30,302 nt of DNA from a virus. Where the stretch lies: positions 1 to 30,302 of IMG/VR virus record IMGVR_UViG_3300032287_002032. One strand, given 5' to 3'. Positions 1 to 30,302 of the stretch are shown piece after piece (positions within the stretch are counted from its first letter, which is position 1; the number at the start of each line of letters is the position of its first letter). Both the position numbers and the translations under genes were made by a program. Below the pieces are notes generated by a model. The model did no database searches. It saw only the letters and a program-made list of their open reading frames with translations, and was not told the origin of the DNA.

Positions 1-44
1 GTGATTGTGATGAATTAGTACAGTTTATTAAGGATCTAATTTAA
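1..44 (+). CDS. 3' end of a gene cut by the window edge
   Basis: Reading from base 3 gives DCDELVQFIKDLI followed by TAA at 42-44, with no stop before it. This could be the acidic C-terminal end of a gene in the same rightward group as the genes that follow. Only 13 codons are visible, so it may equally be chance. No function can be assigned. Confidence 0.35.
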   Translation, partial: DCDELVQFIKDLI

Positions 45-85
45 TATATATTGACCGAAAGTGAAGTCGAAAAGTAGAGACCCCC

Positions 86-114
86 TTGTCAGTACCTGAC
101 ATAAATGCTATAAT
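86..114 (+). promoter_or_regulatory. Leaderless-type promoter with TGTCAG palindrome
   Basis: TTGTCA (86-91), a 17-bp spacer and a perfect TATAAT (109-114) form a canonical vegetative promoter. The gene's ATG lies 6 nt after the -10 box, so the transcript probably begins at or beside the start codon. The -35 region sits inside a perfect inverted repeat, TGTCAG-TAC-CTGACA (87-101). The half-site TGTCAG is the same hexamer that marks the leftward promoters elsewhere in the window, so this could be an operator for the same regulator. Confidence 0.75.
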
Positions 115-120
115 AAATAT

Positions 121-333
121 ATGTTACAGAGCTTAGAAATACCTGATCCATTTACTGCTTTTCGTATAGCAAAATATGCCAAACAAAAGTATGGTGCTCG
201 ATATGACTTCTTTAGCGGTGAATGGGATATGGAATGCGGTGCATGCCAAGAGCCATTAAACGCTCCAACTAAGAAGATATTAACTAAGATCAGGCTATAT
301 CACACTCGTAATGAATGTCTTGGGGGATACTAA
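121..333 (+). CDS. Small Cys-containing protein, leaderless
   Basis: Encodes a 70-residue protein of unknown function. A CGACxxPL motif near residue 40 and a late His and Cys (HTRNEC) suggest a small zinc-binding knuckle. The start follows a strong promoter by only 6 nt and no ribosome binding site is possible, so translation is probably leaderless. It is the first gene of a tightly overlapping rightward set: its TAA shares a base with the next ATG (TAATG). Confidence 0.75.
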   Translation: MLQSLEIPDPFTAFRIAKYAKQKYGARYDFFSGEWDMECGACQEPLNAPTKKILTKIRLYHTRNECLGGY

Positions 334-554
334 TGAGCGATGGCATATGCACTAAGTATGGGCATGACTTTCAACTAGACCTTGATGGTCAGGTTACATG
401 CTATAATTGTGGTGCGATGGATGATGAAATGCAACTGATGCTAGAAGCATGGAAAATAGATCCATATACTCAGGAATTGCTCAGCAGATTAGGTTCTGAC
501 TTTGATGAAAACGGAGTCCCATATTGGGAAAAAGAGGGCTGGGAGCCAAAATGA
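333..554 (+). CDS. Small acidic zinc-ribbon protein
   Basis: Encodes 73 residues, starting MSDGICTKYGH. C6, H11, C24 and C27 (CYNCG) have the spacing of a treble-clef or zinc-ribbon knuckle. The rest is acidic and probably helical. I chose the ATG that overlaps the upstream stop (TAATG) because it has a GGGGGA ribosome binding site 5-6 nt upstream; a longer in-frame start at 315 has none. The 3' end overlaps the next gene. Function unknown. Confidence 0.75.
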   Translation: MSDGICTKYGHDFQLDLDGQVTCYNCGAMDDEMQLMLEAWKIDPYTQELLSRLGSDFDENGVPYWEKEGWEPK

Positions 555-796
555 TGTGGTCATGGGTATTAGCTATTATAGGTGTAACAGGTATCTACTT
601 TGTAGGTAAGAAGACTATATGGGGATGGTTTGTTCTATTATTCAATGAATGTCTTTGGATAGCATATGCCCTAGTAACAAAGCAATATGGATTTATAGCC
701 TCAGCAATAGCATATGCAGCAGTTTATATTAGATCTTATATACACTGGTCAAAAGAGCCAGTAAATGAATTATTAGGCGGGGAGGCCAAGAAATGA
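551..796 (+). CDS. Small membrane protein, about three TM helices
   Basis: An 81-residue hydrophobic protein. Likely membrane segments are residues 3-20, 24-42 and 48-66, with Trp-rich stretches (WGW, LW, HW) and a short charged C-terminus ending GGEAKK. The general look (Trp/Tyr-rich helices, short loops) recalls small PnuC-like phage membrane proteins, but it is far shorter than a PnuC transporter, so I do not call it one. The start ATG overlaps the previous TGA (ATGA), with GGGAG just upstream. Confidence 0.7.
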   Translation: MMWSWVLAIIGVTGIYFVGKKTIWGWFVLLFNECLWIAYALVTKQYGFIASAIAYAAVYIRSYIHWSKEPVNELLGGEAKK

Positions 797-975
797 TAAC
801 AATACTAGCTATACTGATCACATGGTATGCAACTAAGGTATACTATACAAGGTCATTTACCCTTGATATAGAGCAATCTGATCTAATTAAGGCCACATGC
901 CATAAATGTGCTCGAACAGGATATGTTCACCCAGATCAACTTCGTGCTCCATATTACTGTGTGAGTTGTAAATAA
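793..975 (+). CDS. Membrane-anchored zinc-ribbon protein
   Basis: Sixty residues: an N-terminal hydrophobic helix (about 1-15) followed by a soluble part with CHKC and CVSC pairs about 20 residues apart, a typical four-cysteine zinc ribbon. The predicted topology places a small zinc domain at the membrane face. It overlaps the upstream gene by ATGA and the downstream gene by TAATG. GGGGAGG upstream gives a strong ribosome binding site. Function unknown. Confidence 0.75.
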   Translation: MITILAILITWYATKVYYTRSFTLDIEQSDLIKATCHKCARTGYVHPDQLRAPYYCVSCK

Positions 976-1115
976 TGGATAAGTTTCAATCATCCTATGA
1001 GAAGTATGCCAATAAATATGAGGCATATAAGGTAGCATGTACTCAATGCAAGCAACTATATATCAAGCAAGATGATGACCCATTCATATGCCTTACATGC
1101 TCAGCAAGCAAATAG
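975..1115 (+). CDS. 46-residue zinc-ribbon protein
   Basis: Starts at the ATG overlapping the previous TAA and ends at TAG 1113-1115. The protein begins MDKFQSSYEKYANKYEAYK and carries CTQC and CLTC pairs about 18 residues apart, which is a compact zinc ribbon. Two neighbouring genes have the same architecture, so this looks like a small paralogous or convergent set of zinc mini-proteins. Tight coupling to the upstream gene supports it being real. Function unknown. Confidence 0.65.
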   Translation: MDKFQSSYEKYANKYEAYKVACTQCKQLYIKQDDDPFICLTCSASK

Positions 1116-1117
1116 AT

Positions 1118-1282
1118 ATGGCAAAAAAACGGAAGTTCAATTGGGATCAACAGCTTCAATATGCCCAAGAAGCATTAGATAAGAATAAAGCCCTAATAGA
1201 GTCTACATCTAGAGGAACTAATGCAAATAAGGCTTCATCTTGGTCTAGAAGACCATCTAAGAACAAAAGCCCATTGCAATAA
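1118..1282 (+). CDS. Small basic protein
   Basis: A 54-residue protein beginning MAKKRKFNWDQQLQYAQEAL: a lysine/arginine-rich start, a helix, then a Ser/Arg/Lys-rich disordered tail. The charge suggests nucleic acid binding, but no family is recognised. The ATG lies 2 nt after the upstream TAG and has only a weak ribosome binding site, so it probably relies on translational coupling. An in-frame ATG at 1088 exists but would lie inside the previous gene. It is the last gene before the convergent spacer. Confidence 0.6.
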   Translation: MAKKRKFNWDQQLQYAQEALDKNKALIESTSRGTNANKASSWSRRPSKNKSPLQ

Positions 1283-1330
1283 ATTAGCTCCTACCCATTA
1301 TATCCCCCCTCCCTTTATCTCCCTTGTATC

Positions 1331-1350
1331 AGCCTCCTAGAGGCTTATTT
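1331..1350 (+). terminator. Weak rightward terminator
   Basis: AGCCTC-CTA-GAGGCT hairpin followed by TATTT, about 50 nt after the last rightward gene. The stem is only 6 bp and the U tract is short, so this is a modest candidate. Confidence 0.4.
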
Positions 1351-1686
1351 AGTGGAGTATTGTGGAGTAAAGTGGAGAATCATACTATCAATTTAGATCC
1401 AAATACTATCATTATATCTATCTAAACATATCTATGTAATGGAACCCTACCAATTAATGTTCGTAATGTCAATAGCGCCCATATAAAGCATATTGGCCAA
1501 TATTTGTCAATAGATATTCCAGGAAATTTTATTATTTGGTCGTAAAGAGCAATTTTGGCCCATATTTATGGCAAAAAATTCTGTCATATTCTGTATAATT
1601 TGTCTCATATAATGAGATATTCTATACAGATATTGACAGATTTTGATCAATATGTATACAAATTCCAGCGTATTTTTTCATGCGTC

Positions 1687-1717
1687 GTAAAGAAGAAATT
1701 TGGCCCATAAGATGGGC
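1687..1717 (-). terminator. Leftward terminator hairpin
   Basis: On the minus strand GCCCAT-CTT-ATGGGC (1703-1717) is followed by a pyrimidine-rich CAAATTTCTTCTTT tract. It lies about 60 nt beyond the last leftward gene. A weaker cousin of the same element lies near 1550. Confidence 0.5.
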
Positions 1718-1774
1718 ATACAAAAATGGGACATATAGCTAATTAAAGCCATATGCCCCATAGGGGAAGTTATA

Positions 1775-2119
1775 TTAGAATGAATCTAAGTCCATTATGT
1801 ATTTGCTATCTCTTACTCTTGTTTCTTTCAAGGAGTCTATTGTTAGGTTTCTATCCACCGCCCCGTACTTTGCTTCGAGGATGTCGTTGAGAGCATCTGC
1901 CATAAGCAATCCTTCGGATGTGTATCCCTTGTCCCATTCTGACTTTAATCTAAGGGAATTGTATTGAATAATATATCTAACTAGTTCCATTAGCCTGTCT
2001 TGGGTGTATAAGGTATGTTCAGTTGTTAATACGTTTGCCATTACGGCAGGGGAGAAGTTAGCATTGTTTAGATAGTCTGTTAGTTTTTCTGCTGCTTTGA
2101 ATTCGTTCGCTTTAGCCAT
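1775..2119 (-). CDS. Conserved-looking phage protein, unknown
   Basis: Encodes 114 residues, mostly helical and mildly acidic, with no recognised domain, Cys cluster or membrane segment. The start ATG follows an AACGAAAGGCGGAA sequence that supplies the ribosome binding site, and a TGTCAG-N10-TATAAT promoter lies immediately upstream. It is a single-gene transcript and the last gene of the leftward block. Confidence 0.8.
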   Translation of the reverse strand: MAKANEFKAAEKLTDYLNNANFSPAVMANVLTTEHTLYTQDRLMELVRYIIQYNSLRLKSEWDKGYTSEGLLMADALNDILEAKYGAVDRNLTIDSLKETRVRDSKYIMDLDSF

Positions 2120-2140
2120 TGAGTTCCGCCTTTCGTTTCG

Positions 2141-2162
2141 ATTATACCATTGACCACTGACA
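2141..2162 (-). promoter_or_regulatory. TGTCAG-N10-TATAAT promoter
   Basis: On the minus strand TGTCAG (2162-2157), exactly 10 bp, then TATAAT (2146-2141). Transcription would start near 2134 and give a short leader with AACGAAAGG. Member of the leftward promoter family. Confidence 0.7.
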
Positions 2163-2178
2163 TTTGTAAATGAAGCGA

Positions 2179-2219
2179 GGTTCCTCCCCTTTCCCGTTTT
2201 CCCACAGAGAGGAGGAACC
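2179..2219 (-). terminator. Large hairpin after the Lsr2-like gene
   Basis: A perfect 9-bp stem, GGTTCCTCC with GGAGGAACC, encloses 23 nt just downstream of the leftward gene ending at 2234. There is no long U tract, so it may be a U-poor terminator or a stabilising 3' structure. Confidence 0.5.
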
Positions 2220-2233
2220 CCACACTTAGTTTA

Positions 2234-2386
2234 TTACTTGGCGTTCTTCTTGTCTGAGAAGACTACGCCCTCTTGCACAGCTTTGCTGATAACGCCTAGA
2301 GCTGCAGCTGAAAAGCGACCACGCTTGCCCACAGAAATTCCCTGGGTCTTAAGGTATTCACGAGTTGTTGTTGGTGTTGATGTCAT
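2234..2386 (-). CDS. Miniature Lsr2-like DNA-binding protein
   Basis: A 50-residue basic protein. Residues 8-36 resemble the C-terminal DNA-binding domain of actinobacterial Lsr2: a helix (TREYLKTQG), then VGKRGRFSAAAL. R22-G23-R24 matches the minor-groove RGR hook and is followed by a second helix. In Lsr2 this domain reads AT-rich DNA, while a separate N-terminal domain oligomerises; that part is absent here. I chose the ATG at 2386 because it follows AAAGGA by 8 nt and the promoter covers the longer alternative start. Possible roles are silencing or antagonising host xenogeneic silencing. The assignment rests on motif resemblance only. Confidence 0.6.
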   Translation of the reverse strand: MTSTPTTTREYLKTQGISVGKRGRFSAAALGVISKAVQEGVVFSDKKNAK

Positions 2387-2419
2387 TTGTTTGATCCTTT
2401 CTAGATCTTTGTTATATAT

Positions 2420-2448
2420 ATTATAGCCCAAATTCTGGGAATTGTAAA
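2420..2448 (-). promoter_or_regulatory. Canonical promoter of the Lsr2-like gene
   Basis: Minus strand TTTACA (2448-2443), 17 bp, TATAAT (2425-2420). The spacer contains an inverted repeat, CCCA-GAAT-TTGGG. Unlike most leftward promoters it lacks TGTCAG, which suggests separate timing or constitutive expression. Confidence 0.65.
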
Positions 2449-2493
2449 TAGGGTACGTAAAGCAATATTTTTGCCCGTGCCCTTAGATTATGA

Positions 2494-2520
2494 CCGTTAT
2501 GTCCGAATTGTCCATAACGG
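2494..2520 (-). terminator. Hairpin after the 5076-2533 operon
   Basis: An 8-bp perfect stem, CCGTTATG with CATAACGG, with an 11-nt loop, located just after the last gene of the long leftward operon. No U run follows. It could be a terminator or a 3' protective structure. Confidence 0.45.
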
Positions 2521-2532
2521 CCTAACCTATCT

Positions 2533-2718
2533 TTATTTAGTTATACTTTCTAGTTCTACTACGTTATACGGTTCAATCATGTCATCAGTTGGAACTTCTG
2601 TCCAGCCCTCTACAGGAATACGAAGGGCTGACTCCCAAGCAAGGTCGTGAGACTCTGCATTAATGATTACAGAAAACTTCTGCGTTCGGTCCCCGTAGAC
2701 TTGATAGTCTTGTCTCAT
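2533..2718 (-). CDS. Small phage protein, unknown
   Basis: Sixty-one residues beginning MRQDYQVYGDRTQKFSVIINA, a probable small alpha/beta fold with no recognised family. Its ATG overlaps the stop of the upstream gene (ATGA), so it is translationally coupled. It is the last gene of a ten-gene overlapping operon that starts at the Api92-like gene. Confidence 0.75.
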   Translation of the reverse strand: MRQDYQVYGDRTQKFSVIINAESHDLAWESALRIPVEGWTEVPTDDMIEPYNVVELESITK

Positions 2719-2852
2719 AGTTCCACCTGCTCTATCCTATCTTGAATTAGTTTAGCAATGATGTTGTGTGCCTCGATGTTTTCTGTTTCGGACCCACCCC
2801 ACAAAAGCTTTTGGGCTGTACTTAACTGATCATTAATATACTTATCACTCAT
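2715..2852 (-). CDS. 45-residue helical protein
   Basis: Begins MSDKYINDQLSTAQKLLWGG and is predicted to be two helices with an acidic character. I chose the ATG at 2852, which overlaps the upstream gene's stop by 8 nt; longer in-frame starts would lie inside the Asp/Glu repeat of that gene in another frame. It overlaps the downstream gene by ATGA. Unknown function. Confidence 0.65.
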   Translation of the reverse strand: MSDKYINDQLSTAQKLLWGGSETENIEAHNIIAKLIQDRIEQVEL

Positions 2853-3168
2853 CTTCATCTTCGTCCTCCTCTTCTTCATCTTCCTCAAACATTGTGTCCA
2901 CAATGTAGTCACGATTCATCATCCATTCAAGAACGTCATCGTTGTGCTGTTCGGCACCGTACTCCAAGGAGAACCCCTGACCAGCCTCCACAGCCTCACA
3001 GAGGTGGTCCCACATCTCATCTATGGTGCAGTTCTGCTTGTAGGTCTCATCCTCAAAGATGTTGTTGATTGTGGACCATGTCCATAGCCATACCAATGAT
3101 AGGCCAAGGTCGGTGGTGTCTAGAATCTCTAAACACTTGTTTAGTTTATCTTTATCTTCAGGCTTCAT
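2845..3168 (-). CDS. Acidic-tailed small protein
   Basis: A 107-residue protein with a Trp-rich middle (WLWTW) and a striking C-terminal tail of about 13 consecutive Asp/Glu residues. Such tails occur in DNA mimics and in proteins that bind basic partners, but nothing identifies a partner here. The ATG at 3168 follows GGAG by 7 nt inside the end of the upstream gene; a TTG two codons earlier has worse spacing. Confidence 0.7.
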   Translation of the reverse strand: MKPEDKDKLNKCLEILDTTDLGLSLVWLWTWSTINNIFEDETYKQNCTIDEMWDHLCEAVEAGQGFSLEYGAEQHNDDVLEWMMNRDYIVDTMFEEDEEEEDEDEDE

Positions 3169-3448
3169 TAGCAAACTCCAAATCTATTTTTGCTTGAATT
3201 GCAAATGATAGTTCATATGTTAGTTGATATAGTTCTACTAGAGTATCTAGTCGACCTTCACATTCTGTTCGGACCATAGAATCCATTGCCTCCTCAGACA
3301 ACTCCTCTTGTTCTAATGCGTCTTTTAAATCTTGCTCGGCAATAAGCATTAGGTTCTTTAGTTCACCGTGCATTATATCTAATCCACTAACACCTGCATT
3401 GACCAAGCGTTGCAAATGGGGCGGGAGCCCAATGTCTTCTGAGTTCAT
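3158..3448 (-). CDS. Small acidic helical protein
   Basis: About 96 residues, starting MNSEDIGLPPHLQRL, largely helical and Glu-rich, with no recognised domain. The ATG at 3448 overlaps the upstream stop as ATGA and has AAGAG 7 nt upstream; an ATG two codons earlier is possible but is too close to that site. An AACGAAAAG sequence precedes it even though no promoter is present, which suggests that the motif acts in translation. Confidence 0.7.
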   Translation of the reverse strand: MNSEDIGLPPHLQRLVNAGVSGLDIMHGELKNLMLIAEQDLKDALEQEELSEEAMDSMVRTECEGRLDTLVELYQLTYELSFAIQAKIDLEFANEA

Positions 3449-3606
3449 CGGCATACTCTTTTCGTTGTGTAGTAATAGAATGTATATGCTTTGCTATGAG
3501 TATCTTTAACCTGATACCTCTTGTATGTACAAACTCGTGCTTCCGCAGGGGCGGAAGTAATAGGAAGTAGTCCCATTACCATAATTGCTATAAGTAACTT
3601 CTTCAT
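3445..3606 (-). CDS. Small secreted peptide with signal sequence
   Basis: Encodes 53 residues. The N-terminus MKKLLIAIMVMGLLPITSA followed by PAEA is a textbook Sec signal peptide with a predicted cleavage after AEA near residue 23. The mature part would be about 30 residues, basic and Tyr-rich, with two cysteines (RVCTYKRY ... KRVCR) placed to form one disulfide. A good AACGAAAGG ribosome binding site precedes it. It overlaps its neighbours as TAATG and ATGA. Export suggests action at the cell surface or periphery, for example on other phages or the envelope; the function itself is unknown. Confidence 0.7.
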   Translation of the reverse strand: MKKLLIAIMVMGLLPITSAPAEARVCTYKRYQVKDTHSKAYTFYYYTTKRVCR

Positions 3607-3812
3607 TAATATACCCTTTCGTTATCAATCATTATATCAGAGGCCACTGACAAAATATGTTCCATAGTATCAATGGCACCCATATAATAACTATCTGATT
3701 CGAAGTATTCATCTTCAGGAATAGGAATATTATTTCTAGCATCTTCTAAATCTTGTTCTAAACTAATCTTATGTATCTTTAGATACTCCATAAAATGTGA
3801 TGACTTAGTCAA
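3606..3812 (-). CDS. Small acidic protein with probable TTG start
   Basis: Sixty-eight residues from a TTG start that overlaps the upstream gene's end and has GGAGG 6 nt upstream. An ATG further upstream at 3848 lacks any ribosome binding site and would lie inside the neighbouring gene. The product is acidic and helical (SLEQDLEDARNNIPIPEDEY...). Unknown function, middle of the operon. Confidence 0.6.
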   Translation of the reverse strand: MTKSSHFMEYLKIHKISLEQDLEDARNNIPIPEDEYFESDSYYMGAIDTMEHILSVASDIMIDNERVY

Positions 3813-3978
3813 AGTAACCCTCCGCCCAAAGCCCCTGGAGGAAGTCATTTGTTTTTAACAAACCTTCAGTTAATATTGACTTGTCCATTAAATCGGACGG
3901 GGTCCTAAGATAAAATAACTTAGCGTCATGTACTGAGTTAATCATCTCATCAAGATCTGTTTTAGTATAACCTAGCAT
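3805..3978 (-). CDS. 57-residue phage protein
   Basis: Begins MLGYTKTDLDEMINSVHDAK and ends LWAEGYFD. The ATG overlaps the end of the upstream gene (TGCTAG) with GGAGG 9 nt before it, and its own end encloses the ribosome binding site and TTG of the next gene. This tight interlock supports it as a gene although it is short. No family recognised. Confidence 0.65.
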   Translation of the reverse strand: MLGYTKTDLDEMINSVHDAKLFYLRTPSDLMDKSILTEGLLKTNDFLQGLWAEGYFD

Positions 3979-4118
3979 TCTATTGCCTCCATATATTTAA
4001 GCATAGTATTAAGTGTTATGTGAATATAACAATCACAATCATCTGATGTGTCTCTGTCGTCAAAATGACTTAAGTTGTCATCATACATATAGTCAAGTAG
4101 TTCCTGTGATGTAATCAT
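3972..4118 (-). CDS. 48-residue acidic protein
   Basis: Begins MITSQELLDYMYDDNLSHFDD, with an Asp-rich DDRDTSDDCDC segment and a helical end. Starts in an ATGA overlap with the previous gene and has GAGGAAG upstream. It could bind metal through Asp/Cys, but that is speculation. Unknown function. Confidence 0.65.
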   Translation of the reverse strand: MITSQELLDYMYDDNLSHFDDRDTSDDCDCYIHITLNTMLKYMEAIEC

Positions 4119-4342
4119 TCTTCCTCACATTCTAAATAGTATTGGTCACCTGCATTTAAATCATAGAATAGATTAAATCTACCTTTTAAGTAATTGCTGT
4201 CGGACATTTCTGCAAATCTATAATCTGCAAATATTTGTCCTTCATCTAAATTAGCATTAACCCAATCTTCGACAAGCATTTCTCCTATCTCAGAATATGT
4301 TGCGTCTATTAACATTTGGTTTTCATTCTCTAGAAAACTCAT
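4115..4342 (-). CDS. 75-residue acidic phage protein
   Basis: Very acidic throughout, starting MSFLENENQMLIDATYSEIGEMLVEDWV and ending YYLECEEE. No domain recognised. Its ATG overlaps the stop of the Api92-like gene (ATGA), so the two are translationally coupled. Confidence 0.75.
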   Translation of the reverse strand: MSFLENENQMLIDATYSEIGEMLVEDWVNANLDEGQIFADYRFAEMSDSNYLKGRFNLFYDLNAGDQYYLECEEE

Positions 4343-5076
4343 TCGGTTCCCACCTTTCTATATTCGGGCACTTTAGTTTCTAAGTATATAGCATGGGTCT
4401 GACATTTTGCTACAGCCTCTAGGTCTGCCTCGCCAAGCCAGTTGCAGTTGCCACAGATTTCTCCGCAATCTTCTTCGCAGTACTCCATTTGGTCGGTTGC
4501 ATCACAATCACGACACATGTTGTCGTATTCTGATTCTGAGATAACTTCTCCACGGAGGAATTCCATTTCTCCACCCCAGCCTGTTTCTTCTTCATATGAT
4601 AAAGTAAATAGTAGTGTTGGGTATTGTGCAGATAGTTTAGATATAGCCCCAAGAGGTCGTGACCATGCAGTATTAAAGTTGTAATGAACTACATAGTTCT
4701 CACCGTTCTCGGCTTCCTCAATAGTTGTATCAGGATACTTATTGTCTTCTGCTACAGCCACATCCCATTTAGTTCCCCACTCACGCACATTGAAGTTGTA
4801 CCAGTCATTGGTCTCAAACTTCATTGCCTCAGAAAAATCGGTGGAACGAGGAGGTTGTCCATGATATACCTCATCAGTAATACCAGCATCTCTATAGTTA
4901 TATATATTATGAAAAGCAAAGATAGGATTAACATACTTAGTCTGCTTGACATCATATGCTAAATCACCTACTGCATTGATAGAATAAACAAATGGCTTAT
5001 TCATTTGCTTGATTAGAGATTTTACTTGCTCAGGATTACCTTCAATTGTTAATCCGTTATACACCCAGTTTGGCAT
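4339..5076 (-). CDS. Api92-like / DUF1281-type phage protein
   Basis: A 245-residue protein. The N-terminus MPNWVYNGLTIEGNPEQVKSL is the hallmark start of Api92-like proteins of phages and mobile elements, which have a ferredoxin-like fold of unknown biochemical role. A PLGAISKLSAQYPTLLFTLSYEEETGWGGE segment matches the family's later core (visible in two halves here: the Leu/Ser-rich strand and the Glu-rich GWGGE turn). The C-terminus carries a Cys-rich cluster (CRDC, CEEDC, CGNC) that probably binds zinc. I set the start at 5076 because the promoter and AACGAAAGGATA ribosome binding site lie inside any longer reading. First gene of a ten-gene operon. Confidence 0.8.
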   Translation of the reverse strand: MPNWVYNGLTIEGNPEQVKSLIKQMNKPFVYSINAVGDLAYDVKQTKYVNPIFAFHNIYNYRDAGITDEVYHGQPPRSTDFSEAMKFETNDWYNFNVREWGTKWDVAVAEDNKYPDTTIEEAENGENYVVHYNFNTAWSRPLGAISKLSAQYPTLLFTLSYEEETGWGGEMEFLRGEVISESEYDNMCRDCDATDQMEYCEEDCGEICGNCNWLGEADLEAVAKCQTHAIYLETKVPEYRKVGTE

Positions 5077-5104
5077 ATTTATATCCTTTCGTTGATATGT
5101 TCTA

Positions 5105-5126
5105 ATTATACAATGGACCACTGACA
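5105..5126 (-). promoter_or_regulatory. TGTCAG-N10-TATAAT promoter
   Basis: Minus strand TGTCAG (5126-5121), 10 bp, TATAAT (5110-5105). It drives the ten-gene operon. Two CRP-like palindromes lie 20-80 bp upstream of it. Confidence 0.7.
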
Positions 5127-5144
5127 AATGGAATAGAATTGGCA

Positions 5145-5187
5145 TGTGATACATGCCACATGATTCAGCTTTGTGGTCAAGATCACA
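5145..5187. promoter_or_regulatory. Two degenerate CRP/GlxR-type boxes
   Basis: TGTGATACATGCCACA (5145-5160) and TGTGGTCAAGATCACA (5172-5187) each differ at one position from TGTGA-N6-TCACA. The first is also the core of a palindrome, GGCATGT-GAT-ACATGCC. Confidence 0.5.
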
Positions 5188-5252
5188 CAAAATCCTGGGA
5201 AATGTATTTGACATTCGTAAAAACAATATGCTACCCTCAAGTCTTTGCGGGC

Positions 5253-5282
5253 AAAAGAAAACCCCCAGCTATAAGCTGGGGG
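5253..5282 (-). terminator. Strong intrinsic terminator, leftward
   Basis: Minus strand CCCCCAGCT-TAT-AGCTGGGGG, a 9-bp GC-rich stem with a tight loop, followed by TTTTCTTTT. One of the clearest factor-independent terminators in the window. Confidence 0.85.
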
Positions 5283-5400
5283 TATGAATATGGCTGCTGA
5301 TTTCCAACGAAAGAAATAAACCGCTTTACTTAGCGCCTGGCCATGAAGACTAAATAGACGCACCATTTCATTTCTATATTAAAACCAGGACCAAAGTCCT
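5253..5400 (-). ncRNA. Candidate structured RNA of about 150 nt
   Basis: A -10-like TATAAT with an extended TGG element overlaps the stop codon of the gene at 5408, and a strong terminator ends at 5253. Between them there is no convincing gene: the longest reading, MKWCVYLVFMARR, has no ribosome binding site. Small hairpins such as AGGAC-TTTG-GTCCT and CGCT-AAGTAA-AGCG are present. It may be an independent small RNA, or just a long 3' untranslated region of the upstream gene. The rest of 5077-5407 holds promoter and CRP-like sites. Confidence 0.4.
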
Positions 5401-5406
5401 AGTACT

Positions 5407-5412
5407 ATTATA
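5407..5412 (-). promoter_or_regulatory. Extended -10 element before the candidate RNA
   Basis: Minus strand ATGGTATAAT: a perfect -10 hexamer preceded by TG-N. No clear -35 box is visible at 16-18 bp and no TGTCAG at 10 bp. Confidence 0.4.
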
Positions 5413-5773
5413 CCATAACTAGTCGACTGTATTTATCTACGAATGCTGCGAGGGACGAGGTAAACACTACCGTGCTCAGGTCCTCTTCATACAATGTAAA
5501 CGTTTGATTGGACCAATCAATTACGGGCACCTTATGCTCATTATCTCCTAATTGATTAATGTAGATACCCCAGCCTGTTTTCTCAGTCCAGTCTTCTCCA
5601 ATTAGATTAGATATAGCAATACGTGTTGCATATGATTCATCCTGCCAGCGAGGCTCTGCAGCCTGCACAGCATTGGCCAACTTGGCTAGCATATTATGCC
5701 CAGCCCAGTGTCCATATAGAAATACTACATTTTCCTTGGAATCTCTGAATCCAAAGTTTGCTCTGTCACCCAT
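5408..5773 (-). CDS. Phage protein, GDRANFGF family look
   Basis: A 121-residue protein. The start MGDRANFGFRDSKENVVFLYGHWAGHNMLAKLANAV and the later GWGIYINQLGDNEHKVPVIDW give a compact alpha/beta fold that I recognise as a recurring phage hypothetical, but I cannot name a function. It is coupled to the DUF7455-like gene (TAA then ATG within 2 nt), with a GGCGGAA ribosome binding site. Confidence 0.8.
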   Translation of the reverse strand: MGDRANFGFRDSKENVVFLYGHWAGHNMLAKLANAVQAAEPRWQDESYATRIAISNLIGEDWTEKTGWGIYINQLGDNEHKVPVIDWSNQTFTLYEEDLSTVVFTSSLAAFVDKYSRLVMV

Positions 5774-5774
5774 T

Positions 5775-5984
5775 TTATTCCGCCGTTTCTAGTTGAGGGA
5801 TTGCTTCTTCCGTTTTGTTTAATTCTATCACTTCGTATGCGACCTTGTCAAGGCCACGCTTGCTTGCGTTGTAGTGGTGACCGCAAAAGAAAAGCTCACC
5901 ATCTACTAGTTTAACCATATACTTTGCTTGGGCTGTGCCACATTGGTCACATGCTATCCATCTTGTTAGATCTTCCATTGTCAT
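5775..5984 (-). CDS. DUF7455-like zinc protein
   Basis: Sixty-nine residues. CDQCG (C12, C15) followed about 19 residues later by FCGHHY (C34, H36, H37) matches DUF7455, a small zinc-binding family common in actinobacteria and their phages, usually 60-90 residues. The biochemical role is unknown. The ATG overlaps the upstream gene's TGA and has GGTGGAG upstream. This is one of the best clues to an actinobacterial host. Confidence 0.75.
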   Translation of the reverse strand: MTMEDLTRWIACDQCGTAQAKYMVKLVDGELFFCGHHYNASKRGLDKVAYEVIELNKTEEAIPQLETAE

Positions 5985-6127
5985 AGTGCTCCACCTTCAA
6001 TCATCTCAGAAAGACGATCAAGGATCCAGGAATCAATGTCGTTGATATCAATCTCTGATAACTTTTCCATGATTTCATCACGAGCAAACTTATACCCGTC
6101 GTCCCAACCATCTTTATAGTCTGACAT
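5981..6127 (-). CDS. 48-residue acidic protein
   Basis: Begins MSDYKDGWDDGYKFARDEIMEKL and is predicted to be helical. The YKDGWDDGYKFAR pattern is a common small phage protein motif of unknown role. GGAGAAATT upstream is a good ribosome binding site, and the 3' end overlaps the DUF7455-like ATG (ATGA). Confidence 0.7.
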   Translation of the reverse strand: MSDYKDGWDDGYKFARDEIMEKLSEIDINDIDSWILDRLSEMIEGGAL

Positions 6128-6136
6128 AATTTCTCC

Positions 6137-6340
6137 TTAATAACCTGTGGTTTCGTAGTCTGATATGTAAGATTCAGTTAAGTTATACTTATCACGAATT
6201 CTACTTACTTTCTCAATACTACCAGTTCCAATGTTGAATGTCAACGGTGACATTGCTTGCGGGTCCAGCCCCATGATTTGTGCATCCCAATAGGCCATCT
6301 CCATGGATAGCCTATCAGGAGCAGTCAACTCAAAATACAT
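6137..6340 (-). CDS. 67-residue phage protein
   Basis: Begins MYFELTAPDRLSMEMAYWDAQIMGLDPQAMSPLTF. No family recognised. The ATG overlaps the upstream stop (TAATG). It ends 9 nt before the next gene and the set reads as one operon. Confidence 0.75.
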   Translation of the reverse strand: MYFELTAPDRLSMEMAYWDAQIMGLDPQAMSPLTFNIGTGSIEKVSRIRDKYNLTESYISDYETTGY

Positions 6341-6807
6341 TAGCAGTTCTCCCTAATGTTACAGATTTCTTGGTCATTGACTTCAATGTTACCGTTATGT
6401 GAATCAGCATAAAGAGCATCTTCAATTTCTGAATCTAAATCAAAGTGGGTATCTTCAAGCAAGTTAACTGAAATAGTTCCGCTAACCTCAATAGATGCGG
6501 ACCATTCAATTTCTTTAACTAATTCAATCTCAAGTGCTTCTGCAATTGCTTGCAAAGTTTCTTGGTCTTCTGAATCAGCATATGCTTCTGAAATAATATC
6601 TTTAACTAAGCCAATCTTATTCTGTAAAGATGAGACTGCCTTAGAATTTGTGCGACCATTATGTAGTTCGTATTCAATGTTGCGAACTTTATCTGTAGCA
6701 TATTCAGCATCCGAATAACCACGGATTACTTTGTATGTAACTAATTGGTCAGGGTTGTACTTCTCTGCATCTGATAGAGGCAGGTTTTCTACTGTCATTC
6801 CGTCCAT
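6340..6807 (-). CDS. Internal short form without zinc ribbon
   Basis: A 155-residue product starting MDGMTVENLPLSDAEKY in the same frame as the long form. The start is supported by AACGAAAGAAGGAAG immediately upstream and a full TGTCAG-N10-TACAAT promoter about 35-55 bp upstream. This is the standard arrangement in this region, so the short form may be the main product. Acidic, with a strand-rich middle. Unknown role. It overlaps the next gene as TAATG. Confidence 0.7.
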   Translation of the reverse strand: MDGMTVENLPLSDAEKYNPDQLVTYKVIRGYSDAEYATDKVRNIEYELHNGRTNSKAVSSLQNKIGLVKDIISEAYADSEDQETLQAIAEALEIELVKEIEWSASIEVSGTISVNLLEDTHFDLDSEIEDALYADSHNGNIEVNDQEICNIRENC

Positions 6808-7014
6808 ATTGCTTCCTTCTTTCGTTTGGTTTAAGGATGTAATTGTAGCATGCTCCACTGACACTAATGTGGTCTTACGGCCACACGGGCATGTGAGTTC
6901 TGTCACACCTGACGGAAAGCCAAATCCATCAGATGATGTTAATTGAATTAAACAATCGCATTCGTCTGGGTCACAGACAAATGTATATACGCTTGAGACT
7001 AGTTCGTTGGTCAT
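6340..7014 (-). CDS. Zinc-ribbon protein, long form
   Basis: 224 residues from a leaderless-type ATG 7 nt after a TATAAT box. The N-terminal 65 residues form a zinc ribbon: FVCDPDECDC, then about 25 residues later LTCPCGR. The rest is acidic, with helices and a beta-rich section (EIEWSASIEVSGTISVNL). An internal promoter and ribosome binding site lie in the linker, so a shorter product from 6807 is also likely. It could instead represent two genes fused in frame. No enzymatic motif is visible. Confidence 0.65.
   Translation of the reverse strand: MTNELVSSVYTFVCDPDECDCLIQLTSSDGFGFPSGVTELTCPCGRKTTLVSVEHATITSLNQTKEGSNMDGMTVENLPLSDAEKYNPDQLVTYKVIRGYSDAEYATDKVRNIEYELHNGRTNSKAVSSLQNKIGLVKDIISEAYADSEDQETLQAIAEALEIELVKEIEWSASIEVSGTISVNLLEDTHFDLDSEIEDALYADSHNGNIEVNDQEICNIRENC
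6842..6863 (-). promoter_or_regulatory. TGTCAG-N10-TACAAT promoter inside a gene
   Basis: Minus strand TGTCAG (6863-6858), 10 bp, TACAAT (6847-6842). It lies within the coding sequence of the long zinc-ribbon protein and serves the internal start at 6807. Confidence 0.65.
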
Positions 7015-7021
7015 GTAGAGA

Positions 7022-7043
7022 ATTATACAGGACCCCACTGACA
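7022..7043 (-). promoter_or_regulatory. TGTCAG-N10-TATAAT promoter, leaderless
   Basis: Minus strand TGTCAG (7043-7038), 10 bp, TATAAT (7027-7022). The ATG at 7014 lies 7 nt after the -10 box, so unlike its siblings this promoter probably makes a leaderless mRNA. A one-mismatch CRP box, TGTGATACGTAACACA, lies at 7072-7087. Confidence 0.7.
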
Positions 7044-7116
7044 TTTACAATAGATTCCAGGGATTTTTTTATGTGATACGTAACACACTTTTTGCCCCCT
7101 TAGCATTGAGGGCGCT

Positions 7117-7193
7117 TGGCGATCCATAACGGACTTGAACCGTCGACCTCTACCGTGACAGGGTAGCGCTCTAACCAACTGAGCTAATGGACC
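7117..7193 (-). tRNA. tRNA-Asp (GTC)
   Basis: A full cloverleaf on the minus strand: acceptor GGTCCAT pairs with ATGGATC (one G-U pair), the D arm contains AGCTCAGTTGG, and the anticodon arm CTACC...GGTAG carries GTC at 7159-7157. The T arm contains GGTTCAAGTCC. Encoded CCA at 7119-7117 makes 77 nt. It probably rides on the transcript of the DUF932 gene upstream. Confidence 0.95.
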
Positions 7194-7240
7194 AAGAAAA
7201 ATTGTGAGCAGTTTTAAATCTTGCTCAGGATTTATTTTAT

Positions 7241-8248
7241 TTAGAACGCAGAAATTAATTTCTTAATTTTATTTTTTTCTGCGGTTAGCACTGGGTCAAA
7301 TCCTGATGCGCCAGCCATAAGCGTTTCAGAATTTCCGCGACCTGAGCGATAGTAGTCAAGGCGTTCGGTGAGAGCATTGAACGCACCCCATTTTGTTCCC
7401 TTGATGTTAGCGTTAGTTGGTGAATTATGGTAAAGGTCATCAAGCAAGACAACCTTGTTTTCCCACTTAGTAAGAGCAACCTTAGAAGCATCCTCAGCAG
7501 GCTTTGGATAAATTGTGTGAATCAACTTTGAGAATTCAGCATCAGTAATTGACTGAGAATAAAGTGCTTGCGCCTCTTTCTCAAATTCATCAAAGTAACC
7601 AAGAGCAAGCCCAAGAGTTTCACGAGCAACTTGAATGCGACCTTCAACAGATTGCGTGTGGCGAATCTTGAATGATTGCTTAGCATTACGCATCGCAAGA
7701 TTCAATGTGTTTTGGCATACAACACGAACAGGAGTAACGGCTGCTTGAACGGCAACTGAACCATCGTGTGATGTCCATACAATTAAATAGAGTTTAGTTT
7801 CATCATTGGCACCTTGTGGGTCAAGAACCATTGTGCGAGGAATATCAACAGTGCCGAATACAACTTTGCCCTTTTTCAATGAGCCAGCAGATTCCCAACG
7901 GCAATCAGCGTTCGCATCATGAATAGCATCAGCGAATGCGAATAATTCTTCATTCTGTACAGGCTTGTAACGCTTGCCAACAGTGGCAAGAACATCAGTT
8001 CCCTTATTGAATGGGTTGTCACGAATGACAAGAGATGCGGTAGAGACATCATTCCAAGATTCTGGAATATGCTCGGTGATTGGAGATAGACGAACATTCC
8101 AATTTGCCAACTTTGCTTCTTCAAGCATTAGGGCGGTAGTAACTTCTTCATCTTTTGTGAAGATGCGATTTGCTAGGTTATGCCAAGCAGGAGAGCCACG
8201 GAGAGCGAAAGCAACTTCGCCGTTTTCCATTTCTAGATTGTGAGCCAT
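7241..8248 (-). CDS. DUF932 phage/plasmid-like protein
   Basis: A 335-residue protein. The start MAHNLEMENGEVAFALRGSPAWHNLANR and the motifs FALRGSPAWH, VGKRYKPVQNEELF and RVVCQNTLNLA mark it as DUF932 (the phage/plasmid-like TIGR03299 type). The family is widespread on phages and plasmids and its role is unknown. Length is normal and the gene intact. I chose 8248 because AACGAAAGGTAAA lies just upstream and the longer reading runs through the promoter. It is followed by tRNA-Asp. Confidence 0.9.
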   Translation of the reverse strand: MAHNLEMENGEVAFALRGSPAWHNLANRIFTKDEEVTTALMLEEAKLANWNVRLSPITEHIPESWNDVSTASLVIRDNPFNKGTDVLATVGKRYKPVQNEELFAFADAIHDANADCRWESAGSLKKGKVVFGTVDIPRTMVLDPQGANDETKLYLIVWTSHDGSVAVQAAVTPVRVVCQNTLNLAMRNAKQSFKIRHTQSVEGRIQVARETLGLALGYFDEFEKEAQALYSQSITDAEFSKLIHTIYPKPAEDASKVALTKWENKVVLLDDLYHNSPTNANIKGTKWGAFNALTERLDYYRSGRGNSETLMAGASGFDPVLTAEKNKIKKLISAF

Positions 8249-8279
8249 ATATTTTTTACCTTTCGTTTGATTAGTCATA

Positions 8280-8301
8280 AGTATAACAGGTGCCACTGAC
8301 A
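8280..8301 (-). promoter_or_regulatory. TGTCAG-N10-TATACT promoter
   Basis: Minus strand TGTCAG (8301-8296), 10 bp, TATACT (8285-8280). It drives the DUF932 gene. Regulatory repeat A lies directly upstream, with its CRP-like palindrome centred about 75 bp before the inferred start site. Confidence 0.7.
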
Positions 8302-8334
8302 TTGTCTAGGATTAGATACAATATGTCCGAATTG

Positions 8335-8440
8335 ATCCATGTGATTAATCTCACAAAATTCCAGGGGTTTTCCACAGGCACCCGTAACCCTGTGGATAAC
8401 CCCTCAGCTATACGGGCCAGCTGCAGGATATGCAGCCAGT
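8335..8440. repeat. Regulatory repeat A (CRP box + DnaA boxes)
   Basis: Contains the perfect palindrome TGTGATTAATCTCACA (8340-8355), a CCAGGGG block, an inverted imperfect DnaA box TTTTCCACA (8368-8376), a perfect DnaA box TGTGGATAA (8391-8399), and a CCCGTA...TACGGG inverted repeat. Shares order and wording with repeats at about 10103, 11371 and 12383. Confidence 0.75.
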
Positions 8441-8449
8441 GTTAGATCT

Positions 8450-8704
8450 TTACAGACCTAACTCATCCCTAGTCAACTGATTCTTTCGATTGAAGTTAAT
8501 AACTTCGGACGGGAGGTAAAGAGCAGTTGTTTTAGTCTTCTTCAATGTATCATACACATAAGCACGTACATCACCAAAGAAGTTACGGCGATTAGAGAAT
8601 GCTAATTCAGTTAAGTATTCCTTATCAACGCCTTGCTCTGAATAAATTGTTACATCATTTAACTTGTTCTCATCATAGATTTCTACTCTGAAACGATTTT
8701 TCAT
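8450..8704 (-). CDS. 84-residue phage protein
   Basis: Begins MKNRFRVEIYDENKLNDVTIYSEQG, a basic alpha/beta small protein with no recognised family. The spacer between it and the upstream gene holds a UUCG-type hairpin (TCCC-TTCG-GGGA near 8730). It has no TGTCAG promoter of its own, so it is probably co-transcribed with the 140-residue gene upstream. Confidence 0.75.
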   Translation of the reverse strand: MKNRFRVEIYDENKLNDVTIYSEQGVDKEYLTELAFSNRRNFFGDVRAYVYDTLKKTKTTALYLPSEVINFNRKNQLTRDELGL

Positions 8705-8774
8705 TATTTGCCTTTGTTAGTAGTTGTCCCCGAAGGGAGAGCAGTTTAGCAACTTACTCAGGTTGTTGGATTAT

Positions 8775-9197
8775 TTACAGATAACGAGCAACCGCATTGT
8801 AAGTGCTGGTATTAACAACTTCCTCATCTGTCATTTTAAGAATACGAATTGCGTTTTCCATTTCCTCTTTCATCTCATTGTATGAGTGGCGGTGGATTAC
8901 TTCGTAGTCCTTTTCAGGTTCAGCAGGGAAAGTTCCCTCTTTTGTGATGATGTCAAAATCAACATTAAGAGTGTTGTTCCAGTTGCGATAGTTTGTGCGT
9001 AGGTTTTCAGCCTTTGAGAAGTTAGCAATAGCCCACTTTCCAATTTCCTTTTTCCACGCTTCTACTTGCTTGTTATACTTTGCTTCGTTTGCTTCCTGTG
9101 AAGCAAAGTCCTTATTAAGTTGAGCCAACTTAGTTTCTAGTGCCTTGATTACTCGCTGAGTTGGGATTTTCACCGAGATTGCTTTTCCTCTAGCCAT
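8775..9197 (-). CDS. Helical phage protein, unknown
   Basis: A 140-residue protein beginning MARGKAISVKIPTQRVIKALETKLAQLNKDF. Residues 15-60 are a strong heptad-like helix, probably a coiled coil, followed by an aromatic middle and an acidic C-terminal helix. AACGAAAGAAGGAAACAA precedes the ATG. No domain recognised. Confidence 0.8.
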   Translation of the reverse strand: MARGKAISVKIPTQRVIKALETKLAQLNKDFASQEANEAKYNKQVEAWKKEIGKWAIANFSKAENLRTNYRNWNNTLNVDFDIITKEGTFPAEPEKDYEVIHRHSYNEMKEEMENAIRILKMTDEEVVNTSTYNAVARYL

Positions 9198-9236
9198 TTG
9201 TTTCCTTCTTTCGTTGTTGTTTGGTTTGGTTGAGTA

Positions 9237-9258
9237 ATTATAGCAGGGGGGTCTGACA
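9237..9258 (-). promoter_or_regulatory. TGTCAG-N10-TATAAT promoter in a C/G hairpin
   Basis: Minus strand TGTCAG (9258-9253), 10 bp, TATAAT (9242-9237). The spacer is ACCCCCCTGC. Together with a CAGGGGGGTC arm further upstream (9263-9273 region) it forms a perfect 10-bp inverted repeat, so the box could be exposed in a cruciform or bound as a dyad. Confidence 0.7.
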
Positions 9259-9283
9259 TTTCTGCGACCCCCCTGTTTTTAGA

Positions 9284-9466
9284 TTATACGCCTAGTAAGG
9301 TTTGAGCAGATACCGAAGTCCAACGAGTTTCTTTCGTTGGCATTTCTAGTAGCACACGCACCGAGCCAGATGTTTGTGGGTGGATTTCCTTAATCACACC
9401 TGTCTTTTTTGACTTTAGGGTGGTGAATAAATCGCCAACCTTGTAAGTGTATCCATTTACTGTCAT
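9284..9466 (-). CDS. Small KOW/Tudor-like beta-barrel protein
   Basis: Sixty residues beginning MTVNGYTYKVGDLFTTLKSKKTGVIKEI. The VGDLF..LKS-K-TG-I-EI and VRVLLEM patterns suggest a small five-strand barrel like KOW/SH3-type nucleic-acid or protein binders, a common phage hypothetical. I chose 9466 because AGAGG lies 6 nt upstream and the promoter overlaps the longer reading. The fold is an inference from pattern only. Confidence 0.7.
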   Translation of the reverse strand: MTVNGYTYKVGDLFTTLKSKKTGVIKEIHPQTSGSVRVLLEMPTKETRWTSVSAQTLLGV

Positions 9467-9495
9467 TTGTTGCCTCTTTTCTTTGTTAGGGTTGT

Positions 9496-9517
9496 AGTAT
9501 AGCATTGGGGTCTGACA
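9496..9517 (-). promoter_or_regulatory. TGTCAG-N10-TATACT promoter (CCCC class)
   Basis: Minus strand TGTCAG (9517-9512), 10 bp spacer ACCCCAATGC, TATACT (9501-9496). It serves the 60-residue gene. A one-mismatch CRP box, TGTGACCTTAGTCACT (9556-9571), lies upstream. Confidence 0.7.
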
Positions 9518-9562
9518 TTAGTCTAGCCCTATCTCATTATTTGAGAAAGTTATTGTGTGACC

Positions 9563-9829
9563 TTAGTCACTTTCAGGTAGCCAAGCGTCTAAGTGGTGTT
9601 GTTCGATAATAGCCCACGCGGGCGCATGAGAGTCACCCTTATAAGATACGCCTTCAGGCATTTCGATCAATTTATTATAGTCCTCATCATAGTATGCATC
9701 AATAGCATCAATGCAAGGTTGCACCATAGAAAGCGGAACGGGTGGGTAATGATTACCCTGTAAGTGATAGCCTAGTGCTACTTCTAAATCTAATTCATTA
9801 GATAAATCTAACGCTGTATTGTATCCCAT
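9563..9829 (-). CDS. 88-residue phage protein
   Basis: Begins MGYNTALDLSNELDLEVALGYHLQGNHYPPVPLSMVQ. The GYHLQGNHYPPVP and DAYYDEDYNKLIEMPEGVSYKG segments look conserved, since such aromatic/proline wording recurs in small phage proteins, but no function is known to me. It overlaps the upstream gene by a single base (TAATG). Confidence 0.8.
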   Translation of the reverse strand: MGYNTALDLSNELDLEVALGYHLQGNHYPPVPLSMVQPCIDAIDAYYDEDYNKLIEMPEGVSYKGDSHAPAWAIIEQHHLDAWLPESD

Positions 9830-10032
9830 TATTCTGCCACCTTTAGTATTGCGTAAGAGCCATTAGCATTTATTTCATCAAGAATTGGTTGTAGTCGGCT
9901 ACCGACTAAATCTTTTAGCATTGACTCTAGCATAAAGATACGAGTAGCCTCATCAAGCATTTGCACTTGCTGAGTAACTGGGTGGCCGTCCTTAAACTCT
10001 GTAACGAATTTTAGATTATGTTCTACTATCAT
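9829..10032 (-). CDS. 67-residue phage protein
   Basis: Begins MIVEHNLKFVTEFKDGHPVTQQVQMLDEATRIF: a beta hairpin followed by helices. The ATG follows AACGAAAGGCAA, and a TGTCAG promoter lies just upstream with repeat B behind it. First of two coupled genes. Unknown. Confidence 0.8.
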   Translation of the reverse strand: MIVEHNLKFVTEFKDGHPVTQQVQMLDEATRIFMLESMLKDLVGSRLQPILDEINANGSYAILKVAE

Positions 10033-10063
10033 TTTTATTGCCTTTCGTTGTTGGTATAAGAGT

Positions 10064-10085
10064 ATTATAGCCTATGCCACTGACA
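10064..10085 (-). promoter_or_regulatory. TGTCAG-N10-TATAAT promoter
   Basis: Minus strand TGTCAG (10085-10080), spacer TGGCATAGGC, TATAAT (10069-10064). The 22-bp core is identical to the promoter at 11303-11324. The CRP palindrome is centred about 70 bp upstream of the inferred start. Confidence 0.75.
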
Positions 10086-10102
10086 TTACCTAATCCATTC
10101 TC

Positions 10103-10195
10103 GGCGTGTCGCAGCTTTTGTGAGATTAATCACAAAATCCAGGGGGTTGTGGATAAGTACCGTAACCCTGTGGATAACCCCGCAGCTTTACGGGC
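10103..10195. repeat. Regulatory repeat B (CRP box + paired DnaA boxes)
   Basis: Order: GGCGTGTCG (10103-10111), TGTGAGATTAATCACA (10119-10134), CCAGGGGG, DnaA box TGTGGATAA (10148-10156), a second identical box in the same orientation (10169-10177), then a CCGTAA...TTACGG inverted repeat. The two DnaA boxes start 21 bp apart, two turns of the helix. Confidence 0.8.
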
Positions 10196-10260
10196 GGGCA
10201 GCGTCATTGATCAAATTTATTTTTATGTTTTATTTTTCTAAAATATTTTTTCTTATTGCG

Positions 10261-10298
10261 TACAGGTTGCGTCGCATTACTGCGACGCAATTCCTGTA
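10261..10298 (-). terminator. Long hairpin after the 11008-10310 operon
   Basis: TACAGG, then GCGTCGCA-TTAC-TGCGACGC, closed by CCTGTA: a two-tier stem of 8 and 6 bp. It lies just downstream of the leftward gene ending at 10310. An A/T-rich but not U-only tract follows. About 65 nt of AT-rich DNA without a gene separates it from repeat B. Confidence 0.65.
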
Positions 10299-10309
10299 TG
10301 CGTTTAACT

Positions 10310-10501
10310 TTATCTCGAAGTGAATTTTGTGACATGGTATCCACACGCTTCATGAAATCGGTTTACATCAAATCGCTCATTATCTTGTGCGAACATAACT
10401 GCGAAATCATTTACAATTTTAGAAAATAAAGCAGGGTGCGCTTTATCACTAGCAAAGTTTAGAATTTCTGCCACTGCGACATAATCTTTTCTTGTCATCA
10501 T
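10310..10501 (-). CDS. MTRKDY-type small phage protein
   Basis: Sixty-three residues starting MMTRKDYVAVAEILNFASDK, with a later FAVMFAQDNERFDVNRFHEAC. This wording recurs in small proteins of many unrelated phages. It is helical, and its role is unknown to me. It overlaps the upstream gene (ATGA). Last gene of a four-gene operon. Confidence 0.8.
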   Translation of the reverse strand: MMTRKDYVAVAEILNFASDKAHPALFSKIVNDFAVMFAQDNERFDVNRFHEACGYHVTKFTSR

Positions 10502-10701
10502 TTTGTTACGACCATTCCGCTACGATAGAAAATTTTTGTGTAGCATTTTCCGCTGGGTGTAAATAAATTTACAGTTGAGTATTCATTAGCAAAACCCCAA
10601 TCGGTGAAAGAAAAAAAATCTTTCCACGCTTCGAATTCATCATTAAACGGCTTACTCCAATGCGGAGCATTTTCATCATAAGCAACAGTTATTTTATACA
10701 T
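10498..10701 (-). CDS. 67-residue aromatic-rich protein
   Basis: Begins MYKITVAYDENAPHWSKPFNDEFEAWKDFFSFTDWG. Rich in Phe and Trp, with a probable small alpha/beta fold resembling other phage proteins that start with a short strand and a helix, but not assignable. Overlaps upstream as TAATG. Confidence 0.75.
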   Translation of the reverse strand: MYKITVAYDENAPHWSKPFNDEFEAWKDFFSFTDWGFANEYSTVNLFTPSGKCYTKIFYRSGMVVTK

Positions 10702-10844
10702 TAGTCATTTTCTCCGTTCCAAAATAGTGAGCCGTCATCTACGCAATCGCAAGGCTCGCAATCAAAATCATTGTCATCACCAAAAAAGATTACGCCATGA
10801 CCTAAGCAATCTTGACAATCTATTGTTAATACTGAGTTAATCAT
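10701..10844 (-). CDS. 47-residue zinc-knuckle protein
   Basis: Begins MINSVLTIDCQDCLGHGVIFFGDD and carries CQDC, His and CEPCDC, enough ligands for one zinc site. Very acidic. It interlocks with both neighbours by TAATG overlaps. Possibly a truncated DnaJ-type zinc knuckle, given CxxCxGxG-like spacing (CQDCLGHG), but only one repeat is present. Confidence 0.7.
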   Translation of the reverse strand: MINSVLTIDCQDCLGHGVIFFGDDNDFDCEPCDCVDDGSLFWNGEND

Positions 10845-11008
10845 TAGTGTTGTTCCTCGCAATCTTTGTCATAGTCAAATCCGCAAAAGTAGCAACCCAT
10901 AAATTCTAGGTGTTCGATACAGTAATACTTAAATTGACTTTCATCACAACAAAAATGTTGCTCGTCTGCGATTTCATAGAAATCGGTTTTGTCGATTATG
11001 TTTAACAT
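10844..11008 (-). CDS. 54-residue Cys-rich acidic protein
   Basis: Begins MLNIIDKTDFYEIADEQHFCC and contains CC, YYC, CYFC and a late Cys, with several His, so a metal site is likely. AACGAAAGGAAAACT precedes the ATG. First gene of the operon driven by the promoter at 11037. Unknown function. Confidence 0.7.
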   Translation of the reverse strand: MLNIIDKTDFYEIADEQHFCCDESQFKYYCIEHLEFMGCYFCGFDYDKDCEEQH

Positions 11009-11036
11009 AGTTTTCCTTTCGTTTGTTTATTTTGTA

Positions 11037-11058
11037 ATTATAGCGGATAGCACTGACA
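11037..11058 (-). promoter_or_regulatory. TGTCAG-N10-TATAAT promoter
   Basis: Minus strand TGTCAG (11058-11053), spacer TGCTATCCGC, TATAAT (11042-11037). The upstream gene ends only 3 bp beyond TGTCAG, so any further control site would lie inside that gene. Confidence 0.7.
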
Positions 11059-11060
11059 AA

Positions 11061-11270
11061 TTAGTCAGATACCCTGACCGCAATGGTTGCCCAAAAGTTT
11101 TTAATTCCGCGTGTAGGGCGAACCTCGATAGCGTAAGCCTCTAGGTTTTCTCCGTACCAAATTCCTTCACGCTTTGTAGCGTATAGAATAGTACCCTCAT
11201 CATGGCGAGAGTGTGAGCGATAGTGTTTTCCCTCTAAGAGGCTTTCGATAGTGTATGCTTTTGCTGACAT
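11061..11270 (-). CDS. 69-residue basic protein
   Basis: Begins MSAKAYTIESLLEGKHYRSHSRHDEGTILYATKRE. Basic, strand-rich, with a possible small beta-barrel. No family recognised. AACGAAAGGTGACAACTC precedes the ATG. Single-gene transcript behind regulatory repeat C. Confidence 0.75.
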   Translation of the reverse strand: MSAKAYTIESLLEGKHYRSHSRHDEGTILYATKREGIWYGENLEAYAIEVRPTRGIKNFWATIAVRVSD

Positions 11271-11302
11271 GAGTTGTCACCTTTCGTTTGTTGATACTGG
11301 CA

Positions 11303-11324
11303 ATTATAGCCTATGCCACTGACA
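11303..11324 (-). promoter_or_regulatory. TGTCAG-N10-TATAAT promoter
   Basis: Minus strand TGTCAG (11324-11319), spacer TGGCATAGGC, TATAAT (11308-11303). Core identical to the 10064 promoter, which argues for recent duplication or strong constraint. Confidence 0.75.
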
Positions 11325-11370
11325 TTTTCACATTACTAGCGAGTAATTCCACATTTTGAGACGCTCAAGC

Positions 11371-11496
11371 CGTGTGATAAAAATCACAAAATCTCGGGCG
11401 TGTCGCAAATTCCAGGGGTTGTGGATAAGTCCCGTAACCCTGTGGATAACCCCGCTCTTTTGCGGGCGCATCAGCTTTTGTCAAGCCGACACGCCG
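11371..11496. repeat. Regulatory repeat C (CRP box + paired DnaA boxes)
   Basis: Holds TGTGATAAAAATCACA (11373-11388), GGCGTGTCG (11397-11405), CCAGGGG, DnaA boxes at 11420-11428 and 11441-11449 (same strand, 21 bp apart), a CCCGC-TCTTTT-GCGGG hairpin, and CGACACGCC (11487-11495). The last pairs with the GGCGTGTCG arm and closes a loop around the DnaA boxes. Confidence 0.8.
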
Positions 11497-11500
11497 TTGC

Positions 11501-11596
11501 TTATTCGAAATCTTTAAAAATTTCTTCAAGCTTTAAGATTTGCTCATCGGTAAGATGATCAATTTCAATTGCTTTTTCAAATCCAAAAAAATCCAT
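11501..11596 (-). CDS. 31-residue acidic mini-protein
   Basis: Begins MDFFGFEKAIEIDHLTDEQIL and is a single acidic helix after a short hydrophobic start. Accepted because its ATG overlaps the upstream TAA (TAATG) and it fills the space before repeat C. It is the last gene of a six-gene leftward operon. Very short, so only moderate confidence. Confidence 0.55.
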   Translation of the reverse strand: MDFFGFEKAIEIDHLTDEQILKLEEIFKDFE

Positions 11597-11790
11597 TATT
11601 CATTTTCCATTTCTGCTAAATAATCTTCATGTTCAATTAGTCCGATTGAAAAAGCGATTGGGTCGCAACATTCCAAAATTTCGGCGGGAGTAAAAGTTGA
11701 ATAACCAATTTTTACAGTAGGATAAACATCATTTAGTAAATCAATAAAACTTTCTTTAATTTCTAAATCTTTTTCGAAATCTGATTTCAT
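11596..11790 (-). CDS. 64-residue conserved-looking phage protein
   Basis: Begins MKSDFEKDLEIKESFIDLLND; the motif YPTVKIGYSTFTPAEILECCDPIAFSIG is wording I associate with a recurrent small phage protein family of unknown function. Acidic. Overlaps both neighbours (ATGA and TAATG). Confidence 0.8.
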   Translation of the reverse strand: MKSDFEKDLEIKESFIDLLNDVYPTVKIGYSTFTPAEILECCDPIAFSIGLIEHEDYLAEMENE

Positions 11791-11936
11791 TCGCTTAACT
11801 CCAAATCTTTTATGTCGGCAACATAAACATTATCTTTATTTATTCCGTATTTTAATTGAAATTGAAATACATCAATGGCTTCATCATAATCTTCTGCTTC
11901 TACATCTATGTAGGTTAGAAATTGAAAAGTTTTCAT
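11787..11936 (-). CDS. 49-residue acidic protein
   Basis: Begins MKTFQFLTYIDVEAEDYDEAI and has a ferredoxin-like strand-helix look. ATGA and TAATG overlaps with the neighbouring genes support it. Unknown. Confidence 0.65.
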   Translation of the reverse strand: MKTFQFLTYIDVEAEDYDEAIDVFQFQLKYGINKDNVYVADIKDLELSE

Positions 11937-12100
11937 TATTTAACTCCCTTGTATAAAAAATCCCACGCCTTACGGCATAACAAAATGCTTTCGCAATTAT
12001 CGCAACAAATAACACCATGAGGGTTTAATTCATAGTCATACATGTCGATTGTGGTAGATACCGCACCACATACGGATTTAATCGGAACAAAAGTGCTCAT
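11936..12100 (-). CDS. 54-residue Cys-containing protein
   Basis: Begins MSTFVPIKSVCGAVSTTIDMY and carries CCDNCESILLC after an early Cys, a plausible zinc knuckle. Overlaps the previous gene by ATGA and the next by TAATG. Unknown function. Confidence 0.65.
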   Translation of the reverse strand: MSTFVPIKSVCGAVSTTIDMYDYELNPHGVICCDNCESILLCRKAWDFLYKGVK

Positions 12101-12282
12101 TTAGTTAAACTCCAATCGGAATAAAATGGTAAGCGGTCATAGTCATCATAGAAATAAACTCTATCTATGTTCTGCTCGCATGTTTCGCAGAAAGTGTATT
12201 CGACATCTACACCCATGCCATAGGTAGTAGATACGCTCTCCATGTGTGGAGTGTGTGTATGTGTATTTGTTAGTGTAGTCAT
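12097..12282 (-). CDS. 61-residue His/Cys protein
   Basis: Begins MTTLTNTHTHTPHMESVSTTYG, with a His-rich start and one CETC pair, so metal binding is possible. I chose the ATG at 12282, which lies 8 nt after AAAGG; an in-frame GTG three codons earlier overlaps that site. First gene of the operon, behind a TGTCAG promoter and repeat D. Confidence 0.7.
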   Translation of the reverse strand: MTTLTNTHTHTPHMESVSTTYGMGVDVEYTFCETCEQNIDRVYFYDDYDRLPFYSDWSLTK

Positions 12283-12313
12283 GGTGACCACCTTTCTTTT
12301 TCGTTATGGTAGT

Positions 12314-12335
12314 ATTTTACCACGGGGGTCTGACA
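12314..12335 (-). promoter_or_regulatory. TGTCAG-N10-TAAAAT promoter (CCCC class)
   Basis: Minus strand TGTCAG (12335-12330), spacer ACCCCCGTGG, TAAAAT (12319-12314). The CRP palindrome of repeat D is centred about 85 bp upstream of the inferred start, the same distance as in repeat C. Confidence 0.65.
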
Positions 12336-12382
12336 TTTATCTACCTACTAGCCAGTAATTCCAAATATTGAGACGCTCAGCC

Positions 12383-12517
12383 TATGTGATAGTAATCACA
12401 AAATCTCGGGCGTGTCGTGCTTGCAAAACCTGGGGGTTGTGGATAACCCCCGTAACCCTGTGGATAACTCCCGCAAGTACTTGCGGGCCAGCTTGACATT
12501 GTCAAGCCGACACGCCG
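12383..12517. repeat. Regulatory repeat D (CRP box + paired DnaA boxes)
   Basis: Holds TGTGATAGTAATCACA (12385-12400), GGCGTGTCG (12409-12417), DnaA boxes at 12438-12446 and 12459-12467 (same strand, 21 bp apart), a perfect CCCGCAAG-TA-CTTGCGGG hairpin, a GCTTGACA-T-TGTCAAGC palindrome (about 12492-12508), and CGACACGCC (12508-12516) pairing with GGCGTGTCG. The most elaborate copy of the four. Confidence 0.8.
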
Positions 12518-12522
12518 TTAGG

Positions 12523-12642
12523 CTAGTGTGAGTTAGCCCACTCTCTAAAGTCCGCTACGATCTCACGCCACATCATGCGCCCCATAATAAGGGCGGGAAC
12601 GATAAGGGCTAACTGTACTAGTGTAGTTAGTAGTCTATTCAC
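12523..12642 (-). CDS. 39-residue single-TM protein, GTG start
   Basis: Begins (M)NRLLTTLVQLALIVPALIMG, one membrane helix, then a soluble WREIVADFREW segment. The GTG has GAGGAATAAATA upstream and overlaps the previous stop by one base. Preceded by AACGAAAG. The promoter is inside the previous gene. Confidence 0.6.
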   Translation of the reverse strand: MNRLLTTLVQLALIVPALIMGRMMWREIVADFREWANSH

Positions 12643-12782
12643 TATTTATTCCTCTTTCGTTTAATTACTTTATAAATTATAACACCTACCACCGACAAGA
12701 TAAGACATGCCCATGATAGAGATACATAAAGGAAATCCCCTAGGTCAAGCATTAGCCCGTATTCGTTTAGTTCGATAGTCAT
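12642..12782 (-). CDS. 46-residue single-TM protein
   Basis: Begins MTIELNEYGLMLDLGDFLYVS, then a hydrophobic helix (about residues 19-38) and a basic tail KVIKRKRNK, giving an N-out, C-in type pattern. GGAGGGCTAATAC gives a strong ribosome binding site. Its 3' coding region contains a TGTCAG-type promoter for the next membrane peptide, so two small membrane proteins are linked. Confidence 0.65.
   Translation of the reverse strand: MTIELNEYGLMLDLGDFLYVSLSWACLILSVVGVIIYKVIKRKRNK
12676..12697 (-). promoter_or_regulatory. Variant TGTCGG-N10-TATAAT promoter in a coding region
   Basis: Minus strand TGTCGG (12697-12692), 10 bp, TATAAT (12681-12676), read as codons of the 46-residue membrane protein. 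The spacing is kept despite coding constraint. Confidence 0.55.
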
Positions 12783-12785
12783 GTA

Positions 12786-12968
12786 TTAGCCCTCCCATGT
12801 AAGTGAGTATAGTTTTGCTAGTTCGTCTGTATCTTCATCATTAAACTCATCTAGTGGAGGTTGTTCCTCATCTACCTCATCAAGGTATGTGTATGCGTCT
12901 GCGACATCTTCTTGGATAGTATCCCATTTAGATACGCTGTTAGTTTCGTATGAGTATGCGTATGACAT
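12786..12968 (-). CDS. 60-residue very acidic protein
   Basis: Begins MSYAYSYETNSVSKWDTIQED and has a Tyr-rich start and a long Asp/Glu-rich middle (DEVDEEQPPLDEFNDEDTDEL). Net charge is strongly negative, like DNA mimics or inhibitors, but there is no direct evidence. Overlaps upstream by TAATG. Confidence 0.7.
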   Translation of the reverse strand: MSYAYSYETNSVSKWDTIQEDVADAYTYLDEVDEEQPPLDEFNDEDTDELAKLYSLTWEG

Positions 12969-13081
12969 TATTTATTCATCTCCTTAGCAATAGCGTTTGA
13001 TTTAGTTAGTGCCTCTAGCGCTACGGCTAGAGAGGCAAGGCGTTGCGCCTCTACCATTTGCTTGTATTCATCTAGTGTCAT
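12968..13081 (-). CDS. 37-residue helical mini-protein
   Basis: Begins MTLDEYKQMVEAQRLASLAVA and ends with KEMNK: one long amphipathic helix. Supported by TAATG overlaps at both ends and a GCGAAAGGTAG sequence upstream. Unknown. Confidence 0.55.
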   Translation of the reverse strand: MTLDEYKQMVEAQRLASLAVALEALTKSNAIAKEMNK

Positions 13082-13230
13082 TATTTAGTTTCTACCTTTC
13101 GCATGTGTGCTACTACATTTTTAGAAATCTTTTGTAAATCTTTAACTGTCTTAGTCATCTCATCTACGCTATTAGCGGTTTGGTATCCGAGGAATTGTGA
13201 GCCGTCCCAGATTGTGTATGTGATTGTCAT
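13081..13230 (-). CDS. 49-residue phage protein
   Basis: Begins MTITYTIWDGSQFLGYQTANS: a beta hairpin followed by a basic helix. AACGAAAGAAGAACAGTAA precedes the ATG. First gene of the unit driven by the 13266 promoter. Confidence 0.65.
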   Translation of the reverse strand: MTITYTIWDGSQFLGYQTANSVDEMTKTVKDLQKISKNVVAHMRKVETK

Positions 13231-13265
13231 TTACTGTTCTTCTTTCGTTAGTTGGTTATAATGGA

Positions 13266-13287
13266 ATTGTAGCCTATTGGACTGACA
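13266..13287 (-). promoter_or_regulatory. TGTCAG-N10-TACAAT promoter
   Basis: Minus strand TGTCAG (13287-13282), spacer TCCAATAGGC, TACAAT (13271-13266). A perfect CRP box, TGTGATACTAGTCACA (13316-13331), is centred about 65 bp upstream of the inferred start and overlaps the stop codon of the preceding gene. Confidence 0.7.
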
Positions 13288-13315
13288 TTATCAAGGTGAC
13301 ACGCACCATGTGGCA

Positions 13316-13331
13316 TGTGATACTAGTCACA
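13316..13331. promoter_or_regulatory. Perfect CRP/GlxR-type palindrome
   Basis: TGTGATACTAGTCACA. It lies over the end of the 58-residue gene, so the palindrome is kept within coding and stop sequence. Confidence 0.65.
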
Positions 13332-13499
13332 CTCTCCGCATGGGCATTGAGGAAACTCTCGTTCTTGCTTAATGCGGTTAGCGAGTTGCTCAACCTTCAT
13401 GTATGTATCGAATGAGGCACCTCTAAAGGATACACACTCTCCGTCTGCTATCATGTGAGCAGCCTTAGCAATCTTTTGTTCTAATGTTAGTGAAGTCAT
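13323..13499 (-). CDS. 58-residue protein with C-terminal Cys cluster
   Basis: Begins MTSLTLEQKIAKAAHMIADGE, helical, and ends QCPCGECD, a likely zinc or metal knuckle at the very C-terminus. AACGAAAGGAAGTTAAA precedes the ATG. It is the first leftward gene next to the divergent region. Function unknown. Confidence 0.7.
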   Translation of the reverse strand: MTSLTLEQKIAKAAHMIADGECVSFRGASFDTYMKVEQLANRIKQEREFPQCPCGECD

Positions 13500-13532
13500 T
13501 TTAACTTCCTTTCGTTTGTTTGTTATACCTTA

Positions 13533-13554
13533 AGCATAGCAGGGGGGTCTGACA
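13533..13554 (-). promoter_or_regulatory. TGTCAG-N10-TATGCT promoter (CCCC class)
   Basis: Minus strand TGTCAG (13554-13549), spacer ACCCCCCTGC (identical to the 9237 promoter), TATGCT (13538-13533). Rightmost member of the family. Confidence 0.65.
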
Positions 13555-13588
13555 AATAGCAACTTATAAATGGGTATAATTCGGACAT

Positions 13589-13604
13589 TGTGAGGTAAGT
13601 CACA
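13589..13604. promoter_or_regulatory. Perfect CRP/GlxR-type palindrome
   Basis: TGTGAGGTAAGTCACA, centred about 70 bp upstream of the inferred leftward start near 13526. Confidence 0.65.
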
Positions 13605-13613
13605 AAATAATCG

Positions 13614-13629
13614 TGTGAGATACATCACA
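13614..13629. promoter_or_regulatory. Second perfect CRP/GlxR-type palindrome
   Basis: TGTGAGATACATCACA, starting 25 bp from the previous one. Tandem sites suggest cooperative binding at the head of the leftward block. Confidence 0.65.
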
Positions 13630-13803
13630 AAACACCCTAAAACATGGGCGCACTATCCCAAATGTCCGTTTTGCCTAAATTGTGTATCATACATGTAAAA
13701 AATATATTAACATTTTCTTAAATCTGAAAAAGCAGTCAACTAGAATATATGGCGGGGAATATGGTAAGATACTACTTGATCAACATAGCTGTTATATAAG
13801 CTA

Positions 13804-13833
13804 TTGACTTTGGTAAAAGTAAAATGCTACACT
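13804..13833 (+). promoter_or_regulatory. Rightward promoter
   Basis: TTGACT (13804-13809), 18 bp, TACACT (13828-13833). A canonical vegetative promoter facing the small genes at 14031 and the tRNA. Confidence 0.6.
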
Positions 13834-14030
13834 TAGTTTGCTTTGTGGGGGGCTTACCCTGAAACTCAATATGTACCAGATAACATCTGTGGATATATGT
13901 TCCAGGAATTGCTTTCTCTATCTTTCCAAAAAGAAAAAATTTGGGGGGTAGGGGGGCTTTCCTAAAATCTAATATCCCCAGATAAATCTATAAAACAAGA
14001 TAAAGAATATAAGACAAATAGGTGATAGAT

Positions 14031-14138
14031 GTGTGTAGAGAATGTGGAAGCTGTACAAAGCAACATACTAGAACGATAGATGACTCTATGGATGAAACTA
14101 TAGATTTACTTTTTAAAAAAACGGGGATAGAACAGTGA
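14031..14138 (+). CDS. 35-residue Cys-containing protein, GTG start
   Basis: Begins (M)CRECGSCTKQHTRTIDDSMDE, with CxxCxxC near the start and an acidic middle. AGGTGAT lies 4-5 nt upstream of the GTG. Its TGA overlaps the GTG of the following gene. It joins the many zinc mini-proteins of the window. Short, so moderate confidence. Confidence 0.5.
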   Translation: MCRECGSCTKQHTRTIDDSMDETIDLLFKKTGIEQ

Positions 14139-14212
14139 AACTTCTTTTGGCTATAGCCATAGTAACTGTAATGACTTTTATCCTTGGTATTATATATCAG
14201 ATAATAGGCTAA
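14135..14212 (+). CDS. 25-residue membrane peptide, GTG start
   Basis: (M)KLLLAIAIVTVMTFILGII-YQIIG: essentially one membrane helix. The GTG overlaps the previous stop (GTGA). Could be a lysis-related or regulatory membrane peptide, but size alone makes it uncertain. Confidence 0.45.
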   Translation: MKLLLAIAIVTVMTFILGIIYQIIG

Positions 14213-14217
14213 TATGA

Positions 14218-14292
14218 GGGCCTATAGCTTAATCTGGTTAAAGCAATTGTCTTATATGCAATCGACTTTGGGTTCAAATCCCAATAGGCCTA
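14218..14292 (+). tRNA. tRNA-Ile (TAT)
   Basis: A 75-nt cloverleaf: acceptor GGGCCTA with TAGGCCT (a G-U end pair), D arm GCTT...AAGC, anticodon arm ATTGT-CTTATAT-GCAAT with anticodon TAT at 14253-14255, and a perfect T stem TTGGG/CCCAA. No encoded CCA. It reads AUA codons, which are frequent in the neighbouring genes but usually rare in actinobacterial hosts. Confidence 0.85.
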
Positions 14293-14306
14293 CAAAGGAG
14301 TAGAAT

Positions 14307-14411
14307 ATGGATCAAGTAAGAGTGCCAGATGAATGGCCAAGAAAAAAGAAGATCAGATTTATTGCTTTGTGCTTCTTTGCTCTAGCTATCTTCCTATTTT
14401 TTAATATATAG
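14307..14411 (+). CDS. 34-residue single-TM protein
   Basis: Begins MDQVRVPDEWPRKKKIRFIA, a charged basic stretch followed by one Phe-rich membrane helix (FIALCFFALAIFLFF) to the C-terminus: an N-in tail-anchored type. AAAGGAG lies 6 nt upstream. Probably a small membrane effector; function unknown. Confidence 0.6.
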   Translation: MDQVRVPDEWPRKKKIRFIALCFFALAIFLFFNI

Positions 14412-14417
14412 ATTCCC

Positions 14418-14446
14418 TTGGTTTCACGTGAAACATAGAGTATAAT
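14418..14446 (+). promoter_or_regulatory. Leaderless promoter overlapping parS
   Basis: TTGGTT (14418-14423), 17 bp, TATAAT (14441-14446), with the ATG 6 nt later. The parS palindrome covers the -35 end and spacer, so a bound ParB would compete with RNA polymerase. Confidence 0.7.
14420..14435. promoter_or_regulatory. parS-like centromere site
   Basis: GGTTTCACGTGAAACA matches the nearly universal chromosomal parS TGTTTCACGTGAAACA at 15 of 16 positions, including the whole 14-bp palindrome. ParB binds parS and loads as a clamp for chromosome segregation. No parA or parB is in this window, so host ParB or a ParB elsewhere on the phage would be the reader. Confidence 0.8.
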
Positions 14447-14452
14447 ATTACT

Positions 14453-14596
14453 ATGCTAGCCTATGATGTTCCTCTTTCCGCCCTCCTTTTTATCGTATAT
14501 GCTGGTGTACCAGCAGAAAATAATATAGGGCCTACTGAGGAGCAATTGGACGAGTATATAGCAATGTTAAAAAGAATACAGGATTATGGTCTCTAA
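14453..14596 (+). CDS. 47-residue protein behind parS promoter
   Basis: Begins MLAYDVPLSALLFIVYAGVPA: a short hydrophobic stretch, then an acidic helix (TEEQLDEYIAMLKRI). Leaderless-type start 6 nt after TATAAT. The parS overlap suggests regulation by ParB. No family recognised. Confidence 0.6.
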   Translation: MLAYDVPLSALLFIVYAGVPAENNIGPTEEQLDEYIAMLKRIQDYGL

Positions 14597-14628
14597 TTTT
14601 CGGCTCACTTTTCGCCGCACTTTAGAAA

Positions 14629-14657
14629 TTGTATCTGTGTAAATACTACGGTATAAT
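14629..14657 (+). promoter_or_regulatory. Rightward promoter
   Basis: TTGTAT (14629-14634), 17 bp, TATAAT (14652-14657), followed by a roughly 25-nt leader with AAAGGAG. Drives the 92-residue gene and its partner. Confidence 0.65.
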
Positions 14658-14689
14658 GTACTTATTCTTAAATTTAAAGGAGATACACA

Positions 14690-14968
14690 ATGAGATTTTT
14701 TAACACACTCGATGCAGATAAAGTTCAAGCAATTTGGAAGAAATTTGATATTTCATTAATTGCAGAATTCAAAGCAGCAAACGAGTCAATGTCTGAATCA
14801 GATATAGACGAAGCAATTAAAGATGGAAAGTTAACAGTTGCAGCTCAGGAAAATTTAGGCACTGAAGATTTAGATGCAAAGATGAAAGAGTTAGAAGATC
14901 GCCTAGTTGCAGAATTTGGAACCGAAGAAGATCTTGCAGAATTTGAAGCATGGAAGGCAGCAAACTAA
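14690..14968 (+). CDS. 92-residue acidic helical protein
   Basis: Begins MRFFNTLDADKVQAIWKKFDISL and is nearly all helix, acidic and rich in Ala/Glu. A perfect AAAGGAG lies 8 nt upstream. Overlaps the next gene by TAATG. No catalytic motif. Might be a scaffold-like or adaptor protein, but that is only a guess from composition. Confidence 0.8.
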   Translation: MRFFNTLDADKVQAIWKKFDISLIAEFKAANESMSESDIDEAIKDGKLTVAAQENLGTEDLDAKMKELEDRLVAEFGTEEDLAEFEAWKAAN

Positions 14969-15519
14969 TGGGAATCTTAGACGACGTAACTCACGCTGGA
15001 GATCAGCCAGAAATTGTATTGCCAGTGTCCGCAGTAGAAAAAATTGTTTTTCTTGATATGGTAGAAGCAGATGTAGCTGCACTTAAAGATTGGCTTAACT
15101 CTGCTGAAGATGAAGACAAGCATGTTGAGGTTGATGGAAATGTAACTAAAACTGTTTATTCTCATTCAAGATTTTTAGTAAAACCTATTTTTGTAGAAAC
15201 CAGAACAAAACTGGCAGAGCTTTTTGAAACAAAAAATGGTTCCTTTCCAACAGTAAGCAAATATTATACAATTGCTTACTCTAACTCTGAGCCATTTACA
15301 TATGCAAATAGTGTTTTTTATTCATCAGAGGTAGTCGATGATAGCGACGAGCAGTATAAGCTTTTTATTGTGCTAGAAGGAAGTTTAAAAACTAGTACTG
15401 TTTTAGATAAAACTCTTGTTGCAAACGAAGCGTATTGCATGCTTACAAATCCTTTTACCGAAGAGATATCAAATTCAGGAGAAGAAGATTCTCTTATTTT
15501 GTGCGTTACCCTATCTTAA
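14968..15519 (+). CDS. Possible cupin-like protein
   Basis: 183 residues, beginning MGILDDVTHAGDQPEIVLPVSA. The C-terminal half (about 105-183) is strand-rich, with KLFIVLEGSLKTS, a short turn, then VLDKTLVANEAYCMLT and ISNSGEEDSLILCVTL. This is the rhythm of a small cupin barrel but with no clear His metal ligands. I set the start at the TAATG overlap with the gene before. Unknown role. Confidence 0.7.
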   Translation: MGILDDVTHAGDQPEIVLPVSAVEKIVFLDMVEADVAALKDWLNSAEDEDKHVEVDGNVTKTVYSHSRFLVKPIFVETRTKLAELFETKNGSFPTVSKYYTIAYSNSEPFTYANSVFYSSEVVDDSDEQYKLFIVLEGSLKTSTVLDKTLVANEAYCMLTNPFTEEISNSGEEDSLILCVTLS

Positions 15520-15525
15520 CAAAAA

Positions 15526-16194
15526 TTAATTAGGGAAAAATTTAGGTGGCTTGTAAAAGTTAGGTACTTTTATAAACCCTGGAAGAACATATCTCATAGG
15601 TCCTGCTGTTACAAACCTTACGCCATGTTCCCATTCGGGATCTCCACCAAACAATAAAAGATCGCCAGGCTCTGGAGTCATTTCAAAATCTTTATGAGTC
15701 CAAAAAATTTCACCACCATTGTAGTCATTGTTTATATAAATAACCGCAGCGTGTTCGACTGAGCCATCTGTGTTTTGATCATGATGAGAGACCAACTGGG
15801 TTCCATCGTACATTCTTTGAATAAAATAAAAACCACTCAACTGTAAATCCTCTTTAGTTTTTTCAAGAACTTCGTTAAATCTTTTATCTACTCTTCTATG
15901 GATTTCTGAATTTATAAAAGAAAGATTTTTATCGTTCCAATTAGATGTTATTTCGTACAGACCTTCTTTAACTAGATTATCTACGTCTTCTCTTCCAAAT
16001 TTATGTTTACAAAAAATTTTTAACTGATCCATATACCATACATCCCACTCTTCTTCCGTGGTGTTTTCAATAATATCTTTATACTCCTGAATTTCTCCTG
16101 GTGTTATAAAATTTTTAACAACAAGTAGTCCTTCAATAGGAGTTTCTATTGTATATCCGCTTTCTTCAAATTCTTTTTTCATCCAAGTAGTCAT
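15526..16194 (-). CDS. 2OG-Fe(II) oxygenase
   Basis: A 222-residue 2-oxoglutarate and Fe(II)-dependent oxygenase of the prolyl 4-hydroxylase-like group. Iron ligands are H137-x-D139 (in SHHDQNTDG) and H190 (WEHGVRF), and R201 (GPMRYVLPGF) is placed to bind 2-oxoglutarate. GGEIFW and PEPGDLLLFGG are the usual core strands. Such phage enzymes hydroxylate proteins, nucleic acid or small molecules; the substrate here is unknown. The ATG lies 6 nt after TATAAT, suggesting a leaderless start. Ends 7 bp from the convergent gene. Confidence 0.85.
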   Translation of the reverse strand: MTTWMKKEFEESGYTIETPIEGLLVVKNFITPGEIQEYKDIIENTTEEEWDVWYMDQLKIFCKHKFGREDVDNLVKEGLYEITSNWNDKNLSFINSEIHRRVDKRFNEVLEKTKEDLQLSGFYFIQRMYDGTQLVSHHDQNTDGSVEHAAVIYINNDYNGGEIFWTHKDFEMTPEPGDLLLFGGDPEWEHGVRFVTAGPMRYVLPGFIKVPNFYKPPKFFPN

Positions 16195-16200
16195 AGTATT

Positions 16201-16206
16201 ATTATA
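16201..16206 (-). promoter_or_regulatory. Extended -10 for leaderless oxygenase mRNA
   Basis: Minus strand AATGATATAAT: TG-N plus a perfect TATAAT, 6 nt before the ATG at 16194. No strong -35 is seen. Located between two genes only 12 bp apart. Confidence 0.45.
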
Positions 16207-16839
16207 TCATTTCTTCCATATAATAGCTTGGCCAGTAGGAAGCTCAAGTATGTTGTGGATTTCAAAAGAGTCATTAACAGCTTTTCTGGCACCTTCTGTT
16301 TTATAGGATCCATAATCATCACATATTAATACTCCACCAGAAACTATTTTAGGCCAAAAATATTCTATTGATTCTTTTGTGGGTTCATATAAGTCTACAT
16401 CTACATGTACAAATGAGTATGTCTTGTCTTCTATATCTTTGAAGACTTCTGGGATCCACCCCTTTTTTAATTCTACATTTTTGTATCTTGAAAGGTTGTT
16501 TTTTGCCCACGCCATTTCAGATTTTAACTTTACTGTTTTAAAATATTCTGTATCAAACTCGCCTGGCTCGGAAACACCTTCCCAAGAATCAATTCCAAGA
16601 AAAGATTTATTGCAATACTCTGCGGTGAAAAACATTGTCATTCCCGCATAGACACCAGTTTCAGCAAAGCTTAAATTAGGATTTACTACAGATTGATGCT
16701 TTGCTAATTGTCTAAGTATGTATATTCTTGCGTATAATGCATTATCCATTACATTGTTTATGTTACATATTAAATTAAAATCATTATGTAGTTTTACAAA
16801 TTCTTCATCTTCTATCCATCTGCTTAAATACGAGTCCAT
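16207..16839 (-). CDS. TylF/MycF-type SAM methyltransferase
   Basis: A 210-residue class I methyltransferase. The SAM-binding strand reads FAETGVYAGMT (58-68), GIDSWEG (82-88) follows, and VHVDVDLYEPTKESIEYFWPKI (144 on) with SGGVLICDDYGS is the signature of TylF/MycF macrocin O-methyltransferases, which need Mg2+ bound by such Asp residues. Family members methylate sugars, so a glycan is a reasonable but unproved substrate. AAGGGG precedes the ATG. A terminator hairpin sits directly upstream. Next to the oxygenase, suggesting a joint modification role. Confidence 0.85.
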   Translation of the reverse strand: MDSYLSRWIEDEEFVKLHNDFNLICNINNVMDNALYARIYILRQLAKHQSVVNPNLSFAETGVYAGMTMFFTAEYCNKSFLGIDSWEGVSEPGEFDTEYFKTVKLKSEMAWAKNNLSRYKNVELKKGWIPEVFKDIEDKTYSFVHVDVDLYEPTKESIEYFWPKIVSGGVLICDDYGSYKTEGARKAVNDSFEIHNILELPTGQAIIWKK

Positions 16840-16852
16840 TTTGCCCCTTAAA

Positions 16853-16922
16853 CAAAAAACCCTAAAGGAGGCGGATCCTTTAGGGTATTTGTTGCGTTAT
16901 ATCCGCATAGTGTAATTAATAT
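16853..16922 (-). ncRNA. Short terminated leader or small RNA
   Basis: Promoter at 16929 and terminator at 16854 define a transcript of about 70 nt directly before the methyltransferase gene. The leader contains GCGGAT, which can pair with ATCCGC in the terminator loop region, and a four-codon reading ATG CGG ATA TAA. It may act as an attenuator for the gene downstream or as a free small RNA. Confidence 0.45.
16854..16886 (-). terminator. Intrinsic terminator before methyltransferase
   Basis: Minus strand ACCCTAAAGGA with an 11-bp perfect partner, a 6-nt loop, followed by TTTTTT. It lies only about 15 nt before the methyltransferase start, so it either ends an upstream transcript or attenuates this gene. 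Confidence 0.8.
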
Positions 16923-16926
16923 CACA
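16911..16926. promoter_or_regulatory. CRP-like box at the start site
   Basis: TGTAATTAATATCACA, one mismatch from TGTGA-N6-TCACA, overlapping the inferred start near 16922. Placement at +1 suggests repression. Confidence 0.45.
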
Positions 16927-16928
16927 CA

Positions 16929-16957
16929 CTTATATTGTATTACATGTTTTTTGACAA
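16929..16957 (-). promoter_or_regulatory. Leftward promoter of the leader RNA
   Basis: Minus strand TTGTCA (16957-16952), 17 bp, TATAAG (16934-16929). Canonical spacing. The -35 shares TTGTCA with the promoter at 86. Confidence 0.65.
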
Positions 16958-16964
16958 AGCAATA

Positions 16965-17150
16965 CTATTTGACGAGTTCTTTTTCAAGAAGTACATCATA
17001 AACAGCACTTAAGGCATGATTAATAGAGGGTGTGCTTTGTTCAATAAATTTATCCACTTCAGCCTCTTCCATCCCGCTTGCCAGAGCCATGCTCTTATTT
17101 GTTTCGCTAAAAACCTCAGTCATGAGGTCGATTATTTCTTCTCTATTCAT
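16965..17150 (-). CDS. 61-residue acidic protein
   Basis: Begins MNREEIIDLMTEVFSETNKSMALASGM and is helical. GAGGAGAAT is a strong ribosome binding site. It overlaps the upstream gene by 8 nt. Last of a run of small leftward genes below the lysozyme. Unknown. Confidence 0.75.
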   Translation of the reverse strand: MNREEIIDLMTEVFSETNKSMALASGMEEAEVDKFIEQSTPSINHALSAVYDVLLEKELVK

Positions 17151-17346
17151 TATTCTCCTCAGAAATAAATGCTGGGGAAGGTCCCAGCAAGAATCCTTCT
17201 TTGTGATATTCTACCATTTTCTCTATTTCTTTAACATCCCCACCCTGCTTTGCTATTAGGCATAATACGTCATATATTCTATGAAGCATTATGTAATTTA
17301 CCATAGGAAGGTTGTCTTCTAAATTACTAGAATTAGTTTCAGTCAT
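17143..17346 (-). CDS. 67-residue phage protein
   Basis: Begins MTETNSSNLEDNLPMVNYIMLHRIYDVLCLIAKQGGD: an acidic start and a hydrophobic helix (MLHRIYDVLCLIA). No TM is certain. The ATG overlaps the upstream stop by 8 nt. Unknown. Confidence 0.75.
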   Translation of the reverse strand: MTETNSSNLEDNLPMVNYIMLHRIYDVLCLIAKQGGDVKEIEKMVEYHKEGFLLGPSPAFISEENNE

Positions 17347-17533
17347 TTTTTACTTTTATATCTTCAAGGACTTCATCAATTGTATTTAGCCCACGAGCTT
17401 TAGCTAATTCAAGATAAGCCTGAATTGTATTTAAAGCTTTCTCAGCAAGAAAAGCCCTAGGAATATGTGCACATGGAATACTAGCAGACATATCCATAAC
17501 AAGATCTTTATCAAACTTACTTTGTATTTGCAT
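17339..17533 (-). CDS. 64-residue phage protein
   Basis: Begins MQIQSKFDKDLVMDMSASIPCAHIP, with a central helix (LAEKALNTIQAYLELAKARG). Starts inside the end of the upstream zinc protein. Unknown function. Confidence 0.75.
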   Translation of the reverse strand: MQIQSKFDKDLVMDMSASIPCAHIPRAFLAEKALNTIQAYLELAKARGLNTIDEVLEDIKVKND

Positions 17534-17732
17534 TTGCTATTTCTTTCGCCATTTTGTTATATAAGGCTGTACCTATATAACTTTTGTATTTACATGAAAT
17601 ACAATAAATAAAAATTTTATCTTCGTTGTCTGTGTTAGAAAAGAGAAGGCCTTGATCTAATGGACAAGCCATTTCTGAAACAAGACCTTCTCTTGAAAGG
17701 CTCAGATATTCAGATACTAATTGTATCTTAAT
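17517..17732 (-). CDS. Zinc-ribbon protein, possible ATT start
   Basis: The conserved core reads MACPLDQGLLFSNTDNEDKIF, then IYCISCKYKSYIG, a CP...CxxC zinc site typical of small phage proteins. In-frame codons extend upstream (IKIQLVSEYLSLSREGLVSE) to an ATT that lies about 8 nt after AAGGA, with a stop before it and no ATG, GTG or TTG in between. The start is therefore either ATT at 17732 (71 residues) or the ATG at 17672 (51 residues), which lacks a ribosome binding site. Confidence 0.6.
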   Translation of the reverse strand: MKIQLVSEYLSLSREGLVSEMACPLDQGLLFSNTDNEDKIFIYCISCKYKSYIGTALYNKMAKEIANANTK

Positions 17733-17744
17733 AATAAATCCTTT

Positions 17745-18305
17745 CTAACTTCTAGATGGAAATTTGCTTATCCACTCTTTTGTCTTAGCGGTTAAGCCTT
17801 TCCATGACGACCAATCTTGACCGCCATTGGTCATATAATACGTTATCTCTGCGTTGATTGCTGGATCAAATAACGAATAGTTACTGTCCAGTTTGAATTT
17901 TTCTTTTCTATCATCACCCAAGTTTCCTAGCATGTTGATTTGAAAAATTCCATAGGAGCTGTCTCCAGTGTTCCTGTTGCCGTTATAAGCCATTGGGCGT
18001 CCATTAGACTCCTTTTTAGCTACGGCCCACGCCATTTTAAGGGCGCTACCCTCAAAGCCTACAGCCTTGAGAAGTTCAACCAATTCTTTGTCTGTTAAAG
18101 ACTCTGATGGTTTCCACACAGTATTGCTGAATTGCTCCAGCTTTTCCTTGTTAAGTTGTGCTTCGGTTTTTACATCTGGCTTTACAACCAGAGCAGATGC
18201 TGATTGAATCATTTCTGGTTGACCAGTAAATAAAAACAATACAGCTACTGTTATTGCAACGTAGTGATGCAAGACATCGCTAAGTTTTTCTTTTATATTC
18301 TCCAT
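17745..18305 (-). CDS. Membrane-anchored lysozyme/transglycosylase-like lysin
   Basis: A 186-residue protein with an N-terminal hydrophobic segment (about 14-29, HHYVAITVAVLFLFTG) that could be a signal or signal-anchor, and a lysozyme-like SLT domain at about 75-180. E99 in AVAKKESNGRP is the likely catalytic acid, followed by GDSSYGIFQINM, the classic GIFQIN motif of goose-type/SLT lysozymes. It would cleave peptidoglycan, as endolysin or as a wall-degrading virion enzyme. The ATG at 18305 sits 8 nt after GGAGG. A strong own promoter lies upstream. Confidence 0.85.
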   Translation of the reverse strand: MENIKEKLSDVLHHYVAITVAVLFLFTGQPEMIQSASALVVKPDVKTEAQLNKEKLEQFSNTVWKPSESLTDKELVELLKAVGFEGSALKMAWAVAKKESNGRPMAYNGNRNTGDSSYGIFQINMLGNLGDDRKEKFKLDSNYSLFDPAINAEITYYMTNGGQDWSSWKGLTAKTKEWISKFPSRS

Positions 18306-18338
18306 AGGCATTTCCTCCAATAGAGATAACGAACTATA

Positions 18339-18368
18339 AGAATACCATTAAAAAGTTTAATCTGTCAA
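18339..18368 (-). promoter_or_regulatory. Strong leftward promoter of the lysin
   Basis: Minus strand TTGACA (18368-18363), 18 bp, TGG-TATTCT (18344-18339). A perfect consensus -35 box and extended -10, then a leader with GGAGG. The strongest classical promoter seen in the window. Confidence 0.75.
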
Positions 18369-18441
18369 CCTAGAGTTTATGTTATATTTGTTTTAGTTAA
18401 CTAATAATAAGGCTGTTTTCTTTACTTTTAATTTAATGCTC

Positions 18442-18470
18442 TTCCCATGCTTAAAAAAGTTTGGTAGAAT
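18442..18470 (+). promoter_or_regulatory. Rightward promoter of the reductase
   Basis: TTCCCA (18442-18447), 17 bp, TGG-TAGAAT (18465-18470). Weak -35, extended -10. The leader (about 45 nt) has a small CCGC-TAG-GCGG hairpin near 18499. No B12 riboswitch is apparent; the leader is too short. Confidence 0.5.
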
Positions 18471-18523
18471 AGGACTCTACTTAAATTAAATTAGACCGCT
18501 AGGCGGAGAAACAGGTACTATAA

Positions 18524-20458
18524 ATGTCAAATACTATTGCAAACCCTTACGAAAATTTTATTGCGTTATCGCGTTACGCTAGATGGATTCCAGAAGAGAA
18601 CCGTCGTGAAACGTGGGGTGAAACAGTAGATAGATATTTTGACTATATGCTAAATCATCTAAAGCAAAACCACAATTACATTCCAACTGAGAAGCTTGTA
18701 GCGGAATTAAAAGACGGTGTATTTCAAAGAAATGTCATGCCCTCAATGCGCTCCGTGATGACTTCAGGAGCAGCGTTAGATAGAGATAACGTAGCTGGAT
18801 ACAATTGTGCATTTCTTCCAGTTGATTCACCACGCTCATTTGATGAGACGATGTACATTCTTATGTGCGGTACAGGTGTAGGATTTTCTGTTGAGTATAA
18901 GTATATTAATAAACTTCCTGCCGTCCCAGAAACATTAGAAAAATCAACTACAGTAATTACAGTAGAAGATTCAAAACAAGGTTGGGCAAAAGCATACCGT
19001 GAGTTGCTGGCACTACTTTGGTCTGGGCAGATTCCATCTATTGATGTTTCTAAAGTTCGTCCCGCAGGCGCAAGACTTAAAACAATGGGTGGAAGATCAT
19101 CAGGCCCACAACCACTTGTTAACTTATTTGATTTTACAATTGCAAAGTTTAAAAATGCTACAGGAAGAAGCCTTAAGCCAATTGAATGCCACGACATTAT
19201 GTGCAAGATTGGTGAAGTAGTTGTTGTAGGAGGAGTTCGTCGCTCAGCAATGATTTCTCTTTCAAATATTAACGACATAGAAATGGCACAAGCTAAATCA
19301 GGAAACTGGTGGGAGCAAAGCCCACAGCGAGCATTGTCAAATAATTCTGTTGCGTACTCACGCAAACCAGATATGGAACAGTTTATTGCAGAATGGAAAT
19401 CACTTTATGATTCAAAATCAGGAGAGCGAGGTATATACAATGTGGCCGCAGCTCAAGCCCAGGCAGCAAAATTTGGAAGAAGAGATCCAGATATACACTA
19501 CGGAACTAATCCCTGCTCAGAAATTATTTTACGTCCTTACCAGTTTTGTAATCTTTCAGAAGTCGTTTTACGTGAAAGTGATACAAAGAAAGATATTGAA
19601 CGCAAGGTTGAGCTTGCAGCTATCCTTGGAACATGGCAATCAACGCTTACAGACTTTAAGTATCTTAGAAAAATTTGGAAAGACAACACCGAAGAAGAGC
19701 GCCTACTAGGAGTTTCTTTAACTGGGCAATTTGGACACAAGTTTATGTCAGGCAAAGAGGATCTTGTTTCATTAGAAGCATTTTTAATGACTCTTAGAGA
19801 ATCAGCAAGAGAAACAAATAAAAAAGAAGCAGACAAAATTGGAATCCCAGAATCTGCAGCTATTACTTGTGTAAAGCCATCAGGAACTGTGTCTCAACTA
19901 GTTGGAGTTTCTTCTGGTATGCATGCTTGGCATTCTCCTTACTACATTAGAACTGTTCGTGGTTCAAAGGGTGATCCAATTTCTGTATTTCTTAAAGAGG
20001 TTGGAATTCCAGTAGAAGATGATGTTATGAAGCCAAACGAAACATATGTTTTTTCTTTTCCAGTAAAAGCACCAGAAGGTGCAATTGTAAGAAATGATTT
20101 GACAGCTATTGAGCACCTAAATATTTGGCTAGTTTATCAACGTGCCTGGTGTGAGCATAAGCCTTCAATTACGGTTTCTGTAAAAGAGGATGAATGGATG
20201 GAAGTAGGAGCCTGGGTATACAAGCATTTTGATGAAGTATCTGGAATTTCATTTTTACCGCATTCAGATCACTCATACAAGCAAGCTCCCTATCAAGAAG
20301 TAGATAAAGCAGAATACGAATCCCTTGTTGCAAAAATGCCTAAAAACATTCGCTGGGAAGATCTATCTTTCTATGAGACAGAAGATGGAACTTCTACAAA
20401 CGCAACACTTGCCTGTAGCTCTGATGGAAATTGCGAATTGGTAGATATTAGCGCATAG
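18524..20458 (+). CDS. nrdJ: B12-dependent ribonucleotide reductase, class II
   Basis: A 644-residue adenosylcobalamin-dependent ribonucleoside-triphosphate reductase of the monomeric type (Lactobacillus RTPR family). It makes deoxynucleotides from ribonucleotides using a thiyl radical. NPCSEI (N329, C331, E333) is the active-site strand, with C331 as the radical cysteine. C95 (GYNCAF) and C342 (QFCNL) are the redox pair, and C631/C637 form the C-terminal shuttle pair. KPSGTVS is the usual phosphate-binding loop. It is shorter than the roughly 740 residues of the bacterial enzyme but all key residues are present. No small subunit is needed. Supplies dNTPs for phage replication. Confidence 0.93.
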   Translation: MSNTIANPYENFIALSRYARWIPEENRRETWGETVDRYFDYMLNHLKQNHNYIPTEKLVAELKDGVFQRNVMPSMRSVMTSGAALDRDNVAGYNCAFLPVDSPRSFDETMYILMCGTGVGFSVEYKYINKLPAVPETLEKSTTVITVEDSKQGWAKAYRELLALLWSGQIPSIDVSKVRPAGARLKTMGGRSSGPQPLVNLFDFTIAKFKNATGRSLKPIECHDIMCKIGEVVVVGGVRRSAMISLSNINDIEMAQAKSGNWWEQSPQRALSNNSVAYSRKPDMEQFIAEWKSLYDSKSGERGIYNVAAAQAQAAKFGRRDPDIHYGTNPCSEIILRPYQFCNLSEVVLRESDTKKDIERKVELAAILGTWQSTLTDFKYLRKIWKDNTEEERLLGVSLTGQFGHKFMSGKEDLVSLEAFLMTLRESARETNKKEADKIGIPESAAITCVKPSGTVSQLVGVSSGMHAWHSPYYIRTVRGSKGDPISVFLKEVGIPVEDDVMKPNETYVFSFPVKAPEGAIVRNDLTAIEHLNIWLVYQRAWCEHKPSITVSVKEDEWMEVGAWVYKHFDEVSGISFLPHSDHSYKQAPYQEVDKAEYESLVAKMPKNIRWEDLSFYETEDGTSTNATLACSSDGNCELVDISA

Positions 20459-20530
20459 TGGTACAATTATAGAATTGGGCTAAGGCTCAAAATTCCTAGG
20501 CTTCCCGCCTAGAAATAAGGAGGATCAAAA
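20459..20530 (+). promoter_or_regulatory. Leader with promoter and hairpin
   Basis: TTGGTA, 18 bp, TACAAT (ending near 20468) could start transcription just after the reductase. A CTAGGC-TTCCC-GCCTAG hairpin (about 20498-20514) lies immediately before AAGGAGG. The structure may modulate ribosome access to the next gene. Confidence 0.4.
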
Positions 20531-20764
20531 ATGGCAAAAGCTAAAGAAGATCTTAATGGAGATGGAAAGGTTACAATGCAAGAGAAGATTCTAGCAGCAC
20601 TAGCAAGTTATGGACGTCATTTTCTAGGAGCAGCAATTGCTCTATATATGACTGGCAACACTAGTCCAAGAGACCTACTACTTGGCGGATTTGCTGCCAC
20701 AGCACCCGTAATTTTGAAAGCACTTAATCCAAACGAGCCATCGTTCGGATTTACCAAAAAGTAA
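20531..20764 (+). CDS. Holin-like small membrane protein with EF-hand loop
   Basis: 77 residues. Residues 7-18 (DLNGDGKVTMQE) fit the canonical EF-hand calcium loop, with ligands D7, N9, D11, T15 and E18. Then two hydrophobic segments follow: RHFLGAAIALYMTG (about 29-43) and LLLGGFAATAPVILKAL (about 49-65). The two-helix layout and its place downstream of the reductase and lysin genes suggest a holin or other lysis membrane protein, but no homologous family is certain. GGAGG 8 nt upstream is a strong ribosome binding site. Confidence 0.65.
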   Translation: MAKAKEDLNGDGKVTMQEKILAALASYGRHFLGAAIALYMTGNTSPRDLLLGGFAATAPVILKALNPNEPSFGFTKK

Positions 20765-20780
20765 AAAATAGTCAATTAGA

Positions 20781-20814
20781 AATACTCCTGTGCTAAAATT
20801 AGTACAGGAGTATT
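20781..20814 (+). terminator. Hairpin between lysis and tail regions
   Basis: A perfect 11-bp stem, AATACTCCTGT with ACAGGAGTATT, with a 12-nt loop, followed by CCTATTT. Likely a terminator for the reductase operon; the loop also contains a TGC-TAAAAT -10-like element that could start the tail transcript. Confidence 0.6.
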
Positions 20815-20836
20815 CCTATTTAGGAGACTATGGCAA

Positions 20837-21184
20837 ATGGCAGGACAAAAGAATTTCGAAGTAGATCAGAATGCAACATTTAGCTTTGTAGTAGAATATA
20901 AAGACAACAATGATAATGCGATTGATCTTACTGGCGCATCTGCAAAAATGCAGGTACGTGATGTAAAAGGTGGAACAAAGCTAGCAGTAACTTTAACATC
21001 TCCAAGTGGCGGTATAGTAATAAATGGACCCCTTGGGAAAGTAACTGTAACACTTACACCAACTCAAACAAATAAACTCTTTTACCCAAAGTCAGTATAT
21101 GACATTATGGTCGTAGATACTAATGCGAATAAAATAAAACTCCTTGAAGGGTTTATAACCCTAAATAGGTCGGTGACTATATAA
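20837..21184 (+). CDS. Tail-associated beta-domain protein
   Basis: 115 residues. QNATFSFVVEYKDNNDNAIDLTGASAKMQVRD, then TLTSPSGGIVIN and KVTVTLTPTQTNKL is the pattern of a small beta-sandwich protein commonly found next to phage tail-fibre genes. It probably is a baseplate or fibre-attachment part. I use the ATG at 20837: AGGAG lies 10 nt upstream, and an earlier ATG at 20830 is in another frame and soon stops. First gene of the tail block; TAATG with the next. Confidence 0.75.
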   Translation: MAGQKNFEVDQNATFSFVVEYKDNNDNAIDLTGASAKMQVRDVKGGTKLAVTLTSPSGGIVINGPLGKVTVTLTPTQTNKLFYPKSVYDIMVVDTNANKIKLLEGFITLNRSVTI

Positions 21185-21624
21185 TGGTAGAATCCGTAGT
21201 TGTTAAAGAGCAAATAAACAAAGTCATAATCTCTTCACCTGGACCACAAGGCCCAAGAGGAAGAACTATTCTAAATGGATCTGGAGATCCAGCAGCAAAT
21301 TTAGGACTTACTGGAGATTTTTATTATGACACGGTATCTTCTGCTTTTCACGGACCAAAAGTTTCTGATGTAACATGGTCAGGATCAAGAAAAATATTTT
21401 TAACAAACAATACGCTAGCTTATTCTTGGGAGCTTGCTCAGGTTACTGGGCCAACCCTAGGAGTGTATTCTGTTGTTATTAGTCATGGGCTTGGGTATCA
21501 ACCAAACGTTACAGTCAAATCAAGCGCAGGAGATATTTTAGAAACTGGAATAGATTACAATAGCACTAACCAAATAACACTGACAATGGCTCAACCATTT
21601 TCAGGGACAGCATACCTGTCATAA
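21184..21624 (+). CDS. Collagen-stub tail-fibre protein
   Basis: 146 residues. A short collagen-like run (SPGPQGPRG, about 28-36) follows an N-terminal strand, then GDPAANLGLTGDFYYDT, a motif frequent in fibre-tip or adaptor proteins. The remainder is beta-rich (SHGLGYQPNVTVKSSAGD...). Probably a structural protein of the tail tip. Coupled to its upstream neighbour. Confidence 0.75.
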   Translation: MVESVVVKEQINKVIISSPGPQGPRGRTILNGSGDPAANLGLTGDFYYDTVSSAFHGPKVSDVTWSGSRKIFLTNNTLAYSWELAQVTGPTLGVYSVVISHGLGYQPNVTVKSSAGDILETGIDYNSTNQITLTMAQPFSGTAYLS

Positions 21625-21635
21625 GGAGATAGCAA

Positions 21636-22931
21636 ATGGCAAGAAAATTTTTAGTTAGCGTTGATCTCAACAAGAATGAGTTGCTCAATGCTAGAATCCA
21701 AAACTTAGGCTCAGCGCCTTCAAACCCAGTAGTTGGACAGATTTACTACGATACATCAAATAGCACAATGTATTACTACAATGGACTATCATCACCTAAC
21801 GGTCCATGGATGCCGATGTCTGGCTCCACAGAGGTTATACAAGATGTAATTGGTGCTTCTATTGTTGGCGGAGTTGGGCTAACAGCAACATACGGTGACC
21901 CAGCTGGAACAACAACAATTGATTTAGACAATACATCTGTAACTGCTGGTTCATATGGATCAACAACAGCAATTCCTACATTTACAGTTGACGCTCAAGG
22001 TCGTTTAACTGCAGCAGGAACAGTAAACGTAGCAACTAACCTTTCAGTTGCTGGAGATACTGGAACAGATACAGTTGATCTTCTTACAGACACACTTACA
22101 GTTGCTGGCGGAGAAGGCATCGATGTAGCGGTAACAAATAATACAATTACGGTATCTGCAGAAGATGCAACCTATACAAATAAGGGTGTAGCTTCATTTA
22201 GCTCAACAGACTTTACAGTTACAGCAGGAGCAGTATCTCTTAATAAAGATCCAGTAATTACACTTTCAGGAGATGTAACTGGTTCTGCAACAATGACTAA
22301 TTTGGGTGATGTTACAATATCAACCACAATTGAGCCAAACTCAGTTGCTCTTGGCACTGACACAACTGGAAGTTATGTTTCAACAATTGCTGGTACATCT
22401 GGAGAAATTACAGTTTCAGGCTCTGGATCAGAGTCAGCATCAGTAACAATTGGTTTGCCAGACGATGTAACAGTTACTGGTAACTTAAGCATTGGCGGAA
22501 ACCTTGATGTTCAGGGATCTATTAACTCTATAAGCACAACAGAAGTTAATATTGTTGACAATAAGGTAGTTCTTAATACCAACGTAACTGGAGCCCCATC
22601 AGCAGATGCTGGCCTTAAGGTAAACCGTGGAACCTCTGCAGACGTAGAGATTCTATGGAATGAGACGGCAGACCAGTGGACATTAACAAATGATGGCACA
22701 AATTACCATGAGATAACAAGAAAGTATAAAACAACTCTTAATACTTCAGCAACATCTTATACTGTAACCCACAATTTGGGCACAAAAGATATAGTGACTG
22801 CCATTTATGAAGTTGCTTCACCATATGCACAAATAGAGGCAGATGTTGAGCACACATCAGATTCAGTAGTAACTATTAAATTTGCAGTTGCACCAGCATC
22901 TGGAGAATATAGAGTAGTTGTAATAGGATAA
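21636..22931 (+). CDS. Large tail-fibre protein
   Basis: 431 residues, almost wholly Thr/Ser/Val/Gly-rich beta repeats. The N-terminus MARKFLVSVDLNKNELLNARIQNL leads to GQIYYDTSNSTMYYYNG, a receptor-fibre adaptor motif. The middle holds many short strand repeats (GDVTGSATM..., TVTGNLSIGGNLDVQGSINS). The C-terminal domain (YTVTHNLGTKDIVTAIYEVASPY...) resembles the trimerising tips of T4-like short fibres. A SD of AAGGAGA precedes it. Virion surface, host recognition. Confidence 0.8.
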   Translation: MARKFLVSVDLNKNELLNARIQNLGSAPSNPVVGQIYYDTSNSTMYYYNGLSSPNGPWMPMSGSTEVIQDVIGASIVGGVGLTATYGDPAGTTTIDLDNTSVTAGSYGSTTAIPTFTVDAQGRLTAAGTVNVATNLSVAGDTGTDTVDLLTDTLTVAGGEGIDVAVTNNTITVSAEDATYTNKGVASFSSTDFTVTAGAVSLNKDPVITLSGDVTGSATMTNLGDVTISTTIEPNSVALGTDTTGSYVSTIAGTSGEITVSGSGSESASVTIGLPDDVTVTGNLSIGGNLDVQGSINSISTTEVNIVDNKVVLNTNVTGAPSADAGLKVNRGTSADVEILWNETADQWTLTNDGTNYHEITRKYKTTLNTSATSYTVTHNLGTKDIVTAIYEVASPYAQIEADVEHTSDSVVTIKFAVAPASGEYRVVVIG

Positions 22932-22940
22932 GGATTTCAA

Positions 22941-23318
22941 ATGGCCAAAAAGTTTAAGTCATTACTAAATCTACTCACACTTGCAGAAGATCCCATTGTG
23001 GGATCATCTGGAGATGTATACTTTAATGTAACAAGTAAAAACATTAAAATTTACAACGGTGCAGTGTGGGTTGACTTAACTCCTGGCTCTACTGATCCCG
23101 CCCCATTCTATATGCATACACATTCCTATGATGGAAATGTACATACAGTTAACCTTCAAGAAACAATAAACTTTTCTGAAGATATTAACAATAATGCTAG
23201 CGTATTAGAAACTAATCCTGCTATAATTGGCATAGACGGTGGTACTCCAACATCATCGTATACAAATTCAAGTTATACAGAACTAACATTGTTGGACGGA
23301 GGCCAAATTGGCGACTAA
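22941..23318 (+). CDS. Tail-fibre adaptor-type protein
   Basis: 125 residues, with MAKKFKSLLNLLTL then GDVYFNVTSKNIKIYNGAVWVDL, the same N-terminal module as its upstream neighbour. The C-terminus IDGGTPTSS...LLDGGQIGD is a short acidic Gly/Asp tail also seen in the gene ending at 25989. It overlaps the next gene by 11 bp. Structural; exact position in the tail unknown. Confidence 0.75.
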   Translation: MAKKFKSLLNLLTLAEDPIVGSSGDVYFNVTSKNIKIYNGAVWVDLTPGSTDPAPFYMHTHSYDGNVHTVNLQETINFSEDINNNASVLETNPAIIGIDGGTPTSSYTNSSYTELTLLDGGQIGD

Positions 23319-23859
23319 TTACCCTACATCAAAAGATAACCTTACTAACCCTGCCGCAACTGAATCAATGGAAGGCCATGCGTCTTTGCATGCCAACGTC
23401 AATGATGCAATTGAAGCAATTGAAAACAAGCTAGGCGTAAACGGATCATCAGATGTAAATTCAATAGACTATAAGGTTTCTCAGCTAGAAACAAACTTAG
23501 CTACTCTAGATGCAGAGAATGCTTCAGAACTTTTGGGGCTAGATGGAAACAATGATCTAACTATAGACGGAATAGAAAACAAAACTGCTATAGATTCATT
23601 TTCAAAGACAGTATACAAAACAGCCAGGTACTCACTGCAGATTCACAAGTCTGTTGGCAACTTAACATCTACATCAACTATACTTTTGTTAAACGACGGA
23701 ACTGATGTTTATATATCAGAATCAGACATGGTATCCAACACAGATCAACCCCTTGCCACTATTACTTTTGAAGAAAATAGCGGTATAATAAGTCTATGCG
23801 TAACTCCTGTTTCAGGATCAATAAAGGTAAGATATTTTAGAACAGCATTAAAAGCATAA
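23308..23859 (+). CDS. Tail protein with TTG start
   Basis: 183 residues. The TTG at 23308 follows GGAGG by 5 nt inside the previous gene; no better start exists for the conserved-looking N-terminus MATNYPTSKDNLTNPAATESM. It has NDAIEAIENKLGV, a coiled-coil-like helix often found where fibre subunits trimerise, then a beta C-terminal domain. Probably a baseplate or fibre-linking protein. Confidence 0.8.
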   Translation: MATNYPTSKDNLTNPAATESMEGHASLHANVNDAIEAIENKLGVNGSSDVNSIDYKVSQLETNLATLDAENASELLGLDGNNDLTIDGIENKTAIDSFSKTVYKTARYSLQIHKSVGNLTSTSTILLLNDGTDVYISESDMVSNTDQPLATITFEENSGIISLCVTPVSGSIKVRYFRTALKA

Positions 23860-23886
23860 AAAAAAGCAGTAAAGGGAGTCATATCA

Positions 23887-25554
23887 ATGGCAACAGTAAA
23901 TAAAAACTTTAGAATTAAAAATGGGCTTATTGTTGAAGGTGGCACAGCTACCGTTAACGGCTTTGGTGTATTAACCAAGGCTCAAGCAGACCAAGACTAT
24001 ATTGTTGGTCTTATTGGTGGTACAGCAACTTCAGCTAACGAAGCTAATAAGGTTGTAAAGCGTGACGCCAATGGAAACTTTGCTGCAGGAACAATTACTG
24101 CAACATTTGTTGGTAACGTAACAGGTACCGTTTCAAGTCTTTCAAATCATGACACAGACGACCTTGCAGAAGGCGCAAACCTTTACTTTACAAATGCTCG
24201 TGCACTTTCAGCAACAGCAGCAGCATACGATGCAGCAGGCTCAGCAGCAGGAGCACAATCAGCAGCAATTGCTGCAGCAGCATCAGATGCTACATCAAAG
24301 GTAGCAGCAGAAGCAGCACTTAGAGTATCAGGCGACGCAGCTTCAGTATCAACTGCAGCAGCAGACGCAACATCTAAGGCTAACGCAGCTCAAGCAGCAG
24401 CTATCTCAGCAGCAGCAGCAGACGCTACTACAAAGGCAGCAACAGCTAAGTCAGAAGCAATCTCTGCAGCAGCAGCAGACGCTACTACAAAGGCAGCAAC
24501 AGCCAAGTCAGAGGCGATTGCAGCAGCAGCAGCAGATGCTACTACAAAGGCAGATGCAGCTCAGGCAGCAGCAATTGCAGCGGCAGCAACAGCAGCAGGC
24601 TCAGCACTTTCAAGTGCAATCTCAACAGAAGTTTCAAATCGTAACACAGCAATTTCAACAGCGGTAGATAACCTTGTTGCAGGAGCACCAAATTTACTTA
24701 ACACACTTGATGAATTAGCAGCAGCAATTGCAGACGATGCAAACTACGCAACAACTATGACATCAGCTTTGGCGACAAAAGCTCCGCTTGCGTCCCCATC
24801 ACTTACTGGTACACCTACAGCGCCAACAGCAGCAGCAGATACAAACACAACCCAGATTGCAACCACAGCGTTTGCTAAGGGTGAAGCAGATGCAGCTCAA
24901 GCAGCAGCAGAAGCAACTGCAGCAGCAGATGCAACATCTAAGGTAGCAGCAGAAGCAGCACTTAGAGTATCAGGCGACGCAGCTTCAGTATCAACTGCAG
25001 CAGCAGACGCAACATCTAAGGCTAACGCAGCTCAAGCAGCAGCTATCTCAGCAGCAGCAACAGATGCTACTACAAAGGCTAACGCAGCTCAAGCAGCAGC
25101 TATCTCAGCAGCAGCAACAGATGCTACTACAAAAGCTAACGCAGCTCAAGCAGCAGCAGAAGCAACAGCAGCAGCTGCTAATACAGCACAGCAAAATGGA
25201 ACTACAGCATTCACAGCAATCAATTACAACTCTGTTGCAAAGCAAGTTGCAGCAACAACTGGAAACATTGCAGTGGCAGCAGAAACAACAGCTATCGCAT
25301 GGACAGCAACAGATTACAGAAGCGCTAAGCTTGTAGTCAAGGTAAAGAACGGTGTACATACACAGGTCTCAGACCTAGTAGTAACACTTGATACTGCAAA
25401 CAACGTAGCAGTTTCTGAATATGGAATTACATATTCAAACGGAACAGAATTGGCTGCAGTAACAGCAGATTATTCTGGAACAGATGTAAGAGTTAGAGTA
25501 ACACCAGCAAACGCTAACACTGAAGTTGTCGTTGTTGGAACATTAATTAAATAA
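23887..25554 (+). CDS. Alanine-repeat tail-fibre protein
   Basis: 555 residues. The N-terminal module MATVNKNFRIKNGLIVEGG is shared with the gene at 25624. The middle (about 110-440) is an Ala-rich coiled-coil shaft built from 19-residue units such as ANAAQAAAISAAATDATTK. It is interrupted by LTGAPNLLNTLDELAAAI-type and LASPSLTGTPTAPTA-type fibre motifs. The C-terminal roughly 100 residues form a beta domain likely to be the tip. A long, rigid trimeric fibre is expected. The 120-bp segment at 24298-24417 recurs exactly at 24940-25059. Confidence 0.85.
   Translation: MATVNKNFRIKNGLIVEGGTATVNGFGVLTKAQADQDYIVGLIGGTATSANEANKVVKRDANGNFAAGTITATFVGNVTGTVSSLSNHDTDDLAEGANLYFTNARALSATAAAYDAAGSAAGAQSAAIAAAASDATSKVAAEAALRVSGDAASVSTAAADATSKANAAQAAAISAAAADATTKAATAKSEAISAAAADATTKAATAKSEAIAAAAADATTKADAAQAAAIAAAATAAGSALSSAISTEVSNRNTAISTAVDNLVAGAPNLLNTLDELAAAIADDANYATTMTSALATKAPLASPSLTGTPTAPTAAADTNTTQIATTAFAKGEADAAQAAAEATAAADATSKVAAEAALRVSGDAASVSTAAADATSKANAAQAAAISAAATDATTKANAAQAAAISAAATDATTKANAAQAAAEATAAAANTAQQNGTTAFTAINYNSVAKQVAATTGNIAVAAETTAIAWTATDYRSAKLVVKVKNGVHTQVSDLVVTLDTANNVAVSEYGITYSNGTELAAVTADYSGTDVRVRVTPANANTEVVVVGTLIK
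24298..25135 (+). repeat. Exact and tandem repeats in the Ala-rich fibre
   Basis: A 120-bp block at 24298-24417 is identical to 24940-25059, 642 bp (214 codons) apart. From 25021 a 57-bp unit (19 residues) is repeated in tandem, first at 25021-25077 and next at 25078-25134 with one late base change. Such DNA identity, not only protein similarity, indicates recent duplication or ongoing recombination. Confidence 0.85.
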
Positions 25555-25623
25555 TTAAATAACGAGGTTATGGGGTTCCTTTTAAAAACCCCACCAAAAC
25601 ACTTAGGGGATATGTGAACTTAA
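25555..25623 (+). other. Spacer with GGGGTT/AACCCC hairpin
   Basis: A GGGGTT...AACCCC inverted repeat (about 25572-25597) lies between two fibre genes. No U run follows, so I treat it as a possible RNA-stability element, not a firm terminator. The next start has only a weak GGGGAT site upstream. Confidence 0.35.
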
Positions 25624-25989
25624 ATGGCAACAGATAATAAGAATTTTAAAGTAAAGAATGGACTCAATGTAGCAGGTACTGCCACATTTGGGTCTAACGT
25701 CGTTTTAGGAACAACACCCCTTAGATTTGATACAGCAACAAATAAGCTACAGCTTCAATTAAATGGCACTTGGGTACCAATTGCACTTAATTCAGAGATT
25801 CCAGATATAGCTTCACAGATTAGTTTTATGGATATTGGTTTAGCCATTGATTATAACGGACAGCCAATATATACAGTACAGGCAAACGGAGTTACCCCTG
25901 AAGGAACAAGCAAATTTGTAGATGGTGGATCTCCATCTTCTACAGATGCCGATGTTTCTATGGTTTTTGACTCTGGAGTCATATCTTAA
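25624..25989 (+). CDS. Short fibre-adaptor protein
   Basis: 121 residues. The N-terminus MATDNKNFKVKNGLNVAGTATFG repeats that of the Ala-rich fibre gene, followed by NKLQLQLNGTWVPI and a C-terminus VDGGSPSSTDADVSMVFDSGVIS. This is a fibre start and end without any shaft, so it may be a cap, an adaptor, or a remnant of a longer fibre gene. In frame and complete. Confidence 0.75.
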   Translation: MATDNKNFKVKNGLNVAGTATFGSNVVLGTTPLRFDTATNKLQLQLNGTWVPIALNSEIPDIASQISFMDIGLAIDYNGQPIYTVQANGVTPEGTSKFVDGGSPSSTDADVSMVFDSGVIS

Positions 25990-26042
25990 AGCAATAAATG
26001 ATACAATAAGCAGTATAAATAAAATATATAAGGGGTAACAAA

Positions 26043-28958
26043 ATGGCAACAGTAAGATTACAGTTAAGAAGAGGCACAGAAGCTCAATGGGATTCAGCAA
26101 ATCCAACCCTTGCAGCTGGAGAAATCGGTATTGAAACAGATACCAACACATTTAAATTTGGAGATGGAAGCACCCCTTGGAATTCACTAAGCTATGCTCT
26201 CTCACAAACAGTAGACGATTATATTCTTCTAAGCACTAAAGGCGTTGCAAATGGCGTTGCTTCATTGGACTCATCAGGATTTATCCCTTCTGCTCAGTTG
26301 CCACCATTAGCAAAAGTTACAGTTTCTTCAGCAGCAAACCAAGCTGCACGTTTAGCTTTAACCGCAGAGCCTGGCGATATTGCAATTCAATCAGACAATG
26401 GTACAACATATGTACTTGCCTCTTCTCCTGCAAGCACAAATGGCAACTGGCGGGAAATATCAGCCACAGCTGCAATTTCAGCAGCAATAGCAACTCACGA
26501 AGCTGACACAACATCTGTTCACGGAATTGCAGATACTTCACTTTTAGCAACTACAGCAAACGTAGCAACAGCTAAGTCAGAAGCAATTGCAGCAGCAGCA
26601 TCTGCAGCAGGAACAGCACTTTCAACTCACGAATCTGACACAACAGCAGTACATGGCATTGCAGACACAAGCATACTTGCGACTACAACAGGAACACAAA
26701 CTCTTACAAATAAGACTCTTACATCTCCAGTAATAAATACCCCAACTGGAATTACTAAATCAGATGTTGGATTGTCTAATGTTGATAATACTTCAGATGA
26801 AAACAAGCCAGTCTCACTAGCAACACTTTCAGCTCTTGGAGTAAAAGCACCATTAAATTCACCAGCTCTTACTGGAGATGCAACTGCAGTTAATCTAACT
26901 CTTTCAGGTAATTTGACAGTAAATGGAACTACATCAACAATTAATTCAACAACTCTTACAATTCAAGATAAAGACATTGTATTGGGTCAGACAGCAACTC
27001 CAACAGATGCAGCTGCAGATACTGGCGGAATTATACTAAAGGGAACAACTGATAAATCAATCAAGTATAGCCTTGCAAAATCAGCATGGGATTTCTCAGA
27101 AAATATTAATCTTCCTGGAGATAAAACAGTTAAGATAAACAATATTGACGTTTTAACAGTAAGCACAGTTTTAGGAAAAACTCTTCCAGGAGTAGTTGTT
27201 GGAACAACCGAAACACAAACACTTTCTGGTAAAACTCTTACATCTCCAACTATGACCGATCCAGTAATTTCTGGAACAGTTGCTCTTCCATTAACAACAA
27301 GTGTTGGAAATGTTAGCCAAGAAGAATTGCAATCATTGAATGGAGTAACATCACCTATTCAAGATCAAATTTCACTAAAGGCTCCTCTGGCTGATCCTAC
27401 TTTTACAGGAACAGTATCTGGTATTACAAAGTCTATGGTTGGACTAGGGTCTGTTGATAACACAGCAGATACAGCAAAGCCAGTATCCACCGCTACACAG
27501 ACAGCACTTGATCTAAAGGCTCCACTAGCTTCACCAACATTTACTGGTACAGTAGGATTGCCTGCAACAACCAGCATTGGTCTAGCTTCAGCTGATGAAA
27601 TTGCAACACTTAATGGAGCAACTTCAAATATTCAAGCACAAATTGACTTAAAGGCCCCGATTGCTTCACCAACATTTACTGGAACAGTAAATGGTATTAC
27701 AAAAGCAATGGTTGGTTTAACAAATGTTGAAAATACAGCAGATCTAGTAAAGCCAATTTCAACTGCTACTCAATCAGCACTTGATCTAAAGGCTCCACTA
27801 GCTTCACCAACATTTACAGGTACAGTTTCTCTTCCTTCAACAACAAGTATTGGAAATATTTCAGCACTTGAACTAGATCTTCTTAATGGAGCAAGCTCAA
27901 ATATTCAAGGTCAAATTGATCTTAAGGCACCGCTAGCTTCACCAACATTTACTGGTACAGTAACGCTTCCAGTCGGAACAGTTACTACTGGAATGATTGC
28001 AGATGGAGCTGTGGCAACCGCAGATATTGCAGATCTAGCTGTAACAACTGGAAAAATTGCAGATGCAGCAGTTACTACTGCTAAAATTGCAGATGATTCA
28101 ATTACTTCTGCAAAAATTGTAGCTGGCACAATTGTTAATAGCGATATTAATGCATCAGCAGCAATTGACTGGACTAAATTAGCAATATCTTCAACAGTTG
28201 ATTCAACCGAAATTGGATATGTTAATGGAGTAACTTCAGCAATTCAAACTCAGCTTACAGCAGGTGTAACAGCGCTTTCAACACACGAAGCCGATACAAC
28301 AAGTATTCACGGAATTGCAGACACTAGTTTGCTTGTTACAACAACTGGCACACAAACCCTAACTAATAAGACAATTACTTCTCCATCGGGATTAGTAAAA
28401 GCAGATGTTGGCCTTGCTAATGTTGATAATACAGCAGACTCAGCAAAGCCAGTTTCAACAGCACAGGCTACCGCAATTGCAACCGCTAAGTCAGAAGCAA
28501 TTGCATCCGCAACAGCACAAGTTGATGCATTATTGACAGGTGCTCCAGCAGCACTTAATACGCTAGATGAACTTGCAGCAGCCCTTGGTGATGATGCAAA
28601 CTTTGCAGCATCCGTAACAACCAGCCTGGGATTAAAAGTAGATTCCTTAACACCAATTTCACAGAAGACAGCGTCATACACACTTTCATCTTTAACTGAA
28701 AGAGACGATCTAATTGAAATGGGTTCAGCCTCACCAATAACTCTTACAATACCTACAGATGCAACATTGAACTTCCCAATTGGAACATCTATTGATATTC
28801 TACAAACTGGTGCAGGCCAAGTAACAATTGCACCAGTATCAGGAACAGTTACAGTTAATGCAACACCTGGCTTGAAACTTCGTACAACTTGGTCATCTTG
28901 TACTCTCCTCAAGAGAGCAGCAAATACCTGGGTTGTCTTCGGAGACTTGACAGCATAA
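26043..28958 (+). CDS. Giant tail fibre with Mtd-like N-terminus
   Basis: 971 residues. MATVRLQLRRGTEAQWDSANPTLAAGEIG through FKFGDGSTPWNSL is the N-terminal domain found in Mtd and many receptor-binding fibres. It is followed by multiple repeated modules: THEADTTSVHGIADTS (four variants), TLTNKTLTSP, VGLSNVDNTSD and LKAPLASPTFTGTV (about five). Then a pentapeptide-like IADGAVATADIADLAVTTGKIADAAVT stretch and a C-terminal beta tip (SQKTASYTLSSLTERDDLIEM...). Host receptor binding. A SD of AAGGGG precedes the ATG. Confidence 0.88.
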   Translation: MATVRLQLRRGTEAQWDSANPTLAAGEIGIETDTNTFKFGDGSTPWNSLSYALSQTVDDYILLSTKGVANGVASLDSSGFIPSAQLPPLAKVTVSSAANQAARLALTAEPGDIAIQSDNGTTYVLASSPASTNGNWREISATAAISAAIATHEADTTSVHGIADTSLLATTANVATAKSEAIAAAASAAGTALSTHESDTTAVHGIADTSILATTTGTQTLTNKTLTSPVINTPTGITKSDVGLSNVDNTSDENKPVSLATLSALGVKAPLNSPALTGDATAVNLTLSGNLTVNGTTSTINSTTLTIQDKDIVLGQTATPTDAAADTGGIILKGTTDKSIKYSLAKSAWDFSENINLPGDKTVKINNIDVLTVSTVLGKTLPGVVVGTTETQTLSGKTLTSPTMTDPVISGTVALPLTTSVGNVSQEELQSLNGVTSPIQDQISLKAPLADPTFTGTVSGITKSMVGLGSVDNTADTAKPVSTATQTALDLKAPLASPTFTGTVGLPATTSIGLASADEIATLNGATSNIQAQIDLKAPIASPTFTGTVNGITKAMVGLTNVENTADLVKPISTATQSALDLKAPLASPTFTGTVSLPSTTSIGNISALELDLLNGASSNIQGQIDLKAPLASPTFTGTVTLPVGTVTTGMIADGAVATADIADLAVTTGKIADAAVTTAKIADDSITSAKIVAGTIVNSDINASAAIDWTKLAISSTVDSTEIGYVNGVTSAIQTQLTAGVTALSTHEADTTSIHGIADTSLLVTTTGTQTLTNKTITSPSGLVKADVGLANVDNTADSAKPVSTAQATAIATAKSEAIASATAQVDALLTGAPAALNTLDELAAALGDDANFAASVTTSLGLKVDSLTPISQKTASYTLSSLTERDDLIEMGSASPITLTIPTDATLNFPIGTSIDILQTGAGQVTIAPVSGTVTVNATPGLKLRTTWSSCTLLKRAANTWVVFGDLTA

Positions 28959-28991
28959 TACAAATATTAAATAAGAAATTGGAGATTTAAA

Positions 28992-30302
28992 ATGGCATCA
29001 GGCAAGAGAATAGGTAAAAAAGCCCAAGCTTCAAATGACTTTTTGGAGCCGTTAGCACCAACAGGTGTTACTGGAACAAACATTGGAACAGGACGGGCTT
29101 TCAATGATGGAGCAGTTTCCGTATCGTTTTCTTTACCAGCTCTTTCTCCTAATGCTACTTCATTTACTGTAACCGCAAGTACGGGACAGACAGCAAGTGG
29201 GGCATCGTCTCCTTTGACAGTAACTGGAATTGCTTCAGGAGCAACTCCTACATTTACAGTTAGAGCAACTAACGCAGCTGGAACTTCTGCTGCATCTGTT
29301 GCTTCTTCTGCAGTATCCGTAACAACAGTTCCTGAAGCACCTACCGTAACAGCAGCTAATATAGGAACAGGCCGCCCATACAATAATGGTGCAGCAACTA
29401 TTACAGTTACAGGAGGTGCAACAGGTGGTTCTGCAATCACGTCTTATACTGCTACATCAGGTGCTCTTACAGGTTCTGGATCTTCTCCAATAACAATAGG
29501 ATCTCTTGCTTCGGGAACATCTTATTCTTTTAGCGTAACAGCAACAAATGCCAATGGAACTTCGACAGCCACAACATCAAATTCAATAACTGCAACAACA
29601 GTTCCACAGGCACCTACAGTAACAGTAGCAGACGTAGGAACAGGCCGTGCATATAACAATGGTGCTGCAACGATCACAGCAACAGGTGGCGCAACTGGTG
29701 GCTCTGCAATCACTTCTTACACTGCTACATCTGGTGCCCTTACAGGTTCTGGATCTTCTCCAGTAACTGTTCAATCTCTTCTTTCAGCAACCTCTTATGC
29801 TTTTACGGTAACAGCAACAAATGCCAACGGAACTTCAGCAGCTACAACATCGTCATCAATTACTGCAACCACAGTTCCTCAAGCACCACAAAGTGCAACA
29901 GCAACAGCAGGCATTGATGCAAATACAATTAACTGGCAAATTGGAGCTTCTGGAGGATCTGCATTAATACGGCACAATGTTGCAGGATCTGATGGAACAT
30001 CATCTGGAAACCTAGCTGCAAATGCAACATCTGCAGTTATTGCTGATGCAGCAAATACATCTCAAACATATTCCGTAACTGCAACAAATGGAAATGGAAC
30101 TTCCCTTGCTTCAAATGCAACTGCTAGTGTTACAACTATAGCTCCGTTCTTCCCATTCTTCCCGCCGTTCTTCCCACCGTTCTTCCCATTCTTCCCACCA
30201 TTCTTCCCACCGTTCTTCCCACCATTCTTCCCACCGTTCTTCCCATTCTTCCCACCATTCTTCCCACCGTTCTTCCCACCATTCTTCCCACCGTTCTTCC
30301 CA
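28992..30302 (+). CDS. Fn3-repeat protein with FFP tract, cut by edge
   Basis: 437 codons are visible and the frame stays open to the end. After a basic start (MASGKRIGKKAQASNDFL) come about four Fn3-like beta domains of roughly 90 residues each, the second and third nearly identical. Residues 385-437 are an uninterrupted Pro/Phe repeat of PFFP and PPFF units. Fn3-type domains decorate phage tails and bind carbohydrate surfaces. GGAGAT lies 8 nt upstream. The true length, domain after the repeat and stop are unknown. Confidence 0.85.
   Translation, partial: MASGKRIGKKAQASNDFLEPLAPTGVTGTNIGTGRAFNDGAVSVSFSLPALSPNATSFTVTASTGQTASGASSPLTVTGIASGATPTFTVRATNAAGTSAASVASSAVSVTTVPEAPTVTAANIGTGRPYNNGAATITVTGGATGGSAITSYTATSGALTGSGSSPITIGSLASGTSYSFSVTATNANGTSTATTSNSITATTVPQAPTVTVADVGTGRAYNNGAATITATGGATGGSAITSYTATSGALTGSGSSPVTVQSLLSATSYAFTVTATNANGTSAATTSSSITATTVPQAPQSATATAGIDANTINWQIGASGGSALIRHNVAGSDGTSSGNLAANATSAVIADAANTSQTYSVTATNGNGTSLASNATASVTTIAPFFPFFPPFFPPFFPFFPPFFPPFFPPFFPPFFPFFPPFFPPFFPPFFPPFFP
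29337..29882 (+). repeat. Tandem 273-bp Fn3-like module repeat
   Basis: The block from 29337 recurs from 29610, offset 273 bp (91 codons), with long identical stretches such as the one encoding GALTGSGSSP. Nearby third and fourth modules are more diverged. Confidence 0.8.
30144..30302 (+). repeat. 57-bp minisatellite encoding Phe-Phe-Pro
   Basis: Only three codons (CCG/CCA, TTC) are used. Two perfect 57-bp units (30177-30233 and 30234-30290) and the start of a third (30291-30302) encode PFFPFFPPFFPPFFPPFFP, preceded by shorter variants from 30144. The repeat runs into the window edge. Confidence 0.9.

Follow-up and report, generated by a model that had tools for sequence, protein, structure and literature searches.

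Four intergenic repeats (A−D) in the viral record IMGVR_UViG_3300032287_002032 carry sequences of the host DnaA-box type, and the question they raise is whether these serve as phage replication origins, as sites that titrate host DnaA or as DnaA-controlled promoters, the three possibilities put forward when the sequence alone was read. An exact scan of the window (the whole analysed stretch of 30,302 nucleotides) returned the same seven perfect TGTGGATAA boxes as that sequence-only reading, all on the + strand and within the four repeats (Table 1), with no further exact copy; on the strand of the leftward genes they match the DnaA box consensus TTATCCACA exactly. The paired boxes of B, C and D have, as claimed, the same orientation and starts 21 bp apart, and the 12-base spacer between them terminates in CCGTAACCC in all three. 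The statement that chance cannot give this was borne out for the perfect boxes, with seven in the 6.5 kb DUF932 upstream region against 0.08 expected (500 Markov resamples, maximum 2). With one mismatch allowed, the whole window held 16 boxes against 9.7 expected, and 2 of 100 shuffles reached 16. This modest excess indicates that the box signal resides in the perfect copies. Pairing at 21 bp is not unique either, since at least 18 of the 117 viral contig stretches listed contained such tandem pairs; among these listed matches, two of the 18 belonged clearly, by eye, to the same group. Repeat A has a second box that had been overlooked, degenerate and of opposite orientation. The GGCGTGTCG/CGACACGCC inverted repeat reported to enclose two copies surrounds C and D and only these, B having a single GGCGTGTCG and A none, and it is therefore not a principle common to all four. 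Over the window, Rfam returned two tRNAs only and nothing at the repeats, which places them outside any known RNA family.

The boxes, correctly seen, are part of a larger arrangement. Read along the transcription of the leftward genes, the module consists of a hairpin, the DnaA box pair, a perfect TGTGA-N6-TCACA palindrome of CRP/GlxR type and a promoter-like TGTCAG-N10-TATAAT; the earlier account had the boxes and their spacing right and missed the CRP-type sites, promoters and hairpins. Box, palindrome and promoter-like site occur together in 4/4 repeats, with the palindrome upstream of the promoter-like site each time. The 6.5 kb DUF932 upstream region contained 7 palindromes and 9 promoters, against 0.006 and 0.008 expected, respectively, and palindromes with up to two mismatches showed no enrichment in the window (23 vs 18). 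Promoters that lack DnaA boxes are also preceded by CRP-type sites, whose preferred positions are spaced by about 10 bp, and only 9 of the 15 window promoters had a palindrome (≤1 mismatch) within 200 bp. The palindrome-to-promoter distance was helix-phased (R 0.70 at 10.5 bp for 101 perfect sites) in a set of 245 promoters from relatives thinned at 70% ungapped identity, whose remaining sequences are related, so that this value rests on kin. For the window by itself phasing was weak, with p 0.035 at 10.5 bp for 12 distances and p 0.13 for the 8 perfect sites. The boxes were weakly phased to the promoter (R 0.25–0.29, p 0.013–0.003 at 10.5–11 bp), and for this reason a role for them as phased contact activators was rejected. 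The promoter core is conserved, with a weak −35.

Table 1. Positions of the module elements of repeats A−D and of neighbouring features in the window.
Feature	Position	Strand	Match or score
Promoter-like site of A, TGTCAG-N10-TATACT, upstream of DUF932 gene	8280..8301	-	no mismatch
CRP/GlxR-type palindrome of A, TGTGATTAATCTCACA	8340..8355	.	perfect
Degenerate DnaA box of A, TGTGGAAAA	8368..8376	-	1 mismatch
DnaA box of A, TGTGGATAA (= TTATCCACA in gene direction)	8391..8399	+	exact
Hairpin region of A: weak CCC..GGG stem beside box, then strong stem	8401..8439	-	z -2.97 vs mononucleotide shuffles
Promoter-like site of B, TGTCAG-N10-TATAAT	10064..10085	-	no mismatch
GGCGTGTCG motif, single copy in B	10103..10111	+	–
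CRP/GlxR-type palindrome of B, TGTGAGATTAATCACA	10119..10134	.	perfect
DnaA box of B, copy 1	10148..10156	+	exact
DnaA box of B, copy 2 (start-to-start 21 bp)	10169..10177	+	exact
Hairpin of B, CCCGTAAAGCTGCGGG in gene direction	10179..10194	-	stem present; folding z only -0.91
Promoter-like site of C, TGTCAG-N10-TATAAT	11303..11324	-	no mismatch
CRP/GlxR-type palindrome of C, TGTGATAAAAATCACA	11373..11388	.	perfect
GGCGTGTCG, inverted-repeat arm around C	11397..11405	+	–
DnaA box of C, copy 1	11420..11428	+	exact
DnaA box of C, copy 2 (start-to-start 21 bp)	11441..11449	+	exact
Hairpin of C, CCCGCAAAAGAGCGGG in gene direction	11451..11466	-	z -3.16
CGACACGCC, second inverted-repeat arm around C	11487..11495	-	–
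Promoter-like site of D, TGTCAG-N10-TAAAAT	12314..12335	-	1 mismatch
CRP/GlxR-type palindrome of D, TGTGATAGTAATCACA	12385..12400	.	perfect
GGCGTGTCG, inverted-repeat arm around D	12409..12417	+	–
DnaA box of D, copy 1	12438..12446	+	exact
DnaA box of D, copy 2 (start-to-start 21 bp)	12459..12467	+	exact
Hairpin of D, CCCGCAAGTACTTGCGGG in gene direction	12470..12487	-	z -4.84
CGACACGCC, second inverted-repeat arm around D	12508..12516	-	–
Synteny anchor downstream of A: DUF932 gene, 335 aa counted from this ATG	7241..8248	-	PF06067, 5.9e-56
Perfect CRP-type palindrome, promoter without DnaA box (promoter-like 6842-6863, 1 mismatch)	6892..6907	.	
Perfect CRP-type palindrome, promoter without DnaA box (promoter-like 13266-13287, 1 mismatch)	13316..13331	.	
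Perfect CRP-type palindromes at 13589 and 13614, both upstream of promoter-like 13533-13554 (1 mismatch), no DnaA box	13589..13629	.	

The repeat was also sought in related phages, which were sampled via the DUF932 gene and not via the repeat itself. The module was kept in 80/80 of the DUF932 loci taken (from 268 relatives, the best 80), the gene being preceded within 250 bp by a perfect box, a perfect palindrome and the promoter. Alignment of 55 distinct regions showed variable spacers, with full or near invariance of box 1, the two palindrome arms, TGTCAG and most of the −10. With each box unit directly upstream of a palindrome and a leftward promoter-like site, a combination that all 80 close relatives share, DnaA-controlled promoters fit best among the three possibilities initially named. 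Maintenance by spread instead of regulation, with the repeats as mobile or recombination units (MITE-like or module-shuffling), would agree with the 88% identity of C and D across 72 nt and with the GGCGTGTCG/CGACACGCC arms around them. This explanation is disfavoured and seems extremely improbable, given that conservation is limited to the motifs, that orthologous units lie upstream of the same gene in all 80 loci and that A and B have no inverted ends; moreover, a search of a plasmid collection with C gave no match, and a search of a phage collection with B gave three chance-level matches only (E ~0.9). When one genome per bacterial or archaeal species was searched, the sole match to the tandem was in a Treponema MAG, by eye inside a long open frame, and was for that reason taken as a coincidence.

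In two relatives of about 115 kb, one segment of about 12 kb contained 15/15 palindromes, 29/30 promoters and 10/12 boxes, and transcription in this segment ran mostly opposite to the rest of the contig. The IMG/VR contigs, classed there as linear fragments, are presumably of freshwater origin, judging by similar sample numbers, an assumption that carries no weight as evidence. Perfect boxes numbered 4 and 8 per contig in these two near-complete relatives, against 1.7 and 1.4 expected by chance, and box number ranged from 1 to 8 per 6.5 kb in close relatives (66 loci). More distant DUF932 loci (G+C <0.55, n = 53, 305 kb) held 65 boxes, 49 palindromes and 146 promoters, against 2.6, 0.5 and 0.5 expected, respectively; 24 of the 53 were without a box, 32 without a palindrome and 22 without a promoter of this type. 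Other box layouts occur among distant relatives, with three boxes 14 bp apart beside a promoter-like sequence in L312, oriC-like arrays in L290, L307, L339 and L346, and 9 perfect plus 4 near boxes in the array of L290. The latter would fit a datA-like role, in which the boxes titrate or inactivate host DnaA, halting host replication, and adjacency to promoters is secondary, as would the clustering of perfect boxes in intergenic DNA of the early region. Nevertheless, the few perfect boxes per near-complete contig, their variable number among close relatives and the linkage of boxes to hairpin, palindrome and promoter make titration, which had been named as a possibility, unlikely as the main function, though possible as a secondary one.

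Replication origins found little agreement with the data. One or more repeats acting as DnaA-dependent phage origins would be consistent with the paired consensus boxes, with the oriC-like arrays of distant relatives and with the DnaB-type helicase encoded in 6/10 related contigs and 2/2 Streptomyces records. The A+T content beside the hairpin is slightly higher in the B type (0.65 vs 0.58), the main element classes ranging from 0.59 to 0.65 against 0.58 at boxless promoters, with only the B type slightly richer. On the other hand, the four copies are dispersed and each is tied to a promoter, and Streptomyces relatives with the same gene order have no boxes in the homologous region (0 across 20 loci). 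GC skew showed no switch at the boxes in the two near-complete relatives, where it follows the coding strand, and was uninformative as an origin marker. An origin function is thus very unlikely, and this part of the sequence-only reading is unsupported.

The hairpins accompany box 1 more often than random positions, as stems of at least 6 bp ending within 4 nt of box 1 were present in 69 of 135 distinct sequences but at just 270 of 2000 positions drawn at random. In selected elements both partners of two stem pairs change, a count that admits only sequences able to pair and is biased towards structure, 15 of 75 sequences being without such a stem. The hairpin of B folded no better than shuffles, and no terminator-like site (G+C-rich hairpin followed by a T run) was found on the minus strand at A−D, despite the hairpin.

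Taken together, these features led us to consider, at about even probability, that the modules are early promoters at which host CRP/GlxR serves as activator and host DnaA supplies a second input, perhaps by forming a roadblock behind a terminator hairpin. The four repeats would be regulatory modules of the early (host take-over) region of a phage, each with a terminator-like hairpin after the preceding gene, directly followed by a single or paired DnaA box of host type and then by a CRP/GlxR-type site and the promoter. On entry, host RNA polymerase would transcribe the early genes, their promoters activated by host cAMP-CRP/GlxR bound at helix-phased distances, with host DnaA on the boxes providing the second input. 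A DnaA role in blocking or insulating against transcription that reads through from the gene before is favoured over contact activation because box 1 is nearly fixed behind the hairpin, and its distance to the promoter is variable and weakly phased. Such an effect has been described for asnC/mioC in E. coli, and blocking of RNA polymerase by DnaA at its box is reported in work cited by PMC11317965. Binding-site sequences for two host master regulators also suggest that the virus senses the state of its host when switching on its first genes. A bolder and rather improbable version is that cAMP-CRP/GlxR would report the carbon status of the host to the phage and DnaA its replication competence, both at once, and that DnaA together with the hairpin would form a conditional terminator or insulator that shields or opens each early gene according to the amount and nucleotide state of host DnaA.

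The main competitor to host regulators is a phage-encoded regulator of an early regulon, for which the palindrome, and perhaps the boxes too, would be operators resembling host sites by convergence or mimicry. Streptomyces relatives carry repeated palindromes of other sequence in a similar place (TGGCGCCGGGCGCC-like in Coruscant, TGTCCGGGGCGGACA-like in Paradiddles), which could mean such a regulator; operator swapping between genera is typical for phage regulators. The proteins of the relatives were checked against four families only, and many early genes lack a functional assignment. Within the relatives searched, no Crp-type HTH (0/10 contigs), DnaA C-terminal domain (0/10) or Sigma70_r2 domain (0/12) was detected. 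Two unrelated host consensuses, the DnaA 9-mer and the CRP/GlxR palindrome, are exact within one module, and the box recurs in quite different layouts among distant relatives, so that a phage-encoded regulator is possible but doubtful.

No description of such a phage module was found in the literature searched. The viruses appear to infect actinobacteria. The gene order of the Streptomyces Stanwilliamsviridae (cluster BE), with the DUF932 and lysis genes leftward and ribonucleotide reductase rightward, is also present here, with protein identities of 51% and 66% at best. Small leftward genes are common to both, and many of them have a repeated palindrome of their own upstream; Coruscant has 15 copies of a 43-nt unit with a TGGCGCCGGGCGCC-like core, and 14 of these are no more than about 130 bp from a leftward gene start. 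Cluster BE phages have a terminal repeat of about 11 kb with 20–25 ORFs (PMC5764925), to which the 12 kb segment probably corresponds by synteny, and Paradiddles has two copies of the DUF932 gene. The Streptomyces phages differ in their operator sequences; the four records read lack a perfect TTATCCACA over their first 12 kb and TGTGA-N6-TCACA over their first 22 kb. GlxR, mostly an activator, has the consensus TGTGANNTANNTCACA (PMC4254451), and the palindromes of the window fit its frame; they are, however, candidate sites at phage promoters, and its central TA is absent from all four (inner six TTAATC, GATTAA, TAAAAA and TAGTAA). In lambda, host DnaA binds the control region near promoters (pO/pR), but the boxes there only resemble the consensus, are located downstream of pO and form no repeated promoter module (PMC3985674). 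The DnaA regulon and datA of E. coli share with the window the 9-mer and intergenic sites for transcription or titration (PMC11317965, PMC5835720); E. coli DnaA favours boxes 2–3 bp apart, against the 12 bp gap in B−D, and a single consensus box is a poor predictor of binding (PMC11317965). Bacteriophage T5, an unrelated phage, carries its pre-early genes in a long terminal repeat and has DnaA boxes and inverted repeats for which an interaction with host components is proposed (PMC13250531). Its first 12 kb contain only 3 perfect boxes (one inside annotated iss), none paired at 21 bp, and no CRP-type palindrome, and the boxes of the window are spread over four intergenic sites among the early genes instead of forming one noncoding block, rich in boxes and repeats, that would mark the inner end of first-step DNA as in a T5-type injection stop signal. 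Should the module bind CRP/GlxR and DnaA of the host, the first gene expression of a widespread actinobacteriophage group would be coupled directly to two global host regulators, a coupling conserved enough for detection by sequence alone; this would provide testable early promoters for phages without a cultured host and a natural example of DnaA acting in phage transcription or termination, and the module could be compared with the box-bearing terminal repeat of T5.

The four intergenic repeats A-D (8335, 10103, 11371 and 12383) were read on the minus strand because the neighbouring genes run leftward. In that direction they aligned as a single module, composed of a hairpin, TTATCCACA, GGGTTACGG, a second match to the DnaA 9-mer consensus (box), a perfect TGTGA-N6-TCACA palindrome of the CRP/GlxR type and then a AATGTCAG-N10-TATAAT-like sequence; in A, the second box was degenerate and inverted. 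A motif scan of the window, an IMG/VR virus record of 30,302 bases, recovered the seven TGTGGATAA boxes reported in the sequence-only reading, together with the 21-bp spacing described there. The motifs TACTnGCnAGTA and GAGACGCTCA, located between palindrome and promoter, were common to C and D (11334-11367 and 12346-12379) and missing in A and B. The combination of a hairpin-coupled box pair, a phased activator-like palindrome and a promoter with a weak -35 is best explained, as judged from sequence, by early promoter modules that rely on host regulators, which would act through the box pair and the palindrome. CRP-type activation is the better supported half of this reading, compared with the DnaA half.

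The window contained eight perfect palindromes. Those with up to two mismatches were not enriched (23 versus 18 expected), and for this reason only perfect or near-perfect palindromes were counted. The promoter-like sequence TGTCAG-N10-TATAnT was present 11 times without mismatch, always on the minus strand (2141 to 11324), and 30 times with up to two mismatches, versus 14 expected. This leftward family spans 2141-13554 on the minus strand, with TGTCAG placed within the -35/-10 spacer; where -35 hexamers were listed at 17-18 bp, they were weak. Of 15 such promoter-like sites, 9 had a palindrome (no more than one mismatch) within 200 bp, and four, namely A-D, had a perfect DnaA box. Other features are listed in the table.

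Coordinates of further features in the window and in two related contigs
Feature	Sequence	Position	Strand or orientation
tRNA-Asp(gtc) gene	window	7117-7193	-
tRNA-Ile(tat) gene	window	14218-14293	+
Low-complexity PFFPPFFP-type repeat, ending a long open frame (28992 to window end)	window	30062-30302	
Motif-bearing segment	116.5-kb contig	68.9-80.8 kb	mostly opposite to rest
Motif-bearing segment	115.0-kb contig	41.4-52.6 kb	mostly opposite to rest

The phasing of the palindromes was evaluated on 245 promoters retained after thinning at 70% ungapped identity, with 101 perfect palindromes. Measured from the final base of the -10, 83 of these were centred within 2 bp of 47.5, 57.5, 67.5 or 77.5 bp, nine at 62.5 bp (B type) and nine at greater distances. 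Phasing to the promoter reached R = 0.70 at 10.5 bp for the 101 sites, with a p-value that is too strong, since indel-bearing orthologues were still included. Restricted to the window, the test gave p = 0.035 on 12 distances, of which the two at promoter 13533 were taken by hand, and p = 0.13 on the eight perfect palindromes. Box-to-promoter phasing was weaker (R = 0.17-0.29).

Box 1, the DnaA box next to the hairpin in the direction of the leftward genes, was found 0-4 nt behind it. Stems of at least 6 bp were present at box 1 in 69 of 135 distinct sequences, versus 270 of 2000 random positions; stems of at least 4 bp are frequent by chance (111/135 versus 1098/2000). Such a stem was present in 60 of 75 distinct elements, in which pair 4 was G-C, C-G or T-A and pair 5 was C-G, T-A or A-T. 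Folding z values against mononucleotide shuffles were -4.8, -3.2, -3.0 and -0.9 for D, C, A and B, respectively. No T run followed the hairpin, and a terminator scan gave no minus-strand site at A-D. Because the box keeps a fixed position behind the hairpin while its distance to the promoter varies, a putative block or insulator role for DnaA is favoured over contact activation, with repression, activation or titration as further candidates. Tandem consensus boxes in viral contigs generally (at least 120 stretches) favoured spacings of 12-13, 20-22, 32-34 and 40-42 bp, and 20 of 181 pairs were 21 bp apart; the helical spacing claimed earlier was thus upheld, but as a recurrent arrangement that is also found outside these repeats. 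The register favoured by DnaA of E. coli is 11-12 bp, with a gap of 2-3 bp (PMC11317965).

The exact box tandem was detected in 66 stretches of IMG/VR contigs of up to 116.5 kb. Relatives were also sampled through the DUF932 gene downstream of A, instead of the repeat, against selection bias. A perfect box, palindrome and promoter occurred within 250 bp upstream of this gene in 80/80 loci (the best 80 of 268 relatives), which are close relatives and partly the same contigs as the exact-tandem stretches. Among the 66 loci with 6.5 kb upstream, the count per locus ranged from 1 to 8 for boxes (mean 5.0), from 4 to 9 for palindromes and from 5 to 11 for promoters. When 55 distinct A regions were aligned, the motifs were invariant or nearly invariant and were separated by variable spacers.

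In the contigs of 116.5 and 115.0 kb, respectively, a single segment held 7/7 and 8/8 perfect palindromes, 14/15 and 15/15 promoters and 4/4 and 6/8 boxes, with 1.7 and 1.4 boxes per contig expected by chance. In G001, the contig of locus L066, the sole promoter of this family outside the early segment (98334) lies just upstream of a same-strand whiB gene (98135-98308). Gene order and orientation around DUF932, with a lysis gene leftward and ribonucleotide reductase rightward, are the same in the Streptomyces phages Angela, Yaboi, Coruscant and Paradiddles; their DUF932 gene lies inside a terminal repeat of ~11 kb (PMC5764925), and Paradiddles has two copies of this gene. This synteny suggests that the window segment is a terminal repeat. 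WhiB genes were found in 6/10 related contigs and 2/2 Streptomyces records and, together with the kinship to Streptomyces phages, point to a probable actinobacterial host. DnaA domain IV and Crp-type HTH were each detected in 0/10, Sigma70_r2 in 0/12 and DnaB helicase in 8/12; several of these contigs are fragments.

A wider DUF932 sample led by Streptomyces proteins (the best 80 of at least 563 relatives), in which several genomes were counted twice with both terminal-repeat copies matched, divided in two among loci with more than 1 kb upstream. The 20 Streptomyces-like loci had no boxes or palindromes, whereas the 53 others had 65 boxes, 49 palindromes and 146 promoters (2.6, 0.5 and 0.5 expected), with at least one box in 29, one palindrome in 21 and one promoter in 31. 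Among distant relatives, L312 presented, by eye, three boxes 14 bp apart immediately before a TTGACT..TAGTAT sequence, and others had single or paired boxes ahead of different promoter-like sequences. Triple boxes or near-boxes in 14-bp steps lie directly upstream of early genes in both L312 and L315. At the distant locus L290, nine perfect and four near boxes in both orientations formed an oriC-like array, which lies upstream of the DUF932 gene by ~6.1-6.3 kb. At locus L340, several copies of GGCGTGTCG, which may be another protein-binding motif, cluster near a box ~3.8 kb upstream of the DUF932 gene.

Searches of open-access papers on DnaA boxes, repeats and titration in phages, on early promoters of the CRP/GlxR type and on this phage family gave no description of such a module. 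Coruscant (L070 1399-11235) and Paradiddles (L071 1-12000) have operator-like palindromes of their own, repeated upstream of early genes that run leftward. These palindromes of different sequence in similar positions in Streptomyces relatives make a phage-encoded regulator as the binder the strongest counter-reading to host regulators. The first 12 kb of T5 lack a TGTGA-N6-TCACA-type palindrome and contain three perfect boxes, and DnaA boxes are described within the T5 injection stop signal (PMC13250531).
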